64,000 bases of DNA from positions 372,001-436,000 of the forward strand of contig NZ_JAJKFK010000002.1 in the NCBI RefSeq assembly GCF_021653975.1, read 5' to 3'. Both the position numbers and the translations under genes were made by a program. Positions 1 to 64,000 of the stretch are shown piece after piece. Source of the stretch: Amycolatopsis sp. GM8 (GTDB taxonomy: Bacteria > Actinomycetota > Actinomycetes > Mycobacteriales > Pseudonocardiaceae). How positions within the stretch are numbered: position 1 is the first letter of the stretch; the number at the start of each line of letters is the position of its first letter. Below the pieces are notes generated by a model. The model did no database searches, was not told the origin of the DNA, and was given only the letters and a program-made list of their open reading frames with translations.

Positions 1-694
1 CCGAGATCGTCGCGCTGCCGTCGTCGTTCGGCCAGACGATGTCGTGCGTGGTGAGAATCGTCGGTACGCCGGGGTTCTGGTCGAGCACCTGCCGCGCCCA
101 GGCCAGCCCCTTGTCGGAGGTACGCCAGTCCAGCGCGAGCACGAGCCACGTGCGCCCGCCCGCGCGGAAGGAGTGGTACGTGTTGTAGCCGTCCGGGGAG
201 GCGCCGCGGAACGTGTCGGACCGGGCGAACCGGCGCGGGCCGAACGTGCGCAGGAAGGGCGTGTCGCCGCGCTGGTCGTCACCGGACACGTCGTGGTTGC
301 CGCCGAGCACGCTCCACGGCAGCTTGCCGTCGATGGCGCGGAACACCGGGTCGGCCGAGGCCATCTCGGCTTCGGTGCCGTGCTCGGTGACGTCGCCGAG
401 GTGCGCCAGGAACACGATGTTGTCCTCCTGCCGCTGCCGCAGCAGGTATCGCAGCGACTCACGCACCGGCTCGGGATCGGTGCCGCCCTCGTCGAAGAGG
501 TACTGGGTGTCCGGCATGACCGCGAGCGTGAACCGCGCCGCGGCCGGGTCGGCGGGACCGGATGTCGCCTCGGTGGCCTCGGCGGTGGTGCCACCGAGGA
601 GCAGCGAGGACGCCGCCACCGCGGCGGGGGTGCCGACCGCGGCCTGCAGCAGTGCGCGGCGACCGAGACCGCGGGATCTGGGGGGCTGATCCAT
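1..694 (-). CDS. Tat-exported metallophosphoesterase (C-terminus outside window)
   Basis: About 231 residues are visible; the gene runs off the left edge. The start is the ATG at 694, preceded by a strong TAGGAGG ribosome site. The N-terminus has a twin-arginine-type signal (RSRGLGRRALLQ followed by an Ala-rich hydrophobic stretch), so the protein is probably exported folded. The mature part carries calcineurin-type metallophosphoesterase motifs: MPDTQY (first metal motif), HLGDVTE (GDxxE), and GGNHD (GNHD). These ligate a dinuclear metal centre that hydrolyses phosphoesters. The substrate cannot be told; purple-phosphatase-like or phosphodiesterase activity are both possible. The closing GHxH motif lies beyond the edge. 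Confidence 0.85.
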   Translation of the reverse strand, partial: MDQPPRSRGLGRRALLQAAVGTPAAVAASSLLLGGTTAEATEATSGPADPAAARFTLAVMPDTQYLFDEGGTDPEPVRESLRYLLRQRQEDNIVFLAHLGDVTEHGTEAEMASADPVFRAIDGKLPWSVLGGNHDVSGDDQRGDTPFLRTFGPRRFARSDTFRGASPDGYNTYHSFRAGGRTWLVLALDWRTSDKGLAWARQVLDQNPGVPTILTTHDIVWPNDDGSATIS

Positions 695-773
695 GACCTT
701 TTTCCTCCTATGTCTGGAATCGGCCCCAGTGTCGTGATCATGGCTGGCCCGGCGGTGAAGCGAGGCGGAACGT

Positions 774-1301
774 TCAGGAAAGGGCGGCCCGCAACTTGGG
801 TGCGTCCACGTCGAAGCGGGCCAGCACGTCGGCGGCGGGTCCGCGCAGCACGGTGAGCGCGACGAGGATGTGCTCGGAGCCGAGGTTCTTCTCGCCCCGC
901 TCGACCACCTCGCGCAGGGTCAGCTCCAACGTCCGCTTCATGTCGTCGGCGAAGGGGAGGTGCCCGGCCTTCTTGTCGCGGCTGGTTCCGGCGAGTGCGC
1001 CCGGGCCGTGGAGCTCCTCGATCCGGTCGATGATCTTGTCGACGTCGATGCCGAACTCGCCCAGCGCCTCGGCGTCGGCCTCGCTGATCCCGGCGCGGCG
1101 GCGGACCCGGGCGGCCTCCGCGACGACTTCGTCGATCGGGACGCCGAGTCTGATCAGCAGTCGCGCGGCAGCACTCTCCCGCCCGCGAAGCAGCGCGACC
1201 AGCAGGTGAAGTGGCGTGACCTCCGGGGCACCGACCTCGGTCGCGTCTCGGTGCGCTTCGACGACGACCTCGCGGGCGTCCTTCGTGAACCTCTCGAACA
1301 T
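774..1301 (-). CDS. Clp N-terminal (ClpC-like) domain protein without ATPase
   Basis: The protein has 175 residues. It begins MFERFTKDAREVVVEAH, the hallmark of the ClpA/ClpC N-domain (a double helical repeat that binds substrates or adaptors), and there is no AAA+ module. Two Clp-N repeats are visible: residues ~1-70 (TPLHLLVALLRG) and ~110-170 (LGSEHILVALTVL). Its ATG overlaps the stop of the upstream HTH gene (TGATG at 1303-1299), implying translational coupling. Freestanding Clp-N proteins next to a small HTH gene are a common actinobacterial arrangement of unknown role. They may act as adaptors or sensors feeding the regulator; this is inference. Confidence 0.85.
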   Translation of the reverse strand: MFERFTKDAREVVVEAHRDATEVGAPEVTPLHLLVALLRGRESAAARLLIRLGVPIDEVVAEAARVRRRAGISEADAEALGEFGIDVDKIIDRIEELHGPGALAGTSRDKKAGHLPFADDMKRTLELTLREVVERGEKNLGSEHILVALTVLRGPAADVLARFDVDAPKLRAALS

Positions 1302-1510
1302 CAGTTGCCTCCATGCTTCTTGTGCACGGCCTGCCGGCTCACCCCGAGCTCGGCCGCGATCTCCTGCCAGGACCAGCCGTGCCTGCGCGCACTGCGCACC
1401 TGCACGACTTCGAGTTGCTCCAGCAGCCGCCGCAGGGCGGCGACGGCCCGCAACCCCACCCGGGGATCGCGGTCGCCCGCGCGGGCGGCCAGGTCGGTTG
1501 CCTCAGTCAT
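1301..1510 (-). CDS. Small helix-turn-helix regulator
   Basis: The protein has 69 residues and starts at the ATG at 1510 (MTEATDLAAR). The C-terminal half contains a clear HTH (WSWQEIAAELGVSRQAVHKK) of the kind found in small partners of Clp-N proteins. It lies directly downstream of two near-identical palindromes at 1513-1557, which probably cover its own promoter and would allow autoregulation. It is co-transcribed with the Clp-N protein through a stop/start overlap. The longer open frame upstream crosses the operators and is not believed. Confidence 0.85.
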   Translation of the reverse strand: MTEATDLAARAGDRDPRVGLRAVAALRRLLEQLEVVQVRSARRHGWSWQEIAAELGVSRQAVHKKHGGN

Positions 1511-1512
1511 GA

Positions 1513-1557
1513 TGTCAACATAGGTTGACACCGCGGCGGTGTCAACTTTGGTTGACA
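1513..1557. promoter_or_regulatory. Twin operator of the HTH/Clp-N operon
   Basis: Two 18-base inverted repeats of the form TGTCAAC-N4-GTTGACA lie 27 bases apart centre to centre: 1513-1530 (spacer ATAG) and 1540-1557 (spacer TTTG). Both lie just upstream of the HTH gene start at 1510. The same-face, ~2.6-turn spacing fits two regulator dimers. The GTTGACA arms could also overlap a -35 element. Binding by the HTH gene product is inference. Confidence 0.75.
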
Positions 1558-1562
1558 GACTG

Positions 1563-2162
1563 CTAGGCCTGGAGGTGCAGGCTGTTTTCCATGGCCGCGA
1601 AGGCGCGTCGCACACAATCGGGCAGTTCGCCCGCAGTGCAGGAGGGCAGCCACTCGTCCAACGCACAGCGCCAGGTAGCCACGCAGAACTCGATGAGCAG
1701 TCGCAGTTCGAGACTGCGCTGGTCGCCGAGCCGGTGTGCGATCTCCGACTGGATCTCCGCACAGTGCCGCAAGGAATATCCGTTCAGCGACGGCGACTGC
1801 TCGATCAGCCTGAGCGTGACCGGGAAGCGCCGGTACCAGTTCTCGTCCATGCGGTCGAGGGTGGCCAACATCGCGTCGCGGAAGACATCCGCGAGCGACC
1901 CGGATTTTTCCGTCGCATCCAGCACGTCGAGATAGGCGCTCCAGAGTTCTTTGACGGCGGTGAACGCCACGTCTTCCTTCGAGCGGAAGTTGCGGAAGAA
2001 GGTCCGCTTCGACACCTCGACCGCATCGAGCAGCGCGTCGAGAGGCGTGGTGTCGAACCCGCGCTCGCTGAACATCGAGAGCGATGTTTCCACCAGGGCC
2101 TGGTGGGTGCGCATCTTCTTCCGTTCGCGCAGGGTGGCGGGCTGCCCAGAGGTCGTCATCAT
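1563..2162 (-). CDS. TetR/AcrR-family regulator
   Basis: The protein has about 199 residues from the ATG at 2162; a second ATG at 2159 is possible, and neither has a strong ribosome site. The N-terminal DNA-binding domain (RERKKMRTHQALVETSLSMF, then ERGFDTTPLDALLDAVEVSKRTFFRNFRSKEDV) is typical TetR. The C-terminal ligand domain is divergent. It is transcribed away from the oxidoreductase at 2253, with a compact palindromic element between them, so it is probably the local repressor of that enzyme. Confidence 0.88.
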   Translation of the reverse strand: MMTTSGQPATLRERKKMRTHQALVETSLSMFSERGFDTTPLDALLDAVEVSKRTFFRNFRSKEDVAFTAVKELWSAYLDVLDATEKSGSLADVFRDAMLATLDRMDENWYRRFPVTLRLIEQSPSLNGYSLRHCAEIQSEIAHRLGDQRSLELRLLIEFCVATWRCALDEWLPSCTAGELPDCVRRAFAAMENSLHLQA

Positions 2163-2188
2163 GGTCAGTCTATCGAACGGGCTCCCAC

Positions 2189-2210
2189 GAAGCATATGCT
2201 TCAGTGAAGC
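2189..2210. promoter_or_regulatory. Palindromic operator between TetR gene and oxidoreductase
   Basis: A perfect 14-base palindrome GAAGCATATGCTTC (2189-2202) is followed by an overlapping imperfect repeat GCTTC-AGT-GAAGC (2198-2210). The array GAAGC/GCTTC/GAAGC lies in the divergent promoter region and is a plausible TetR operator. Confidence 0.6.
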
Positions 2211-2252
2211 AAACGCTACACAGTGGCACATTAAGGCGAAGGAGATCCGACT

Positions 2253-3185
2253 GTGCGTGCCCTCGTTGTCGACCACACCGCGAAAGCGCACCTCTCGCCG
2301 GCCCAGGTCGCAGACCCGGTACTCGCGCCCGGCGAGGCGCTGGTGCAGGTCGAAGCGTTTTCGCTCAACTACGGCGAGGTCGTCGGCGCCACCAACCCGG
2401 ACACTCCGGACGGCGCCGTGATCGGCTGGGACGCGGCGGGCGTAGTGGCGCAGGCGGCGGCCGACGGATCAGGCCCTGCCGCGGGGACCCCGGTGGTCAC
2501 GCTGGGCGAGGCCGGTTGGGCCGAGCTGCGGGCGGTCCCGGCCACCCGGCTCGGTATCGTACCGGACGGCGCCGATTTCGGTGCCATCAGCACGATTCCC
2601 GTTGCCGGTCTGAGCGCCCTGCAGGTGCTGCGCCGCATGGGGCAACTCCTCGGGCGACGGGTGATGATCACCGGCGCTTCCGGTGGTGTCGGCCGCTACG
2701 CGGTGCAGCTCGCCGCTCGTGCGGGCGCGGAGGTCGTGGCGATCAGCGGGAACCCCGCCCGGGAACGCGGGCTGAAATCGCTGGGAGCGCACGAGGTGTA
2801 CACCGATCCGGCCGAGGTCGGCCGGCCGGTGTTCGCGGTGCTGGACAACGTCGGCGGCCGGCAACTCGTGGACGCCTTCGCCGCGCTGCAGGCCGGCGGT
2901 GTGCTGGTGAGCGTCGGCCGGTCGTCCGAGGCGGACGCCGTCCTCCCGCCCAAGGCCTTGCAGGGCACCGACGGACGACACGACCGGTCGATCCGCACTT
3001 TCTTCCTTTTCGCCGACCCCACCACCGACTTCTCCGCCGACCTGACCTGGCTGGCCGCCGAGGTGGCCGCCGGCCGCCTCGATCCCGGAATCAGCTGGCG
3101 CGGCCCGTGGACCCGCTACGACGAGGCGGCCCAAGCCCTGCTCGACCGCCGCCTGCACGGCAAAGCGGTGCTGGACGTCGCCTGA
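2253..3185 (+). CDS. Zinc-independent MDR-family oxidoreductase (quinone-reductase-like)
   Basis: The protein has 310 residues and a GTG start at 2253 with a GAAGGAG site 8 bases upstream. The fold is the medium-chain dehydrogenase type: an N-terminal GroES-like domain ([21 protein letters not shown]) and a nucleotide-binding domain with the NADPH loop [19 protein letters not shown]. The catalytic-zinc Cys/His set is absent, which points to the quinone oxidoreductase/enoyl reductase branch. It probably reduces a quinone or reactive enone using NADPH. The divergent TetR gene and palindrome suggest inducible expression. Confidence 0.88.
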
Positions 3186-3244
3186 GCGAGCGTCACCTTG
3201 CGGAATCCCGCGAAGCGGAGACCGTGCACGTACCCTCGGAGACC

Positions 3245-4018
3245 GTGCCCACGATCAAGGTCGCCGAGCAGGCGGGTGTCGGTATCGACGGACTACCCAG
3301 GCCGACCGAGGATCACGTGATCGTGCTGGACAACGCGGTGGTGCTGCTCGACGGCGCGACCGCGCCGAGGCCCGACCTGCCGGCGGGTGGCTGGTACGCC
3401 GGCCTGCTCGCGGCAGCGCTGGCCGACGTGCTGCGGGCGAAACCGGACGAGGAACTGCGCGCGCTGCTGTCCGTCGCCATCGCCGAGGTGGCACAGGCCC
3501 ACGGGCTGCGCGCGGGTGCCTCGCCGTCCAGCACGGTGGCGATCCTCCGGTGGGGCAACGATTTCGTCGACGGGCTCGTGCTCGCGGACAGCCCGATCGT
3601 CGCGTTCGGTCCGGGCGGTGCGGATCCGCTGACCGACGACCGGCTGGCCCGGCTGCGGCTCGCGGGGTACCTCAACACCACGGCCGACGTCCAGGCGCTG
3701 CGCAACAAGCCAGACGGGTTCTGGGTGGCCGAGGCGGATCCGGACGCGGCGGCACACGCGTTGTGTCGCAGTTGGCCGCGTGATGGGGTCGACGCCGTGC
3801 TGCTCGCTTCGGACGGTGTGTCCGTCGCGGTCGACGACTACGGGATCTTCGACTGGCCGCACGTCCTGACCACCGCTCGCGATCATGGGCTGCTGTCCGT
3901 TCTCGAAGCGGTGCGCACGGCCGAGAGCGCTGATCCGGACGGGGAGCGATGGCCGCGCGCGAAGCGGCATGACGATCAAGCGCTCGTGCTGGTCGACTTC
4001 GCCGCGCCGCCCGATTAG
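3245..4018 (+). CDS. PP2C-like phosphatase-domain protein
   Basis: The protein has about 257 residues. A GTG at 3245 is chosen; the in-frame GTG at 3224 is an alternative, and neither ribosome site is ideal. The sequence shows PRPTEDHVIVLDNAVVLLDG near the N-terminus, like the ED...DG metal motif of PP2C phosphatases, then SPSSTVAILRW and a late LLASDGVSVAVDDYG motif (the SDG-D motif). It looks like a stand-alone, somewhat divergent PP2C-type Ser/Thr phosphatase. No partner kinase is nearby. It follows the oxidoreductase by about 60 bases and could be co-transcribed. Confidence 0.7.
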   Translation: MPTIKVAEQAGVGIDGLPRPTEDHVIVLDNAVVLLDGATAPRPDLPAGGWYAGLLAAALADVLRAKPDEELRALLSVAIAEVAQAHGLRAGASPSSTVAILRWGNDFVDGLVLADSPIVAFGPGGADPLTDDRLARLRLAGYLNTTADVQALRNKPDGFWVAEADPDAAAHALCRSWPRDGVDAVLLASDGVSVAVDDYGIFDWPHVLTTARDHGLLSVLEAVRTAESADPDGERWPRAKRHDDQALVLVDFAAPPD

Positions 4019-4173
4019 ACCGATCGGACCAACGGGCGTATCTGCGCGCCCGCGCCCGGCCTCTCCTCCACGACGGCCGCGTGAACGGCGGCCGCACTGG
4101 GGGCGCGGGGGGACGCGAATCCGTGGGATGGCAGACGGGTTCTCTCCTGCGCGAAAAACGAGGGAGGCCATCG

Positions 4174-5991
4174 ATGACGGAAGTCATCATCCAACCGGAG
4201 CAGCTCAGCGCGCCTGACTTCGGACTCACCAAGTTCCTTGACCCGCTTCACATCCCGCCGGTCATCGGACCGCATCTGTGGTGGCGTCAGGAAGAGATCA
4301 CCGTCCGGGCGCTGCGCACCCGGGTGCGGCTGCACTCACAGCTGCCCGAAACCGAGGTCTGGGCGTACGAAGGGGAGTTTCCCGGGCCGACGATCGAGGT
4401 GCGCAGCGGCAAGCAGCTGCGGGTCGCGTGGACCAACGAGGTCCAGGGCACGATGCCGCTCGTCGCCGTACAGGGCCCGATCGCACAGGCGCCGGGCGAC
4501 GTGCCCGGCGGATACCGTGACGCACAAGGAAATCTGCTGCCCGGGTTCTCGCTCATCGACGGCGTCGCCGACCTGCCGCCGTGGCACGTGGTGCACCTGC
4601 ACGGCGCGATGACCGGCGGCGGCAACGACGGCTGGGCGCACAACGCCGTCTTGCCCGGTTTCGCGCAGCTGGCCGAATATCCGAACGGCCAGCAGTCGAC
4701 CACGATGTGGTACCACGACCACGCGATGGCGGTGACCCGCTTCAACGTGCACGCCGGCCTCGCCGGGATGTACCTGATCCGCGATGCCGAAGAGGACGCG
4801 CTCGACCTGCCACACGGCAAGCACGAGATCCCGCTGATCCTGTGCGACCGCAACCTCGACACCGACGCGACCACCGGCCGGCTCAGCGGCCGGCTGCTGT
4901 TCAAGATCGCCGTCGCGCCGGGCGGGGCGGCGATCCCGTTCACCGGCCCGTTCAACCTGGTCAACGGGACCATCTGGCCGCACCTGGACGTCGAACGCCG
5001 GTGGTACCGGTTCCGCGTGCTCAACGCCGCCAACTCGCGGTTCTACCAGCTCAACCTGATCGACGAGGCGGGCGCGAAGCACAACGACGCGGTGCGGATC
5101 ATCGGCACCGACGGCGGTCTGCTGCCGGCGCCGGCCGAGCTGCCCGCCGCGGGGCTGACGCTCGCGCCGGCCGAGCGGGCCGATGTGCTGATCGACTTCA
5201 GCCGGTTCGCCGGCGAGCGGCTGCGGCTGACCGACACCGGCGTGACCGGCCCGACCGAGCCGGACCTGATGGAGTTCCGGGTCGAGAACTCGCCGCGGCA
5301 CAACCTGTTCTATCCGCCGGCGAAGCTCTCGGTCTCGTATTTCCGGCTGCAGCACGGCACGACGGTGCCCGACGACCACGACCACGTGTTCGTGGCGCTG
5401 GTGCCGCCGGGCACGGCCGGTGAGGCGCACCCGCAGATGTGGGAACTGCGCGAGCTCACCGCGGCGCCTTCCGTTCCCGCGCAAGGGATCCTGCAGGTGA
5501 AGGACCCGTCGACCGGCGTGGTGCGGACGTTCGAGAAGGTCGCGAGCCTGTTCGACGACACGACGACCTTCTTCATCGACCACGGCCGGTGGGCGGTGTG
5601 GAACCTGATCCACTTCGGCGGTCCCACCCATCCCGTGCACATCCACATGACCCAGCTCCAGCTGCTGACGCGCAAGCAGTTTCCGCTGACACAAGGGAAT
5701 GTGGCGGGTTTCGACGTGACGGTCGGCGGCACGACGGCGCCGCTCGAGGTGCCGCCGGACGGGCGGCCGATCGAGAAGTACGAGGAGGGCTGGAAGGACA
5801 CGTTCCAGGTTCGGGCGGGGGAATGGGTGACCGTCGCCGGGCTCTTCGAGGGCGCGACCGGCGAGTTCATGTACCACTGCCACATCCTCGACCACGAGGA
5901 CGAAGGCATGATGCGGCCGTTCGTGGTGCACCCGCCCGAGGTGGCGAAGTTCCACCTCCACCCCGGCGGCGCGGGTCACGGCGGGCACTGA
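4174..5991 (+). CDS. Multicopper oxidase, phenoxazinone-synthase-like
   Basis: The protein has 605 residues. The start at ATG 4174 is fixed by AGGGAGG 6 bases upstream. All copper motifs are present: HLHG (~137), WYHDH (~178), HPVHIH (~486) and YHCHILDHEDEGMM (~566), the last containing the Cys-His bridge between T1 and trinuclear copper. The opening LTKFLDPLHIPPVIGPH resembles Streptomyces phenoxazinone synthase (PHS) and bacterial bilirubin-oxidase/CotA-like enzymes. No signal peptide is seen, so it is probably cytoplasmic. It couples oxidation of phenols or aminophenols to reduction of O2 to water. No actinomycin-type genes are close, so the substrate is unknown. Confidence 0.92.
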   Translation: MTEVIIQPEQLSAPDFGLTKFLDPLHIPPVIGPHLWWRQEEITVRALRTRVRLHSQLPETEVWAYEGEFPGPTIEVRSGKQLRVAWTNEVQGTMPLVAVQGPIAQAPGDVPGGYRDAQGNLLPGFSLIDGVADLPPWHVVHLHGAMTGGGNDGWAHNAVLPGFAQLAEYPNGQQSTTMWYHDHAMAVTRFNVHAGLAGMYLIRDAEEDALDLPHGKHEIPLILCDRNLDTDATTGRLSGRLLFKIAVAPGGAAIPFTGPFNLVNGTIWPHLDVERRWYRFRVLNAANSRFYQLNLIDEAGAKHNDAVRIIGTDGGLLPAPAELPAAGLTLAPAERADVLIDFSRFAGERLRLTDTGVTGPTEPDLMEFRVENSPRHNLFYPPAKLSVSYFRLQHGTTVPDDHDHVFVALVPPGTAGEAHPQMWELRELTAAPSVPAQGILQVKDPSTGVVRTFEKVASLFDDTTTFFIDHGRWAVWNLIHFGGPTHPVHIHMTQLQLLTRKQFPLTQGNVAGFDVTVGGTTAPLEVPPDGRPIEKYEEGWKDTFQVRAGEWVTVAGLFEGATGEFMYHCHILDHEDEGMMRPFVVHPPEVAKFHLHPGGAGHGGH

Positions 5992-6002
5992 CCGCCCTGG
6001 GC

Positions 6003-6032
6003 ACCGGCGGGCCTTCCCCGAGGCCCGCCGGT
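6003..6032. terminator. Bidirectional terminator between convergent genes
   Basis: A perfect 12-base-pair inverted repeat (arms ACCGGCGGGCCT and AGGCCCGCCGGT, 6-base loop) sits between the oxidase stop (5991) and the convergent gene ending at 6035. There is no U-tract, as is usual for actinobacteria. Confidence 0.75.
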
Positions 6033-6034
6033 AC

Positions 6035-6484
6035 TCACTTCACGGTCGTGATGCGGAAGATCGGGTAGCCCGGCGCGATCTCGCGCAGCTTCTCGTCCGT
6101 GGCACTGGCGTCCACGCCGTCGAAGAACATGCCGACCTCCCACTTCCAGCGCTTGAGGTACTCGCGCAGCACGGCGGGCTTGTCGTCGTCGGCGAGCTCG
6201 GCCGGTTCGAAGCGCTGGACGCGGCGGCCGACCCGCAGCTCGCCCTCCCCGGCGGCGCGCAGGTTGCGCACCCACTGCGTGACCCCGCGGGGCGCGACGA
6301 GGTACTGCTCCCCTTGGTAGGTCAGCAGGTTGACGGGGTTCGACCGCAGCTCACCGCTCTTGCGGCCGCGGACGTAGAGCACCCGGCTGCCCAGCAGGCT
6401 CATCCCGTGCTTCGTCAGCCACGCGACGCTGTTGTGCATCAGGAATTCGCCTGGGCGGGGCTTGATGTAGCGGGTCTCGTTCAT
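6035..6484 (-). CDS. Deazaflavin (F420)-dependent nitroreductase family protein
   Basis: The protein has 149 residues. It shows the compact Ddn/FDOR-A split-barrel pattern: GRKSGELRSNPVNLLTYQGE (the RKSG...N.P segment that contacts F420), YLVAPRGVTQWVRNLRA (GA..W..NL motif) and a C-terminal PIFRI strand. This family uses reduced F420, an actinobacterial cofactor, to reduce nitro compounds, enones or quinones. It is divergent from a TetR gene with two copies of a palindrome between them, so it is likely induced by a xenobiotic or quinone ligand. Confidence 0.88.
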   Translation of the reverse strand: MNETRYIKPRPGEFLMHNSVAWLTKHGMSLLGSRVLYVRGRKSGELRSNPVNLLTYQGEQYLVAPRGVTQWVRNLRAAGEGELRVGRRVQRFEPAELADDDKPAVLREYLKRWKWEVGMFFDGVDASATDEKLREIAPGYPIFRITTVK

Positions 6485-6502
6485 CGGATCTCCTCAAGTT
6501 TG

Positions 6503-6569
6503 GAGAGCAGTGCTCTCGCTTGAGATCAGTGAACACCGACCGGTGCGCCGTGTCAAGAGCAGTGCTCTC
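6503..6569. promoter_or_regulatory. Two identical TetR operator palindromes
   Basis: A perfect repeat GAGAGCA-G-TGCTCTC (6503-6517) and a second copy AGAGCAGTGCTCTC (6556-6569) lie 52 bases apart in the divergent promoter of the Ddn-like and TetR genes. One copy lies just upstream of each start. This is the classic layout for a repressor controlling both directions. Confidence 0.75.
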
Positions 6570-6609
6570 GAATTTGTCTGACGCTCTCGACGGTGGCACA
6601 CTGTCTCGC

Positions 6610-7290
6610 ATGACGGCCATCAAGACCGCGCGGGACCGCGCCCGCGCCGAGCTGACCCAGGAGATCAAGAACGAGGCCCGGCGCCAGCTCGGCGAGGTCG
6701 GCGCGAACGGGCTGTCGCTGCGCGCCGTCGCGCGGGAGCTCGGCATGGTGTCGTCCGCGCTGTACCGCTACTTCCCCAGCCGGGACCACCTGCTCACGGC
6801 GCTGATCGTGGACGCGTACAACGCCGTCGGCGAGGCCGCAGAGCAAACCGCCGGCGGCGAGGGAAACCCTCGAGTGCAGTGGACCCGGGCCTGGCGCGCG
6901 GTCCGCGAGTGGGCACGGGCCCATCCACACGAGTACGCGCTGATCTACGGTTCGCCGATCCCCGGCTACCAGGCCCCGCAGGACACCGTCGGTCCCGCCG
7001 CGCGCGTCGCGCTGAGGCTCATCGAGGTGGCCTCGCAGGCACCACTGCAGCCGATCCACCCGGGCCCGCCCCTGCCGCAGCTGCTCGAGGAGCAGGCGAA
7101 AACAGTGGGTGAGCTGCTCGAATCGGAGCTGGCACCGGCTGACCTCAGCCGCCTGCTGATCGCCTGGACCCAGCTGTTCGGCACGATCAACTTCGAGCTG
7201 TTCGGCCAGTACGTGGGCAGCGCCGATCCCGCGGACGCCTTCTTCACCTACACCTGCGACCAGATGGCGGACCTCGTCGGTCTCAGCTGA
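6610..7290 (+). CDS. TetR/AcrR-family regulator with TetR_C WHG-type domain
   Basis: The protein has 226 residues from ATG 6610; the open frame to the left runs through the operators and is not used. The HTH reads GLSLRAVARELGMVSSALYRYF, with GANG before it. The C-terminal ligand domain contains EWARAHPHEYALIYGSPIPGY, typical of the WHG-type C-terminal domain. It probably represses itself and the divergent F420-dependent enzyme through the two AGAGCAGTGCTCT sites. Confidence 0.9.
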   Translation: MTAIKTARDRARAELTQEIKNEARRQLGEVGANGLSLRAVARELGMVSSALYRYFPSRDHLLTALIVDAYNAVGEAAEQTAGGEGNPRVQWTRAWRAVREWARAHPHEYALIYGSPIPGYQAPQDTVGPAARVALRLIEVASQAPLQPIHPGPPLPQLLEEQAKTVGELLESELAPADLSRLLIAWTQLFGTINFELFGQYVGSADPADAFFTYTCDQMADLVGLS

Positions 7291-7888
7291 GGTGCGTGGT
7301 GAACCAGGTCGCGGCCAGCTCGGCGACCGCCTGCAGCGCGCCCGGCTCCTCGAACAGATGTGTCGCACCCGGCACGACGCGCACCTCCGCGTGCCCGCCG
7401 AGCTGTTTCGCCGCGTCCTCGTTGAGCCGCAACACTTGCCGGTCCTCGCCGCCGACGATCAGCAACGTCGGCGTGGTCACCTGGGGCAGGTAGTCGCCGG
7501 CCAGGTCGGGCCGCCCGCCGCGGGAGACGACCGCCCGCACGTTCTCCGGCCAGGTCGCCGCGACGCCGAGCGCCGCGGCCGCCCCGGTGCTCGCGCCGAA
7601 CAGCCCGACGGGCAGGCCCCAGTCGCGGCCGCCCAGCACCCGCAGCAGCCGGCAGACGAGCAGATCGACGTCGAACCGGCGGTCGTCCTCGTGCTCGCCG
7701 AGCAGGTCGAACAGCAGCGTGCCGAGGCGGTAGTCCTGCAGCGTGCGGGCGACCGCGATATTGCGCGGGCTGTGCCGGGAACTGCCCGAGCCGTGCACGA
7801 AGATCACGACGCCGATCGCGCCGGCCGGCATGGTGAGATCGCCGTGCAGGGGCTCGGCGCCGACGTCGAACACGACGGGCACGGTCAC
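7283..7888 (-). CDS. Alpha/beta hydrolase of the dienelactone-hydrolase type
   Basis: The protein has 201 residues from GTG 7888, overlapping the upstream stop by GTGA. Motifs are FVHGSGSSRHSPRN (oxyanion-side HG), GLFGASTGAAAAL (nucleophile elbow, Ser in GxSxG), LLIVGGEDRQV (Asp) and PGATHLFEEPG (His). Actinobacterial homologues are often fused to, or paired with, a phosphoribosyltransferase of the kind encoded just upstream, as here. The substrate is unknown. It converges with the TetR gene, overlapping it by 8 bases. Confidence 0.86.
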   Translation of the reverse strand: MTVPVVFDVGAEPLHGDLTMPAGAIGVVIFVHGSGSSRHSPRNIAVARTLQDYRLGTLLFDLLGEHEDDRRFDVDLLVCRLLRVLGGRDWGLPVGLFGASTGAAAALGVAATWPENVRAVVSRGGRPDLAGDYLPQVTTPTLLIVGGEDRQVLRLNEDAAKQLGGHAEVRVVPGATHLFEEPGALQAVAELAATWFTTHLS

Positions 7889-8523
7889 GGCTCCCCCAGC
7901 AGTTCGATCACCTCGTCGTCGGTGGTCTGCGCGAAATCGCCGTACCACTCGCCGATCGCGCGCAGCTCGTAAGGCATCAGGAGGCACACCACCTCGTCGA
8001 CGTCTCCCTTGAGCCCGACCACCGCCTCCGCCGCACCGACCGGCGTCGCGAAGACGAGGGTGCGCGGCTGGTCCATCTGGATCGCGCGCGCGGCGGCCCG
8101 CGCGGTGACGCCGGTCGCGAGCCCGTCGTCGACGAGGATGACGTCCCGTCCGGTTCGCGGCTCGGGAGCGCGTCCCCGCAGGTAGGCCTGCTCCCGACGG
8201 CGGGCCTCCGCCTGCTCCGCGGCGCGGGTCTCCGCCAAATCCTCGGGGCGGAGCCCGAGTATGCGCAGGGCGCGCCGGTCGTAGATGGTCTCGCCGCTCG
8301 CGGTGAGCGCACCGACGCCGAACTCGGGTTGCCCCGGCGCACCGATCTTGCGCGCGACGACCACGTCCAGCGGCGCGCCGAGGGTCTGCGCGACGGCGTG
8401 CGCGACGACGACCCCGCCACGGGCGAGCCCGAGCACCAGCGGATCGTGCCAGCGGCGCCGGAGTTGCTCGCCCAGGTGCAGACCGGCCGTCCGCCGGTCG
8501 GGAAACACCCGTCTACGCCTCAT
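7885..8523 (-). CDS. Phosphoribosyltransferase-domain protein
   Basis: The protein has 212 residues from ATG 8523, with CCAGGAAAC before it. The PRPP-binding loop is VILVDDGLATGVTARAA. The N-terminal part has LVLGLARGGVVVAHAVA and VVARKIGAPGQPEFGVGA, the signature of the putative phosphoribosyltransferase family related to Rv0571c, in which the hydrolase is often fused in one chain. Here the two functions are separate genes joined by a 4-base overlap. The physiological role is unknown; universal-stress or dormancy-type contexts are known for homologues. Confidence 0.85.
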   Translation of the reverse strand: MRRRRVFPDRRTAGLHLGEQLRRRWHDPLVLGLARGGVVVAHAVAQTLGAPLDVVVARKIGAPGQPEFGVGALTASGETIYDRRALRILGLRPEDLAETRAAEQAEARRREQAYLRGRAPEPRTGRDVILVDDGLATGVTARAAARAIQMDQPRTLVFATPVGAAEAVVGLKGDVDEVVCLLMPYELRAIGEWYGDFAQTTDDEVIELLGEP

Positions 8524-8559
8524 GTTTCCTGGATACCCCAGGTTGAGCGATGGCACACC

Positions 8560-8574
8560 TGTCCATAATGGACA
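8560..8574. promoter_or_regulatory. Perfect 15-base inverted repeat upstream of phosphoribosyltransferase
   Basis: TGTCCAT-A-ATGGACA lies about 36 bases upstream of the ATG at 8523. Its position suits an operator. No local regulator gene is attached, so the binding protein is unknown. Confidence 0.4.
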
Positions 8575-8586
8575 CTGCATGCAAAG

Positions 8587-8607
8587 GGCCGGCCCGCGCG
8601 GCCGGCC
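8587..8607. terminator. GC-rich hairpin downstream of radical SAM gene
   Basis: GGCCGGCC-CGCGC-GGCCGGCC forms an 8-base-pair stem. It is placed about 150 bases after the stop of the leftward radical SAM gene (8759) and before the leftward phosphoribosyltransferase promoter. It is a plausible terminator. Confidence 0.45.
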
Positions 8608-8758
8608 ACTTCGACGCTGAAGCGGCTGATCGCGCGGGCCGGAGCCACTCGGAGGCGGCTACGCTGCCGTGGGCAACTTCGCCTGACGCTACCCAACGGG
8701 TCCCGCCGAGGCGAATACTTGTATTGAAATCGAAATCTCACACCGCTGGGCAGGTGAT

Positions 8759-10408
8759 TTACCCGGCGCTGGCCATGATCTCGTACCGCCGCGGCCAGTG
8801 CGACCAGAACGCGCCCGTGTAGCCGAGCTGGATGAGCCTGAGCAGGAACGGGTTGTCGGCGTAGTTGTTGTCGTCCTCGGTCAGCCCGGGCAGCGTCGGG
8901 AGCATCACGCGATGCCGCTCCGACTCCGGGACCAGGTCCCACAGCAGTTGCACGGTGTTCGCCCAGCGACCGTTCGGTGCCGCGAGCGTCGCGGGATCCT
9001 CGGGCAGCAGCGGCGAAAGGTAGTAGACCGGCCGGAAGTTGCCTTCGCGGTCGAACACGAACTGCCGCTCGTACTCGACCACGCCGGAGCACTGTGCCCG
9101 CGGTTTGAGGATGATCGGTTCGGTCGCGGTGTCGGACTGCAGCCCGGGCACCGTCTGCCGGCCGTCGCAGTCCCGCGCGAGCTGGATACCCAGCGGTGAA
9201 TAGGGAAACGCCCGGATGCCGAGGCTGTACCCGGCGACGGTCACGTTCAGCGCGAGCGTCTCGCGCACCGCCTCGGTAATCGTTTCCCGTGTCTCACCCG
9301 GCATGCCGAGCAGCACCTCGACCATCACCGGCAGGTTGTACTGCTCGGTCATGGCCACGATCCGGCGCGTGTCGCTGAAGTCGTAGTAACGGCGGCCGCC
9401 GCCGGTCACCTTCCAATCGTCGAGCATGGTGTCGTTGACATGGTCGGGCGCGAGGTTGACCCCGGCACAGCCGGCTTGGATGAGCAACTCCATCAGTTCC
9501 TCGTCGAAAGGCGTTGGCTGCGCGTAGATCCACAGTCGCAGCCGCCGCAACGGCGACGCCTGGTCCTCCCGCCGCCGGACCACCTCCCGCAGCACGTTCT
9601 TGCTGTGCGCGATCGCCAGGTTGAACTCGCTGTCCGTGGTGTGCAGGTCATAGACACCTTGCGCGCACAGCATTTCCATCTCGTCGACCACGGCATCGAC
9701 CGCGCGGCGGGTGAAATGCGCGCCCTTGGCGTCCGGCTCGACGCAATGGGCACAGGCGTACGTGCAGCCATTCTTGGTCAGAATATTGCCGAGACCGCCG
9801 CCCCGGTAATAACGCAGGTTGTCCACCTTCAATGGGATACCGGACCGGCGGGTGTATTTACTAACAGCGTTCAACGGCTTGAACAATGTTTTTCCGCGAG
9901 TGGCGGAGAAAACGATCTTTTCCACGTGCCGCCCGCCATGGTTCAGCAGCAGCCCGGGCACGGTTTCCGGGGATTCGCCGGACAGCAACACGTTCGCGAG
10001 TTGCGTGATGATGTTCTCGCCCGGCCCCTTCACGCCGAACGGGATGTCGAAATAGTCCATCAGGGCGAACGGCATCGACGAGAAGCCGACGCCACCGGCC
10101 ACCAGCGGTGCGCCGGTCAAGCTCTTGATCTCGGCGATGATCGCACGATGGTCGCCGAGGAACACGCGTTGCTGCTGCGCGTAGATGGTGTCCGTGTTCC
10201 GCACGGTCACCCCGACCAGCAGCGGATCGCGGCCGGCGAAGTACTCGCGCAGCACGGTCTGCCAGTCGTCGCGGCGAAAGGTCAGGTCGACGACGTCCAC
10301 GTCGAAGCCGTCGGATTCCAATGAGGTGGTCAGAATATCCAGTGCATACGGTGTGATCGGCGGATGGACAAGGTTCGGGTTGACCAGGGTCACCAGCGCT
10401 TTACCCAT
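8759..10408 (-). CDS. Cobalamin-type radical SAM protein, TsrM (tryptophan 2-C-methyltransferase)-like
   Basis: The protein has 549 residues. An N-terminal B12-binding-type Rossmann domain (~1-150, LVNPNLVHPPITPYALDILT; no DxHxxG motif) is followed by a radical SAM barrel with the cluster motif Cys215-X3-Cys219-X2-Cys222 (NGCTYACAHC), then a helical C-terminal part. The layout fits class B cobalamin methylases. The missing DxHxxG, an Arg near residue 70 and a neighbouring tryptophanase gene make the thiostrepton enzyme TsrM, which methylates C2 of tryptophan, the best analogue. That identification is inference; another heteroarene substrate is possible. It is last in a leftward set of four genes. 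Confidence 0.75.
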   Translation of the reverse strand: MGKALVTLVNPNLVHPPITPYALDILTTSLESDGFDVDVVDLTFRRDDWQTVLREYFAGRDPLLVGVTVRNTDTIYAQQQRVFLGDHRAIIAEIKSLTGAPLVAGGVGFSSMPFALMDYFDIPFGVKGPGENIITQLANVLLSGESPETVPGLLLNHGGRHVEKIVFSATRGKTLFKPLNAVSKYTRRSGIPLKVDNLRYYRGGGLGNILTKNGCTYACAHCVEPDAKGAHFTRRAVDAVVDEMEMLCAQGVYDLHTTDSEFNLAIAHSKNVLREVVRRREDQASPLRRLRLWIYAQPTPFDEELMELLIQAGCAGVNLAPDHVNDTMLDDWKVTGGGRRYYDFSDTRRIVAMTEQYNLPVMVEVLLGMPGETRETITEAVRETLALNVTVAGYSLGIRAFPYSPLGIQLARDCDGRQTVPGLQSDTATEPIILKPRAQCSGVVEYERQFVFDREGNFRPVYYLSPLLPEDPATLAAPNGRWANTVQLLWDLVPESERHRVMLPTLPGLTEDDNNYADNPFLLRLIQLGYTGAFWSHWPRRYEIMASAG

Positions 10409-10422
10409 TTAGTTCTACTCCC

Positions 10423-10442
10423 AGGGCGAACAAGTTCGCCCT
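10423..10442. promoter_or_regulatory. Perfect inverted repeat before the radical SAM gene
   Basis: Arms AGGGCGAAC and GTTCGCCCT flank a 2-base centre, 14 bases upstream of the radical SAM start on the leftward strand. It could be an operator for the adjacent XRE or AraC regulator, or an attenuating hairpin. The GGGAG ribosome site of the radical SAM gene is embedded in the downstream edge. Confidence 0.5.
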
Positions 10443-10480
10443 CCCCACAGAAGAAAGTGTGCCTGGGCGAGAAAGGAAAA

Positions 10481-10795
10481 TCAGGGGACGAGCCCGATTT
10501 GTTGCCATCTGAGCTCTCTGGCCACCCTGGCGGACGAACGCAACCGGTCCGGCGCGATCCCCAGCACGTTGCCGAGCCATTGCTGCCAGTACGGACCGGG
10601 CACCCGCTTGCCCCGCTCCCAGCGGGAGACCTCGTCACGGCCGAGACTGTCGTTCCCGGACACCGAGACCAGCGCGTCCGCCAGCTCGTACTGGGTGAGC
10701 CCGCGCTCGCGGCGAACCGATCGGATCAGTCGTCCGATCGGTTCGCTGTCGCTGGATCTGAGGGGAGACCCCGCCCGGGTCTCGCGAGTCAGCAT
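10481..10795 (-). CDS. XRE-type helix-turn-helix protein
   Basis: The protein has about 104 residues from ATG 10795; a GTG at 10822 would add 9 residues. The HTH_3 core is IGRLIRSVRRERGLTQYELADAL ... GRDEVSRWERGKRVPGPYW, followed by a short tail and no effector domain. The same HTH type, with an extended insert before the recognition helix, starts the larger regulator at 33474. It lies between the radical SAM gene and an AraC regulator, all leftward, so it probably controls this unit. Confidence 0.8.
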   Translation of the reverse strand: MLTRETRAGSPLRSSDSEPIGRLIRSVRRERGLTQYELADALVSVSGNDSLGRDEVSRWERGKRVPGPYWQQWLGNVLGIAPDRLRSSARVARELRWQQIGLVP

Positions 10796-10846
10796 GGACT
10801 CGACGTTAGAGACCGGCCACACGGCCCACGATCCGTTTCGCGAACA

Positions 10847-11842
10847 CTATTGTCCTTTTCGTGCATGCTGCCGGCTGAGGGTCTGCCTGGGCGACTCACC
10901 GAACCGGTCCCGGTAGACCGCGGCGAATCGCCCGTGATGAGCCATCCCCCACTTGCTCGCGATCTCGCCGACGGTGGTGGTGTCGTACTGCGCCGTGCTG
11001 AGCTCGTCGTGCACCCGCTGCAGCCGGACCCCCCGCAGGTACTCGCTGGGCGAGCTGTCGAGCTGTTCACGGAAGGCCTTCTGAAGTGCGCGCACGCTGA
11101 CGCCGGCCTCGCGGGCCAGGGTCGCCGGCGTGTGCGACCACTCGGGGTGGCCCTCCAGCAGGTCGACCGCGATCCCGAGCAGCCGCGACGGCACCGGGCG
11201 GTCGTCCCCTTCGAGCATCGCGGAATAGTTGTGCGGCTGGGCCAGCAGGAGCCCGGTGATGGTGCTCTGCTCGAACTGCTCCATGGTCAGCGGATGCGTC
11301 AGGAGCGTCTCGTCGAAGTCCATCTCGGCGATGCCCTGCCGCAGCCCGGCGAACCAGCTGCGCGCGAGCCCCTTCGTGACGTCCATGCCGAGCTGGAACC
11401 TGATCGGCTCGCGCAGCGCCCCGTCGATCATCTCGGACAGCCGCGCCTCCACCGCGGCGCGCTCGATCCGGATGACGAGGTTGCCGCAGTCCTTCGACAA
11501 CCGCATCTGCAGCGACGAGGTGGGCGAGGCGATTGCGATCCGGTGTGCGTCTGCTTGTACATGTTCGAAACCGCTCAGATACTGCCCCCTTCCTGCATCC
11601 GGTATCAGAATGGCGAAAAACGAGCCGAGTTCCCCGGGATTGACCCGGGCATCCCAGCCGTAGGAGACATACGTAATCGCCATATTGTGCATACGATGAC
11701 AGTGCATCCGCGCGTCCAGTTCGGCCTGCCGTCCCACCACATCCATCTTGTGCGGGCAGAAGATCTTCCCTACCAGGTCACGCGTCTCATCGAGGTCTCT
11801 GGACTCGAAGAGTTTGTATTTCTCGAGGGGTAACGATGTCAT
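10847..11842 (-). CDS. AraC-family regulator (AraC-binding-like N-terminal domain)
   Basis: The protein has 331 residues. The N-terminal ~200 residues form a cupin-like effector domain of the AraC_binding_2 type (YVSYGWDARVNPGELGSFFAI). The C-terminal ~100 residues hold the double HTH (LAREAGVSVRALQKAFREQL ... IASKWGMAHHGRFAAVYRDRF). It is a paralogue of the regulator at 18737-19711, with shared phrases LDARM and CPH near the N-terminus. It lies 161 bases downstream of the tryptophanase-like gene and is the likely activator of that unit. Confidence 0.9.
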   Translation of the reverse strand: MTSLPLEKYKLFESRDLDETRDLVGKIFCPHKMDVVGRQAELDARMHCHRMHNMAITYVSYGWDARVNPGELGSFFAILIPDAGRGQYLSGFEHVQADAHRIAIASPTSSLQMRLSKDCGNLVIRIERAAVEARLSEMIDGALREPIRFQLGMDVTKGLARSWFAGLRQGIAEMDFDETLLTHPLTMEQFEQSTITGLLLAQPHNYSAMLEGDDRPVPSRLLGIAVDLLEGHPEWSHTPATLAREAGVSVRALQKAFREQLDSSPSEYLRGVRLQRVHDELSTAQYDTTTVGEIASKWGMAHHGRFAAVYRDRFGESPRQTLSRQHARKGQ

Positions 11843-12003
11843 TGTCCCGGGCGTCGTTTTCGATCAAGGTCTAGGCGATGCCGACTCCCACACCTCCAGA
11901 CTCACCAGCCTCGAACTTTTCGCAGAAGAACTGTACCGACAAACGGGTGGAGTTTGCTGACTGCAACTTGCAGAGAACACCCGGGATGATTGCCGGTGCG
12001 TTT

Positions 12004-13371
12004 TTACGCTTGTTCTAGAACAGCGGTGAACTGCCGCATCGCGCCACCCTGGCGGACCAGCCGGTAGCCCCGCAGTTGCTCGGCCTTCGACCGGACCAGC
12101 TCCGCGACGTCGACGACGTATTCGAGATGGCTGGCGGTGTACACGCGGCGAGGCAGCGCGAAGCGGACCAGCTCCCGCGGCGCCGGGGTGTCCGGCGCGC
12201 CGTCCTGCCCCGGCCTGCCGAACACCAGCGTGCCCAGCTCGCACACCCGCACCCCGCCCGCCAGGTACAGCTCGTTGGCGAACGCGGTGGCCGGGAACTG
12301 TTGCGGCGGGATGTGCTCGAGCAGCACGCCCGCGTCGACGTAGACCGCGTGGCAGCCGGTCGGCTGCAGCACCGGCAGTCCCGCGAGTCCGAGCTGCTCG
12401 CCGAACCACCGCGCGGACTCCGCGCGGTAGCGCAGGTAGTCCGGATCCGTGACCTCGATCAGGCCCTGCGCGAGCACCTCCAGGTCACGCCCGGCGAGCC
12501 CGCCGTAGGTGGGGAACCCTTCGAACGCGATGACCTGGTCCGCGCACCGGCCGGCGAGCTCGGCGTCGCGAAGCGCGATGAGGCCACCGATATTGGCCAG
12601 ACCGTCCTTCTTGAGGCTGGCCCAGCAGCCGTCGGCGAGATCGAACATGGTGCGCGCGACCGCGCGTGGCGTGGAGTCGGCGTAGCCCACTTCACGTTCG
12701 GTGATGAGATAGGCGTTCTCCGCGAACCGCGACGCGTCGAGGAACAGCGGGATGCCGTGCGTGTCACAGAGTTTGCGGGCACCGGCGATGTTGAGCAGCG
12801 AGACCGGCTGGCCGCCGTTGGCGTTGTTGGTCACGGTCAGCACGACGCACCGGATCCGTGGCCCGGATTGGCCGTCGAGCAGCTCGGCGAGCGCGTCCAG
12901 GTCGATGTCGCCGCCAAAAGGGTTCTGCACTCCTTCATACGACGGCACCGGCAGGTCGACGGCTTCTGCTCCGGCGGCCTCGACACTCGCCCGCGTGCTG
13001 TCGAAATGCGTGTTGCTCACCGAGATGTCGCCGAGTCCCAGCAGGTTGCCGAGCAGGATCCGTTCGGCCGCCCGCCCCTGGTGCGTCGGCAATACCTCCG
13101 GGAAGCCGGTGAGGTCCTGGACCACGGACTGGAACCGGTCGAACGAGCGCGCGCCGGCGTAGGACTCGTCGCCGGTCATCAGAGCCGCCCACTGGTCGGC
13201 CGACATGGCCGCGGTCCCGGAGTCGGTCAGCAGGTCGATCGTGATCTTCCGGGCAGGCACCCGGAAGAGGTTGTACCCCGCGGTGGTCAGAGCTTCGCGC
13301 CGCTCATCGGGTGATGGAAAAGGGATCGACTCGATGGCCTTGATACGGAACGGCTCCATGAAAGACGGCAT
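12004..13371 (-). CDS. Beta-eliminating lyase, tryptophanase / tyrosine phenol-lyase family
   Basis: The protein has 455 residues. ATG 13371 is chosen because GAGGAG lies 8 bases upstream. Family motifs: IDLLTDSGTAAMS, GDESYAG, LPTHQGRAAE, NGGQPVS, DASRFAENA, and SLKKDGLANIGG with the PLP lysine at about K255. The C-terminal GVRVCELGTLVFGR matches tryptophanase (EIGSxLLGR) better than tyrosine phenol-lyase, whose key Arg is in SMERG. The residue equivalent to the tryptophanase C-terminal His is Gln (RQFTAVL), so substrate preference may differ. It releases an indole, pyruvate and ammonia from the amino acid. It is first in the unit leading to the radical SAM gene. Confidence 0.9.
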   Translation of the reverse strand: MPSFMEPFRIKAIESIPFPSPDERREALTTAGYNLFRVPARKITIDLLTDSGTAAMSADQWAALMTGDESYAGARSFDRFQSVVQDLTGFPEVLPTHQGRAAERILLGNLLGLGDISVSNTHFDSTRASVEAAGAEAVDLPVPSYEGVQNPFGGDIDLDALAELLDGQSGPRIRCVVLTVTNNANGGQPVSLLNIAGARKLCDTHGIPLFLDASRFAENAYLITEREVGYADSTPRAVARTMFDLADGCWASLKKDGLANIGGLIALRDAELAGRCADQVIAFEGFPTYGGLAGRDLEVLAQGLIEVTDPDYLRYRAESARWFGEQLGLAGLPVLQPTGCHAVYVDAGVLLEHIPPQQFPATAFANELYLAGGVRVCELGTLVFGRPGQDGAPDTPAPRELVRFALPRRVYTASHLEYVVDVAELVRSKAEQLRGYRLVRQGGAMRQFTAVLEQA

Positions 13372-13579
13372 GCTGAATCTCCTCGCCCCGAGGGAAGCCC
13401 AACCCCTCCAGCGTGACCGCCCGATCGCAGCAGCGCCAGAGGCCAATCAGCGCAGCGAAATTGCGCCATTACACCCTGATGAGTGAGCTGGACCACAGCG
13501 CTCGATTGAGCGTTACCCACATGTAACTATCGAGCCACGGATGTACGAAAGGGCCTCGCGAAGGGTGAAGATCTGAGTC

Positions 13580-15247
13580 GTGGAAGTCGCGGTCGAGCAA
13601 GTCAGCTTCGCGTTCCAGCCGCTCTACAGCCTGCACACGGGCGGCATCGTCGGAGTCGAAGCGCTCGCCCGGCCGACCTCGGGCAAGGTGCAGGAGCTGC
13701 TCCGGTACGCGATGCGGAAGGGCCGCCTGGTCAAGGTGGACGCCGCGCTCGCCGCCCGCGCCGTCGTCGAAGAGTCGTCTTACGAGACCCTGCTCCCGCT
13801 CCATCTCAACGTGACCGCAGAGTCGGCCGCCGACCCGCAGCTGGTGCTCGATTCCCTGCTGGAGACCCTCGCCACGACCGGCCGCCGCCCACGTGAGGTC
13901 GTCCTCGAAATCGGTTCGCCCTTCCACGGCGTGCCCGCGAAGGCGCTGGTCGACGGCACCGCCCGGCTCGCCGAACTCGGCTTCCGCATCGCGTTCGACA
14001 ACCTCGGCCACGGCGACATCCCGCTCAACCTGCTCGCCGACGCCCGGCCCGACCTGATCAAACTGGACCGCAGCACCCTGCACCGGCTGCCCGGCGACCG
14101 GACGACCGTCGCGCTCATCGAGGCGCTCTGTCACTTCGCGGCGCGCACCGGCATCCGGATCGTCGCGACCGGGATCGAGACCGAAGCGCAGCTGGCGACC
14201 GTGCGGCAGCTGGGCATCCGGATCGTGCAGGGCAACCTGTTCGCCCCGGCGCGCGAAGGCGCGGTGCCGGCCAAGGGGCTCGCCGACGTCGTCGAGCCCG
14301 GGCCGGCGCGGGTGTCGACAGCCAGCCCGCGCGTCGACGATTTCCTGCACTCCCCCGCGACCCTGCCCGCCGACGCGAACTGCGACGACGTCCGCAAGGT
14401 GCTGCTCGATCAGGACGCGCCGACCGGGATTGTCGGGGTGGACCCGGACAACCGGCCCGTCTGGTCGATCGACCGGGCTCGCTTCCTGCTCGACCTGACC
14501 GGGCCGTTCGGCCACGCGCTGCACGCGAACCGTCCCGCGGCCCGGCTCGCCGACCCGCCGCGCACGATCCGTTCCGGCGCGGGCGCGCTCGAACTGCTCG
14601 ACCTGGTCACCGATGCCGCACTGGATCGCACCGGCGACGACGTGATCGTGGTCGACGCGCAGGGGCGGTGTCTCGGCGTCGTGCTGGTGCACGAGCTGAT
14701 CCGCGCGGTCGCGGAGATGAAGATCGAGGAAGCCGCGGCGCTCAACCCGCTCACCAGGCTGCCGGGCAGTGACGCGGTCGCCCGCACCGTCGACCAGCGG
14801 CTCGAGTCCGGGCATCCCCTCGTCGTGGCCTGGCTCGACGTCGACTCGTTCAAGCGGGTCAACGACACCGCGGGGTTCGCCGCCGGCGACGACCTGATCC
14901 GGGCGCTCGGGCGCGCACTGTCCGATCTGAGCACGAAGCTGCGCAGCGTCACGATCAGCCACGTCGGCGGGGACGACTTCCTGATCGCCTGCGATATCGA
15001 CGAAATCACCACGGTGGCCGACAGTCTGCTGGACACCCCGTGGGCCGCCGACGGCATGCCGGTCACGGTCTCGCTGGCGACGGTGGTCTGTACCGGCGCG
15101 ATGGCGAAGTCCTATCGGGACGTTTCCCGGCTGCTGGCGCCGCTCAAAAAGGCCGCCAAGGACGTTCGCGGGTCGAGCTGGGTGAACGGCTGGCCCGGTT
15201 CCGAACGGGTCGAGATTCTTCGTGGCCGGCCTGTTCCGGGGGCGTGA
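13580..15247 (+). CDS. EAL - CBS - GGDEF composite signalling protein
   Basis: The protein has 555 residues from GTG 13580. Domain order is EAL (~1-235), a CBS-pair-like region (~250-380), then GGDEF (~395-540), the reverse of the usual GGDEF-EAL order. EAL itself is present (GVEALARP, E27), but the loop-6 DDFG is FDNLGHG and the EGVE motif is ATGIE, so phosphodiesterase activity is doubtful. The GGDEF signature is HVGGDDF and may still work as a cyclase. No membrane segment is seen. It resembles actinobacterial cytoplasmic c-di-GMP proteins. It may sense a nucleotide through the CBS pair, which is inference. Confidence 0.88.
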   Translation: MEVAVEQVSFAFQPLYSLHTGGIVGVEALARPTSGKVQELLRYAMRKGRLVKVDAALAARAVVEESSYETLLPLHLNVTAESAADPQLVLDSLLETLATTGRRPREVVLEIGSPFHGVPAKALVDGTARLAELGFRIAFDNLGHGDIPLNLLADARPDLIKLDRSTLHRLPGDRTTVALIEALCHFAARTGIRIVATGIETEAQLATVRQLGIRIVQGNLFAPAREGAVPAKGLADVVEPGPARVSTASPRVDDFLHSPATLPADANCDDVRKVLLDQDAPTGIVGVDPDNRPVWSIDRARFLLDLTGPFGHALHANRPAARLADPPRTIRSGAGALELLDLVTDAALDRTGDDVIVVDAQGRCLGVVLVHELIRAVAEMKIEEAAALNPLTRLPGSDAVARTVDQRLESGHPLVVAWLDVDSFKRVNDTAGFAAGDDLIRALGRALSDLSTKLRSVTISHVGGDDFLIACDIDEITTVADSLLDTPWAADGMPVTVSLATVVCTGAMAKSYRDVSRLLAPLKKAAKDVRGSSWVNGWPGSERVEILRGRPVPGA

Positions 15248-15420
15248 GCAAATTCCTGATCGCGAGCTCCGGATGCGCCGCCCGCCCCTCGGCAGGGCCG
15301 CGCCGCCGGCGATTCGCCGAGGATATCCACAGCCTTCATGGGAAGCGCATTGTCGCGCCCTGCCGCAGAATGTCGCACCCGCGCGAATATCGACGTTCAA
15401 GCAGGTCGTAGCTTTGCCAC

Positions 15421-15681
15421 GTGGTCATTCCGAAGTTCGAACCCGGCGACACTCCGGGCTACGTCTACGAAATGATGGCCGAGCATCTCGCCGCCCGGAT
15501 CGAGGCCGGCGAATTGCCCCCGAATACACCCCTGCCCTCGGAACGAAGGCTCGCCCAGGAATATGGGGTGTCACTGGGAACGGCCCGGCACGCGACCCGT
15601 CTTCTCCGTTATCGGGGACTGGTGGTCACGATCAGGTCGAAAGGAACTTACATAGCGAACCGGCACGGACGTCCGCAGTAA
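15421..15681 (+). CDS. Small GntR-type winged-helix protein
   Basis: The protein has 86 residues from a GTG start; no good ribosome site is seen. It contains only the GntR winged-helix domain: YVYEMMAEHLAARIEAGEL, LPSERRLAQEYGVSLGTARHA, LVVTIRSKGTYI. With no effector domain it is one of the short GntR proteins common in actinomycetes. The target is unknown; about 290 bases without a gene follow. Confidence 0.85.
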   Translation: MVIPKFEPGDTPGYVYEMMAEHLAARIEAGELPPNTPLPSERRLAQEYGVSLGTARHATRLLRYRGLVVTIRSKGTYIANRHGRPQ

Positions 15682-15971
15682 AAGCACACGCACTCACCCG
15701 TACGGGTATTTCTACATTGTCATCTCACTCAGCGCGACCAACCCCTGGACACCCGGCCGGCCCCGGCACCCATTTCAAAATCCCAGCTCCCGGCCCTCGT
15801 CAAACCTTTGGCGGTACCAATGTTTCATGTTTGGCGGATATCGTGACGACGATGCGTTCCGCAGCCCACCCGTTGACTGCCGGCCCGCACATGATTAAGA
15901 CGGTGCGGGTGACCGGCATCCGTGAGCATGCACATGCACGTGCAAGTCGTGCCCGGGTCCGGTGACGAGTC
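15682..15971. other. Intergenic stretch, no gene seen
   Basis: About 290 bases lie between the GntR protein and the acetyltransferase. No convincing coding frame, RNA gene or strong hairpin is seen. A short motif TTTGGCGG occurs twice (near 15802 and 15828). Confidence 0.4.
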
Positions 15972-16625
15972 ATGGTCCCCGATCTTCCCGCCAACCCGCT
16001 CTCGATCGAAGTGAACCTGTCGCATCGGCGGTTCTGGTGGCAGATCGACGACGAGGACGAGCAGCCGGAGCAGTGGCACGCGTCGGCTGACATCTCCGCG
16101 CTGGACGTGTGCCCGGAAGGGCTGCGGCATGTCGGCGACATCTCGCTCGTCATCGCCGATCTGACGAAGGAACGTAACCTGCTCGACTCGGTCGTGCTCG
16201 GCGAATGGGCGCTGGAGTTCATCGCCGAGACCGTGATCGACCCCGACCAGGGCAGGCTGCATCCCGAGCTGGACAAGGAGATCTCGCCCGGTCCGCCGCG
16301 CATGGTCATCCTGCGGCGGGTCGAACTCGTCGAAGGCTGGCGCGGGCACGGCCTCGGCGCGGCACTCATCGCGAGTGCCCTGCGGATTCTCGCGCCGGAC
16401 GCCCGGATCGGCGCCAGCCGGGTGTCCCCATTGGACTTCCCGTGCCCCGGCGACCGGGTGGCCGCGGAACTGGCGAGCGTCCGCGCCGGCGCGATGCTGG
16501 AGCGCATCGGTTTCCGCCGGTGGAACGGGGTGCACGTGGTCGACCTGCGTGACCCGGCGCTGCTCGACGCCCGCATGGAGATCCTCGACCAGTGGTGGCC
16601 GGAGTCCGACAGCAGCGACCGTTAG
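15972..16625 (+). CDS. GNAT-family N-acetyltransferase
   Basis: The protein has 217 residues. The acetyl-CoA pocket motif A is clear: VILRRVELVEGWRGHGLGAALIASAL (R/Q-x-x-G-x-G/A), followed by the motif-B region AGAMLERIGFRRWNG. The N-terminal ~110 residues are less typical. The substrate is unknown. The 3' end overlaps the convergent PLP-enzyme gene by 4 bases. Confidence 0.82.
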   Translation: MVPDLPANPLSIEVNLSHRRFWWQIDDEDEQPEQWHASADISALDVCPEGLRHVGDISLVIADLTKERNLLDSVVLGEWALEFIAETVIDPDQGRLHPELDKEISPGPPRMVILRRVELVEGWRGHGLGAALIASALRILAPDARIGASRVSPLDFPCPGDRVAAELASVRAGAMLERIGFRRWNGVHVVDLRDPALLDARMEILDQWWPESDSSDR

Positions 16626-17851
16626 AAGAGCGTCTGCACCGTTCCACAAAGGACATACTCGTCGTCCACCACCGGGAACAGCCGCCACTTGTCGAATGTC
16701 GTGCACGGGTGGGAGATGCCGAACCCGACCCGGTCGCCCACGTCGAGTTCGCCGCGGAAGTACGCGTGCTGGTCGTTGAGAGCGGTTAGCTCGCCGGGTG
16801 GCGCCGGTTCGACCAGCTGCGAATCACGCCGGATCCGGTGCAGTGGCACGGGAAACCCCGAGTCGGCACCGGTGTCGCGCTTGCCGAAGTCGAGAATGGA
16901 CAGTCCGGGTTCCGGCGCGGACAGCACGCGGCCCCACAGCTCAAGGCTGGGCCGCAACGGGATCGGCTCGTACTCGGTCGCGACCAGGTCGCGGAATCGC
17001 TGATAGGCGCCCGAATCGTGGGTTGCGTAACAGCCGCTGCGGAGCACGACGCGGATCGGCCTTCCTTGTTGCCAGGACGGTCCCAGCTCGTCGGCGACGA
17101 GTTCGGGAAACGCGCTGCCACCGATGGACACGAGGAACTCACCGTTGTGTGTCTCGAGCAACTCGTCGGCCGTGTCACGTAATCGACGCAGATAAGCGCG
17201 GACCTCGGCGAGCATGCGGGCATCGAGGTCGCCGCCGACGACTCCTTCGAAGCCGCCCACCCCGGCCAGCCGCAGCCGATCCGACGCCGCGACCCGGGCG
17301 GCGATCCGGCTCACGGAACCACGGACGCCTGCTCGGCCTCCCGTGAAGCCCAGTTCCAGGATCACCGGCAGCGCGCGGCGGCTTTCCCGCTGCGCCAGTT
17401 CCTTTTCGAGGATGTCGATACCGTCCAGCGAGTCGACATAGCAATAGCAGGTGAACTCCGGGTCGGCGTCCATTTCGGCGCTGAGCCAGGCAATCGCCTG
17501 CGGGTCGACCAGCTCGTTGGCGAGGACGATGCGCTGCGCGCCGAGATCACGGAACACCCTGATCTGGCTGGGCGTCGCAAGTGTGAGGGCCCACGCGCCG
17601 TGTGCCAGCTGCGCATCGGCGATCTCCGGCGACATCGTGGTTTTCACGTGCGGCGAAAGGGAAAGGCCGTGTTCGGCGCAGAACCGGGCCATAGTCGCCA
17701 GGTTGTAGTCGAATTCGGTGCGTTTGAGTACCAATATCGGCGTGAGGAAATCGTCGAGTTCGGCGGAAAGCGCTTTCACCGGCCGACCGGCCACGGCGAC
17801 GGGAAAGCCCTTGTGCCGGACGTCGACCACCACCTCGGGAATCCTCAGCAC
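16622..17851 (-). CDS. D-serine dehydratase-like / D-threonine aldolase-like fold-III PLP enzyme
   Basis: The protein has 409 residues. GTG 17851 is chosen; it overlaps the upstream stop by 7 bases and has GGGGGACGAG before it. The N-terminal alanine-racemase-like barrel carries LSPHVKTTMSPEIA with the PLP lysine, plus VDSLDGIDIL and GGFEGVVGG. The C-terminal D-Ser dehydratase-like domain ends with GFGISHPCTTFDKW, whose His and Cys bind the catalytic metal in eukaryotic-type D-serine dehydratases. It probably deaminates or cleaves a D-beta-hydroxy amino acid. It lies downstream of two AraC regulators in one leftward unit. Confidence 0.85.
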   Translation of the reverse strand: MLRIPEVVVDVRHKGFPVAVAGRPVKALSAELDDFLTPILVLKRTEFDYNLATMARFCAEHGLSLSPHVKTTMSPEIADAQLAHGAWALTLATPSQIRVFRDLGAQRIVLANELVDPQAIAWLSAEMDADPEFTCYCYVDSLDGIDILEKELAQRESRRALPVILELGFTGGRAGVRGSVSRIAARVAASDRLRLAGVGGFEGVVGGDLDARMLAEVRAYLRRLRDTADELLETHNGEFLVSIGGSAFPELVADELGPSWQQGRPIRVVLRSGCYATHDSGAYQRFRDLVATEYEPIPLRPSLELWGRVLSAPEPGLSILDFGKRDTGADSGFPVPLHRIRRDSQLVEPAPPGELTALNDQHAYFRGELDVGDRVGFGISHPCTTFDKWRLFPVVDDEYVLCGTVQTLF

Positions 17852-18732
17852 TCGTCCCCCAAGGCGCCGCGATGCCAGGTGTCCCACGGCCATTCGCCGA
17901 ATCGCGCGTGGTACCAGCGATACAACGTCGCTCTGTCGCGGAATCCGCACTGCTCGGCTGCTTCGCCCACGGAGGAACACCGGCCGTCCGACAGGATCCG
18001 CGCGAGGCAGTCCAGCCGCACGCCACGCAGGTAGAGGTGGGGCAGCTGACCGGACTCCTCGAAAGCCGCGACGAGCGCCGCCAGTGATACCCCGGCCTGC
18101 CGCGCGTAGTAGCCCATTTCGGTTCCGGCGAAGGGTTCGGCGTGCATCAGCACTTTGCCGAACGCCGCGAGGTCGTCGGGGTTCCTCGCCGCTTCCCGGC
18201 CGGAGTACGCGTACGGCTGGTGTTCGAGTAGCCAGTCGACGAAGACCACCTCGGACGGCCTGGCCAGCCGGGACTCGGGCGCGCCGGTCAGGAACCGCAT
18301 CAGGCTCTTGGTGACGGTGTCGTTGATGCTGCGCAACGAGGTCACGACCGGCGCGAACGAGACCAGCCCCTCGGGTGGGAATCCGGACCTGCGCGCGTGC
18401 ACGAAATCGGACGCGATGCGCACGACCCGCACCATGCCGCCGGACACCCACTCGATCTCGAACCGCTGGTGCGGGCCGGCGGCGAGCAGTGAAGCGGGGC
18501 CGGCTTCGAGGTACCGGTCGCCATGGCGGCACGCCACGCGTCCATTGAGGACGATGAGTACGACGTAGTCATGTTGTGGTTGCAGGAGTTCGAGCGATGC
18601 CTGACTGCGGGTGGCGAGTTTCCCGGCGCGCAGCCGGGTGCTCGCGCCGGGGCTCAGGTACCTGGCGAGTTCGTGTCCGGGCGTGATGCGCAGGACGTGG
18701 GGCCCCAGCAGGGCGTCGGTGTCGTCGGCCAT
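17845..18732 (-). CDS. AraC-family regulator
   Basis: The protein has 295 residues from ATG 18732, four bases after the previous stop. The N-terminal effector domain has a cupin-like stretch (DYVVLIVLNGRVACRHGDRY). The C-terminal HTH pair reads YYARQAGVSLAALVAAFEES and AAEQCGFRDRATLYRWYHARFGEWP. It is translationally close to the D-amino-acid enzyme downstream (7-base overlap), so it probably regulates it. Confidence 0.88.
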   Translation of the reverse strand: MADDTDALLGPHVLRITPGHELARYLSPGASTRLRAGKLATRSQASLELLQPQHDYVVLIVLNGRVACRHGDRYLEAGPASLLAAGPHQRFEIEWVSGGMVRVVRIASDFVHARRSGFPPEGLVSFAPVVTSLRSINDTVTKSLMRFLTGAPESRLARPSEVVFVDWLLEHQPYAYSGREAARNPDDLAAFGKVLMHAEPFAGTEMGYYARQAGVSLAALVAAFEESGQLPHLYLRGVRLDCLARILSDGRCSSVGEAAEQCGFRDRATLYRWYHARFGEWPWDTWHRGALGDEC

Positions 18733-18736
18733 CGCC

Positions 18737-19711
18737 TCACCGGTCCCTGTGCAGGGTCTGGTGCGGCGTCTCGCCGAACTCACGCCGGTAGCAGGGGGCG
18801 AAGCCCTCGACGGTGAAGCCCCATCGCTGCGCCACCTGCTCGATCGTGACCGCGCCGGGATCGGCGTCATGCAGGTCGATGTACGCGCGGCGGAGCCGGA
18901 CGTGGAACAGGTGTCCGGGCACCGTGGTCTGTTCGTAGATCCGGAACGCCGCGTCGAGCGACCGGGCGCTGACGCCGAGATCGCAGGCCAGGGAGCACTC
19001 GGTGTGCCATCGCTCGGGCGAGCCGTCCAGCAGCGCCATCGCCTGCCGGAACACCCGCCGCGGCGCCGGTAACGCTGGCGCGTCGAGGATCTCGCTGTAG
19101 GTGTTCGGCTGGGCGCGCAGCAGGCCGACAGCGAGTTTCTCCTTGAAATGCGGCCCCCACAACCGCCGCCGCGGGATCCAGTCCGGGCGGCTCGCGCGCC
19201 GGTAGCACAGCAGGAGCAGGCTGAACCAGTCCTGGGCCCGGCCCGTGCGGATGTTCATCCCGAGGTCGAACCGCAGCGGCCACGGCGTGTCGATGCCCAG
19301 CATCGCGTTGAGCGTGCTGACCAGGAACGGCCACGACAACCGGGTGACGAGCACCTCGGCGTCCTCCGGCAACTCCATTCGTAGCGGCTCGTCCTGCCTG
19401 CTGACCAGCATGACGTCCGGGGTCGACTCGATTTCGTCATTCCCGCAGCGGACGTGCGTGATCCCGCGAATCGGGACCTGCAGCGCGATGAAATCCTTGG
19501 TACACCCCGGGTCCACCCACACCGACGCGCCATAGTGGACGTAGTTGAGCCCGACCTCGCCCAGCCCCAGCGAGTTCATTCGCGCGTCGAGCACGCCGTC
19601 ACGGCCACGGATCCCGAACTCGTGCGGGCACAAGACCTGCCCCACCTGGGTGCGAACGTCATCGAGATCCGTCGACCGGAACAGTTCGTGTCCATGCAGC
19701 GGTAGAACCAT
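18737..19711 (-). CDS. AraC-family regulator, paralogue of the one at 10847
   Basis: The protein has 324 residues from ATG 19711, with AGGAGG 11 bases upstream and AGGGA closer; a GTG at 19723 would sit on the Shine-Dalgarno. The N-terminal AraC_binding_2-type domain (VCPH-like LCPHEFG, LDARMNSLG, YVHYGASVWVDPG) is followed by the AraC HTH (ACDLGVSARSLDAAFRIY ... VAQRWGFTVEGFAPCYRREFGETP). It is first gene of the AraC-AraC-PLP enzyme unit. Two regulators in tandem before one enzyme is unusual. Confidence 0.88.
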   Translation of the reverse strand: MVLPLHGHELFRSTDLDDVRTQVGQVLCPHEFGIRGRDGVLDARMNSLGLGEVGLNYVHYGASVWVDPGCTKDFIALQVPIRGITHVRCGNDEIESTPDVMLVSRQDEPLRMELPEDAEVLVTRLSWPFLVSTLNAMLGIDTPWPLRFDLGMNIRTGRAQDWFSLLLLCYRRASRPDWIPRRRLWGPHFKEKLAVGLLRAQPNTYSEILDAPALPAPRRVFRQAMALLDGSPERWHTECSLACDLGVSARSLDAAFRIYEQTTVPGHLFHVRLRRAYIDLHDADPGAVTIEQVAQRWGFTVEGFAPCYRREFGETPHQTLHRDR

Positions 19712-19788
19712 GTTTCCCTGCACCTCCTGGCGCCGGCCGAATCGGGAGTTCGAAGGTCTTGACCAAACCTGCGATGCCGCCTAAATCA

Positions 19789-20643
19789 TCAGGCCTGCCC
19801 GCACACGTTCCGCTGGCGGCCCAGGCCGACGACCTCGACCTCGACCACGTCACCTTCGCGCAGGTACGGGAACCGTCCGGACAGTGCGACACCTTGTGGC
19901 GTACCGGTATTGACCAGGTCACCGGGTTCGAGCACGAGGAACTGGGACAGGTGCCAGATGATCTCGTCGACGGTGAGGATCATGTCAGCGGTCTTCGAAT
20001 CCTGCCGCAGCCCGTCGTTCACCCAGGACCGCAGTTCGAGCACCTGCGGGTCGGGCAACTCCTGCACAGGTACGAACCACGGCCCGACCGGGTTGAACGT
20101 TTCGCAGGATTTTCCCTTGTCCCACTGGCCGCCCGGCCGTCCAATTTGGAACGCACGCTCGGAAACATCGTTCGACGTCACATATCCCGCGACACACGCA
20201 CGCGCGTCACGCAGGCTTTCCAGGTACCGCGCGCGTTTTCCGATCACCACACCGAGCTCGACCTCCCAGTCGGTCTTCGTCGAGCTGCGCGGGATGAGGA
20301 TGTCGTCGTACGGCCCGACGACGGTGTTCGGCGACTTGTGGAACAGGATCGGCTCCGATGGCGGTTCGTCGCCCGACTCGGCCGCGTGCGCCGCGTAGTT
20401 CTGGCCGATGCACAAAACCGCTCCCGGCCGCGCGATCGGCGCCCCGATGCGGTTGCCGGCGATGTCGATCTCCGGCAGTTCGCCCGAGTCGAGCGCGATC
20501 CGCGCCTGGCGCGGCCCGTCCTGTTCGAGGAAACGCCCGTCGATGTCGGCCGTCAGGGGTTTCAGGTCGTGGTATCGGCCGTCCTCCAGCAGCACCGGCC
20601 GTTCCTCCCCCGGCGGCCCGACCCTCAAGAACTTCATCGTCAT
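19789..20643 (-). CDS. Fumarylacetoacetate hydrolase (FAH) family protein
   Basis: The protein has 284 residues; ATG 20643 overlaps the upstream stop (ATGA). Motifs: GQNYAAHAAE, PILFHKSPNTVVGP, the metal ligands in DWEVELGVVIGKRARY, YVTSNDVSER, KSCETFNPVGPW, and NTGTPQGVALS near the C-terminus. The enzyme is Mg-dependent and cleaves or decarboxylates beta-diketo acids (2-hydroxyhepta-2,4-diene-dioate isomerase/hydrolase type). It is last gene of the IclR-linked operon and probably acts on a keto-acid produced by the upstream aminotransferase steps. Confidence 0.9.
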   Translation of the reverse strand: MTMKFLRVGPPGEERPVLLEDGRYHDLKPLTADIDGRFLEQDGPRQARIALDSGELPEIDIAGNRIGAPIARPGAVLCIGQNYAAHAAESGDEPPSEPILFHKSPNTVVGPYDDILIPRSSTKTDWEVELGVVIGKRARYLESLRDARACVAGYVTSNDVSERAFQIGRPGGQWDKGKSCETFNPVGPWFVPVQELPDPQVLELRSWVNDGLRQDSKTADMILTVDEIIWHLSQFLVLEPGDLVNTGTPQGVALSGRFPYLREGDVVEVEVVGLGRQRNVCGQA

Positions 20644-22082
20644 TGTCCTGTCTCGAAAGGGAACATCGGTTTGCGGCGGTGCTGATAGGTGAATCGCTCC
20701 AGCCCCATCGCGGTGACCCCGTCGGTGTCGACGACGATCATCCGCTTCGCGATCGGCCCGTACGCGGCGCGCGGTGAGTTGACGCCTTTCGCGACCACGA
20801 TCTGGAAGCTGCTCGGATCGACGCCGACGCTGAGCAACTGCTGCAGGCTGGAGTTCAGGATCGCTTTGGTGCTCAGGACAAGCGTGTGCCCGGCGTCGGT
20901 CTCGATGACCGCTGCCGGACCCATGTCGAAGAACCGGTAGCCGCCGTGCGTGGGCTTGGGCTCCTCGAACCGTCCGTCGGAAAGCGCTTTCACAACGCCG
21001 GTCACCGGCACGTTCCTGGTACCGACTTCGAGTGTGACGGTCGCACCGACCCCGGCTTCGCCGCACTGGCGGACCGATTCCGCATCCCACAGCGTCTGCA
21101 CCAGCGATCGCCCCCCACGCGCGATCGCCGCTTCCAGAATCACCGTCGAATCGCCGGGTGCGCCGCCGCCGATGTTGTCACCGACGTCGAGCAGCACCAC
21201 GGGCCCCTGCTCCCGCTCGGCGATGTCGAGCGCCTCGTCAACGGTCGTGCCCCTGGCCTGCAGTTCGCCTCGGCGCCGCCACACCTCGTCCGCGAGTTCC
21301 TGTGCGGCGGCCTCTGCCTGCTGGGCGTCGCCGTCGGAAATCGCGATACAGGACATGCCCATCTGCGGCACATCCGCGTACGGGAAGCCCTCCACGACGC
21401 TCACCGACAGCAGCCCGTTCTCGAGCTGCTGTGCCTTCTCGACGAGCTCGGACATCGGCGGCTCACTCGTGTCCTGCCGGGCAATGTTGACGACGAGGGG
21501 CAGTTGGACGAGCGCTTGCTCCGGCTTGATGGTCCCCTCGGCGGTGGCGAGCACCAACTTGGTACACGCCACCGCCTTCTCCCGGGCGTCGACGTGCGGG
21601 TTCGTTTGGTAGACGAGCGTGATGGTCAACGCTTCAACGAGCTTCTCGGAGACGTTCGCGTGCATGTCGAGCACAGCGCCGACGGGTACATCCGGCCCGA
21701 CGATCTGGCGTACCCGTGCCGCGATTTCCCCGTCCGCGTCCGGAATGTGCTCGGCCACGGCGGCGCCATGGATGTTGAGCAACACGCCGTCCCACGGCCC
21801 ACGGTCCCGCAACTGTTCGAGCATTTCACCGACCAGCGACTCGAACGCGTCCTCCGTGATCGCCCCGACGGGCGTCACGTTCGCCTGCAGGAGTGGCACG
21901 AGTTCCGCGCCACGCCGGCGGCACTCCTCCAGGTAACCACCGATGGGCGTCGCGGATCCGTCGTACTCCGCGATGATCTCGTCGCCGCGGAACACACCCC
22001 CGTCCTCGAAGAGCCGTTTGTCGGCCTTGAACGGCGAAAACGTGTTGGCCTCGTGGAACAATCCGAGCGTCGCGAACCGCAC
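20640..22082 (-). CDS. M81/MlrC-family metallopeptidase-like hydrolase
   Basis: The protein has 480 residues from GTG 22082, 4 bases after the RidA stop. It starts RFATLGLFHEANTFSP, the signature of the M81 (MlrC, microcystinase C) family, with zinc-site segments LNIHGAAVAEH and LDMHANVSEKL, and DVGDNIGGGAPGDST in the C-terminal domain. Members open amide bonds in small molecules rather than proteins. In this operon it probably acts on an amide or lactam intermediate, which is inference. Confidence 0.9.
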   Translation of the reverse strand: MRFATLGLFHEANTFSPFKADKRLFEDGGVFRGDEIIAEYDGSATPIGGYLEECRRRGAELVPLLQANVTPVGAITEDAFESLVGEMLEQLRDRGPWDGVLLNIHGAAVAEHIPDADGEIAARVRQIVGPDVPVGAVLDMHANVSEKLVEALTITLVYQTNPHVDAREKAVACTKLVLATAEGTIKPEQALVQLPLVVNIARQDTSEPPMSELVEKAQQLENGLLSVSVVEGFPYADVPQMGMSCIAISDGDAQQAEAAAQELADEVWRRRGELQARGTTVDEALDIAEREQGPVVLLDVGDNIGGGAPGDSTVILEAAIARGGRSLVQTLWDAESVRQCGEAGVGATVTLEVGTRNVPVTGVVKALSDGRFEEPKPTHGGYRFFDMGPAAVIETDAGHTLVLSTKAILNSSLQQLLSVGVDPSSFQIVVAKGVNSPRAAYGPIAKRMIVVDTDGVTAMGLERFTYQHRRKPMFPFETGQ

Positions 22083-22086
22083 CCCG

Positions 22087-22452
22087 TCACTCCCCCGCGT
22101 AACCCACGACGTCGATCTCGAACTTGATGTGACCGCCGAGGCAGCCCGTCAACGTCGTACGCGCCGGCAGCGGTTGGCCGAAATACTCCCGATAGATCCG
22201 GTTGAACTCGGGCACATCGGCGGGATCGTCCACATAGGCACCCACTTTGACCACATCGGACAGTCGCAATCCGGTCTCGCCCAGCACCTTGCGGACGTTC
22301 TCGATCGAACGCCGCATCTCCTCCTCGAAGGTGCCAGGCACGATCACCCCGTTCTCGACGGATGCCTGCCCTGAGACGAACACGAAGTCACCAGCGCAGA
22401 CGTACGGTGAGAAGTTGGCGGTGTTGCCGTTCAGCTTGATATCGCTGGTCAT
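22087..22452 (-). CDS. RidA-family enamine/imine deaminase
   Basis: The protein has 121 residues from ATG 22452, overlapping the aminotransferase stop (ATGA). It shows the Rid fold: NFSPYVCAGDFVFVSGQAS, FEEEMRRSIENVRKVLGE and a late Arg segment (LPARTTLTGC). Rid proteins hydrolyse reactive 2-aminoacrylate-like enamines. Its place next to a PLP enzyme suggests clearing of an imine by-product. Confidence 0.9.
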   Translation of the reverse strand: MTSDIKLNGNTANFSPYVCAGDFVFVSGQASVENGVIVPGTFEEEMRRSIENVRKVLGETGLRLSDVVKVGAYVDDPADVPEFNRIYREYFGQPLPARTTLTGCLGGHIKFEIDVVGYAGE

Positions 22453-23723
22453 CGCGCCACCCACGCGGTCAGCGCCTTGTCGAAGCGGGTCAACGCGGTC
22501 TCGAGTTCGCGCGGCCCGTGGCTGGCCGACACGTACCAGACACCGCGGCCCGCCACCCAGATTCCGTGCTCGACGAGCACGGCCGCGAGCTTTTCGTACA
22601 ACGCGAGGTCGAGTTGTTGCAGCGAGCGGTAATCGATGACGTCGGCGTCCCCGAACGACACGTGGAACGCTTGCGGCAGCCCGGATACCCGCAATGGCAC
22701 GTCGTGGTCCGCACTGATTTCACGCAGCCCGGTCATCAGCGCGTTACCGTGCGTAACAATCCGGTCGTACGGCGGATCGTCGACGAGGCTGGTCAGCGTC
22801 GCGGTCACGGCGGCCGTCGCCATCACGGAACCGTTGAAAGTGCCCGCGTGGTTGACCTCGCCGGTGCCGAACCGGTTCATCAGGTCAGCGCGGCCGACCA
22901 GCGCGGCGACGGGGAATCCGCCGGCGATGGCCTTGCCGTACGTGGCGAGATCCGGCGTGACGCCGTAGCGGCCGGCGCCACCTCCGAGCCCGAGTCGAAA
23001 GCCCGAAATCACCTCGTCGAAGATCAGGACGCACCCGTGCCGCGTGGTGAGTTCCCGCACCGCTTCGAGATATCCCGGCAGCGGCTCGATCACACCGGCG
23101 TTGATCATGATCGGTTCCATGATGACCGCGGCGACTTCGTGCTGGTCAAGGGCGTCCGCGAGCTGATCGGCGTCGTTCCAGGGCAGGATGACGGAGTCCT
23201 CGAGATGACGGGCGAGCTGTCCGGTGCTGGCCGGACCCCAGTTGCCGTCGCGCTGGCCGATCAGGACATTGTCGAGCCAGCCGTGGTAGTGCCCCTCGAA
23301 CCGGATGATCTTGGTGCGGCCGGTGGCGGCGCGGGCGAGCCGCAGCGCCGCCTGGACCGCTTCGGTGCCGGTCACGCTGAACCGGATCATGTCCGCCCAG
23401 CCTGTCGCGTCGCACACGAGCTCGGCGGCGCGGACCTCGAGTTCGTGCTGGCCGCCGAAGATCACGCCTTCCCGGCAGGCGCTGAATACGGCGTCGATGA
23501 TGTGTTTCGGGGCGTGGCCGAGGAAGTTGGGCCCCTGGCCGAGGAGGTAGTCGACGTAGTCCTGGCCGTCGACGCTGTAGAGCCATGCGCCGCGGGCACG
23601 TTTGATGAAGTCCTGCGAGCCGCTGAGCCTCACGTTGGAATGCACCCCACCCGGCGTCCGCTTGAGCGCTCGTTTCCTGAGCTCGTCGGACTGGGTGAGA
23701 AGCCGCGACCCTGCGTCGTCCAT
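22449..23723 (-). CDS. Class III aminotransferase, glutamate-1-semialdehyde aminomutase-like
   Basis: The protein has 424 residues from ATG 23723 with GAAGGGA upstream. It begins with KRTPGGVHSNVR, typical of GSA-aminomutase relatives, then SVTGTEAVQAALRLARAATGR, GHYHGWLDN, FDEVISGFRLGLGG and the PLP lysine in TYGKAIAGGFPVAA. It is not expected to be the heme-pathway HemL because it lies in an IclR-governed operon with RidA, M81 and FAH genes. It probably transaminates or shifts an amino group in a catabolic substrate. Confidence 0.88.
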   Translation of the reverse strand: MDDAGSRLLTQSDELRKRALKRTPGGVHSNVRLSGSQDFIKRARGAWLYSVDGQDYVDYLLGQGPNFLGHAPKHIIDAVFSACREGVIFGGQHELEVRAAELVCDATGWADMIRFSVTGTEAVQAALRLARAATGRTKIIRFEGHYHGWLDNVLIGQRDGNWGPASTGQLARHLEDSVILPWNDADQLADALDQHEVAAVIMEPIMINAGVIEPLPGYLEAVRELTTRHGCVLIFDEVISGFRLGLGGGAGRYGVTPDLATYGKAIAGGFPVAALVGRADLMNRFGTGEVNHAGTFNGSVMATAAVTATLTSLVDDPPYDRIVTHGNALMTGLREISADHDVPLRVSGLPQAFHVSFGDADVIDYRSLQQLDLALYEKLAAVLVEHGIWVAGRGVWYVSASHGPRELETALTRFDKALTAWVAR

Positions 23724-23742
23724 CGAAGGTCCCTTCGAGCGA

Positions 23743-23771
23743 GTTTCAGCTAGTGAAACGGCAGATCTGCC
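23743..23771. promoter_or_regulatory. Inverted repeats in the aminotransferase/IclR divergent region
   Basis: GTTTCA-GCTAG-TGAAAC (23743-23759) directly abuts a perfect 12-base palindrome GGCAGATCTGCC (23760-23771), 20-48 bases upstream of the operon's first ATG. The layout is suited to IclR dimer-of-dimer binding. The assignment to the divergent IclR product is inference. Confidence 0.6.
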
Positions 23772-23957
23772 AGATAGGTTCAAACTACGACTGCGGGGAG
23801 TGGATCGTCAAGGGGGCCGTTACTCGGCGCAATATTGCACTAATGGTTGACACTGGACCCCTAGCTGTCACCCTGAGTGTTCTGGCCCCCTGACACGCAG
23901 GTTGCCAGAGCGGTAACATCTGAAACGCAAAGGTTAACTCTCGAAATGGGGTAGATC

Positions 23958-24785
23958 GTGGGCCGCCGCCGGAAGCAAGATCCCGAAGACCTCAGTCCGC
24001 AGGAAGACTCCGACGAGGAGCGCGACTATTCGGTTCGCGCGGTCGAGCGGGTTTGCCTGATCTTGAACCTGTTGCAGGAGTCCGTGGACGGGATCACGCT
24101 GAACGAGGTGGCCCAGACCACCGGCCTGCCGAAGTCCTCGGCATTCCGTTACCTGTGGACGCTCGAAAATCACCGCTATGTAGAGCGCGACGAAGAGGGT
24201 GGCTTGTTCCGGCTGGGTCTCGGTTTCGTCGGGATGCAGTCACGCCATCTGGAAATCCTGCGCGAGCGCGCGCGTCCGTCGCTGGAACACCTGCGCGACG
24301 AGTTCGGCGAAACGGCGAATCTGGGATTGCTGGATGGTGATCACGTAATCTACATCGACATCGTGGAAAGTCGCCGGGGCGTCCGCCTGGCCGCCAGCCG
24401 CGGTGACCGTGATCCGATCCACTGCACGGCCCTGGGGAAGGCGATCGCGGCGCAACTGCCGGAAGACCGCGTGCGGGACCTGTTGACGCACACCGGTCTG
24501 TCGAAGCGCACGGGCAACACGATCACGGATGTCGAGTCATATGCCGACGAGCTGGCGAAGGTCCGCAAGCAGGGCTACGCCCTCGACGACCGCGAAAACG
24601 AAGACGACGGCCGTTGCGTCGCCGCACCATTGCTAGGCACCCACCTCCCCGTGGCGATCAGCATCAGCGGCCCGTCCTCGCGCTTCTCCCTGGCGGACGC
24701 CAAGAAGGCAGCGAAGACACTGATCGACGTCGCCTCGGGAATCGCCACCAATCCAGTCATCATTGGCCACCGGGCGAATCCGTAG
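23958..24785 (+). CDS. IclR-family regulator
   Basis: The protein has 275 residues from GTG 23958. A charged N-terminal tail is followed by the winged HTH (LNEVAQTTGLPKSSAFRYLWTLE) and the IclR effector domain (IHCTALGKAIAAQLPE, VRKQGYALDDREN, CVAAPLLG). It is divergent from the aminotransferase/RidA/M81/FAH operon across a 230-base region with palindromes, so it is its probable regulator. The 3' end overlaps the convergent epimerase gene by 26 bases, which marks the border of the AT-richer island. Confidence 0.92.
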   Translation: MGRRRKQDPEDLSPQEDSDEERDYSVRAVERVCLILNLLQESVDGITLNEVAQTTGLPKSSAFRYLWTLENHRYVERDEEGGLFRLGLGFVGMQSRHLEILRERARPSLEHLRDEFGETANLGLLDGDHVIYIDIVESRRGVRLAASRGDRDPIHCTALGKAIAAQLPEDRVRDLLTHTGLSKRTGNTITDVESYADELAKVRKQGYALDDRENEDDGRCVAAPLLGTHLPVAISISGPSSRFSLADAKKAAKTLIDVASGIATNPVIIGHRANP

Positions 24786-25971
24786 GAATCGCCGCCCGGC
24801 CGAGTTGGTAGCCATTCGAACGATTCAGCGTGTGAAACCGCTTCGGCAACGTGCGTCGGAGGTCCACTTCTTTGAGAACGCGAACGATACGCTCGGCTGC
24901 GTGCCCGTCACCGTAAGGCGACACAGCCGGACCGGCCAGCGAACTCCGAGAGTACTCAAGGGCGCCTCTGATCGCACGTTCGATCTCGTCGACATCCTCA
25001 CTACAATCGAAAATTGACCTCACCCGGGGTCGACCCTCTTGACGACTACCGATGTTCACCGTGGGGGTTCCCAGAGCTGGAGCTTCGTATATCCCACTGG
25101 ACGAGTTGCCTACCACCATGGCTGCGCACTGTACGAGACTGAGATAAAACTCCTGCCCAAGGGAACCAAGAAGCTTGGCAGGTTTATCACGCACGTATGA
25201 ATCGATCAACGCAGCTATTTCCGCGCCGCCTTGATCAACATTTGTTCGGGTAAAAACGATAGTCGCCCCGGGGAGCCTGTCCAAGGCATCAAGAAGGCCG
25301 AGTAGACCCTTCCGGCTTCCCTCCGGATCGGCAGTCGCCGGGTGGTACGTCACAACAATTACCGGCTTCTCGAGGTCAACCTGCAGCATATCTCCGACCT
25401 GGGAACGATCCAGCAGACGCATCTGTCGAAGCAGATCCAAAGCGGGCGCGCCCGTGTTGTGCACCATGATCGGATTCTCGCCCATCTGAATTACCCTTTG
25501 CCTGAACTCCTCCGTCGATGTGAAATGGATGTGAGCCAGTTTCGTGATCGCATGTCGACACCAATCATCGGTCGATCCGGTCGTGATCTCGCCACCGCCG
25601 ATATGCGCGATCGGTATCAATTGAAGAGCGGCCACCACGGCGACGGCAAGAGCCTCATACCGGTCACCAAGGAGAAGCAGAATATCCGGACGGAGGCGGG
25701 ACAAGCTGTCGGCATAGCTGATTGCCCCCAGCCCAAACGATTTCGCGGCACTACTTGAGGTGTCGCCGGCGACAACCACCTCAACCTGTTCGGATACGGA
25801 AAACCCGTCGGATTGAACCTGCTCAATCGTACGCCCCTGCTCTGGAACGAGATGACCTCCACTGACCAGGAGCTTCAAGTCGACGTCCGGGTCGCGATCA
25901 ATAGCCTGGAAAACGCTGAGCAACGGACCGTAGTCGGCCCGCGAACCAGTGAACCCACATATTGTTCGCAT
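24760..25971 (-). CDS. neuC: Hydrolysing UDP/GDP-HexNAc 2-epimerase (NeuC/LegG type)
   Basis: The protein has 403 residues from ATG 25971 (MRTICGFTGSRADYG); a TTG at 25989 is also possible. NeuC-type signatures: GSRADYGPL, GDRYEALA, IGGGEITTGSTDDWCRHAI and GNSSSGIYEAPALGTPTVNIGSRQEGR. The enzyme inverts C2 and releases the nucleotide, giving a free ManNAc-like sugar. With LegB-, LegC- and PtmE-like genes nearby, the LegG substrate (nucleotide-linked 2,4-diamino-2,4,6-trideoxyglucose derivative) is more likely than UDP-GlcNAc. No neuB-type synthase that would use the product is in view. Codon use is AT-richer than the flanks. Confidence 0.88.
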   Translation of the reverse strand: MRTICGFTGSRADYGPLLSVFQAIDRDPDVDLKLLVSGGHLVPEQGRTIEQVQSDGFSVSEQVEVVVAGDTSSSAAKSFGLGAISYADSLSRLRPDILLLLGDRYEALAVAVVAALQLIPIAHIGGGEITTGSTDDWCRHAITKLAHIHFTSTEEFRQRVIQMGENPIMVHNTGAPALDLLRQMRLLDRSQVGDMLQVDLEKPVIVVTYHPATADPEGSRKGLLGLLDALDRLPGATIVFTRTNVDQGGAEIAALIDSYVRDKPAKLLGSLGQEFYLSLVQCAAMVVGNSSSGIYEAPALGTPTVNIGSRQEGRPRVRSIFDCSEDVDEIERAIRGALEYSRSSLAGPAVSPYGDGHAAERIVRVLKEVDLRRTLPKRFHTLNRSNGYQLGRAAIPTDSPGGQ

Positions 25972-26047
25972 GTATCGACTAGTAGTCAATACGCTTCTTC
26001 ATACGAAGGAGGCGAATTAAGCCGCTGGAGCAATTTTACAGGACTCC

Positions 26048-27160
26048 TCAGGCCGCGACCCACCGGGCCACCTGGTCGGTCACCTCGTCCACCGTCACAG
26101 GAGCCAACCCAGCCGACGACCGAAACCGACTCAAGTCCTTCCAGCCGGCACCCGTGAGTACAATTACCGGATAATCAGAAGGTGTGAGCTTGCCATCTTC
26201 GGCATCACGACGGACCGCGGCGAGGCACGTCGCGGAGGCCGGCTCCACGAATACACCCTCCGTCTCGGACAGTTCCCGCTGCGCGTCGAAGATCTCACGA
26301 TCACTGATCGAGCGCCCCCAACCACCACTGGCGGCAACCAAGTCGACAGCGAGACCACCATCCGGTGGCATTGGAATCTGCAAACCGGAAATCTCAGTCT
26401 CGCACAAATCGACGACCGGATGGGGAAGTTCGCCGTCCAGCGTGCGGACGATAGGGGCGCACCCTTGAGGTTGACACACGATCACGCTCGCAGCAGACCC
26501 GCGATGCGCCAGCCCTCGCGCCACCGACGCCGCGAGCCCGCCACCACCTGCGGGTACATACACATGCGTCGCTTCTCGAAGCTGTTCCACGATCTCGTAA
26601 CCGATCGTATCGACGCCCCGCATACCGTCAGGATTCAACGAGTTGGCAGTCACACCGAGAAACAGATTATGTCGACATGAAGCTTCCTCGACGCGTCCAA
26701 ATAACTCCTGCAGTGCGCCCGGAGTCCCACCACTCCCGATACCCTCGACGGGTAAGACAAATACATTGTACGGGTTAACCGCCGCTATCTTTTCGGCGGG
26801 CGCAGTCGAAACAATGCAGAGGAACCCGGGCATGCCGGCTTTTGCGCCAAAAGCTGCGAATGAATTACCGGCGTTACCTGAACTCGTGGCTATCCAGCCT
26901 GCATGATCTCGGCTGACGGCAAGCGAAATCGACATAGCAGCGACGCGATCCTTGTACGAACCGGTCGGGTTGTAGGATTCCATTTTGGCATGAAGTTCCG
27001 CCACCCCGATTCTGCCGGCAATTCGTTCGAGAGGAAGCAGCGGAGTTCCGCCTTCGCCAAGGCTGACGAATCGATCGACGCGCGGAAGGTCCGCCGCGAA
27101 CCGAGTCAAACCGCGATAGAGCTCGGGCACAGCGCCCTCCGATCTGCCAAATGACCGCAT
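26048..27160 (-). CDS. Threonine-synthase-like fold-II PLP enzyme
   Basis: The protein has 370 residues. Motifs: GEGGTPLLPL, MESYNPTGSYKDRVAAM with the PLP lysine at K70, SSGNAGNSFAAFGAK, a glycine-rich phosphate loop VYVPAGGGGLAASVARG and a C-terminal TGAGWKDL. This is the threonine synthase / threonine dehydratase group. Housekeeping threonine synthase would normally sit with hom and thrB, so a cluster role is more likely, such as a beta- or gamma-replacement making an unusual amino acid or amine donor. It is leftward, behind an AT-rich divergent promoter region. Confidence 0.82.
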   Translation of the reverse strand: MRSFGRSEGAVPELYRGLTRFAADLPRVDRFVSLGEGGTPLLPLERIAGRIGVAELHAKMESYNPTGSYKDRVAAMSISLAVSRDHAGWIATSSGNAGNSFAAFGAKAGMPGFLCIVSTAPAEKIAAVNPYNVFVLPVEGIGSGGTPGALQELFGRVEEASCRHNLFLGVTANSLNPDGMRGVDTIGYEIVEQLREATHVYVPAGGGGLAASVARGLAHRGSAASVIVCQPQGCAPIVRTLDGELPHPVVDLCETEISGLQIPMPPDGGLAVDLVAASGGWGRSISDREIFDAQRELSETEGVFVEPASATCLAAVRRDAEDGKLTPSDYPVIVLTGAGWKDLSRFRSSAGLAPVTVDEVTDQVARWVAA

Positions 27161-27286
27161 CGAGTACGCGAAATTAGGCTCCTAGCATCCGCAGACGCGT
27201 CATAAAACACTATCACCACCACATTCCGGCATGTACAGCGTCGTAAAAAGTAAAACACAACTTTCATTGCTGCGAGGTCCATCCCC
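27161..27286. promoter_or_regulatory. AT-rich divergent promoter region
   Basis: This gap between the leftward PLP enzyme and the rightward glycosyltransferase is much richer in A/T than the flanking DNA (for instance around 27200-27265). It is the likely divergent promoter of the island. No clear operator palindrome is seen. Confidence 0.4.
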
Positions 27287-28573
27287 TTGAACGTACTGAT
27301 TTTCACTCACGGAAGCCGTGGGGACGTCCAACCTTTTGCCGCGTTGGCCGCGGCCCTCGACGACGCAGGCCATCACGCCATACTGTGCGCTCCAAAATCT
27401 TCTGTTCTGCTGCCCACCCACAGCGGCGTCGAATTAATCCCTTTGACGGAAGATCTGGGCAAGTGGATGACCGAGCCCGAAGTCCTCGAGGCCGCAGAGA
27501 GCAACTATCGCGGACTGAGCGGGAAAAGAATCCTCCTCCAGGTTGTTCGCAAGGTTCGCGGCATGATGGCAACCGTACTCGATGAAATGGCGTACATCGC
27601 AATCGAATTGCACGATACTGGGACACGAATCGATGCCGTCGTGCACCATGTTGACCTACCAGCCCATGAGATCGCCGAAATGCTCAGGGTGCCAGCGATA
27701 CCGGTCTGCCTGCAGCCGTCCTGGGTGCCCACCTCAAGCTTCCCAAATCCTGAAGTTCCCTTCACTATTCCGAAAGTGCTTAACCGACTCTCGTACACTA
27801 CTACCAGATTGAGATTGCGCACCTTCACCGGAAACACCTCGTCGTGGCGCTCCAACTCGCTGAAACTTCCACGCAGACGTGGTCATCAGAACTTCCTCCG
27901 TACGCCTGGCGGAAAACAATCCACTATTATCCAAGCGTTCAGCCGGCATCTGCTACCAAGCCAGTTAAACTACCCGGCCCAGGTGCATACATCTGGTTTT
28001 TGGTTCACGCCTCGGGTTGAGACGCAGGTGCCAAGCAACGGCCTTCGTAGCTTTCTTCAGACGGGCCCAACACCCGTCTATATTGGTTTCGGCAGTATGG
28101 TCGGCACCAGCCCGGAGCGAACATCCAATTTGATAGTAGACGCAGTCGAGCGGACAGGGATACGCGCTGTTGTGGTGACAGGCTGGGGAGGGATAAAAGA
28201 GACCAAGAACGACAATATATTCTACCTGAAACAGGCGCCGTTCGACTGGCTGTTTCCGAAGGTTGCAGCCATTATACATCATGGCGGTAGCGGCACCACC
28301 GGAATTGCGCTCGTAGCAGGCCGACCACAAGTTGTCTGCCCGTTTCTTCCTGATCAACGGTACTTCGGCAACCGTATACACGCACGCGGGGTAGGTCCGG
28401 AACCCATACCCCAACGGGCTCTTGATGCTTCGCGCTTGTCGATGTCGATCCAGTCCGCACTCGGCGAGTCTCACTTCGCGGAAAATGCCGATGAGCTGGC
28501 AGCTCAAATCCGCTTGGAAGACGGTGTCCGTACAGCGGTAAAGATCATCGAGTCCGTTACTTCGCGCGATTAA
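27287..28573 (+). CDS. GT1-family (UGT/MGT-type) glycosyltransferase
   Basis: The protein has 428 residues from a TTG start (M-NVLIFTHGSRGDVQPFAALAAAL, the sterol/macrolide glycosyltransferase opening). The C-terminal donor-binding part has PVYIGFGSMVG and the PSPG-like block IIHHGGSGTTGIALVAGRPQ ... PFLPDQRYFGN. This GT-B enzyme transfers a nucleotide-activated sugar to a small hydrophobic acceptor such as a polyketide, sterol or peptide aglycone. That fits specialised metabolism better than capsule assembly. The donor may be made by the LegB/LegC-type enzymes just downstream, which is inference. Confidence 0.88.
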   Translation: MNVLIFTHGSRGDVQPFAALAAALDDAGHHAILCAPKSSVLLPTHSGVELIPLTEDLGKWMTEPEVLEAAESNYRGLSGKRILLQVVRKVRGMMATVLDEMAYIAIELHDTGTRIDAVVHHVDLPAHEIAEMLRVPAIPVCLQPSWVPTSSFPNPEVPFTIPKVLNRLSYTTTRLRLRTFTGNTSSWRSNSLKLPRRRGHQNFLRTPGGKQSTIIQAFSRHLLPSQLNYPAQVHTSGFWFTPRVETQVPSNGLRSFLQTGPTPVYIGFGSMVGTSPERTSNLIVDAVERTGIRAVVVTGWGGIKETKNDNIFYLKQAPFDWLFPKVAAIIHHGGSGTTGIALVAGRPQVVCPFLPDQRYFGNRIHARGVGPEPIPQRALDASRLSMSIQSALGESHFAENADELAAQIRLEDGVRTAVKIIESVTSRD

Positions 28574-28633
28574 TGCAGTTTCCCGCGCGGAAATCATTCC
28601 AACGATCCCCACCTTGGCGGAGGTTCTTTCGAA

Positions 28634-29641
28634 ATGAGCTCCGGACCTTATCAACTCAAAGGAAAAAAGGTGCTGGTTACTGGCGCTGACGGATTTATCG
28701 GGAGCCACTTGGTTGAGCGCTTGTTGCTTGAGGGTGCGGATGTGAGATGCCTCTGCATGTACAACTCGAACGGTTCGTACGGTTGGCTCGACGACCTGGA
28801 TCCACAACTTCGCGCCGACATCGACTTCAGGCTCGGCGACATTCGTGACGCCAGGTTCGTGCGCGAATGCATTGAAGACGTGCAGATAGTTTTTCATCTC
28901 GCCGCCTTGATCTCAATACCCTACAGCTACCTGGCGCCGCACTCCTTTGTCGAGACGAACATCATCGGCACCTTGAACATTCTGGAAGCCGCGCGGGTCC
29001 TCGACGGCGTGCGAGTCATCCATACGTCGACGAGCGAGGTTTACGGTACACCGAAGACAGTGCCGATTCGCGAAAGCCACGAACTCCATGCACAGTCCCC
29101 TTATGCTGCCAGTAAAGTGGCCGCAGATCAGTTGTGCGGGTCGTATGCATGCTCCTTCGGTGTCGATGTCCTGACCTTGCGGCCATTCAATACCTTCGGC
29201 CCACGGCAGTCGACGCGTGCGATAATCCCGACGATCTTGACACAACTTCTGGCCGGTCGGCGCAGTATCAATTTGGGTAGCCTTACCCCGAAACGGGACT
29301 TTACGTATGTGTCAGACACGGTCGACGGTTTCGTCAAGATGGGAACAGCGAAACTTGCTCCCGGTACCACGGTGCACCTCGGGACCGGGACGGCTGTCTC
29401 GATAGCAGAGCTGTTCGGCTTGTGCTGCGAGGTAACCGGCGTGGAGGCAAGTGCGGTCCCAGATGATATTCGATTCCGGCCGGAATCGAGCGAGGTCGAG
29501 ATCCTCCTCTCCGATCCGAGTAGCGCGGCCGAGAAACTGGGATGGAAAGCCGAGACAGCCTTTAGCGATGGATTGGTTAGTACTACGGAATGGTTACGCC
29601 TTCGGGTCGGCGGCGAGCAAGCCGTACGGTTTCATCGGTGA
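28634..29641 (+). CDS. legB: NAD-dependent nucleotide-sugar 4,6-dehydratase, LegB-like
   Basis: The protein has 335 residues; ATG 28634 follows GGCGGAGG by about 11 bases. It is an extended SDR: VTGADGFIGSHLVERL (NAD loop), THTSTSEVYGTP-like STSEVYG, and the catalytic SPYAASKVAAD (Tyr-X3-Lys). The pattern matches LegB, which converts GDP- or UDP-GlcNAc to the 4-keto-6-deoxy sugar. It is followed after 7 bases by the LegC-like aminotransferase, which would aminate C4. AT-rich codon use suggests acquisition with the island. Confidence 0.88.
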   Translation: MSSGPYQLKGKKVLVTGADGFIGSHLVERLLLEGADVRCLCMYNSNGSYGWLDDLDPQLRADIDFRLGDIRDARFVRECIEDVQIVFHLAALISIPYSYLAPHSFVETNIIGTLNILEAARVLDGVRVIHTSTSEVYGTPKTVPIRESHELHAQSPYAASKVAADQLCGSYACSFGVDVLTLRPFNTFGPRQSTRAIIPTILTQLLAGRRSINLGSLTPKRDFTYVSDTVDGFVKMGTAKLAPGTTVHLGTGTAVSIAELFGLCCEVTGVEASAVPDDIRFRPESSEVEILLSDPSSAAEKLGWKAETAFSDGLVSTTEWLRLRVGGEQAVRFHR

Positions 29642-29648
29642 GCCCGGT

Positions 29649-30824
29649 ATGAACATACCGCTCAACGCACCATATATCGGCCGCACGGAGTTCAAGTATG
29701 TTGAAGAATGCCTTTCCAGCACATACGTCTCGTCCGCGGGTCCCTTTGTAGGACGGTTTGAATCAGCTTTTGCCAAGTCCGTCGGCAGCTCCTTTGCGGT
29801 GGCCTGCAGCAGTGGGACAGCAGCCCTCCACGTAGCGCTCAGACTTGCTGGGGCACAGCCAGGGGCGACGATTGCCGTGTCCGATTTCACGTTTATCGCG
29901 TCGGCCAACGCGGCCGCCTACACCGGCGCTGATCTACTGCTTGTCGACAGCGAGCCCCAAACTTGGAATATGAACACCCAACTGCTCCTGGAAGAAGTGC
30001 ACCGGCGTGCCCGACTCGGTAAGAAAATTCCGCAGATCGTCGAGATCGTTCATGTTCTTGGCCATCCAGCGGACATGGCTCCCCTCCTCGAACTCCGCGA
30101 GAAGTACGGCGTACGGATAGTCGAAGATGCTGCCGAGGCGCTGGGTTCCCGGTGGATATCTGGACCGCTGGCCGGCCGACAAGTAGGCACAGTCGGTGAT
30201 TTCGGTTGCTACTCCTTCAACGGTAACAAGGTCATCACCTCGGGGGGCGGTGGCATGATCGTCACTGGCGATGAAGGCCTCGCCGATCACGCAAGACACC
30301 TCACAACACAGGCGAAAATTGATCAACGAGAGTACTTGCACGATGAGATTGGCTATAATTATCGACTGACGAACCTGGCCGCCGCACTGGGATTGGCGCA
30401 ACTGGAGCGGCTTCCCGTAATGTTGGAGGAGAAACGTCGCATCGCGGCGTCCTACTCCGAGCTTCTGCGGGGACTCGACATCAGTCTCGCCCCCGACGTC
30501 GCATGGGCTCAATCATCATACTGGCTTTACTCGGTCTTGTTGTCCGCTGGCGCAGCCTCGCCGGCGTCGGTTGTCGCAGACTTAGCAGCAGCTGGCATCG
30601 AGGCCCGACGAGTCTGGCCACCACTGCATCAACAGCGACCGTACGCATCCACCGAACGGGTCGGTGCCGACGTCGCTGATAGGCTCTATGGACTGGGTCT
30701 ATCCCTGCCCAGTTCAGTCGGCCGTGCGACTAGTGAACAGAGACACGTCGCACACGCGCTGTCCATGATCCTGCAAAATCCGGATAAAATTGCTATGGAG
30801 ACCGCGCGATCGATCCGTTCTTAA
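29649..30824 (+). CDS. legC: DegT/DnrJ/EryC1 sugar aminotransferase, LegC-like
   Basis: The protein has 391 residues from ATG 29649 (MNIPLNAPYIGRTEFKYVEECL). Motifs: CSSGTAALHVALRLAG, VSDFTFIASANAAAYTGA, VEDAAEALGS, and YSFNGNKVITSGGGGM with the PLP lysine. The opening IPLxxPYIGxxExxYVxECL is typical of the LegC branch, which installs the 4-amino group on the LegB product using glutamate. The 3' end overlaps the convergent amidohydrolase gene by 32 bases. Confidence 0.9.
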   Translation: MNIPLNAPYIGRTEFKYVEECLSSTYVSSAGPFVGRFESAFAKSVGSSFAVACSSGTAALHVALRLAGAQPGATIAVSDFTFIASANAAAYTGADLLLVDSEPQTWNMNTQLLLEEVHRRARLGKKIPQIVEIVHVLGHPADMAPLLELREKYGVRIVEDAAEALGSRWISGPLAGRQVGTVGDFGCYSFNGNKVITSGGGGMIVTGDEGLADHARHLTTQAKIDQREYLHDEIGYNYRLTNLAAALGLAQLERLPVMLEEKRRIAASYSELLRGLDISLAPDVAWAQSSYWLYSVLLSAGAASPASVVADLAAAGIEARRVWPPLHQQRPYASTERVGADVADRLYGLGLSLPSSVGRATSEQRHVAHALSMILQNPDKIAMETARSIRS

Positions 30825-31980
30825 TTACCAGGACGACATTTTGTAAAGATCCGATGTCAACGAGCGGGTTGCCTTTGACACCGACGAGGTCAGCTACTCT
30901 ACCAGCTTCTATGGTGCCAACCCGGTCAGCGACTCCCAGTGCCTGTGCCGCATTCGATGTCAATGCTTCGATTGCCTCGCGGTTGGTCAACCCACAGCCC
31001 ACCAGTTGGCGTGCTTCATTTGCCACCCGCCCGTGCGGCGTGGCCGTGCTTCCCGCATCTGTTCCAGCGGCCATGACCACACCCGCAGAAACAGCTCTAG
31101 CGATACTTTCACGATGTGCGGGCAGTACGATCTTCACCTTGTCCCGAATGTACCGGGGAATGTTCTCGTCCTCGAGAAAGCCGGACGGAAGATCTGTTGC
31201 GGTCAGGGTGGGAACCAGAATTGTGTTATTGGCTACGAGCTCGTCCAGCGCAGGTTCGTCGATCATCACCGCGTGCTCTACGGTGTCGACGCCTGCCGCG
31301 GCCGATATACGTACAGCGTTGGCGTTACTCGCGTGGGCCGCAACCCGAAGCCCCAGATCATGCGCGACATGGACCCCACGGCGCAGCTCGGGCTCGTTGA
31401 ACTGCACGGCGGTCAGATCCGATCCGGGAGTGCTTACGCCACCGCTTACCGCGAATTTGATGCAATCAACACCGGACGCGGACAGTTCCGAAATTGCATC
31501 AACGATGTCGGCTTCATCCTTGACCACTCTTCCAACAAAGTGACCGTGCCCATTGGGGATCGTAAGCAGAGGTCCTGCGGCAAGCAATCGTGGCAGAGTG
31601 CTACCAGAATTGCTCGCCCTTTCCTTCAGAAAGTAGATTTCAGGCGACGGTGCGCCTAGGTCGCGCACCGTAGTCACCCCTGCCTGAAGATGAGCGACGG
31701 CTCGTCTCGCAGCGCCCGCAACGTCACGGTCGATCCCGCTGATCATGTCACGGCCACCATTAAAAAAGAGGTGGACGTGGGCGTCGATGAATCCGGGCAG
31801 TATCGTTGCCTGGGCTGCGTCGAGAACCGCAACCTCGCCCGCCGCCACCAATCGAGCGTCTTGCAGTGAATCGTAGACGCCGTAAATATTTTCATCTTTG
31901 ATCAGCAGAGTTTGCCCGGGACGTTCTAAGTAACCGTAGGGGAGAAAAATATTCACGTTCGTCAAGGCAATGAATCCCAA
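30793..31980 (-). CDS. Metal-dependent amidohydrolase
   Basis: The protein has 395 residues. A TTG at 31980 is chosen because GGAGG lies 6 bases upstream; longer open frame to its left is not protein-like. It has a composite beta-sandwich plus TIM barrel: ILPGFIDAHVHLF (HxH metal ligands), VAAHASNANAV (His), TVEHAVM (His), AAGTDAGST (Asp) and a closing sandwich EAGRVADLVGVKGNPL. It belongs to the imidazolonepropionase/Xaa-Pro dipeptidase-like group. It may remove an acyl or amide group from a pathway intermediate or self-protective precursor; the substrate is unknown. Confidence 0.85.
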   Translation of the reverse strand: MGFIALTNVNIFLPYGYLERPGQTLLIKDENIYGVYDSLQDARLVAAGEVAVLDAAQATILPGFIDAHVHLFFNGGRDMISGIDRDVAGAARRAVAHLQAGVTTVRDLGAPSPEIYFLKERASNSGSTLPRLLAAGPLLTIPNGHGHFVGRVVKDEADIVDAISELSASGVDCIKFAVSGGVSTPGSDLTAVQFNEPELRRGVHVAHDLGLRVAAHASNANAVRISAAAGVDTVEHAVMIDEPALDELVANNTILVPTLTATDLPSGFLEDENIPRYIRDKVKIVLPAHRESIARAVSAGVVMAAGTDAGSTATPHGRVANEARQLVGCGLTNREAIEALTSNAAQALGVADRVGTIEAGRVADLVGVKGNPLVDIGSLQNVVLVIKNGSIARSP

Positions 31981-32080
31981 TGCCGGCCTCCGCGCGGTAT
32001 GCTCCTGCCGACTGCGACCCAAAATATATGGGAAGACGGAGGCCGGACAGGAATCTATGATCGCCTGCGATGACAATATT

Positions 32081-32103
32081 CGTATACTACCACGTAGTAT
32101 ACG
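32081..32103. promoter_or_regulatory. Perfect 10-base-pair inverted repeat, likely operator
   Basis: Arms CGTATACTAC and GTAGTATACG flank a 3-base centre (CAC), about 100 bases upstream of the amidohydrolase start and just downstream of the nucleotidyltransferase gene. The AT-rich arms and lack of a U-tract favour an operator over a terminator. The binding regulator is unknown. Confidence 0.6.
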
Positions 32104-32167
32104 ACATCATTGGAGGCGGCGCACCTGCGATATAGCAGGCGTGGTTGTCGCAGGCGTGGCCCGTCGA

Positions 32168-33229
32168 TCAGACTTGCCCTCTCGCTTGCGCAAGTTCCGC
32201 GGGTCGCCCTATGTCCTGCCAGTCATCTCCCAGCGCCCACAGGTTGACACGTTCCTGACGCGACAGACAGTCGGCGAACAAGCTGGTAATAGGAAAGAGG
32301 TCGCTACGGGGAATACGCGCCAGCAGGGTAGGCTCAAGCACATAAATTCCGGCGTTCACCCACCACGAAATAGTCGGTTTTTCGACTATTCTGTCGAGGC
32401 TACCATCAGTCGATTCCAGAACACCGAACGGCACTTCATGCCTATATTCACTCACGGCAATCGTCGCCGCCGCGAGCTCGCGCGCATGCGCCTTGAGCAG
32501 GTCGTCAACCTGAAAGTTCGTGATCAGATCGCCGTTCATCGCCAAAATCGGCGCGGACGGCTGGTAGCCCAGGTCTCCGAGCAGTCGCAGCGATCCTCCT
32601 GTCCCCAGGGGATGCTCCAGGTCTTCCCGCAGATATTCGATCGTGCAGCCGAATTTCGCCCCGTCCCCGAAATGCTTTTCAATAATATCAGCAAGATAAT
32701 TTACGGACAGGAAGATCGTAGACACCCCGGCGCCGACCAGGTGCAGCACCAACCGTTCAAGTATCGGCCGCCCAGCAACAGGTAGCATCGGTTTCGGGAC
32801 GTCCTTGGTCAGCCGGCCCAGCCTGGTGCCGCGACCGCCGGCCATGATCACGGCCCAATTTGGTAATTTCCGCATGCCGACGATCTGATTCTCGACATGG
32901 ATACTGGACAATCGCCCTGTCTCGTCAACAACGGGGACTTCGCGCACCTTTAATGCCTGCATCAGGTCCAGGACTTCAGCCCTTCCGTCCTCGGGCCCAG
33001 TCAGCATGGGCGGTTTCGAAACCAGAGGCGTCACCGGCTCGTCGAGTGACTGCCCGGTGAGCAAGGACCGCCGGATCGCACCTTCACGAACCACCCCTTG
33101 AAAGATGCCGTCATTGCCGACGACAAAGGCCGCAGAAATACGTTGATGGTCGATCAGTGAAAGTGCGTCGCGTATTGAAGCAGAGCTTCCGATGATGAAA
33201 TCCGAAAGGTTCGCATTATGGTGAGTCAC
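32168..33229 (-). CDS. CBS-pair sugar-1-phosphate nucleotidyltransferase (PtmE-like)
   Basis: The protein has 353 residues from GTG 33229 with GGGAG 6 bases upstream. Two N-terminal CBS motifs (~10-116, AAFVVGNDGIFQGVV and VPVVDETGRL) are fused to a nucleotidyltransferase (~124-350, IMAGGRGTRLGRLTKDVPKPML, LAMNGDLITNF). This fusion is characteristic of Campylobacter PtmE and relatives, which make GDP-glucosamine for legionaminic acid. It probably supplies the activated amino sugar for the LegB/LegC-like steps. The CBS pair suggests allosteric control by a nucleotide. Confidence 0.85.
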   Translation of the reverse strand: MTHHNANLSDFIIGSSASIRDALSLIDHQRISAAFVVGNDGIFQGVVREGAIRRSLLTGQSLDEPVTPLVSKPPMLTGPEDGRAEVLDLMQALKVREVPVVDETGRLSSIHVENQIVGMRKLPNWAVIMAGGRGTRLGRLTKDVPKPMLPVAGRPILERLVLHLVGAGVSTIFLSVNYLADIIEKHFGDGAKFGCTIEYLREDLEHPLGTGGSLRLLGDLGYQPSAPILAMNGDLITNFQVDDLLKAHARELAAATIAVSEYRHEVPFGVLESTDGSLDRIVEKPTISWWVNAGIYVLEPTLLARIPRSDLFPITSLFADCLSRQERVNLWALGDDWQDIGRPAELAQARGQV

Positions 33230-33473
33230 AGCCGCTCCCAGTGGTACCTCTGCACCTACACTTCAGGTTTGTCTTCAAGGCTTGGTCGCAACCAGGGGAC
33301 GAGTTCCGTCTGCCCCACGGCCGCCAGCCACGCCCAGCGGGGCCGCCGTGCGCGAAATCGCCAATACTGTGCGCAAAGCGGACAGCCGGAGGGCCTGTCC
33401 CCGGGTTAGCGTCGATGGCTCGCAGACAGATCAGGCGATGCACAGACCCCGACCCGAGGAGCGAAGAGCGATC

Positions 33474-34856
33474 ATGGAAGTTGACTTCAACCAGCCGATC
33501 TCACAGGTCATCCGTGCCGCTCGGCGCAATCGTCAGCTCAGCCAGTACTCGCTGGCCCGCGAGCTCGCGACCATCTCCGGACGGCCGACCATCACGCGGG
33601 ATCTGGTCGCGCGGTGGGAGCGCGGCCACCAGATCCCCCGGCTCGGCACGCGCCAGTGGCTGGCGGTCGTTCTCCAGGTCCCGCAGGAAAGACTCGATAT
33701 CGCGGCGGCCGCGGCGCGCAGGCGTAGCCGGCTCGGGCACGCGGTCGTAACCGAGAACGCACCCGCCGGACCCGGACCGGCCAGAAGGGCTCAGGGCACT
33801 CCCGCGCTGCTCCCCGTCTTCCGGTCGCGCGTTCAGGCCGGCATCCTCGCCGCGACCCTGATGAACCCCGACCGCTCCTTCAGTCTCACAGAGCTCGCCG
33901 AGCATGCGGGCAGCTCACTTGCCAGCGTCGACAAGGAGAACAAGCTCCTCGAGAAGGCCGGGATTCTGACCAGCCGTCGCGAGGGCACGATCCGCCTGAT
34001 GCGCGCCAACTGTGACGGCGGCCCGCTGGCAGGCCCGCTGACCGAGTTGATGCGTATGACCTACGGCGTACCCCAGGTCGTCGGCGAGGAGTTCGGGTGC
34101 GTGCCGGGTGTGGTGCGGATCGTGCTCGGCGGTGTGTGGGCAGACCGGTTCGCGGGCATCGCCGGCTCGGCTCCGGAAAGCATCGAGCTGCTGGTCGCGA
34201 AGCCAAACGGACGCACGCTGGACGCACGCGCGCTCGCCACCGCGGCGAAGCGCACCGAGGAACGGCTCAAGCGACCCGTGCACTTCGCCGTCGCCGCGAT
34301 CGAGCCGGACCCCGACACACTGCAGATTCCGCGGCAGCGCCCCGGCCACCCGGTCGTCGAGGTCGCGCCGATCCGACCACGTGTCGTGCCGCAGATCGCG
34401 GGCGTCGAACTCGACGGCAAAGAGGTCATCGCGCAGCTGCTGCGCATCGGACAGCTCGAGATGGCAATGGGGCCGGCGGCCAACAGCCAGCCATTCTTGG
34501 AGCTCGCGGCCCGGCACATCGCGTCTGCCGAGTGCCTCACCGAGGACTCACCCGACTCGTCCTTCGTCCTGCTGTCCCAGGCCGCGCACCTCATCGGTTC
34601 GGCGATGCTGGCGCAGCAAGGGCTGCGGACGTCGGCGGCAGCGCCGGATCATGTTCTCGGCACGGCCGTCACGGCACAGTTCGGGCACCAGTTCTCGCAG
34701 ATCGAAGCACTCCGCCAGCGGGCCAAGGAACTCCAGCTGCCGACGAGCCGGGACAGTCATGTCATCCCCGCCGAGGCCAAGACCTACCTCGGCACAGTGC
34801 GGTCGCTGCTGGCCACCGCGACGGAGGTCATGCCCAAACTGGGACTCTTCAGCTGA
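33474..34856 (+). CDS. XRE-HTH / winged-helix / degenerate nucleotidyltransferase / HEPN-like fusion protein
   Basis: The protein has 460 residues from ATG 33474; an ATG at 33438 is an alternative. Four parts are visible: an XRE HTH (~8-70, SQYSLARELATISG ... DLVARWERG); a winged helix (~125-175, SLTELAEHAGSSLASVDKENK); a region resembling a MNT-type nucleotidyltransferase without its GS-x-DxD signature (~205-270); and a C-terminal helical bundle (~305-455, FLELAARHIASAECL) like HEPN domains. MNT and HEPN are usually separate toxin-antitoxin partners; here they are joined to DNA-binding domains. It may be a regulator derived from such a pair. It returns to high GC, unlike the island at its left. 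Confidence 0.7.
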   Translation: MEVDFNQPISQVIRAARRNRQLSQYSLARELATISGRPTITRDLVARWERGHQIPRLGTRQWLAVVLQVPQERLDIAAAAARRRSRLGHAVVTENAPAGPGPARRAQGTPALLPVFRSRVQAGILAATLMNPDRSFSLTELAEHAGSSLASVDKENKLLEKAGILTSRREGTIRLMRANCDGGPLAGPLTELMRMTYGVPQVVGEEFGCVPGVVRIVLGGVWADRFAGIAGSAPESIELLVAKPNGRTLDARALATAAKRTEERLKRPVHFAVAAIEPDPDTLQIPRQRPGHPVVEVAPIRPRVVPQIAGVELDGKEVIAQLLRIGQLEMAMGPAANSQPFLELAARHIASAECLTEDSPDSSFVLLSQAAHLIGSAMLAQQGLRTSAAAPDHVLGTAVTAQFGHQFSQIEALRQRAKELQLPTSRDSHVIPAEAKTYLGTVRSLLATATEVMPKLGLFS

Positions 34857-34865
34857 GGTGGAGCA

Positions 34866-35594
34866 ATGCTGCGCAACATGGCCGTGGAGCTCGCGAGCGT
34901 GGTCGACCGCCTGGTGCGTTACCCCGCAGGCATCGGCGCCCGCTGGGTGATGACGCATCAGGCCCGGCGCCCGCTCGTCATGCTCCCTGGCCTGGCGGAC
35001 AACACCTCGATCTTCACGCAGCTCAAGGCCGCCCTGGACGCCAGGGATGCCGGGCCTGTCGTGTCGTTCAGCTACAGCCCACTCGTGGGCAAGGTCCAGA
35101 CGGCGGCGGCCCGGCTCGCGAACCAGATCGAGCAACTGTGCGTGATCAGCGGCGGGGGTCAGGTCGACCTGGTGGGGCACAGCCTCGGCGGCCTGATCGC
35201 TCGCTACTACATACAGCGCTTGGGTGGCTCTGCTCGCGTCGGCACCGCGGTGACGATCGGGACGCCGCACTGCGGAACGCTCGCCGCACGGCTGCCGTCA
35301 CCATTACCGCTGGTCCGGCAGCTTCGCCCGGGCAGTGACCTGCTCGCCGAACTGGCCGGACCGGCGCCAGGCTGCTCGACTCGGTTCATCGCCTATGCGG
35401 GTGACAGCGACCAACTGGTCCTGCCGAGCCGCAACGGGCTGATCGACCATCCGGACCTCGACGTGCGCAACGTCGTCATCCCTGGCGCCGGGCATCTGTC
35501 GCTCGCAGTGCACCACCAGGTCATCACCGAGATCTGTGCGTTGTTCGGCCGGCCGGATACCGTCGAAGACGTACCAGTTCAGCGATCAGCCTGA
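34866..35594 (+). CDS. Triacylglycerol lipase/PGAP1-like alpha/beta hydrolase
   Basis: The protein has 242 residues from ATG 34866 with GAGGTGGAG upstream, 9 bases after the regulator stop and so probably co-transcribed. Motifs: PLVMLPGLADNTSIF (oxyanion), VDLVGHSLGGLIARYYIQ (GHSLGG nucleophile), TIGTPHCGT, and a late His in PGAGHLSLAVH. No signal peptide is seen, so it is likely cytoplasmic. The substrate is unknown; lipid or ester hydrolysis is expected. Confidence 0.85.
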   Translation: MLRNMAVELASVVDRLVRYPAGIGARWVMTHQARRPLVMLPGLADNTSIFTQLKAALDARDAGPVVSFSYSPLVGKVQTAAARLANQIEQLCVISGGGQVDLVGHSLGGLIARYYIQRLGGSARVGTAVTIGTPHCGTLAARLPSPLPLVRQLRPGSDLLAELAGPAPGCSTRFIAYAGDSDQLVLPSRNGLIDHPDLDVRNVVIPGAGHLSLAVHHQVITEICALFGRPDTVEDVPVQRSA

Positions 35595-35616
35595 AACGCC
35601 CTGAGGTGGAGGCCGC

Positions 35617-35874
35617 ATGAGCGCGGTTCCTTCGGATAGAGCCCTCGCGATCCTGCGCGCGGTCGCGCATGGCCGCGCCGAGATGACCTGCAGCTGCGAG
35701 CCGGACCTGTTCATCGATGGTCTCGCCTGTTGCGACCAGGCGACAGCCCGGTTTCTCGCGCATTCGAACCTGATCCGCCCGGCTCGTCCGGGCGAGGTCG
35801 GCCAGCGCGTCCCCGTGCGACTCACCTCGGCCGGCCGCGACGCCCTGGCTACGGAACCACTCGAAGCCGCTTAG
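35617..35874 (+). CDS. Small protein of unknown function, possible winged helix
   Basis: The protein has 85 residues from ATG 35617, with GAGGTGGAGG upstream. It contains two close Cys pairs (CSCEPD and LACCDQ) and a C-terminal stretch RVPVRLTSAGRDAL that looks like the wing and helix of a MarR-like domain. No family is recognised. It is third in the XRE-lipase-small protein unit. The next 234 bases (to 36108) show no gene and probably hold the promoter of the phosphoramidate operon. Confidence 0.65.
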   Translation: MSAVPSDRALAILRAVAHGRAEMTCSCEPDLFIDGLACCDQATARFLAHSNLIRPARPGEVGQRVPVRLTSAGRDALATEPLEAA

Positions 35875-36108
35875 AGCCCGTCGCCGACTTGTGTGGCCCC
35901 CCAGTTCGAAGCGATCGCCGGCGTCCAGGCGAAACCACTACGGCGTTACGCCGAATTGCCGTGCACAGCCCCCGGCAGCCGTTACCTAAAGATCGCCACA
36001 GCAGAATTCGGCCCCAGTTGTTCCGGCACATTTCCGCATATGTTTGGTAGGCGGGCATTGTCCCGTCATCGTCTGTTCTGACGCCAGCAATCCGGAAGTG
36101 GGCCGCAC

Positions 36109-38448
36109 ATGCGTGGTTATCTCGATACCGCTACCCGGTTCGAGTTCGGCACGAAAGCCGAAACCCTCACCAGGTTAGCCGAACTCGTCCGGACGGCCGT
36201 GGTGCTTCCGCTCGAATATTTCACTGTCGCGGAATGGCGCGGCGAACCGGAACAGGTGCTGACGCGACTGTGCTCCCAGCAGTGGTCCGCGGCGCCGCTG
36301 ATCGTTCGTAGCAGCGGATACGACGAGGACAGGACGGGTTCTTCACTGGCCGGCCGCTACCTGTCCCAGGCGCACGTCAGCGGCAGGCGCGAACTCCGCC
36401 TCGCCATCGAGAAAGTCGTCGATTCGTTCGACAGCGACCATCCGGAAAACCAGGTCCTGGTCCAGCCACAATTCGAAGTGGCGACGGCGAGCGGTGTCGT
36501 CTCGTCGTACGAACCCAGCTGTGGCGCGCCTTATCGAGTGGTCAACTGGACCAGTGGATCCGATACAACAGAGGTGACTTCCGGCGGCTCGGTGGTGAAG
36601 ACGTGGTATTTCCTCGACGGAAACGCGGCAGTTCCTCCCGCCGCCGAACTCGAAGGAATACCGGAGCTCGTACTGGAACTGGAAGAACTGATCGGCGACG
36701 AACCGTTCGAGTTCGAATTCGCGGCCACCGAATCCGGCGCCCTGATCCTGTTCCAGGTACGGCCGCTGGCCGGGGTACGACCGATCCCGCGTGGGCAGCG
36801 GCACGCCGAGATCGTCGCCGAGTGCCAGGGACAGGTTCGGGCACTCAACCGCGAACAGTCCGTCGCGCTCGGCAAACGGACCGTACTGGGGATCATGCCG
36901 GACTGGAACCCGGCCGAGATGATCGGCGTGCGGCCGAGGCCGCTCGCGACCTCGCTTTACCGGACTCTCATCACCGACAGCGTGTGGGCGGAGTCGCGGG
37001 CCCGCTACGGCTACCGCGATCTGCGCGGTGTGCCGTTACTCGTCGATCTCGGTGGGCTGCCGTACATCGACGCGCGCGCCAGCTTCACGTCGATGGTCCC
37101 GGCGTCGCTCGACGATGTTCTCGCACGCCGACTGGTGGAGCACTACATCGAAACGCTGCGCGGCAACCCCCAGCTGCACGACAAAATCGAGTTCACGATC
37201 GCGCTCACGTGCTATCACTTCAACACCCCCGATCACGTGCGAGAACTGATCGAGTCCGGGATTCTTCCGGCGACCGACTCAGCGCTGCTGACGAAAGGCC
37301 TGCGCGAACTGACCATCGCGATCATGGCAGACCACGGGCCGTTCGCCGCCGATCTTCGTGCCTCGGAACACCTCGCCAGAACCCCCGTCACGAGGCCGGC
37401 CGAATTCTCGCTTTCGCATCTGGAATACCTTCTGACCACCTGTCGCCGCCGAGGGACTCTCCCATTTTCCGGCTTGGCCCGCGCGGCATTCGTCGCCACC
37501 AGCATGGTGCGCAGCCTTGTCGAACTGGGCGTTCTCACGGCCACCGAGGCAGACGCCCTCCTCGGCAGCGCGAACACGGTCAGCACCGTCTTGTTGCACG
37601 ACTTCGCGACGCTGACCAGAGACGAGTTCCTGGCACGATATGGGCATCTGCGACCGGGCAGCTACGACATCCTGTCACCACGCTACGACGAAGCACCCGA
37701 TCTTTATTTCGACTGGTCGCGGGAAGCTCCGCCGGCGTCGGCGAGCACGCAATTCGAGCCGAGTGCGGAACAACTGCGAGCGATCCGTGAGCTGCTTGTT
37801 TCCCATTCACTTCCGGGCAGTCCGGAACGCCTGCTCGAGTTCGTCGCCCAGGCCGTCGCCGCACGCGAATACAGCAAGCTGCACTTCACCCGTTTCCTGA
37901 GCGAGATCCTGGTCGAGGTCGCCCGCGCCGGTGCGCGGCTCGGATTCACTCCCGATGACATGTCGTATCTGACGATTTCAGCGCTTTGCGATTCGAGATC
38001 GGCAGACCGCCGGTATATCTCCGAGCTCGTCCGAGCAGGCAAAGAGCGGCACGAGATGACCGAAATCCTGTGTGCGCCAGCGGTTCTGACCGATCCGGCA
38101 GAACTCACGACGTTCGTGGCCGGCAACGGCGCGGCCAACTTCGTCACCCAGTCGCGAGTCATCGCCAGGGTCGCTGATGTGGCCGCCGGCGACGATCCGA
38201 CCGACGCGATCGCCGCGATCTCGGCGGCGGATCCGGGATATGACTGGATCTTCACCAAGCGCGTCAAGGGTCTGCTGACGGCGTTCGGCGGCGCGAACTC
38301 GCATATGGCGATCCGGGCTCTCGAACTGGGCATCCCGGCAGCGATCGGCGTCGGGAAGGAACAGTTCGAGCAGTGGCAGCGGGCCGGCGTGCTCGAGATC
38401 GATGCGGGCAACCGGATGGTGCGGGCGGTCGGGGCGGGCAGATCGTGA
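36109..38448 (+). CDS. L-glutamine kinase (Cj1418-like; ATP-grasp plus phosphohistidine domain)
   Basis: The protein has 779 residues, close to the C. jejuni enzyme. The N-terminal PPDK/PEP-synthase ATP-grasp has IVRSSGYDEDRTGSSLAGRY (~66-84) and FEFEFAATESGALILFQVRP (~200-219). The linker PDWNPAEMIGVRPRPLA (~264) is typical of this subfamily. The C-terminal swivelling domain has FGGANSHMAIRALELGIPAA with the phospho-acceptor His at about H732. No PEP/pyruvate-binding TIM barrel is present, which excludes PEP synthase and PPDK. The family enzyme phosphorylates the amide nitrogen of L-glutamine using ATP. It is first gene of a five-gene overlapping operon, and the following genes match the rest of that pathway. 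Confidence 0.85.
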   Translation: MRGYLDTATRFEFGTKAETLTRLAELVRTAVVLPLEYFTVAEWRGEPEQVLTRLCSQQWSAAPLIVRSSGYDEDRTGSSLAGRYLSQAHVSGRRELRLAIEKVVDSFDSDHPENQVLVQPQFEVATASGVVSSYEPSCGAPYRVVNWTSGSDTTEVTSGGSVVKTWYFLDGNAAVPPAAELEGIPELVLELEELIGDEPFEFEFAATESGALILFQVRPLAGVRPIPRGQRHAEIVAECQGQVRALNREQSVALGKRTVLGIMPDWNPAEMIGVRPRPLATSLYRTLITDSVWAESRARYGYRDLRGVPLLVDLGGLPYIDARASFTSMVPASLDDVLARRLVEHYIETLRGNPQLHDKIEFTIALTCYHFNTPDHVRELIESGILPATDSALLTKGLRELTIAIMADHGPFAADLRASEHLARTPVTRPAEFSLSHLEYLLTTCRRRGTLPFSGLARAAFVATSMVRSLVELGVLTATEADALLGSANTVSTVLLHDFATLTRDEFLARYGHLRPGSYDILSPRYDEAPDLYFDWSREAPPASASTQFEPSAEQLRAIRELLVSHSLPGSPERLLEFVAQAVAAREYSKLHFTRFLSEILVEVARAGARLGFTPDDMSYLTISALCDSRSADRRYISELVRAGKERHEMTEILCAPAVLTDPAELTTFVAGNGAANFVTQSRVIARVADVAAGDDPTDAIAAISAADPGYDWIFTKRVKGLLTAFGGANSHMAIRALELGIPAAIGVGKEQFEQWQRAGVLEIDAGNRMVRAVGAGRS

Positions 38449-38960
38449 CGAAGGGTGCGGTGATCTGGATAACCGGCCTGTCCGGCGCCGGAAAGTCGGC
38501 GGTCGCGAGCGCTCTGGTCGCACAGTTGCGGGAGGAAGGCAGGGCGCCGGTCTTCCTCGATGGCGACGAAATCCGGGCGGCGCTGGGGGCGGAACACGAT
38601 TTCGCGATGGAAAACCGGCGGCGGCTCGCCGGGACCTACGCGCGGCTGTGTCGGCTGTTGTCCGACCAAGGGCATGTTGTCGTGTGCGCGACGATCTCCT
38701 TGCAGCATCGGGTTCACGCCTGGAATCGGGAGAACATTCCGTCCTATGTGGAGGTTCTACTCGATGTGCCGCTGGGGGAACTGCACCGGCGCGACCCCAA
38801 ACGCATCTACCGGCAGGCCGACGGACACATCGTCGGCATCGACCTCGCCGCCGAGTTCCCGGTGACTCCCCATCTCCGAATCCCCAATCACGGACCCACC
38901 TCGCCCATGGTGGCGGCCGATCAGATCCGGAACTACTGCAGAACACAAGGAGTGTTATGA
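38445..38960 (+). CDS. Cytidine-diphosphoramidate kinase (APS-kinase fold, Cj1415-like)
   Basis: The protein has 171 residues from GTG 38445, overlapping the kinase stop (GTGA). It has an APS-kinase fold: Walker A ITGLSGAGKS (residues 9-18), FLDGDEIRAALG, and VVVCATISLQHRVHAWNRE. It would be annotated adenylylsulfate kinase, but there is no ATP sulfurylase (CysD/CysN/Sat) and it sits among phosphoramidate genes. In C. jejuni the equivalent protein phosphorylates the 3'-OH of cytidine diphosphoramidate. That function is inferred from context. True PAPS synthesis remains the alternative. Confidence 0.78.
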   Translation: MTKGAVIWITGLSGAGKSAVASALVAQLREEGRAPVFLDGDEIRAALGAEHDFAMENRRRLAGTYARLCRLLSDQGHVVVCATISLQHRVHAWNRENIPSYVEVLLDVPLGELHRRDPKRIYRQADGHIVGIDLAAEFPVTPHLRIPNHGPTSPMVAADQIRNYCRTQGVL

Positions 38961-39694
38961 CAACCTGGGACTACACCACGCTCGCCGCCACCTACTCGCT
39001 GCGGCCGCCATACGCGCCGCGGGCCATCGACCAGATCGTAGGGCTCAGCCTGACGCCGAACCCGCGGGTCGCGGACATCGGCGCAGGCACCGGTCATCTC
39101 ACGCTCGACCTGCTGGCGCGCCGCTGCGAGGTGGACGCGGTGGAACCGAACGCCGCGATGGCCGAGATCGGACGGGCCCGGACCGAGGGCCGGGCGTCGT
39201 GGTCGACCGGAACCGGCGAGGCGTCGGGACTCCGCTCGACGTCGTACGACCTCGTCACGTTCGGATCGTCGTTCAACACCACGGATCGGCAAGCGGCACT
39301 GCAGGAGTCGGCACGTCTGTTGGTGAACAGTGGCCACATCGCGTGCCTGTGGAATCACCGGCAGCTCGACGACCCGCTGCAGTTCGAGATCGAGTCGCTG
39401 ATCCGCTCCCGGGTCCCCGAATATTCGTATGGGCTGCGCCGGCAGGACCAGGCGCCCGTGATCGACGAAAGCGGGCTCTTCGGCGAGACGTCAGTGGTGG
39501 AGGAGCCGATCGTGCACCGCGTTCCGGCCGACGACTGGATCGCCGCTTGGCGTTCGCATGCGACACTCCAGCGGCAGGCGGGCGACCAGTTCGACGATCT
39601 CGTAAATGAGATCGCGAAGATCGCCGGCAGCGGCGAACTCGAGGTCCCGTATGTGACGGTCGGGTGGACCGCGCGGCTGAAGGACCGGCATTGA
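38957..39694 (+). CDS. Class I SAM-dependent methyltransferase
   Basis: The protein has 245 residues from ATG 38957 (ATGA overlap, AAGGAG at 38947). The Rossmann SAM motif is RVADIGAGTGHLTLDLLARR, followed by an acidic VDAVEPNAAM. It is a generic small-molecule methyltransferase (methyltransf_11/25 type). The C. jejuni MeOPN locus also carries methyltransferase genes (Cj1419/Cj1420) for the O-methyl group. Placed inside the operon, this one probably O-methylates the phosphoramidate or its carrier. Confidence 0.82.
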   Translation: MTTWDYTTLAATYSLRPPYAPRAIDQIVGLSLTPNPRVADIGAGTGHLTLDLLARRCEVDAVEPNAAMAEIGRARTEGRASWSTGTGEASGLRSTSYDLVTFGSSFNTTDRQAALQESARLLVNSGHIACLWNHRQLDDPLQFEIESLIRSRVPEYSYGLRRQDQAPVIDESGLFGETSVVEEPIVHRVPADDWIAAWRSHATLQRQAGDQFDDLVNEIAKIAGSGELEVPYVTVGWTARLKDRH

Positions 39695-40404
39695 AACCGA
39701 TCGGGGTCACACAGCGCGTCGTGTGCGAGCCGCGGGAGGTGCGGCTCGCGCTCGACGTGCGGTGGTCCGGGTTTCTGGCCGCGTGCGGATTGTTCGCGGT
39801 GCCGCTGCCGATCGAACCCGATATCGCCTGGTCGGTCGTGCGGCGGACCCGTTGCGTGGGGTTGCTGCTGTCGGGCGGGAACGATCTCGGCTCGGTGCCC
39901 GAACGCGATACCCTCGAATACGGGCTCGTGTCCAACGCGATGGCGGCCGAATTGCCGGTGATCGGGGTGTGCCGGGGGATGCAGGTGCTGCTGTCCGCGT
40001 TCGGTGGGGAGCTGCACCGGGTCGAGGGGCACGTGGCACAGACGCATCCGGTGAGTACCGGCCGGATGGTCAACAGCTACCACGAGTGGGCGGCATTCGA
40101 GGCCCCCGAGGAATTCCTCGTCACGGAACGCTGTGGCGCGGTCGTAGAAGCCATTCGGCACCGGACGGCGCCACTCACCGGGATCATGTGGCATCCGGAA
40201 CGGATGTCGCCCTTCGACGAGCAGGATCTCGCTTTTTTCATGGAGACATTCGGGAGCAGCCATGAGGGCCGTCATTCTCGCGGCAGGACGCGGATCCCGC
40301 ATGGGTCCGCTCACCGCCGATCGTCCGAAGTGCCTGCTCAAGATCGGCGGGCACACGCTACTGGAACGCCAGGCGGCGGCCCTGCGGATGGCCGGCGTCG
40401 ATGA
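39691..40404 (+). CDS. Class I glutamine-amidotransferase-fold hydrolase (gamma-glutamyl-CDP-amidate hydrolase, Cj1417-like)
   Basis: TTG 39691 is chosen because it restores the conserved opening (PIGVTQRV) and overlaps the methyltransferase stop (TTGA). The fold is GATase I / peptidase C26: LLSGGNDLG, nucleophile C94 in VIGVCRGMQVL, and H168/E170 in GIMWHPER. In the phosphoramidate pathway it hydrolyses CDP-L-glutamine to glutamate plus cytidine diphosphoramidate. The family core ends near residue 188 (FFMETFG), but no stop occurs until 40404. The frame therefore continues ~48 residues into the next gene, overlapping it by 143 bases. The total is 237 residues. Confidence 0.82.
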   Translation: MKPIGVTQRVVCEPREVRLALDVRWSGFLAACGLFAVPLPIEPDIAWSVVRRTRCVGLLLSGGNDLGSVPERDTLEYGLVSNAMAAELPVIGVCRGMQVLLSAFGGELHRVEGHVAQTHPVSTGRMVNSYHEWAAFEAPEEFLVTERCGAVVEAIRHRTAPLTGIMWHPERMSPFDEQDLAFFMETFGSSHEGRHSRGRTRIPHGSAHRRSSEVPAQDRRAHATGTPGGGPADGRRR

Positions 40405-41002
40405 GATCGGAATCGTGACCGGCTGGCAGGCGCAGCAGTTCGCGGGAATGCCTTTCCGGCTTTTCCACAATGCCGACTGGGCGACCACTTCCATGGTGGG
40501 TTCGTTGGCTTGTGCGGAAGAATGGCTGTTGACGGAGCCGCTTGTGGTTTCTTACGGGGATATCGTCTACGCCTCCTCGACCATCACCGGGCTGCTGGCC
40601 TCGGCTGCACCGATCACGATCGCCTATGACCCGGATTGGCGCGCGCAGTGGTCGTCCCGCTTCGAGGACCCGCTTTCAGACGCCGAGACGTTTCGGGTGG
40701 AGGCGAACGGACATCTGCTGGAAATCGGCGGCAGGCCGAGAACATTCGACGAGGTCGAAGGCCAATACATGGGACTGTTGAAGTTCACGCCCAGCGGCTG
40801 GGCAGCGTTGAAACGACTGCATGTCACCGAGACGGATCGCCAGGACATGACCGGACTGCTCCGGCGTCTGGTCCAGACTCAGCGGCCTGCGATCGCGACG
40901 ATCAAGAACACCGGACCATGGCACGAATTCGACCACAGCTCGGATCTTGCAACAGGACGGACGGCGATCAACCACCTGGACCGGATCCTGGGCAAGTCGT
41001 AG
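40262..41002 (+). CDS. Phosphoglutamine cytidylyltransferase (Cj1416-like nucleotidyltransferase)
   Basis: The protein has 246 residues from ATG 40262. It has a nucleotidyltransferase fold: AVILAAGRGSRMGPLTADRP with the nucleotide loop, K23 in PKCLLKIGG, and metal-binding D100 in VVSYGDIVY. ATTSMVGSLACAEEWL resembles the NM-type substrate segment of phosphocholine/phosphoglutamine cytidylyltransferases. The predicted reaction is CTP plus L-glutamine phosphate to CDP-L-glutamine. With the kinase, hydrolase and APS-kinase-like protein, the operon holds every known step to 3'-phospho-CDP-amidate. A sugar-1-phosphate substrate is the alternative if considered alone. Confidence 0.82.
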   Translation: MRAVILAAGRGSRMGPLTADRPKCLLKIGGHTLLERQAAALRMAGVDEIGIVTGWQAQQFAGMPFRLFHNADWATTSMVGSLACAEEWLLTEPLVVSYGDIVYASSTITGLLASAAPITIAYDPDWRAQWSSRFEDPLSDAETFRVEANGHLLEIGGRPRTFDEVEGQYMGLLKFTPSGWAALKRLHVTETDRQDMTGLLRRLVQTQRPAIATIKNTGPWHEFDHSSDLATGRTAINHLDRILGKS

Positions 41003-41021
41003 CCCACCGGAGCGCCATCTG

Positions 41022-41038
41022 GTTTCGTTCAATGAAAC
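41022..41038. promoter_or_regulatory. Inverted repeat between cytidylyltransferase and EEP gene
   Basis: GTTTC-GTTCAAT-GAAAC lies in the 100-base gap that separates the five-gene core from the following EEP gene. It is a weak operator candidate. Confidence 0.3.
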
Positions 41039-41102
41039 GTCAGTTTTCCCCATGGTAGACTTTGCGGGTATCGTAGTCGACCCGCGAAGGCGTACCATCG
41101 AC

Positions 41103-41924
41103 ATGAACGATCCACTGCTCTTGCGTGTGCTTACGGTTAACATTTGGAACGTCGAAGGCGACGACAAACGTCAACAACTCCTGCGCGACGCTATCACGGA
41201 TCTTCGGCCGGACCTCGTCGCATTGCAGGAGGTTACTCGCAACGCTGATTATGACCAGCTTGCCGCCGTTCTCGCCGACACAGAACTCCACGCTGTACAT
41301 CAGGTGGACGTGTTGCGCCCGACTGCGGCTGCTTCCCTGGCGGGAACCGCACTCGCGTCGCGCTGGGAACCGACGTCGGTAACCGGGATAGAGCTACCGC
41401 AAGGTATCGGCGCGGAGTGCGCGCTCGCCGCGACTGTGCCATTACCCAACGGCCTCGACCTGCTGTTCATGGCCGTTAAACCGACCTGGCGGCTCGACTC
41501 CGAGGTTGTTCGTACCACGCAGGCTCAAGCCATAGCCCAGTTCGACGCGAAGCTACGCCAGACCGTGCCGACCATCATCGCAGGCGATTTCGACGCGACA
41601 CCGGACGCCGATTGCATGCGTTACTTGACCGGGAAAACAGTGGTCGAAAACACGAGTGTACATTATCACGATGCTTGGACAATTGGCGGAGATGGCGGCC
41701 CCGGCTATACGTGGACGAGTGACAACACGCTGGCCGAACCATTGATCCGGAATACCCTCGGACAACTGCGACACGCGCGCAGAATCGACTACATCTTGGT
41801 CGGCTCCTTCCACAACCATCCGCTCGCCGCAGCACGAGTGCTGGACAGCCGAGTCGTCATGACGGATCCGCCCGCAAGCGACCACTACGGGGTCCTCGCC
41901 GACATCGAAATCGAGGCGCGCTGA
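41103..41924 (+). CDS. Endonuclease/exonuclease/phosphatase (EEP)-family phosphoesterase
   Basis: The protein has 273 residues from ATG 41103; ATG 41052 is an alternative with no better ribosome site. It shows EEP-fold motifs: VLTVNIWNVEG, LVALQEV (metal Glu), VPTIIAGDFDATPDA (GDFN-like), RIDYILVG and PASDHYGVLADI (SDH catalytic). There is no signal peptide, so it is cytoplasmic. It lies between the phosphoramidate core and the sulfotransferase-like gene. It could hydrolyse the 3',5'-bisphosphonucleotide left after group transfer, as PAP phosphatases do after sulfation, or it could trim the product. This is inference. Confidence 0.82.
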   Translation: MNDPLLLRVLTVNIWNVEGDDKRQQLLRDAITDLRPDLVALQEVTRNADYDQLAAVLADTELHAVHQVDVLRPTAAASLAGTALASRWEPTSVTGIELPQGIGAECALAATVPLPNGLDLLFMAVKPTWRLDSEVVRTTQAQAIAQFDAKLRQTVPTIIAGDFDATPDADCMRYLTGKTVVENTSVHYHDAWTIGGDGGPGYTWTSDNTLAEPLIRNTLGQLRHARRIDYILVGSFHNHPLAAARVLDSRVVMTDPPASDHYGVLADIEIEAR

Positions 41925-41964
41925 GTTGAATTAAACTCCGCGAACGCGTACCTTACCCGCCCCT

Positions 41965-42879
41965 ATGCTCGACAGAATGATCACAGGATTCTTTGTCGAG
42001 GATCAAGAGGGGCACCGACGACTCAACGACGAGTTCCGTCGATTCCGCGAAGATGGCTACGGGTTGCCGCCGGACAATCTGCGCGCGATCGGCGACAAGG
42101 ATGTCATCGTCGCCAACTATGGTAGCGCTGGAACGGTGGCCATCAACAATATTCTGGCCGAGCTCGGTCTCAACTACGTAGCGAGCAATATCGCGACGCT
42201 CCATGCCGACGGAACCAGCAGCGCGACGGAATCCTATACGGAACGATGGCAGCAGCTCATCACGACCAGGCAAGCCGCCACCACCCTGTGGCCGCGCTTC
42301 ACGAAAACGCACCTCCCCCACGAATATTTCTCGTCAAAGAGACTGGGCGGTGTCTGGATCGTGGTACGGGACCCGCGGGACGCCCTTTACTCGCTGTACC
42401 GCATACTTCATCAACAAGATGATCCCGCAACCGACCCGTACGAGACGTGGAATCATTCATTCGACGACTGGATCAACGACAACAGCGTACTCAATCGCCG
42501 ACCGGTCGATATGTGGGTCGAATTCTACTCGAGCTGGCTCGAGCGCGCCGGCTACCAAGACGAGCTGACGATCACCAGATTCGAGGACTTCAAACGGAAT
42601 CCAGCGCAGACAATCGGCGCTGCCCTCGAACGTTTCGGTGTCAAAGTAACAAGACAACAGCTCGACGCGGCCGCTTCAGCCAGTTCTTTCGCCGCCATGC
42701 AGACACACGAGAGTGCTGTGAGTACTGGGGCGCAGGTCATACGCCGTGGCATGATCAACGAATGGCGTGAGTGGATGGATGACGAGAAATGGCGCGCTTT
42801 TTCGGGAGACGACCTCAGGGAGCTTGCGGGTAAGTTGGGCTACGACCTCACGTTCACGTCCGACCTGAGCCACAGCTGA
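41965..42879 (+). CDS. Sulfotransferase-fold protein, candidate phosphoramidate transferase
   Basis: The protein has 304 residues from ATG 41965; ATG 41977 is possible. It shows the cytosolic-sulfotransferase pattern: RFTKTHLPHEYF (KTHLP, 112-122), the 3'-phosphate site WIVVRDPRDALYSLYR (131-146), LTITRFEDFKRNP, and the C-terminal RRGMINEWREWM (260-271). The 5'-phosphosulfate-binding loop, normally YPKSGTTW, is NYGSAGT (51-57): the lysine that contacts the transferred sulfuryl group is missing. The donor in this cluster is predicted to be 3'-phospho-CDP-amidate, a PAPS analogue, so it is a candidate phosphoramidate transferase. Classical sulfation is the alternative. Confidence 0.78.
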   Translation: MLDRMITGFFVEDQEGHRRLNDEFRRFREDGYGLPPDNLRAIGDKDVIVANYGSAGTVAINNILAELGLNYVASNIATLHADGTSSATESYTERWQQLITTRQAATTLWPRFTKTHLPHEYFSSKRLGGVWIVVRDPRDALYSLYRILHQQDDPATDPYETWNHSFDDWINDNSVLNRRPVDMWVEFYSSWLERAGYQDELTITRFEDFKRNPAQTIGAALERFGVKVTRQQLDAAASASSFAAMQTHESAVSTGAQVIRRGMINEWREWMDDEKWRAFSGDDLRELAGKLGYDLTFTSDLSHS

Positions 42880-42885
42880 ATGCCG

Positions 42886-43866
42886 TTATTCATTGACGGA
42901 TTGCGTGCCCGAACCGACGATCGACAGGTCACCGGCTGCCGCGGAACGCACTTCCGACACCAGCGGGTAGTGACAGCGCCACGAACGGTCGTCCTGCTCG
43001 CTGATACCAGGCTCGTCACGCCGGCAACGGTCAACGGCGTACGCGCACCGAGATGAGAAGGCGCACCCGTTCGTCGTTTCAACCCTCTCCTGGGGTGCAC
43101 CACTTTGCGTAGCGGTATGCGCGCCTGGAATCGAGTCCAGAAGGAGTCGCGTATACGGGTGCTGGGGAGCACTCCAGACCTCGCGAGTTGATCCGGTTTC
43201 GACGATCTGCCCTCGGTACATGACGAGCACACGGTCGGTGAGGTGCTGCACGACACTGAGGTCGTGAGAGATGAGGACGATCGCCATCCCTGTTGTGCTT
43301 TGGATATCCACGAGCAGGTTCAGGATCTGGGCCTGGACCGACACGTCGAGGGAGGAGGTGGGCTCATCGGCGATCAGCACATCGGGACGGCAGGCGAGCG
43401 CGCGCGCGATCGAGGCTCGCTGACACTGGCCCCCACTGAGTTGTCGCGGCTTGCGGCCCCGTTGACTTCGATCAATTCCGACCCTGGCAAGGAGATCGGC
43501 AGCGAGTCGTCTACTCCCGGACCTTGTCGTTTTGTCATGCGCGGCGACCGCTTCTGCCACTGCCGACATGATCGTCTGCCGCGGATTCAGGGAGCTATAA
43601 GGATCCTGGAACAACATCTGGACACGTCGCCGACGTTCGTCCTTGCTCGTGAGCTTTCCCCACGGCTCGTCGAAAGCCAGCAGTTCGCCGGATGTCGGTT
43701 TCATAAGGCCGGCAAGTAGCCGCCCGAGCGTGGTCTTACCGCATCCACTCTCACCAACGATCCCCAACGTCTCGCCGTAACTCAACGAGAGCTCGATGTC
43801 GCGAAGGACCGACTTACCACCGGGGTACGCGAATGCCATATGTCTGGCGTCGAACAGCTTGCTCAT
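42886..43866 (-). CDS. Oligopeptide/dipeptide ABC transporter ATPase (OppF/DppF type)
   Basis: The protein has 326 residues. It has Walker A GIVGESGCGKTTLGRLL, Q-loop MLFQDPYSSLNPR, signature LSGGQCQRASIARAL, Walker B VLIADEPTSSLDV and switch His in LISHDLSVV. The C-terminal oligo_HPY region has Cys residues (CAFSSRCAYAVDRC) that can bind an Fe-S cluster in Dpp/Opp ATPases. It is last gene of a leftward five-gene importer operon, overlapping its partner ATPase by 4 bases. It meets the sulfotransferase-like gene head-on with a 6-base gap. Confidence 0.93.
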   Translation of the reverse strand: MSKLFDARHMAFAYPGGKSVLRDIELSLSYGETLGIVGESGCGKTTLGRLLAGLMKPTSGELLAFDEPWGKLTSKDERRRRVQMLFQDPYSSLNPRQTIMSAVAEAVAAHDKTTRSGSRRLAADLLARVGIDRSQRGRKPRQLSGGQCQRASIARALACRPDVLIADEPTSSLDVSVQAQILNLLVDIQSTTGMAIVLISHDLSVVQHLTDRVLVMYRGQIVETGSTREVWSAPQHPYTRLLLDSIPGAHTATQSGAPQERVETTNGCAFSSRCAYAVDRCRRDEPGISEQDDRSWRCHYPLVSEVRSAAAGDLSIVGSGTQSVNE

Positions 43867-44849
43867 ATTCTGTTCACCTCATCAAGCGACGCATCGACGA
43901 CGTCGTGCAGGAAACATGAAGCGAAGTGTGCGTGCGTGTCGATTCCCGTCAACGCAGGGACAGCGGAGGAACACTTGTCGAATACGGACGGGCATCGTGT
44001 CCGGAAGGCGCAGCCGCTCGGCCGATCTTCGGGCGATGGCGGAGAGCCAGGTATTGACTCGAGCCGTGCTCGGTGTTCTGCCATGTGTGGTCGAGAGCGG
44101 ATCAAGGCTCTGGTGTACGGATGACCGGGATCGGCGAGTATGAGACCGGTGGGCCCACTTTCGACGATGCTGCCCGAATACATGATCGCGACGTCGGTGG
44201 TGAGTTGCTCGATGACGGACAGGTCGTGCGAGACAGCCAGCAAGGCCATACCTCGTTGCTGCCGTAGTTGTTCCAATAGTTCGAGGATGGATTTCTGTAC
44301 TGTGACGTCGAGGGCCGTAGTGGCCTCGTCAGCAATGATGAGTTCAGGGTCGCCAGCTAGTGCCAACGCTATCATGACACGTTGACGCATTCCACCGCTC
44401 AATTGGTGAGGATACAGATCCAGAAGGGCCGCAGTGGCGTCGAGCTGTACCGCATGGAGCAGTTCCCGCGTTCGCCTCGCGATGTTCGGTGCGCGATATT
44501 CTCGTAGCGTTTCTTCGACCTGGGCGCCGACCGGCATCAGCGGGTCAAGGGCCGACTGGGAGCTCTGTGGCACCAATGCGATGCGTCGACCGCGATAGCG
44601 CCGCCACTGACGTTCGCTCCACCGGCCGGCGTCCTCGCCTCGGTACTGGAACGTGCCACGGGACAGTTGCCCGCCGACGACCGCAAGAGTTCCGGTGAGC
44701 AGACGGCATGTCATGCTCTTACCCGATCCGGTCTCGCCCACCAGACCAACGGCCGCGCCTCGTCGGACCGTGAGGCTGACGTCCCGGAGGATCTCGGCGG
44801 ACCGGATCCGGACGGCAACATTGTCGAGGGCCAAGAGAGCATCGGTCAT
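43863..44849 (-). CDS. Oligopeptide/dipeptide ABC transporter ATPase (OppD/DppD type)
   Basis: The protein has 328 residues. Walker A is GLVGETGSGKSMTCRLL, signature QLSGGMRQRVMIALALAG and Walker B LIIADEATTALDV; the second-residue Ala for Pro (DEAT) is common in this family. The C-terminal region has CAFRTRCPSVFDKC (HPY/Fe-S type). Its start overlaps the permease stop (ATGA). It forms the heteromeric ATPase pair with the next gene. Confidence 0.93.
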   Translation of the reverse strand: MTDALLALDNVAVRIRSAEILRDVSLTVRRGAAVGLVGETGSGKSMTCRLLTGTLAVVGGQLSRGTFQYRGEDAGRWSERQWRRYRGRRIALVPQSSQSALDPLMPVGAQVEETLREYRAPNIARRTRELLHAVQLDATAALLDLYPHQLSGGMRQRVMIALALAGDPELIIADEATTALDVTVQKSILELLEQLRQQRGMALLAVSHDLSVIEQLTTDVAIMYSGSIVESGPTGLILADPGHPYTRALIRSRPHMAEHRARLESIPGSPPSPEDRPSGCAFRTRCPSVFDKCSSAVPALTGIDTHAHFASCFLHDVVDASLDEVNRI

Positions 44850-45745
44850 CTGCGCACATCACTCTCTGTGGCGAACGAATCAGCGACCAACGAGAAACCC
44901 AGTCCTACCAGGACGATGATCGCGCCGGGAAGAAGTGCTGCCCACCAAGCAGTTTGTAGTGTGTCGCGGGCTTGGTACATCAAGCTTCCCAGCTCGGGTG
45001 TGGGCTCCTGCACGCCGGTGCCCAGGAAGGCCAGGCTCGCTGTGGTGACCATGACGAAGACGGCATCCGCTGCCACATAAGTCAGGGAAGCACCGGTCAC
45101 GTTCGGGAGCATGTGTCGAAAGAAGACTCTCCGGCGTGAATAACCGAGTAGCGACGCCGCGACGATGTACTCCCGGTTCCGCACGCTCAGGGTTTCCGCG
45201 CGTCCGAGCCGCGCGTAAACCGCCCAGCCCACCGTCCAGATCGATAGCAGGATGGTCGGCACGCCTCGCGGCAGACCCGGTATGTCCGGCCCATTGCCGA
45301 TGACGACTGTCAGCGTCAGGACCAGAATTACGAAAGGGATCGCCAGTACCGCATCGATCAACCTCGTCGCGACAAGGTCGACGACTCGATTCCGAGCGAG
45401 CCCGATCAGCATGCCGATACCCTGGCCGACTACCAGGCTGATGCCGACGGCAAGGACGATGATCGTGAGATCTGTGTGTAACGCGCCGGCGCATCTGACC
45501 AAAAGGTCGCGGCCAAGGGCATCCGTGCCGAACGGGTGCGCGGCCGAAGGGGCCAAGTTGGGGGCGGCTACAAGCGCATCCTGCGAATACGGACTCAGGA
45601 TCGGCACAATGACCGACGCCACGACGAATACGAGCAGTATGCCCAAGCCTACGATGGCCTCACCCCGCGAGGAGAGTGCCGTCAGGACGCGGCGACGGGC
45701 CGTGCGCCGCCGCGTCCTGAGCGATGTGATCTCGACGCTCGTCAT
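44846..45745 (-). CDS. ABC transporter permease (DppC/OppC type)
   Basis: The protein has 299 residues from ATG 45745, overlapping the upstream permease stop (ATGA). After an Arg-rich cytoplasmic tail there are about six membrane segments. AAHPFGTDALGRDLL is the classic OppC N-terminal motif, and the EAA loop is EYIVAASLLGYSRRRVFFRHMLPN. It forms the channel with the DppB-type permease. Confidence 0.93.
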   Translation of the reverse strand: MTSVEITSLRTRRRTARRRVLTALSSRGEAIVGLGILLVFVVASVIVPILSPYSQDALVAAPNLAPSAAHPFGTDALGRDLLVRCAGALHTDLTIIVLAVGISLVVGQGIGMLIGLARNRVVDLVATRLIDAVLAIPFVILVLTLTVVIGNGPDIPGLPRGVPTILLSIWTVGWAVYARLGRAETLSVRNREYIVAASLLGYSRRRVFFRHMLPNVTGASLTYVAADAVFVMVTTASLAFLGTGVQEPTPELGSLMYQARDTLQTAWWAALLPGAIIVLVGLGFSLVADSFATESDVRR

Positions 45746-46707
45746 CGCAACCTCGGGTCGATCAGACGATATGCGATGTCCGCCAGCAGGTTCCCGAAGA
45801 CCACGAACATGCCGGTGATGATCGCGACGGCCTGGACCACCGGGTAGTCGCGGGAATTGGTCGCGTTCACCAGGGTGGTACCCACCCCGGGCAGGCCGAA
45901 CACGGCTTCGACCACGACGGCTCCACCGATCAGACCGCCGATGTTCAGGCCGACCAGCGTGATAGTCGGCAATGCACTGTTCGGCAGGACATGGCGCAGG
46001 ACAAGTCGGGACCGGGAAAGACCGCGGGTCATGGCTGCTTCGATGAACTGCTCGCGGAGGGTGTCGCGCGCTTTTTGCCGCACAGCACGTGCAATGAGTG
46101 GCGCCAGATACGCGCTGAGGACCAGGACAGGTAACCACAAGTAGCTGAAGTTTTCCGGATAGTGTCCCGCCCACCCGCCGGCCGGAGCGATCTGTGCCTG
46201 TACTGCCAGGACCAGGATGCCGACCAGCCCCACAAAAAATGCCGGTGTCGCCAATAGCACTACGGCCGAGACACGGATGCCATAGTCGAGCCAGCGTCCG
46301 CGCGACATGGCCGCGAGCAGCCCGATGGCCGCTCCCGAGATCAACGAGAAGACGATCGTCGCCGCGACCAGCGTGAGCGTCACCAGAAGGCTGCTGCCCA
46401 CCAGCGACACTACCGAAACACCGGGATAGGCCAGGGACTGTCCGAGGTCGCCGTGGGCGACCCCGGACAGATACTTGCCCAGCTGAGAAACGAGAGGATC
46501 ATCCAGGTGCATCCGCTGGTGGAGCTCGGCCACCTGACTTTCCGTTGCCTGCGGCCCCAACAGCTGACGGGCCGGGTCACCAGGTACCAGATGGATCAGG
46601 AGGAAGGTGATGAGGAGAACACCGAACGCGACCGCGACCGCCTGGACGACCAGTACCCACAGGGGCTGCCCGCTCTGCTTGAGCTCGGAGTTGCGTCCTG
46701 GCATCAC
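45742..46707 (-). CDS. ABC transporter permease (DppB/OppB type)
   Basis: The protein has 321 residues. GTG 46707 overlaps the binding-protein stop (GTGA); an ATG at 46704 follows. It shows IHLVPGDPARQLLGPQAT near the N-terminus, about six membrane segments, and the EAA motif EQFIEAAMTRGLSRSRLVLRHVLPNS. It is standard for the family. Confidence 0.93.
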   Translation of the reverse strand: MMPGRNSELKQSGQPLWVLVVQAVAVAFGVLLITFLLIHLVPGDPARQLLGPQATESQVAELHQRMHLDDPLVSQLGKYLSGVAHGDLGQSLAYPGVSVVSLVGSSLLVTLTLVAATIVFSLISGAAIGLLAAMSRGRWLDYGIRVSAVVLLATPAFFVGLVGILVLAVQAQIAPAGGWAGHYPENFSYLWLPVLVLSAYLAPLIARAVRQKARDTLREQFIEAAMTRGLSRSRLVLRHVLPNSALPTITLVGLNIGGLIGGAVVVEAVFGLPGVGTTLVNATNSRDYPVVQAVAIITGMFVVFGNLLADIAYRLIDPRLR

Positions 46708-48245
46708 TGTCCGGCGCCACCCACGAGCAGCCTGAACGCGACCTGCTTTACGGCGTCCGGCGATACATTCGTCGCGCTCACCATTGCGAAGTCCGACAGT
46801 GCGACGAACGGCCGGTCGGCTTCGAACTGATCACTGATCGCTTGAGTGATCTGTGGTAGCTGATCCGCCTTCGTCGTATTCAACTGCCCGACGAGCGAAT
46901 CCATGGCCGCCGACTCGTAGTTCGTCAGACCGGCATGCAGCCCACCCTTGGGGTCCAACGTTGACGCCACCAGGTGGCCAGGGTCAGGCACGTCCGACGT
47001 CAGCGGCCCGAGCAGAGTTTGGAACTGTCCCTTCAAGGCGCGGTCGATGCCGACGGATTGCTGCTGAGCATCAAGATTTATGTTGACACCGATGTCTTTC
47101 AGGTTCTGTTGGATGATCGTCGCCGTCGGCTGCGCCCACGGGATGCTCGTGTAGTACAAGAGATCGACCGAACAACCAGTGGCGCATTGGGTTCCGGCAA
47201 GGAGATCTTTGGCCTTGGCGATGTCGCGTGCGCCATTGGTCTTCGGCTCGTACTGAGGCATGGTCGAAGGCCAGTAGCCGGCGCGGGGCGTCGTCTGGCC
47301 CTGCCACACGACCTGGTCGATTTGCTGCCGGTCGATGGCCAGGTTGATCGCCTGTCGTATCTTCACGTCGCTGAGCAACGGATCTTTGTTGTTGGGGATC
47401 AGCTCGATCGTCCCGAACTGCTTTACGACGACACTCTTGACGTCACCCGTCATCTGCGGGATGAGTGACGGCGGAAGATCGAGCGCCCAGTTGGCCTGTC
47501 CGGTGCGGACCTGAGCAAGTCGAGTGCCCGCGTCGGCGACGACGGTGAACTTGACGGTGTCCACCTTGGGTTGAGCGCCCCAATAGTTGGGGTTACGCGT
47601 CATCGTCACGCCGGCGCCGGCGCTGATCTCACTGAGCACATAGGGCCCCGCGGAAACGGGCTTCTTGAAGAAGTCGGCCTGGCCGATCTTGTCCTTCGGA
47701 AAGATCGTGAACGCGTAGCCGGACAAGACCGTCGGCAGCGCGGCATAGGGAGCGCTGAGCTTGACGACGACAGTGCTCGCCGATGGCGCAGTGACTTCGG
47801 TGACGGGTTTGAGGAGAGAAAAACTCTGACCGGCGACATCGTGGCGGACCCGGTCGAGCGTTGCGACGACGTCAGCCGAGGTCAGTGGAGTGCCATCGGA
47901 GAACTTGAGATCGGGTCGCAGCGTGAAGGTCCAACTCAACTGGTCGGCTGCCGGGGTGATCGAGGCGGCAAGTGCCGGACCTCCGACGTCAGGACCATCG
48001 CTGTAGCTGGTCAGGCGCGCTCCGAACAGCGAGATGATGAACGCATCTTCGGTTGCCCCGGTCGCGTCCGGGTCGTAGCCGGATGGAGCGGCACCGAGTG
48101 CGATCGTGACGGTCGCGGGCGTTGCCGAGGATTGTTCGGTCTTGGCAAGATTGCTGGGTGTGCTACACGCGGCGAGCATGAAGGCGACTACGCCGAGCAC
48201 GCCGATCGCGAGACGCGAGCGGCATCGCGTACCTCTGGGCGCCAT
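46704..48245 (-). CDS. Solute-binding lipoprotein, family 5 (peptide/nickel/sugar-peptide)
   Basis: The protein has 513 residues. ATG 48245 is chosen because AGGAGC lies 5-6 bases upstream; earlier ATGs at 48263 and 48284 are less likely. It has a lipoprotein signal with lipobox LAAC. The SBP_bac_5 body includes LRPDLKFSDGTPLTSADVVATLDRV, SAGPYVLSE, NPNYWG and IRQAINLAIDR. It captures peptides or peptide-like small molecules outside the cell for the four downstream genes. The RpiR regulator upstream hints at a sugar-phosphate-linked ligand. Confidence 0.92.
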   Translation of the reverse strand: MAPRGTRCRSRLAIGVLGVVAFMLAACSTPSNLAKTEQSSATPATVTIALGAAPSGYDPDATGATEDAFIISLFGARLTSYSDGPDVGGPALAASITPAADQLSWTFTLRPDLKFSDGTPLTSADVVATLDRVRHDVAGQSFSLLKPVTEVTAPSASTVVVKLSAPYAALPTVLSGYAFTIFPKDKIGQADFFKKPVSAGPYVLSEISAGAGVTMTRNPNYWGAQPKVDTVKFTVVADAGTRLAQVRTGQANWALDLPPSLIPQMTGDVKSVVVKQFGTIELIPNNKDPLLSDVKIRQAINLAIDRQQIDQVVWQGQTTPRAGYWPSTMPQYEPKTNGARDIAKAKDLLAGTQCATGCSVDLLYYTSIPWAQPTATIIQQNLKDIGVNINLDAQQQSVGIDRALKGQFQTLLGPLTSDVPDPGHLVASTLDPKGGLHAGLTNYESAAMDSLVGQLNTTKADQLPQITQAISDQFEADRPFVALSDFAMVSATNVSPDAVKQVAFRLLVGGAGQ

Positions 48246-48267
48246 CTTTAGCTCCTGGTTCATCTGA

Positions 48268-48283
48268 TGAAAGACCGGTTTCA
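48268..48283. promoter_or_regulatory. TGAAA/TTTCA inverted repeat before the ABC importer operon
   Basis: TGAAA-GACCGG-TTTCA lies about 20 bases upstream of the binding-protein start. It is a good candidate operator for the RpiR product encoded immediately upstream; direct binding is inference. Confidence 0.45.
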
Positions 48284-48406
48284 AAACATGCGTCTCACTG
48301 GCAAGGATTTTTGCCTCATGGAGCCATACATGGCAAGCGGGCCGGAGTGAACTCGCGGTAAAACTTGGACTGGTCGTCGGCAGCTACGTCGTGGCGTACA
48401 GTCAGG

Positions 48407-49306
48407 TCAGAGTTGGTGTTGAGCGGCCACTTGGTGGTGTTGCTCGAGAGCGAGCAATCCGCGTTGCTCACTTCGGAAGGCGACGTCGACGTAGAGCGCG
48501 TCGATCACTGCCAGATGCGCCATCCGGCTGGCCATGGCCTCGACGCGATAGCTGATCCCCCGGCCTCCGGCAATGATCGGGTGGTCGACCACGCGGGTCA
48601 GCGGGCTCTTGCTGAAACTGGTGATCGCGATGGTGGTCGCGCCGCCGTCGCGGGCTGCCGTGGTGGCCGCCAACGTTTCCTTCGTCGCGCCCGTGTGGCT
48701 GACGGTCACGCACACGCCACGAGCGCCGAGGGTACGTGCGGCAAGGTGCTGGGTGAGTGCGTCGACCGGCGCATCGACCGGCAGGCCGAGCATCCGGAAA
48801 CGGTACGCCGCATCCTGCGCGATCGGGCTGCTCGGCCCTAGCCCGACCAGCACCAACCGCCCCGCTCCGGCGATAGCGCGCGCCGCTGCCGCGAACGCGG
48901 CGTGGTCGACAGTCGCCAGGCAATCGGACAGCACAGCCGCGCTCGACGAGACGACCTTCTCCAGGACTGCCGAGCTGTCGTCAGCAGCGGAGATTTCCTC
49001 GTACACCAGCTTGCCCCCCGGACTCGCGCTGCGCACCACGAGGCGCTTGACGTCCTGGAACCCGCCGAACCCCATCCGCTGACATGCGCGCACCACCGTC
49101 GATTCCGCAACACCCGCCGCGGCCGCCACCTCGGTAATCGACAAGTACCCCAGGCCCTGAGCACGATCCAGCAACACCTGTGCGACTCGGCGATCCGCCG
49201 GGCGGAGGGAAGGCATCAGAGCACGGACTCGACCGAGCACGTCGTGACCTACCCGTGGTGCCGGGTTGGCATCCGCCTTTTCGAGACCGCGAGCGCTTGG
49301 CGACAC
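48407..49306 (-). CDS. RpiR-family regulator (HTH_6 plus SIS domain)
   Basis: The protein has 299 residues. GTG 49306 is chosen, with AAGGAT 7 bases upstream; open frame further left is not protein-like. The N-terminal HTH is LSITEVAAAAGVAESTVVRACQRMGF. The C-terminal SIS domain (~130-260) has LVLVGLGPSSPIAQDAAYRF and VCVTVSHTGATKETL, which binds phosphosugars. It lies upstream of and in the same direction as the ABC importer, so it probably senses a phosphorylated sugar derived from the imported compound. Confidence 0.9.
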   Translation of the reverse strand: MSPSARGLEKADANPAPRVGHDVLGRVRALMPSLRPADRRVAQVLLDRAQGLGYLSITEVAAAAGVAESTVVRACQRMGFGGFQDVKRLVVRSASPGGKLVYEEISAADDSSAVLEKVVSSSAAVLSDCLATVDHAAFAAAARAIAGAGRLVLVGLGPSSPIAQDAAYRFRMLGLPVDAPVDALTQHLAARTLGARGVCVTVSHTGATKETLAATTAARDGGATTIAITSFSKSPLTRVVDHPIIAGGRGISYRVEAMASRMAHLAVIDALYVDVAFRSEQRGLLALEQHHQVAAQHQL

Positions 49307-49489
49307 GGCAACTATCCTTGCCCAGATATACGGCAGAAGGCAAATGACAGTTTGATCTACCGAGCAGGAGGCGGTGACGGGGGTGGCCACGACGGCGCGA
49401 CGGTCCTCGTGGCCGGCTGTCGAACGCATCACAGGTGGCCTGCCGACGGACTGCGACGTGCTCCCAGGTCGGGTCGTCAACTGTCCCGT

Positions 49490-51028
49490 TCAGTCCTGAA
49501 CCGCTTTGTGCTCATCGGACAGTCGCCGGGTTCGTATCGTCACGGCGGCAACCACAGCAGCAGCACAGGCAATGGCCGCGATGAGCAGCATCGTATGCTG
49601 AAAAGCTGATTGATACGCTGCTGCCGCCACCTCAGCAATACCTCGATTCGAGGACGCCATCGAATCCGCTGGCCGAACAATACGACCGATGACAACCTGC
49701 GCGGCGAGCTCATGCAGGGCAGTCCCCGGCGGAAGTCGTTCTCGCATATCGAATAACACGCTCGATACCCGTGCTTGAAAGAACATGCCTGTCAGACTGA
49801 TCCCTAGCACGACACCAAGGTATTCGATTGATTGATTGTAGCCCGACGACATACCGGCACGACCGGGCTGAGCCCTGTCGATGACGACCATGAGCCTGAT
49901 CGGATTCCACAGCCCCAAACCAAAACCGGAGATGACCATCATGAGCACGAGTGTTGTCCAGAGCTCGAAAGGTCCGCTCGTCGCGCCCAGCGCGGCACCC
50001 ACAGCGACGAGCGAAGTGGACAGCACGAGTAATGCACGAATGGAAACTCGCTTCGCCAGGCTCGCCGACGAGATGTTGCCCACCCACACCAGGAGGGTCA
50101 ACGGCAGCATCGCCACCCCGGTCAATCCCGGTGAAAGGCCGATCTTGTTCTGCAGGTAGACAGTCGAGAAGAATATTATCGAGATAGAGGTGGTGCCCGT
50201 CACGAGCGCAAGGATCAGCATGCCGTTGGTCGTGAGATCGCGAAATTCAGCTACGTCGAAAAGGGCGTGTCGGCCACGTCTCCGCTCTATGAACACGAAG
50301 GCAACCGCTGCCGTGGCAGTGGTCCCGACCAGGAGCCACGTCGTCCCACCGGCGCCGGCCGGGTTCCCGACCTGCATCGCCAAGCCGACGAACGAACTCA
50401 TTCCCACGATTATGAGCGCCCCACCGCCCCAGTCGATGGGCGCTGACGGCCGGGTGGCCGGTGAACCGGCAAACCTCCTGAGCAGCCAGGCTATGGCAAC
50501 GCAGGCCGGCACGTTGACCAGAAATATCGAGCGCCATCCGAAGGAACTGATCAAGGCGCCGCCAAACATCGGCCCGAAAGCCATGGCGAAACCCGCCACC
50601 GAGCCGTAGATCCCTAGCGCGAAACTCCGTTGCCTGCCCTCGAAGACTTCACTCAGCAGGGCCGGGCCCACCGCGAGCAGCGCGGCTCCGCCAATGCCCT
50701 GCACCGAGCGCGCCGCGATCAGCAACGTGGCATTAGCCGAGATTCCACAGAGCAGGGACATGACACAGAAGACCGCAAGTCCTGCGGTGTACGTCCTCTT
50801 CCTGCCCCAACGGTCTGATATCGACCCGACCAACAAGAGAAATGTGGCAAGACCAGTCGAGTAGGAGTTGATCACCCACTGTAGATCGTCGAAGTCGGCG
50901 TGGAGCGAGACACCGAGCGCCGGTACCGCGAGTTGAGCGCCTATCACGTCGAGTTGCACGATTCCGGCGGACGCCGCAACCGCGGCAAGGATTCGGCGTT
51001 GACCTGTTCTCTGTGTCGTGATCTGCAC
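49490..51028 (-). CDS. MFS exporter, DHA2 (EmrB/QacA) family, 14 TM
   Basis: The protein has 512 residues from GTG 51028. Motif A is GSISDRWGRKRTYTAGL, motif C lies in GPMFGGALISSFGWRSIF, and an early Asp in GIVQLDVIGAQLAVPAL is typical of DHA2 proteins. About 14 membrane helices are expected. It is a proton-driven drug or natural-product exporter. Its closeness to the phosphoramidate/amino-sugar genes makes it a candidate export or self-resistance pump, but the RpiR/ABC genes lie between. Confidence 0.9.
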   Translation of the reverse strand: MQITTQRTGQRRILAAVAASAGIVQLDVIGAQLAVPALGVSLHADFDDLQWVINSYSTGLATFLLLVGSISDRWGRKRTYTAGLAVFCVMSLLCGISANATLLIAARSVQGIGGAALLAVGPALLSEVFEGRQRSFALGIYGSVAGFAMAFGPMFGGALISSFGWRSIFLVNVPACVAIAWLLRRFAGSPATRPSAPIDWGGGALIIVGMSSFVGLAMQVGNPAGAGGTTWLLVGTTATAAVAFVFIERRRGRHALFDVAEFRDLTTNGMLILALVTGTTSISIIFFSTVYLQNKIGLSPGLTGVAMLPLTLLVWVGNISSASLAKRVSIRALLVLSTSLVAVGAALGATSGPFELWTTLVLMMVISGFGLGLWNPIRLMVVIDRAQPGRAGMSSGYNQSIEYLGVVLGISLTGMFFQARVSSVLFDMRERLPPGTALHELAAQVVIGRIVRPADSMASSNRGIAEVAAAAYQSAFQHTMLLIAAIACAAAVVAAVTIRTRRLSDEHKAVQD

Positions 51029-51319
51029 GAGGACTCAGACCGTCCACCGACGAGAGATCATCGGAACGATGACAACCGGCCTATCCTCGCCGGATCCTGT
51101 CCGAAAAAGCAGGCGTCGGTCGGCATGTCGTCCTGTTCCGCACGCGGGCCGAGCTCTGGTCACCCCGACTACGTTTCCTGAGCTGCCGCAGTCCAGCCAG
51201 GGGGCTGAGTTCACCCGTTCCCGACCATCATCGCAGTCAAGCTGCCTCGAGGCACCGGGGTAGGCAAGCCAGCCTTCCCCCGTCTCGGCGCTGTACATCG
51301 CCCGTGTAAGCTCTTCGGC

Positions 51320-51409
51320 GGAGGATTGGCCGAGCGGCCTAAGGCGCACGATTGGAAATCGTGTTGGGTGTTACAGCCCTCACGGGTTCGAATCCCGTAT
51401 CCTCCGCCA
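51320..51409 (+). tRNA. tRNA-Ser (anticodon GGA)
   Basis: Acceptor stem GGAGGAT (51320-51326) pairs with ATCCTCC (51399-51405), then discriminator G and encoded CCA (51407-51409). The anticodon arm is CACGA-TTGGAAA-TCGTG with anticodon GGA at 51354-51356. The long variable arm and the T-loop GGTTCGAATCC confirm a class II serine tRNA. About 290 bases upstream (51029-51319) show no gene. Confidence 0.96.
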
Positions 51410-51418
51410 GCTACCGGG

Positions 51419-51453
51419 CAGAACGCCGGGCACCTCGCGTGCCCGGCGTTCTG
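51419..51453 (+). terminator. Strong hairpin terminator after tRNA-Ser
   Basis: A perfect 15-base-pair stem (arms CAGAACGCCGGGCAC and GTGCCCGGCGTTCTG, loop CTCGC) starts 10 bases after the tRNA CCA and is followed by TTGT. A hairpin of closely similar sequence follows the other tRNA-Ser (59538-59578). Confidence 0.85.
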
Positions 51454-51648
51454 TTGTAGCGGACCGCGGTGGCGACTGCCGAACCAGCGGAGCGGCACGT
51501 CAAAATCACCCTAACAGTGCCACCACCAGCACAAGAGTCACCTGAACGGCCTAGTGCGATCATCGCTCGGAGCTACCGATAGTTTTACGTGGGTCGTCAC
51601 CAACGACGACCAACGCAAAGCTCGACAGACCGAGGAGAACCCGCGCCG

Positions 51649-51909
51649 ATGGCCGGAGTGGAAGAGATCCGTGCAGGGATCGCGATGGCGAACGAGAAGT
51701 GCAACGCCAGCGTCGCCGCCCTGCAACAGGCCGCCCAGGCACTCGAGGAGGCTCAGCAGATCCTGGGACAGGTCACATCCGGTAGCACCCAGCCCGAGGT
51801 GACTCAGGCACACGGGTTACTCGCGGAAGCCGTTCAGGGGATCAACGGTCAGCAGAGCACGATTCAGGCCGCAGTGTCGTCGGCCGAGTCCTACTCCGCT
51901 CGGCTGTAG
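51649..51909 (+). CDS. Small helical protein, WXG100-size, first gene of FtsK-like operon
   Basis: The protein has 86 residues from ATG 51649, with GAGGAG 11 bases upstream. It is predicted all-helical with Ala/Gln/Glu-rich heptads (VAALQQAAQALEEAQQILGQ). Size and helical-hairpin character resemble ESX/WXG100 substrates, but no WXG motif is seen. A TAG stop abuts the next ATG directly. It is probably a structural partner or substrate of the ATPase two genes downstream. No family is recognised. Confidence 0.75.
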   Translation: MAGVEEIRAGIAMANEKCNASVAALQQAAQALEEAQQILGQVTSGSTQPEVTQAHGLLAEAVQGINGQQSTIQAAVSSAESYSARL

Positions 51910-52158
51910 ATGTACTCGCTGGGCGAGCTCCATGCGCAACTGGCCGCATTCCGTGCGAAACTGGCTGAGGCAACCGGACACACCAATCGTGCGGTGGAGC
52001 TGCTGGATGAGGCACGCGAAACGATCGTCACGGCCTTCGAGCAGGCGGAGCCCTGGCTACCGCCCGAGCTCGCACTCGCCGCGGACCGGCTGCGCCAGGA
52101 CGCCGACCGGCTCGCTGCCGCCGACCAGCTGGTGAGCGGCTACCAGGCCAGCCTCTGA
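51910..52158 (+). CDS. Second small helical protein of the FtsK-like operon
   Basis: The protein has 82 residues; the ATG follows the previous stop with no gap. It is helical throughout (LHAQLAAFRAKLAEATGHTN, ADRLRQDADRLAAADQLV) with a PWLPPE kink in the middle, consistent with a helical hairpin. The stop overlaps the ATPase ATG (TGATG). No family is recognised; it is possibly a heterodimer partner of the first small protein, as in EsxA/EsxB pairs. Confidence 0.75.
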   Translation: MYSLGELHAQLAAFRAKLAEATGHTNRAVELLDEARETIVTAFEQAEPWLPPELALAADRLRQDADRLAAADQLVSGYQASL

Positions 52159-54857
52159 TGAAGCTCGCGAAGTCCAGCACGCAGCGCGGCCGGGTCCTGA
52201 CCGCGCTGAACGCGATACGCCAGCAGCTCGGCCTCGTCCTCGGTGCGGCGGACGCCGCGCGCCAATCCGCCGAGGCCGAGCTGGACCGGCTCCAGCTGGA
52301 ACAACGCATCGTCCGGGGCGGCGGCAACGACGAGGACCTGCGGCACCCCGCGCTGGCCGGCGTCCGCGAGCAGCTGGACACCGTGCGAGCCGCGTTCTAC
52401 CAGGACGCCGCCACCGTCCCCGGCCGTCTCCGCGAGCTGGTCGCCGAGACGGCACCCGGGCCGCCGAGCCGCCCGCCGGGTGACTGGCTCGGCCGCATCG
52501 GCAACGCAAAGCTCACCGTACCGCCATTGTGGCGCATCGGTTCGTCCACTGTGGACTCGACGGGGCCGTTCCCGGTCGCCGTTCCACTGCTGGACGAGTC
52601 GCACCTCGCGATCACCACCGCGCCGAAGACCCGCGACGCGGCCGAGTCGCTGATCGAGGGGCTCCTGCTGCGAGTCCTGACCAGCATGGAGCCCGGCGCG
52701 GTCCGCGTGCACCTGTGGGACGTCGGCCAGCTCACCGCCGTCCTGCCCAACCTGTACCCGCTGAGCCGCACCAGCGCGGTCACCACCTACGACCCCGCCC
52801 GGCTCGACGACCTCCTCGACGAGCTCGCCGGGTACATCCGCCGCACGCACGCCCAGAGCATGCAGGCCGGGCACCATTCGCTGCGCAGCATGCGCGAAGC
52901 CCTCGGCCAGCGCACCGATCCGTGGCGCATCGTGGTGTTCTTCGGCAACGGCGAGGAGTGGACGCGCGAGCAACTCCGCGAGCTCAAACGCATCGCCGGG
53001 GGCGCGCTCGCCGCCGGGATCTCGCTCATCGGCGTGGACCTGCCGACGATGTTCGGCGGCGGCGTCGAGAACATCCGGCTCGTCGACGAGCAGCACGCCG
53101 TGACCAGCATGACCGGGGCGGACATCGTCGTCGACCTCGATCCGCCGATCCCGGCCGTGGAGGTCAGCGGCGCGGCCCACCGGCTCGCGGACGCGCTCAT
53201 CGCCAAGCAGGGCGGGCCGCGATCCTTCGCCGATCTGCTCCCCACCGAGTTCGGGCAGGAAAGCTCCGCCCGCGAACTTCGTGCGCCCGTCGGGTTTTTC
53301 GAGGGTGACCCGGTCGAGGTGGTCATCGGCGACGGCACCCCGCACGCGCTGATCGGCGGCCCGAGCGGCTCCGGCAAGACGAACTTCCTGTACTCCCTCA
53401 TCGGCAGCCTCGCCGCCCGCTACCCACCCGGTGAACTGGCGCTCTACCTGCTGGACTTCAAGGAAGGCGTGTCCTTCGCGGGCCTCGCGCCCGGCCGCCG
53501 CGACGCGAGCTGGCTGCCGCATGCCCGGCTCATCGGGGTCAACGTCAACACCGACCGCGAGTTCGGGCTGGCGCTGCTGCGGTTCCTCGCGGACGAGCTG
53601 CGGCGCCGCTCGGCCGCGGCGAAGGAGCACGAGGTCACGGACCTGGCCGAGCTGCGCAAGCAGGACCCGGATGGCCACTGGCCGCGGATCGTCGCCGTGA
53701 TCGACGAGTTCCAGTACCTGTTCGCGGGCCGTGACGCGGTGACGAACCAGGCGACCGCGCTGCTCGAAGACATCGCCCGCCGCGGCCGCGCACAGGGCAT
53801 CCACCTGATCCTCGCGAGCCAGGACATCGCCGGGATCGACGCGTTCTGGGGCAAGCCCGCGGTGTTCGAGCAGTGCACGCTGCGGATCGCGATGCCGAAG
53901 GCGCGGCGCGTGCTGGCCGAGACGAACAACGCCGCGGTCGCCGCGCCGAAGTGGCACGCCGTGGTGAACCACGACTCGGGTGTCGCGCACGGCAACCAGC
54001 TCGCGCACGTGCCCGACGCCAGCAGCCGTGACATCTTCTCGTCCCTGCAACGAAAACTGTGGGAGCAGTACGCCGACGAGCATCAGCGCCCACGTCTGTT
54101 CGACGGCGCGCATTCGCCGACGCTGGAGCACATCCCGGCGTTCGCCGCGCTCACTCCCGGTGGCCGGCCGCGGGCGCTGCTCGGCCAGTCGATCGACGTC
54201 GAGGACGCGGCGTGCGCGGTGGACCTGTTCAGCGCACCGGGCCGGAATCTCGCCGTGCTCGGCACGGCCGCCGCCGAAGCACTGTCCATTCTGGACGCCG
54301 CCGCGAAATCCCTGGCGCGGCAGTACCAACCGCACGAGGTCGAGTTTCTGGTGTCCTGTTTGGTCGATCGCTGCGCACCGCCGGTGGACCACCTGGTGCA
54401 GACGCTGAAGGCCGAGGGGCACCTGGTCGAGATGCTGCACGAGGACGAGCTCGGCGCCCGCATGCTCAGGCTCACCGAAGAGCCGTCCGCGCACACGCGG
54501 ATGTTGTTGCTCTACGGCGTCGACGCGGCGTTGCCGTTGCTGGAAGCCAAGAAACCGGGCGAACTCAAGAGCGGGCTGGACCACTTCCGCACCGTGCTCA
54601 AGCAGGGCCCGACGAAGAACGTGCACACGCTCGGCTGGTGGCGCAGCACGGCGCGGCTCAAGGACACGCTGGGCTTCGGCGGCACCGACGACATCGGCGC
54701 CTGGGCCGCGCTCGACGTGCAGGGCGCCGAGCTGAGCCAGTTCGCGGCCGGACAGGTCGTGCAGTGGTCGCCGCGGCCGGGACGCGCACTGTTCTTCGAC
54801 CGCAGCACGCACGTCTCGCCGGAAGTCATGATCCCGTTCGACCGCCCGGAGTACTGA
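52158..54857 (+). CDS. FtsK/SpoIIIE-type ATPase, EccC-like, soluble
   Basis: The protein has 899 residues. The N-terminal ~100 residues are coiled coil. The first RecA-like domain has Walker A IGGPSGSGKTNFLYS (~399-413) and Walker B RIVAVIDEFQYLF (~510-522), followed by LILASQDIAGID. A second related domain (~670-880) has lost its Walker A (NLAVLGTAAAEAL), like the degenerate second and third ATPase domains of EccC. There are no membrane helices, unlike EccC or FtsK. Overlapping stop/start junctions bind it to the three small genes around it. A DNA- or protein-translocating motor is likely; its cargo is unknown. Confidence 0.88.
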   Translation: MKLAKSSTQRGRVLTALNAIRQQLGLVLGAADAARQSAEAELDRLQLEQRIVRGGGNDEDLRHPALAGVREQLDTVRAAFYQDAATVPGRLRELVAETAPGPPSRPPGDWLGRIGNAKLTVPPLWRIGSSTVDSTGPFPVAVPLLDESHLAITTAPKTRDAAESLIEGLLLRVLTSMEPGAVRVHLWDVGQLTAVLPNLYPLSRTSAVTTYDPARLDDLLDELAGYIRRTHAQSMQAGHHSLRSMREALGQRTDPWRIVVFFGNGEEWTREQLRELKRIAGGALAAGISLIGVDLPTMFGGGVENIRLVDEQHAVTSMTGADIVVDLDPPIPAVEVSGAAHRLADALIAKQGGPRSFADLLPTEFGQESSARELRAPVGFFEGDPVEVVIGDGTPHALIGGPSGSGKTNFLYSLIGSLAARYPPGELALYLLDFKEGVSFAGLAPGRRDASWLPHARLIGVNVNTDREFGLALLRFLADELRRRSAAAKEHEVTDLAELRKQDPDGHWPRIVAVIDEFQYLFAGRDAVTNQATALLEDIARRGRAQGIHLILASQDIAGIDAFWGKPAVFEQCTLRIAMPKARRVLAETNNAAVAAPKWHAVVNHDSGVAHGNQLAHVPDASSRDIFSSLQRKLWEQYADEHQRPRLFDGAHSPTLEHIPAFAALTPGGRPRALLGQSIDVEDAACAVDLFSAPGRNLAVLGTAAAEALSILDAAAKSLARQYQPHEVEFLVSCLVDRCAPPVDHLVQTLKAEGHLVEMLHEDELGARMLRLTEEPSAHTRMLLLYGVDAALPLLEAKKPGELKSGLDHFRTVLKQGPTKNVHTLGWWRSTARLKDTLGFGGTDDIGAWAALDVQGAELSQFAAGQVVQWSPRPGRALFFDRSTHVSPEVMIPFDRPEY

Positions 54858-55216
54858 TGGAATCGCCGGCCATGCGCTACAAGGAAATCGTCGGGCTCGC
54901 CGGGAAAGCGGCCGAGGAATTGCGCGCGTGGGAGCTGCGGCGCGGCCAGGAACTCGATGCCGAGATCCTGGCCGCCGAGCAGGCCGTCGCGGAGGCGGCA
55001 CAACGCGAGCAGCGGACCGCACAGACCGCGCACAACTGGTGGCGCATGGCGGAGGACAACGTCTCGCGGCTGCCGTGGCTCGAGGTCGCCGACGGCCCCA
55101 CCCCTGCCGCTCACGCGCACGCCTCGTGGCTGGACCGCTACCTCAACGAACTCAAGCCGATGTACCAGGAGCTCGTGGATTCGGTGCTGTCACTGGGCTG
55201 GCGCGCCCGGCGCTGA
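54857..55216 (+). CDS. Small helical protein, last gene of FtsK-like operon
   Basis: The protein has 119 residues. The ATG overlaps the ATPase stop (TGATG at 54855-54859). The N-terminal two thirds is a long Ala/Glu-rich helix (EELRAWELRRGQELDAEIL) and the C-terminus is Trp-rich (NWWRMAEDN, LPWLEV, SWLDRYLNELKPMY). No family is recognised. Tight coupling suggests a stable complex with the ATPase. Confidence 0.75.
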   Translation: MESPAMRYKEIVGLAGKAAEELRAWELRRGQELDAEILAAEQAVAEAAQREQRTAQTAHNWWRMAEDNVSRLPWLEVADGPTPAAHAHASWLDRYLNELKPMYQELVDSVLSLGWRARR

Positions 55217-55242
55217 CCGGGCGGCCACGAACCCGAAGTGAG

Positions 55243-56421
55243 CTACGCCAGGTCCTTCAGCGCCGCCGCCCGATCGGTGCGTTCCCACGGCAGATCCAGA
55301 TCGTCGCGACCGAAATGGCCGTACGAAGCGGTTTGCGCGTAGATCGGGCGCAGCAGGTCCAGGTCCCGGATGATCGCCGCCGGGCGCAGGTCGAACACCT
55401 CGCCGATCACGGTCTGGATCTTCGCCGGGGAAACCTGTTCGGTACCAAAGGTTTCCACGAACAGCCCGACCGGGGCTGCTTGCCCGATCGCATACGCCAC
55501 CTGGATCTCGACCCGCTCCGCGAGACCCGCGGCGACCACGTTCTTCGCGACCCACCGCATCGCGTACGCCGCCGAACGATCCACTTTGGACGGATCCTTG
55601 CCGGAGAACGCGCCGCCGCCGTGCCGGGCCATCCCGCCGTAGGTGTCGACGATGATCTTCCGGCCGGTCAGGCCCGCGTCGCCCATCGGGCCACCAACGA
55701 CGAACCGGCCGGTCGGGTTGATCAGGATCTTCGGGTCCTCGGCGGCCAGTCCGAGCGAGGCGATCTCGGGCGCGATCACGTGCTCGCGCAGGTCGTGCGC
55801 CAGCATCGTGTCCAGGTCGATGCCCTCCGCGTGCTGGCTGGAGATCACCACCGTGTCCAGCCGCACCGGCCGGTCCCCGGCGTATTCGATGGTCACCTGC
55901 GTCTTGCCGTCGGGGCGCAGGTATGGCACGGTGCCGTTCTTGCGCACGGCCGTCAACCGGCGCGACAACCGGTGCGCCAGCGCAATCGGCAACGGCATCA
56001 GCTCCGGCGTGTCCGAGCACGCGTAGCCGAACATCAGGCCCTGGTCGCCCGCGCCCTGCCGGTCGAGCTCGTCCAGCGTGTCGTCCACGCGGGACACGCC
56101 CTGGGCGATATCGGGCGATTGCGCACCAATCGCGACGTTCACCCCGCACGAGTGACCGTCGAAGCCCTTCGCCGACTGGTCGTAGCCGATGTCCAGGATC
56201 TTCTCCCGGACCAGCGTCGGAACGTCCACATAGGCCTCGGTCGTCACCTCACCGGCGACGTGCACCTGTCCCGTCGTGATCAGCGACTCGACCGCCACCC
56301 GGCTCCGGGGATCGGCGGCCAGCAACGCGTCCAGGATCGTGTCGCTGATCGCGTCGCACATCTTGTCGGGATGTCCCTCGGTCACCGACTCACTGGTGAA
56401 CAATCGCCGGTCTGCGTGCAC
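55243..56421 (-). CDS. metK: S-adenosylmethionine synthetase
   Basis: The protein has 392 residues. GTG 56421 is chosen, with GAGGAG about 9 bases upstream. Signatures: [43 protein letters not shown], and [19 protein letters not shown] with the P-loop-like segment. The enzyme makes SAM from methionine and ATP and supplies all methyltransferases and radical SAM enzymes in the cell. It is a chromosomal housekeeping gene. Confidence 0.97.
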
Positions 56422-56565
56422 GGTGCCGTCTCCTCGGTCGTGGGTGCTGTTGCTCGAAGGTCGGCCGTGGCGCGCAGTTGTTACACCTCCCACCTACCGG
56501 ACGGTTCCGCGGAACCACGGCGGTGCTCCGTCCGTCGTAGCCGCTGAAGTGGAAGGGGGACGTCG

Positions 56566-56802
56566 ATGGAGCGCGAGCGAAAACCGCTGCCCCGGCGCCG
56601 GCAACGCGAGCCGCGCATCACCGTCGCGGAGGACGACTGGGGTCTGGTCGAGGTCGGGGTGACCAGAACCGGTGAGATCGTCGAGGTCGCGATCAACACG
56701 GCGCTCGCCACCGAGGTCGAACTCACCGACCTCGCCGAGGCGATGCTGCAGGCGGCCCGGGCCGCTCAGCACCGGGCCACCTCCTTGCGCTCCGTTCAGT
56801 GA
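56566..56802 (+). CDS. Small conserved-looking protein of unknown function
   Basis: The protein has 78 residues from ATG 56566, with GGAAGGGGG upstream. A basic N-terminus (ERERKPLPRRRQREPR) is followed by ITVAEDDWGLVEVGVTRTGEIVEVAINTALA, a short beta-rich domain, and a helical tail. It is divergent from metK with a 145-base gap. No function is recognised. The 3' end overlaps the convergent nuclease gene by 7 bases. Confidence 0.7.
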   Translation: MERERKPLPRRRQREPRITVAEDDWGLVEVGVTRTGEIVEVAINTALATEVELTDLAEAMLQAARAAQHRATSLRSVQ

Positions 56803-59174
56803 CAGGGGCGGAACCGGATGATCTGCGGATCGTGATCGGACGCCTGCGTGGCGAACTCGGCGTTGATGTGCACGACGTCGTAGTCCACGCCGCGCGGGTC
56901 CGCGGTCAGGATGTGGTCGAGCACCTGCGAGTTGCCCTCGAAGACGTAGCTGTAGCGCTCGCGGGCGGGCAGCGTGTTGATCAGGTCCGTCAGCTTGCCG
57001 CCCTGGGTGAGCGTTTGCAGCGCCGGTGAGAACTGGTAGTCGTTCAGGTCCCCGGCCACGATCACGTTGGCGTTGTGGTCGGCGGCCAGCAGCTGGTCGA
57101 CGAAGCCGCGCAGCACCTGCGCCTGCTTTCCGCGCTGCACCTCGGAACTGCGCGTCGGCGGCTGGAAGCGGCCGTGCGTCGGCTGGTCGCCGCCCTTGGA
57201 GTTGAAGTGGTTGGCGATCACGAACACGGTGCGGCCGCGGAAGACGAACTCACCGGCCAGCGGTTTGCGGCTGTCCTGCCACGCGTCGTTGGCCGGGTCG
57301 ACCCGGCCGGGCGAGATGGACAGGTGCGCCTTGTTGTGGTCCTTGACGACGGACACCGCGGTGGTCGCGTCACCGCCCGGACGGTCTACAAAGGACACGC
57401 GCTTCGGGTTGAACAGGAAGCCGACGCGGATGTTCCCGCCCGGCTCACCGCCGTCCTTGCCTTCCTGCGGGTCGATCTCGCGCCACTGGTAGCTCGGGCC
57501 GCCGGCCGCGACGATCGCGTCGGTGAACCGCTTCAGCGTCTGGTCGGCGGCGACCAGCCCGTCGCCGTTGCCGTCCGCGCCGTTGTTGTCCTGGATCTCC
57601 TCCAGGGTCACGACGTCCGGCGAGGCGAGGTTGTCGACGATGCCGTGCGCCAGCTGGTCGAACTTGTCCTGAGTGTCCACAGCGGACAGGTTCTCGACGT
57701 TGTAGGTCGCCACCGCCAGCTCGTCCGGACGCTGCTTGCGGGTGACCTCCTTGGTGATTCCTCCACTGTGGACATCACCGAGGACGTTGGCCTGCAGCGT
57801 GTAGCCGCCGAACGAGTCGTACTCGATGGGGCCGGAGGTGACGCCGGTCAGCTCGTCGCCGGTGTTGACCGTCGGGAAAGGACGCTGCGCGAAGGGGATC
57901 AGCGACTCGACCTTCAGCACGCCCGTGTTGGGGTCGTTGTAGGCCGTGTAGAGCGTGCCGCCGCGCTTGGTCGGGTTCTCGTCGGGCTTCGTCGTCACGT
58001 ACAGCTCGTTGAAGGAGTTGCTCGGGCCGACGACGCGCGCGTTGCTGATGCTGACCGTTTCGCCCTCGTGCGCTTCCCAGAAGTCGAGGGAGTACTTGGC
58101 CGGCTCCAGCGGGAGGCTCTCGGTGTTGCCGCCCACCTGGGGGGCGAGGCTGTCCGGCACGGTGTTCGGGGTGATCACGGTCGGCGCGGGGACGGGGTTC
58201 CCGCTCGACTGGATCGTCCACTGTGGACCGGTCAGCTCCGTGGTCGACTGGTAGATCGAGTTGGTCGGGCTGTCCGGGTAGAACTCGGAGACGGTGCCGG
58301 TCACGGTGACCGCATCGCCCACGGCGACCGCCGGGGTGGTGGACCCGGTGAAGACCTGCAGGCCCTCGCTGGTGCGCGGGTCGTTGTCGGGCTGGGGGTC
58401 GGTGATCCAGAAGCCACGGGCCGAGCCGAACGCGCGGATCGCGGTGACGATGCCCGTGACACCGGTGACCTTCTGGCCCTTCAACGGCGAGATCCGGGTC
58501 GTGCCCTGGATGTCGTGGACCTTCGCGGCGACCGGCGGGGTGCCGCCGCCGGGAGTCTCGCCCTTGCTGTTGGTGGGTGAGGGCTCGCCGGCGGTGAAGT
58601 CGGCCGCGTTGTCGTCGGTGTCGGCGCCGGTGCGGGAGACCGAGGTGGTGTTGCTCGCGGCCGGGGCCGGGTTGGCTTCGCGGACGGTCGCGGCGCCGTA
58701 CCCGACGAGATCGTGGATCGACGCGTCGGCGGTGCAGTCGGCGGCGGTGAGGCAGGTCAGCGCGGTGGTGGCGTGCACGAGTGCGACCGTTCCGGCGCCC
58801 GCGGCCATCGCGATGGCGCCGGTCGCGTCGGGGGTCGGCAACGAGACGGTGCCACCCGATCCGGTGGACTCGGCGACGAGGTAGCGCGTGCCCGGCGCGA
58901 CGCTGCCGGCCAGCGGCGTGACCTGCCACTTGCTGGAGGCGCTCGGCGAGGCGGGCAGGTACTGCACGCTCCAGCCGTCGAGGCTCACCGCGGCGGCGCC
59001 GGCGTTGTTCAACTCGATGAAGTCGCTGGTCAGCGTGGCTCCGGAGTTGCCGCCACCGCCGTAGACCTCGCCGATGAGCACGTCGGTGCTCGGCGCGGCC
59101 AGCGCGGTGGAAGTGGAAGCGACCAGTCCGGCGGCGGCCACGAAGGCGAGCACACCTACTCTTCGAGAGATCAC
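56796..59174 (-). CDS. Secreted ExeM/NucH-type nuclease with lamin-tail domain
   Basis: The protein has 792 residues from GTG 59174. A Sec signal (VLAFVAAAGLVASTSTALA) precedes a lamin-tail-like domain (~30-150, VLIGEVYGGGGNSGATLTSDFIELNNAG). An OB-like middle region (~215-330, KGQKVTGVTGIVTAI) is followed by a C-terminal EEP nuclease domain (~470-790: VATYNVENLSA, VVTLEEIQDN, VFVIANHFNSKGGDQ, VIVAGDLNDYQ, ASDHDPQI). It is an extracellular DNase/phosphodiesterase for nutrient scavenging or biofilm turnover. Confidence 0.92.
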   Translation of the reverse strand: MISRRVGVLAFVAAAGLVASTSTALAAPSTDVLIGEVYGGGGNSGATLTSDFIELNNAGAAAVSLDGWSVQYLPASPSASSKWQVTPLAGSVAPGTRYLVAESTGSGGTVSLPTPDATGAIAMAAGAGTVALVHATTALTCLTAADCTADASIHDLVGYGAATVREANPAPAASNTTSVSRTGADTDDNAADFTAGEPSPTNSKGETPGGGTPPVAAKVHDIQGTTRISPLKGQKVTGVTGIVTAIRAFGSARGFWITDPQPDNDPRTSEGLQVFTGSTTPAVAVGDAVTVTGTVSEFYPDSPTNSIYQSTTELTGPQWTIQSSGNPVPAPTVITPNTVPDSLAPQVGGNTESLPLEPAKYSLDFWEAHEGETVSISNARVVGPSNSFNELYVTTKPDENPTKRGGTLYTAYNDPNTGVLKVESLIPFAQRPFPTVNTGDELTGVTSGPIEYDSFGGYTLQANVLGDVHSGGITKEVTRKQRPDELAVATYNVENLSAVDTQDKFDQLAHGIVDNLASPDVVTLEEIQDNNGADGNGDGLVAADQTLKRFTDAIVAAGGPSYQWREIDPQEGKDGGEPGGNIRVGFLFNPKRVSFVDRPGGDATTAVSVVKDHNKAHLSISPGRVDPANDAWQDSRKPLAGEFVFRGRTVFVIANHFNSKGGDQPTHGRFQPPTRSSEVQRGKQAQVLRGFVDQLLAADHNANVIVAGDLNDYQFSPALQTLTQGGKLTDLINTLPARERYSYVFEGNSQVLDHILTADPRGVDYDVVHINAEFATQASDHDPQIIRFRPCH

Positions 59175-59303
59175 GCTCAGTTCCCCTCAGTCTCGATCAG
59201 TCGAGGCATCCTCCCTCGGACTGGTGAGACAGGGGCAGACCAAACCGTAACAACTGGTAACGGTTGGGTTGTCGCGGGTTAAAAGGCCTTTCGCCGGGAG
59301 CCC

Positions 59304-59360
59304 CGGCAACGGTGGGATTTGAACCCACGGACGCGTTCAACCGTCACATGATTTCGAGTC
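59304..59360 (-). pseudogene. Truncated 3' half of tRNA-Ser, possible att remnant
   Basis: This 57-base segment matches 59591-59647, the 3' half of tRNA-Ser(CGA) including the anticodon loop, variable arm, T-arm and 3' acceptor strand, at 52 of 57 positions. It is in the same orientation, 287 bases away. The 5' half is absent. It could be an attachment-site copy left by an integrative element or a decayed duplicate tRNA. The 59361-59537 stretch between shows no convincing gene, and 59175-59303 is only the nuclease upstream region. Confidence 0.75.
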
Positions 59361-59537
59361 CCGATCCAAGCCGTTCGAACCTCGTCAGACCTACGCTGAC
59401 GTGCGGTCTTAGCCGCTGGTGCGAGCGGGGAAGGAGCTGGCGGCCTGGACCTGATCGACGTACTTGACGACGGTCGTCACGACATGCGGCCGGGGCCCAC
59501 GTCAGAGGGTGGCGCGGCGTCGTCTGAAACAAAACGA

Positions 59538-59578
59538 CAGAACGCCCGTCCCTGCTCAACCCAGGGGCGGACGTTCTG
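59538..59578 (-). terminator. Hairpin terminator of tRNA-Ser(CGA)
   Basis: Seventeen-base arms (59538-59554 and 59562-59578) pair with two wobble positions around a 7-base loop. It lies 10 bases beyond the tRNA 3' end on the leftward strand. It shares the CAGAACG...CGTTCTG ends with the hairpin after tRNA-Ser(GGA). Confidence 0.8.
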
Positions 59579-59587
59579 CCTGCTCAA

Positions 59588-59677
59588 TGGCGGTAGCGGT
59601 GGGATTTGAACCCACGGACGGGATCAACCGTCACACGATTTCGAGTCGTGCTCCTTCGGCCGCTCGGACACGCTACC
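59588..59677 (-). tRNA. tRNA-Ser (anticodon CGA)
   Basis: On the leftward strand the acceptor GGTAGCG (from 59677) pairs with CGCTACC, then G and encoded CCA (59590-59588). The anticodon arm is CACGA-CTCGAAA-TCGTG with anticodon CGA at 59643-59641. The long variable arm and GGTTCAAATCC T-loop are typical of serine tRNA. Confidence 0.96.
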
Positions 59678-59702
59678 GTGGGCCAGCGTACTGCACGGAC
59701 TT

Positions 59703-60161
59703 TCACGGAGAGCCATCGCCCCGGTGCCGGGTGAAGAACGCGTCGAGCAGTGTGGCGCATTCCGTTTCGAGCACGCCACCCACGACCTCGGGCCGGTGGT
59801 TGAGCCGCCGGTCCCGCACCACATCCCACAGTGAACCGACCGCACCCGTCCGCGGCTCCCAGGCGCCGAACACCAGCCGCGACACGCGGGCGAGCACCAG
59901 GGCGCCGGCGCACATCGTGCACGGCTCGACCGTCACCGCGAGCGTGCAGCCTTCGAGCCGCCAGCCGTCACCGTGCACCCGCGCCGCTTCGCGGAGGGCC
60001 AGCACCTCGGCGTGCGCCGTCGGATCGCCGAGCTCCTCACGCGCGTTGTGCGCGGACGCGAGCAAATCCCCGCCAGGCCCGAAGACGGCGGCACCGATCG
60101 GCACGTCCGGACCGGCTTCACGGGCCGCGGCTAGAGCGACGCGGACCAGATCGTCATCCAT
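59703..60161 (-). CDS. tadA: tRNA-specific adenosine deaminase
   Basis: The protein has 152 residues. It has a zinc-dependent cytidine-deaminase-like fold with PTAHAEVLAL (HAE: His ligand and catalytic Glu) and VEPCTMCAGAL (PCxxC). It converts A34 to inosine in tRNA-Arg(ACG). The start overlaps the upstream gene by 8 bases. Its place beside a serine tRNA is the conserved arrangement seen in many actinobacteria. Confidence 0.95.
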   Translation of the reverse strand: MDDDLVRVALAAAREAGPDVPIGAAVFGPGGDLLASAHNAREELGDPTAHAEVLALREAARVHGDGWRLEGCTLAVTVEPCTMCAGALVLARVSRLVFGAWEPRTGAVGSLWDVVRDRRLNHRPEVVGGVLETECATLLDAFFTRHRGDGSP

Positions 60162-60642
60162 CAGCCTCGTCGAGCAACGCCCCGAACTCGTCGGCGAACC
60201 CGCAGCGCTGCGCGATCATCTGCAACTGCTCGTCCGGATAGAGATCCTCTTCACCGGCGATCACCTCGAGCTCGGGCGCGGGCAGGCCCACGTCCGCCAG
60301 GATCTCCAGATCGCCCTCCGGCCAGATCGCGTCGTCGGCGTCCTCCGGGAAGTCGACCCGGAGCACATCGAGCACGTCCGCGGCGATGTCGTAGTCCAGC
60401 GCCGCCGACGCGTCCGAGAGCAGCAACGACGGGCCCCGCGGGCTCGGCCGGACGATCACGAAGAACTCGTCGTCCACCGCCAGCAGTGCGAACACCGCCC
60501 CGGTCGAACGCAGCTTCCCCAGTGCCGTGATCGCCGCGTCCAGATTCGTCAGCGCGTCGGTGTCCAACGCGCCGCACCGCCATCTGCCGTCCTCCCGGAC
60601 AACAGCCACGGCCAGCCCCGCGACCGGCTCCTTCACCGACAT
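60154..60642 (-). CDS. tRNA adenosine deaminase-associated protein
   Basis: The protein has 162 residues from ATG 60642; a GTG six bases earlier is possible. It is acidic, with GLAVAVVREDGRWRCGALD near the start, VDDEFFVIVRPSPRGPSLLLSDASAA in the middle and a very acidic C-terminus (GEEDLYPDEQ). It is recognised by its constant partnership with tadA in actinobacteria. No biochemical role is known. It is translationally coupled to tadA by overlap. Confidence 0.88.
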   Translation of the reverse strand: MSVKEPVAGLAVAVVREDGRWRCGALDTDALTNLDAAITALGKLRSTGAVFALLAVDDEFFVIVRPSPRGPSLLLSDASAALDYDIAADVLDVLRVDFPEDADDAIWPEGDLEILADVGLPAPELEVIAGEEDLYPDEQLQMIAQRCGFADEFGALLDEADG

Positions 60643-60690
60643 GCGCACACCGTATACCTGCCCCGACGGAACATGGGTCAGTATCGACCT

Positions 60691-61944
60691 ATGACGGGAC
60701 CCACCGAGTTGCCCTCGCTGCCCGACGCCCGCTTCGCCGGCTTGCTCGCCGAGGCACGCGCACTGCAGGCGACCACAGTCGAACTGCGGCGCGAAATCCA
60801 CCGCCACCCGGAACGCGGTCTCCACCTGCCGCGCACCCAGGCGGCGATCCGGCGCGCACTGGCCGATCTGCCGCTGGAGATCCAGCTCGGCAAGTCGACC
60901 ACTTCGGTCACCGCCATCCTGCGCGGCGCCCGGCCCGGGCCGTCGGTGCTGTTGCGCGGGGACATGGACGCGCTCCCCCTGCACGAGGACACCGGGCTGG
61001 AGTTCGCTTCACTCGAACCGGGCGCGATGCACGCCTGCGGTCACGACACGCACGTCGCGATGCTCGCGTCGGCGGCACGGCTGCTCACGGCGCACGTGAG
61101 CGAGCTCGCCGGATCGGTCGTGTTCATGTTCCAGCCCGGCGAGGAGGGCTTCCACGGCGCGCGGCACATGATCCACGAGGGTGTGCTGGACGCGGCGGGC
61201 GACCGTGTCGAGCGGGCGTTCGGGCTGCATGTGTCGACCAACATCGCCTCCGGCCAGCTGCGGACCCGGCCCGGTTCGATCATGGCCTCGGTGGACAACT
61301 TCTTCGTGCGCGTGATCGGCAAGGGCGGCCACGGTTCCGCGCCGTACCAGGCGATCGACCCGATACCGGCCGCGGCGGCGATGGTCGGCGCACTGCAGAC
61401 GATGATCACCCGGCGGGTCGACGTGTTCGATCCGGCGGTGCTGTCGGTGACCCGCATCGTCAGCGGCACCACGACCAACATCATTCCCGAGGAGGCCAAC
61501 CTCGAAGGCACTTTCCGGACCCAGTCGGAGGCCAGCCGGGCGCTGCTCCGCGACGAGCTGCCGAAGGTGTGCGAGGCGATCGGCACGGCGCACGGCTGCC
61601 GCGTCCAGGTCGACATCGAACCCGGCTACCCGGTGACCGTGAACGACGCGGTGGAGGCGCGGCGGGTGCTCGACCTAGGCCGCGAGGTGCTGGGCGCCGA
61701 CCAGTCCGTCCCGATGCCCGCGCCGCAGATGGGCGGCGAGGACTTTTCCTATGTGCTGCAACGGGTTTCCGGCGCCTTCGCGTTCCTCGGCGTCTGTCCA
61801 CCCGACACCGCGCCGGAAGACGCCGCGTCGAACCACTCCAACCGGGTGCTGCACGACGAAAGCGCTTTCCCCGCGGGTGTCGCGATGTACGCCGCGTACG
61901 CGATGGACGCGTTGCGCGCGCCGGTGCGACCACTGGCAGGATGA
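60691..61944 (+). CDS. M20-family amidohydrolase (IAA-amino-acid hydrolase / hippurate hydrolase type)
   Basis: The protein has 417 residues from ATG 60691. Metal-binding motifs: LLRGDMDALPLHEDTGLEF, MHACGHDTHVAM, QPGEEGFHGA, and a late GGEDFSYVLQ. The dimerisation insert follows KGGHGSAPYQAIDPI. It hydrolyses N-acyl amino acids or related amides in the cytoplasm. It is followed after 6 bases by tyrA in the same direction. Confidence 0.93.
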   Translation: MTGPTELPSLPDARFAGLLAEARALQATTVELRREIHRHPERGLHLPRTQAAIRRALADLPLEIQLGKSTTSVTAILRGARPGPSVLLRGDMDALPLHEDTGLEFASLEPGAMHACGHDTHVAMLASAARLLTAHVSELAGSVVFMFQPGEEGFHGARHMIHEGVLDAAGDRVERAFGLHVSTNIASGQLRTRPGSIMASVDNFFVRVIGKGGHGSAPYQAIDPIPAAAAMVGALQTMITRRVDVFDPAVLSVTRIVSGTTTNIIPEEANLEGTFRTQSEASRALLRDELPKVCEAIGTAHGCRVQVDIEPGYPVTVNDAVEARRVLDLGREVLGADQSVPMPAPQMGGEDFSYVLQRVSGAFAFLGVCPPDTAPEDAASNHSNRVLHDESAFPAGVAMYAAYAMDALRAPVRPLAG

Positions 61945-61950
61945 CGCCCC

Positions 61951-62919
61951 GTGCGTGACGTATGCGTGATCGGACTGGGGTTGATCGGCGGCTCGCTGCT
62001 GCGCGCGGCCTCCGCGGCAGGGCGCGAGGTCTGGGGCGCGACCGCCTCGGAAGCCGACGCCACCTCGGCCGCGGCCGAGGGTTTCGACGTCTCCACCGAC
62101 GTCGAAGCGGCCCTCGAACGAGCCGCCGCGCAGGACGCTCTCGTCGTGCTCGCGGTGCCGCTCACGGTGATCGACGAGGTGCTCCGCCAGGTCGGTCGCT
62201 GTGCGCCGCGGTGCCTGCTGACCGACGTCGCGAGCGTCAAGTCGTCCGTGCTGAGGGCGGCGCGCTCGTTCGCACCCGAGACCCGGTTCGTCGGTGGGCA
62301 TCCGATGGCCGGCACGGCCGAGTCGGGCTGGCGGGCGGGCAACGCGGCCCTGTTCGGCGGCGCGGCGTGGGTCACGTGCGTCGAGGCGGACACGGATCTC
62401 GCGGCCTGGGCCGAGGTGTCGCGGCTGGCCCTGGACGTCGGCGCGCATGTCGTGCCGCTCACCGCGGACGCGCACGACGAAGCCGTCGCGCGGATCTCAC
62501 ACCTGCCGCACCTGCTGGCGGCGGTGCTCGCGACCATCGGCGCGCAGGGCGGGCCGGTGCCGCTGGCGCTGGCCGCCGGGTCCTACACCGACGCGACGCG
62601 GGTCGCGAACACGCGGCCGGAACTGGTGCGTGCGATGACCGAGGGCAACCGTGACGCGCTGTTGCCCGTGCTCGACGACGCGCTCGGCCGGCTCGGCGCG
62701 ATGCGCGGCTCGCTCGCCTCGACCGGCGGCCTGGCGGCCACGATCAACGCGGGTCATGACGGCGCGCAAGCGCTTGCTCAGGCTCGTGGCACGACGCCGA
62801 CCGGGGTGCGAGTGAACCTGAGCGCCCCCGACGCGCGCGACGGGCTGCGTGCGCTCGGCGAACGCGGCGGCCGGATCACCTCGATCACCGACGACACGGC
62901 GATCGGCGAGGTCGCCTGA
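61951..62919 (+). CDS. tyrA: Prephenate dehydrogenase
   Basis: The protein has 322 residues from GTG 61951. The NAD loop is VCVIGLGLIGGSLLRAA. Further motifs are LTDVASVKSSVL, FVGGHPMAGTAESGW and ISHLPHLLAA. It oxidatively decarboxylates prephenate to 4-hydroxyphenylpyruvate for tyrosine. There is no fused chorismate mutase or ACT domain. It ends one base from the convergent antitoxin-like gene. Confidence 0.94.
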   Translation: MRDVCVIGLGLIGGSLLRAASAAGREVWGATASEADATSAAAEGFDVSTDVEAALERAAAQDALVVLAVPLTVIDEVLRQVGRCAPRCLLTDVASVKSSVLRAARSFAPETRFVGGHPMAGTAESGWRAGNAALFGGAAWVTCVEADTDLAAWAEVSRLALDVGAHVVPLTADAHDEAVARISHLPHLLAAVLATIGAQGGPVPLALAAGSYTDATRVANTRPELVRAMTEGNRDALLPVLDDALGRLGAMRGSLASTGGLAATINAGHDGAQALAQARGTTPTGVRVNLSAPDARDGLRALGERGGRITSITDDTAIGEVA

Positions 62920-62920
62920 G

Positions 62921-63148
62921 CTACGGCTGCGCCGGACCCGGGCCGTCCCGGTGCGGATCGGTCCCGCCCTGGCTCTTGTGCAGCAGGTCCTTCGCCTTGT
63001 TGCTCACGTTGTCGATCTTGTCGGAATGCTGGCCGAGCTTGGACTTGGCGAACCCGCTCGCCTTGTCGATCCCGTGCTCGATCTTCTCCGCGTTCTGGCC
63101 CAGCGCGTCCTGAGCCTTTTTCTTGATCTCATCGAAGTTGATGCCCAT
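62921..63148 (-). CDS. Rv0909-like antitoxin (MT0933 family)
   Basis: The protein has 75 residues. ATG 63148 is chosen (MGINFDEIKKKAQDALGQ); a GTG at 63175 is less likely. It is Lys/Asp/Ala-rich and helical with repeated KAxxxLGQ segments (KIEHGIDKASGFAKSKLGQ). This pattern matches the small antitoxin of M. tuberculosis Rv0909. The Rv0910-type SRPBCC partner lies next door, but divergent. Confidence 0.75.
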   Translation of the reverse strand: MGINFDEIKKKAQDALGQNAEKIEHGIDKASGFAKSKLGQHSDKIDNVSNKAKDLLHKSQGGTDPHRDGPGPAQP

Positions 63149-63199
63149 GGCACCATCGAACACCGAATCGGACACCAGCGCACCGCGAGAAGGGCACAG

Positions 63200-63640
63200 A
63201 TGTCACCGAAGACGTTTTCGTTCGAGGTCAACCGCACCAGCACCGCACCGCCGGGCATCCTGTTCCGGCTCGAAACCGATGGCGCGCGCTGGTCGGACTG
63301 GGCGAAACCGCTCCGGTCGAGCTGGGCGCGGTGGGCCGATCCGGTGGGCGGCGTCGGCGCGATCCGCCGCGTCGGGCTGTTCCCGGTGATCATGTACGAG
63401 GAGACCATCGAGTACGAACAGGACCGGCGCCACGTCTACACGCTCGTCCGCCGGACTCCGGTGCACGACTACCGCGGTGAGGTGACCTTCACCCCGAACG
63501 CGGCGGGTGGCACCGACCTGCGCTGGCGGGGTTCGTTCGGGGAGCGGTTCCCGGGCACCGGTCCGGTCATGCGGCGGTTCCTGCTGACGGTGATCACGAT
63601 CATCTCGCGGCAGCTGGTGCGGGCCGCCGAACGCGACTGA
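63200..63640 (+). CDS. SRPBCC-family protein (Rv0910-like)
   Basis: The protein has 146 residues from ATG 63200. It has a polyketide-cyclase/START-like helix-grip fold: FEVNRTSTAPPGILFRLETDGARWSDWA at the N-terminus, VHDYRGEVTFTPNAAGGTDLRWRGSF in the sheet, and a long C-terminal helix. It probably binds a hydrophobic ligand. The homologous neighbour pair in mycobacteria is described as toxin-antitoxin; here the genes are divergent with 51 bases between starts. Confidence 0.82.
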   Translation: MSPKTFSFEVNRTSTAPPGILFRLETDGARWSDWAKPLRSSWARWADPVGGVGAIRRVGLFPVIMYEETIEYEQDRRHVYTLVRRTPVHDYRGEVTFTPNAAGGTDLRWRGSFGERFPGTGPVMRRFLLTVITIISRQLVRAAERD

Positions 63641-63715
63641 GATCACGCCCGGGTAGGTGCAACACGAACGTTCCCCGCCACGACTTGATTGTGGTTCGAG
63701 AAAGGGGAACGCGGG

Positions 63716-64000
63716 ATGACCCGAGGCGCCATCGCCGCCACGCTCGCGCTGGTGGTCTTGACGAGTGCCTGCACGCCCCGAGTCGACGCGGCGGTCGTGC
63801 CCACTGAAGCGCCCGTGGTCGTACCGCCGACGACTCAGCCGTTCGAGCAGGTCCGGCAGACGGCCGGGCCGGTCGTCGACGGGAAGGTGCCGCAGGTGCG
63901 GCGGATCGCGGTGACCGAGCCGTTCGTGTTCCTCACGATCGACGACGGCGCGGTGCCGGACCCGGACGCGCCGCGGCTGATCCGCGAATCGGGCGTGCGC
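63716..64000 (+). CDS. Polysaccharide-deacetylase-like lipoprotein (C-terminus outside window)
   Basis: The first 95 residues are visible from ATG 63716, with AAAGGGGAAC upstream. The lipoprotein signal has lipobox LTSAC, then a Pro/Thr/Val-rich linker, then VFLTIDDGAVPDPDAPRLI, the NodB first motif (TxDDG) of carbohydrate esterase family 4. It probably deacetylates a cell-wall or extracellular polymer. The catalytic His motif is past the edge. Confidence 0.82.
   Translation, partial: MTRGAIAATLALVVLTSACTPRVDAAVVPTEAPVVVPPTTQPFEQVRQTAGPVVDGKVPQVRRIAVTEPFVFLTIDDGAVPDPDAPRLIRESGVR

Follow-up and report, generated by a model that had tools for sequence, protein, structure and literature searches.

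Phosphorus–nitrogen (P–N) bonds are rare in known metabolites. In phosphoramidon and talopeptin such a bond links the phosphate of a deoxysugar with the amine of a dipeptide, unlike the bond proposed here, and in Campylobacter jejuni the biosynthesis of methyl phosphoramidate (MeOPN) uses the products of Cj1415–Cj1418 (mpnD-mpnC-mpnB-mpnA) together with two methyltransferases and the MeOPN transferases. A 2022 review terms the glutamine kinase that opens this worked-out phosphoramidate route "C. jejuni-specific" (PMC9561416), and open-access titles and abstract openings yielded no report of the gene cassette outside Campylobacter; a subscription or preprint report may exist. MeOPN resembles some synthetic pesticides, yet the abstract that notes this likeness reports no insecticidal activity for MeOPN (PMC3907429).

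We describe here five overlapping genes at positions 36109–41002 of the window, by which we mean the whole 64,000-nucleotide stretch of the Amycolatopsis sp. GM8 genome that was analysed (Table 1). They encode relatives of the Campylobacter MeOPN enzymes, comprising the same four enzyme families and a methyltransferase; however, their order differs and they lie in an actinobacterium, outside any Kps capsule locus. Phosphoramidon and talopeptin of Streptomyces are actinobacterial P–N natural products (PMC6429109). Our main reading, to which we assign a probability of about 0.68, is that an activated phosphoramidate donor is the product of the operon, whose enzymes, together with a sulfotransferase-fold protein encoded downstream, attach the donor group to a small molecule or glycan. 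The sulfotransferase-fold gene starts 962 bases past the last cassette stop, with one gene of the endonuclease/exonuclease/phosphatase (EEP) family between; the module probably extends to position 42879 to take it in, and this probable further member is what is new here.

Table 1. Features of the window discussed in the text.
Feature	Coordinates	Strand	Details
NeuC	24763-25989		
LegB	28634-29638		
LegC-type gene	29649-30821		
L-glutamine kinase homologue (MpnA/Cj1418-like)	36109..38448	+	ATG, 779 aa
Cytidine-diphosphoramidate-kinase-like protein (MpnD/Cj1415-like, APS-kinase fold)	38445..38960	+	GTG, 171 aa
Class I SAM methyltransferase	38957..39694	+	ATG, 245 aa; Pfam Methyltransf_25/11
Gamma-glutamyl-CDP-amidate-hydrolase-like protein (MpnB/Cj1417-like, class I GATase fold)	39691..40404	+	TTG start
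CTP:phosphoglutamine-cytidylyltransferase-like protein (MpnC/Cj1416-like)	40262..41002	+	ATG, 246 aa
EEP family protein	41103..41924	+	Pfam Exo_endo_phos E=8e-19
Sulfotransferase-fold protein	41965..42879	+	304 aa; PF00685
RpiR-family regulator, HTH_6 + SIS domains	48407..49480	-	Pfam
MFS transporter	49490..51028	-	Pfam MFS_1 E=1e-49

The encoded proteins and their Campylobacter counterparts

The sequence-only reading from which this work started had proposed the order, overlaps and folds of the five genes, and these are borne out by the start and stop coordinates and by Pfam (PPDK_N and PEP-utilizers without the PEP/pyruvate barrel; APS_kinase; Methyltransf_25/11; Peptidase_C26/GATase; NTP_transf_3). 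Neighbouring genes overlap by 4 bases at each of the first three junctions, and the GATase reading frame extends 143 bases inside the cytidylyltransferase gene; hydrolase homology stops near 40263, with the frame open until 40404. Counting the hydrolase to the end of homology, and with a likeness that rests on family models and published lengths rather than direct protein alignment, the proteins are close in size to those of C. jejuni HS1 (779, 170, 253 and 200 amino acids): the kinase has 779 residues in both and the mpnD, mpnC and mpnB counterparts agree within 1–8 residues (PMC7901785). By the same source, the two methyltransferases of the Campylobacter pathway have 253 and 257 residues, against 245 in the window.

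The kinase carries PPDK_N and the PEP-utilizers mobile domain, with a sub-threshold dsRBD2 match, and its C-terminus lies 25 residues past the mobile domain. It scores 779.8 bits against NCBIfam PRK05849 (cut-off 501) and at most 36 bits against every other NCBIfam family among the matches listed, which sets it apart from PEP synthases; the PRK05849 model is labelled "hypothetical protein", and the kinase is likened to Cj1418 by family rather than by alignment with Cj1418. The histidine of GGANSHMAIR is present in 85 of 86 aligned kinases, the 86th having a gap there. A comparison with solved structures by sequence gave no match at E 0.001.

The APS-kinase-fold protein shares its fold, Walker A motif and, presumably, 3′-OH kinase chemistry with APS kinase (CysC), but it scores 94.2 bits against TIGR00455, below the curated cut-off of 138.7, and falls on a separate branch of the tree. 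Its own genome holds a second APS kinase at 228.9 bits, and likewise, in all ten cassette genomes searched, the cassette kinase stays under the family cut-off while a further APS kinase exceeds it. A single branch, that is, one change, splits 64 cassette kinases (the window's and 63 others) from 12 housekeeping APS kinases with an SH-aLRT of 99; the input consisted of cassette proteins with at least 100 bits against the profile built for this work, a threshold that excludes L062 (94 bits), and also omitted G017, L117, L118, L119 and duplicate loci, a selection that may favour separation.

For the hydrolase, the top NCBIfam match is the gamma-glutamyl-CDP-amidate hydrolase NF045546 at 92.5 bits, the next among the matches listed reaching 43.8. 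This lies under the equivalog cut-off of 250 bits, a difference from the C. jejuni system. Ten homologues from other loci all have the same best family, and for nine of them no other family reaches E<=1e-14; they score 82–129 bits, and with the window protein all 11 miss the cut-off. The cytidylyltransferase is LicC-like and matches CTP:phosphocholine cytidylyltransferase 1jyk over residues 2–87 (E=3e-8); no CTP:phosphoglutamine cytidylyltransferase model is among the NCBIfam matches listed (best 25 of 34). Taken together, the kinase family, the split in the tree and the best match of the hydrolase support, by homology, the earlier suggestion that the chemistry of C. jejuni runs in this actinobacterium.

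Distribution of the cassette

Named genomes contain 298 kinase relatives, and the genes around the best 80 were tallied. Near the kinase lie the hydrolase in 76 loci, the cytidylyltransferase in 74, the methyltransferase (at least 100 bits) in 63 and the APS-kinase-fold protein in 60. All five families occur together in 51 of the 80, across several phyla that include gut Lachnospiraceae and actinobacterial natural-product clusters; where at least 6 kb is available on both sides (42 loci), the full set occurs in 34. This clustering exceeds chance, and comparable gene sets occur in unrelated bacteria. The 80 loci include three congeners (L025–L027) used for building the profiles, and the 100-bit counts rest on genus-built profiles that may undercount distant loci.

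The kinase is present in 8 of 19 genomes of the genus, in 2 of 394 of the class and in 1 of 396 of the phylum, the last being our own genome; the class has, besides our own genome, G159, whose kinase also passes the family cut-off but has none of the cassette genes around it. No Campylobacter locus appears among the best 80 of 298 relatives or in 21 plasmid records. In L086, an actinobacterial locus from an Acidimicrobiaceae metagenome-assembled genome with 10 kb on each side, the kinase, hydrolase and cytidylyltransferase are present, and no match for the 3′-kinase, methyltransferase or sulfotransferase was found within that distance.

Proposed pathway

The first four steps are modelled on C. 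jejuni by homology. The 779-residue kinase would phosphorylate glutamine on its amide nitrogen by means of ATP and a phosphohistidine; the cytidylyltransferase would couple N-phosphoglutamine with CTP to give gamma-glutamyl-CDP-amidate; the GATase-fold hydrolase would release glutamate and CDP-amidate; and the APS-kinase-fold protein would phosphorylate the 3′-OH, yielding 3′-phospho-CDP-amidate, a PAPS look-alike. For the later steps we infer roles from the linkage of the genes, the loss of a motif and the protein fold. The methyltransferase, a member of a broad family, is proposed to O-methylate the phosphoramidate at some stage. The sulfotransferase-fold protein would place the (methyl)phosphoramidate on a hydroxyl of the acceptor and so leave 3′-phospho-CMP, a by-product that a phosphatase may remove. 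The EEP-family protein, whose homologue lies near the cassette in 3 of the 8 cassette genomes of the genus (window included), might conceivably be that phosphatase. PHP-family proteins occur in 10 of the 80 kinase loci; of nine scanned, seven are nearest to 3′,5′-nucleoside bisphosphate phosphatase and two to RNase RNM, all under the cut-offs.

A sulfotransferase fold with an altered sulfate loop

The sulfotransferase-fold protein scores 71.4 bits against PF00685 (cut-off 22) and has matches in the PDB (Foldseek E=1e-8; Z to 17.6), the closest solved folds being PAPS enzymes, among them Teg12 and StaL, sulfotransferases that act on glycopeptides. It could, then, be an ordinary PAPS sulfotransferase that places sulfate on the same scaffold as the phosphoramidate, with the first four steps as proposed and another protein transferring the phosphoramidate. 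Its fold relatives would agree with this, as would the housekeeping APS kinase in the ten cassette genomes searched and its restricted range: 8 of the 80 kinase loci, all actinobacterial, have a sulfotransferase of at least 100 bits, 5 others score 37–66 bits and 67 have none, so that no strong counterpart was found outside actinobacteria, and L086 has none. We nonetheless regard this alternative as unlikely, given the residues of the sulfate loop and the linkage of the gene to the cassette.

The 5′-phosphosulfate loop of PAPS sulfotransferases carries a Lys (or Arg). That residue is absent in all 14 cassette-type copies, which include near-identical pairs, whereas by eye all four non-cassette PF00685 proteins of one Actinomadura genome have Lys or Arg at the position. 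In two copies (G005 and A. acidicola) a Lys stands one residue after the glycine of the loop. The 3′-phosphate motif VRDPRD...S is kept in all 14, and the catalytic-type His of sulfotransferases in 9 of 13 cassette copies. The window protein thus differs from Teg12 and StaL both in this loop and in its genomic partner, a CDP-amidate-type pathway.

The gene also tracks the cassette through terpene, NRPS and type III PKS neighbourhoods, being nearby in 13 of 15 actinobacterial cassette loci (L086 counted). Each of the 8 cassette genomes of the genus has exactly one PF00685 gene (E<=1e-8), near the cassette in 7; in A. acidicola it is on another contig, yet it belongs with the cassette copies, scoring 241 bits against their profile (six non-cassette PF00685 proteins reach at most 20 bits or are not listed). 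A PF00685 gene is present in 2 of 11 genomes without the cassette, and 8 of 9 cassette genomes searched (4 from the genus) carry solely that of the cassette. Furthermore, no other sense-strand family beyond the five was found in at least 12 of 13 loci compared, which speaks against a separate transferase. We therefore propose, by analogy with the use of PAPS by sulfotransferases, that this protein transfers (methyl)phosphoramidate from 3′-phospho-CDP-amidate. The Campylobacter MeOPN transferases Cj1421 and Cj1422 presumably belong to DUF2972; that family (PF11186) was found in 0 of 11 genomes, in a search in which no positive control matched either. The published MeOPN transferases of Campylobacter have about 610–640 residues (PMC7901785), against 304 in the window protein.

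Other readings of the donor

A different activated P–N donor, in which the amide is not that of glutamine or the amidate is moved with its amine and not as NH2, is decidedly improbable. Identity of the kinase to 77 of its 80 best relatives (of 298) is only 36–46%, so its substrate could have drifted, and the hydrolase lies below its equivalog cut-off. However, 6 of 7 positions of DWNPAEM are invariant across 86 aligned kinases, and the Cys, His and Glu columns of the hydrolase are invariant in all 81 aligned sequences, which fits one shared substrate. That the locus makes no phosphoramidate at all and is a sulfated glycan locus of PEP-synthase-like, sulfate-activation and sugar-nucleotide genes is suggested by database names of homologues ("PEP-utilizing enzyme", "adenylyl-sulfate kinase", "phosphocholine cytidylyltransferase family protein", "gamma-glutamyl-gamma-aminobutyrate hydrolase family protein"), but this is very hard to credit given the missing PEP barrel (Pfam), the lack of an ATP sulfurylase in those neighbouring window genes that were covered by the Pfam scans, the separation of cassette kinases from APS kinases and the best match of the hydrolase. 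These alternatives overlap in part, and their likelihoods need not sum to one.

Genomic neighbourhood

The locus had also been placed next to natural-product-type genes. This is plain in several other actinobacteria, where terpene, NRPS or type III PKS genes surround the cassette, whereas among the 8 cassette genomes of the genus a LegC-type gene adjoins the cassette only in the window and in A. bartoniae. The NeuC, LegB and LegC-type neighbours raise the possibility that the acceptor is of legionaminic or bacillosamine type; some 92 kb outside the window there is a NeuB-like gene, which scores below its cut-off. In the six other cassette congeners, LegC sits close to a homologue of the window's HTH gene, at a distance of 2.0 Mb (G015) or 3.6 Mb (G003) from the cassette or on a different contig of the assembly. 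All 8 cassette genomes have a LegC homologue (58–63% identical), compared with 3 of 11 others (Fisher p 0.003, kinship ignored), and a link in trans is therefore possible; for the HTH gene the counts are 8 of 8 and 7 of 11 (p 0.10). Homologues of the RpiR-family protein, a possible regulator of the cassette, and of the MFS transporter, a possible exporter (here with superfamily-level similarity), each lie near the cassette in 6 of these 8 genomes, window included.

Implications

It is worth considering whether bacteria in general use phosphoramidation as a group-transfer system alongside sulfation, in which a mobile cassette makes 3′-phospho-CDP-amidate, the N–P counterpart of PAPS, and, in actinobacteria, a re-purposed sulfotransferase-fold enzyme passes on the (methyl)phosphoramidate group; we hold the chances of this to be even. 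If true, (methyl)phosphoramidate would be placed on terpenes, peptides, polyketides or glycans, and a class of P–N natural products would have gone unrecognised behind generic gene names. Should the sulfotransferase-fold protein be the transferase, its reaction would be a new group transfer, and a genome query combining the kinase with a loop-altered PF00685 protein would give pointers to new phosphorus natural products.

A five-gene cassette related to the Campylobacter MeOPN genes

The five genes of the cassette (Table) overlap, all run in one direction, and belong to the same families as Campylobacter jejuni mpnA, mpnD, a methyltransferase, mpnB and mpnC. Specifically, their products are a large kinase that combines an ATP-grasp with a phosphohistidine domain, a protein of the APS-kinase fold, a SAM methyltransferase, a hydrolase of the class I GATase fold and a LicC-like nucleotidyltransferase. 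Their lengths in amino acids are similar to those reported for strain HS1 (PMC7901785; window/HS1): kinase 779/779, APS-kinase-fold protein 171/170, methyltransferase 245/253 and 257, hydrolase 192/200 (the former counted to the end of homology) and cytidylyltransferase 246/253. A 2022 review terms the glutamine kinase C. jejuni-specific (PMC9561416), and a search of the open literature by title or abstract start, with subscription papers and preprints outside its scope, found no report of an actinobacterial cassette.

The hydrolase frame overlaps the cytidylyltransferase gene by 143 bases, which adds about 46 residues read in another frame. A comparably long overlap occurs in the genomes G005, G007, G015 and G017, and the remaining loci compared have small gaps or short overlaps at this junction. 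The G+C content of the surrounding region is 0.575–0.652 versus 0.658–0.709 in the flanks, which is consistent with acquired DNA.

Table. Features of the window and of cassette loci in other genomes
Feature	Location	Positions	Strand	Content
Region of lowered G+C	window	24001-52000
Leg-type sugar locus	window	24760-33229		NeuC-, LegB-, LegC-type sugar genes; threonine-synthase-like PLP enzyme, GT1-like glycosyltransferase, amidohydrolase, CBS-domain nucleotidyltransferase
Cassette	window	36109-41002		five genes
Hydrolase frame	window	39691-40404
Cytidylyltransferase gene	window	40262-41002
EEP-family gene	window	41103-41924	+
Sulfotransferase-fold gene	window	41965-42879	+	PF00685
Decarboxylase-type gene	L012	12375-13055		arylmalonate-decarboxylase-family protein (PF17645)
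Flagellin-like gene	L049	4745-6532		flagellin-like protein (by eye)
Large-protein gene	L044	15957-18335		793-aa protein

Recurrence of the set and identity of its enzymes

With a kinase alignment from the genus as query, 298 relatives were found in named genomes, and the best 80 of these were kept; neighbours were counted at ≥100 bits with profiles made from eight congeners, of which L025–L027 are themselves among the 80 loci. On this basis the hydrolase accompanies the kinase in 76/80 loci, the cytidylyltransferase in 74/80, the methyltransferase in 63/80 and the small kinase in 60/80. The proposal that the five genes form one set is borne out, as all five occur together in 51 of these best 80 loci and in 34 of the 42 with at least 6 kb on each flank. 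Gene order varies among groups of loci, and the hosts, again among the best 80 of 298, include Lachnospiraceae, Oscillospiraceae, Azospirillum, Rheinheimera, Verrucomicrobia and actinobacteria. Of 19 genomes of the genus Amycolatopsis, 8 have the kinase; it also occurs in 1/396 sampled genomes of the phylum (the genome studied here) and in 2/394 of the class, the second being G159, a counter-example whose kinase exceeds the family cut-off and has no cassette neighbours.

At least two of the loci lie on plasmids. One is a cassette on Azospirillum lipoferum plasmid AZO_p6 (L138), with two annotated sulfotransferase-domain proteins close by; another, on a conjugative plasmid of Pseudohalocynthiibacter (L139), holds the kinase, hydrolase and cytidylyltransferase, with a neuC gene ~8 kb upstream.

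The sequence-only reading had named identities that would tell against it, and those for the two kinases do not fit. The large kinase is not of the PEP-dependent type: it matches PRK05849 at 780 bits (cut-off 501), and the PEP barrel is absent. Its swivel His is retained in 85/86 sequences, with one gap. Nor does the small kinase group with true APS kinases, since a single branch (SH-aLRT 99) separates 64 cassette from 12 housekeeping APS-fold kinases and the cassette protein falls below the TIGR00455 cut-off; a second APS kinase above that cut-off is present in all ten cassette genomes searched. The top NCBIfam match of the hydrolase is gamma-glutamyl-CDP-amidate hydrolase, at 92.5 bits and thus below the 250-bit cut-off. 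The same family is again the top match, below cut-off, at 10/10 further loci, and the hydrolase Cys, His and Glu are retained in 81/81 sequences. Judged by homology to characterised enzymes, glutamine phosphorylation, CTP coupling, hydrolysis to CDP-amidate and 3′-phosphorylation are all likely to run here.

A putative phosphoramidate transferase

Neighbour clustering of 13 actinobacterial loci revealed one further near-universal sense-strand family, the PF00685 sulfotransferase fold (12/13), and the count becomes 13/15 once G017 (present) and L086 (absent) are added. The latter, an Acidimicrobiaceae MAG, has only the kinase, hydrolase and cytidylyltransferase, and no sulfotransferase-fold gene was found there. 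In the other exception, A. acidicola, the sole PF00685 gene scores 241 bits, which marks it as cassette-type, and lies on a separate contig among apparently unrelated genes (by eye). Within the genus, PF00685 at E≤1e-8 occurs in 8/8 cassette genomes versus 2/11 others (Fisher p 0.0007, kinship ignored), and eight of nine separately searched cassette genomes, four of the nine being from the genus, have no second PF00685 gene. Six actinobacterial loci share the operon order sulfotransferase, methyltransferase, kinase, hydrolase, cytidylyltransferase, 3′-kinase.

The predicted structure (mean pLDDT 79.6) resembles PAP-bound sulfotransferases, with a Foldseek E of 1e-8 and Z scores that reach 17.6 (231 residues, 3.1 Å). 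In sulfotransferases, a loop Lys or Arg faces the sulfate and a VRDPRD...S motif binds the 3′-phosphate. That motif is retained in 14/14 cassette-type copies, and the sulfate-loop position is Gly, Ser or Ala in all 14, with a Lys one residue beyond the loop glycine in two; four of four non-cassette PF00685 proteins of Actinomadura retain the Lys or Arg (by eye). Because the proposed pathway ends in a 3′-phosphonucleotide, a phosphoramidate transferase is expected to read the 3′-phosphate yet lose the sulfate contact, which is the pattern seen. The usual catalytic His is found in 9/13 copies, which speaks against one uniform mechanism. We consider that in actinobacteria this protein is probably the phosphoramidate transferase.

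Outside actinobacteria, the sulfotransferase-fold profile gave weak matches only (37–66 bits, 5 loci). The 793-residue protein of L044 exemplifies a family found beside the cassette in 22/80 loci, those listed being Bacillota, and this family is a candidate transferase in Bacillota.

A PHP-domain protein occurs in 10/80 loci (A. pretoriensis, Amycolatopsis A133 and Bacillota, mostly Oscillospiraceae). Nine of these proteins were scanned: the closest family is 3′,5′-nucleoside bisphosphate phosphatase for seven of them and RNase RNM for the other two, with every score below the cut-offs. In place of a PHP-domain protein, the window has the EEP-family protein and some congeners have a HAD protein. 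Read post hoc, such phosphatase-type neighbours might remove 3′-phospho-CMP.

Neighbours and candidate acceptors

Genes around actinobacterial cassettes include a polyprenyl synthetase, a terpene-cyclase-type protein and a P450 in A. pretoriensis, a ketosynthase and an O-methyltransferase in S. cellostaticus, a type III PKS in Actinomadura and, in Umezawaea, an aromatic amino acid lyase together with an A-T-TE NRPS and a halogenase. No scaffold gene common to all cassette loci of the genus was seen; six of these eight have MFS transporters nearby, and six likewise an RpiR regulator. The decarboxylase-type family of L012 is cassette-linked in four congeners (G003, G007, G015, G017). The flagellin-like protein of L049 lies close to its cassette and belongs to a family near the kinase in 6/80 loci, apparently Bacillota; such neighbours suggest phosphoramidate-bearing flagellar glycans.

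The genes of the locus upstream of the cassette in the window look like a set for making a sugar of the legionaminic or bacillosamine type. A LegC homologue is present in 11 of 19 genus genomes, this one included: 8/8 with the cassette and 3/11 without (p 0.003, kinship ignored). As the locus stands apart from the cassette in six other cassette genomes, and yet LegC is present in every cassette genome of the genus, the Leg-type sugar is one candidate acceptor of the phosphoramidate.
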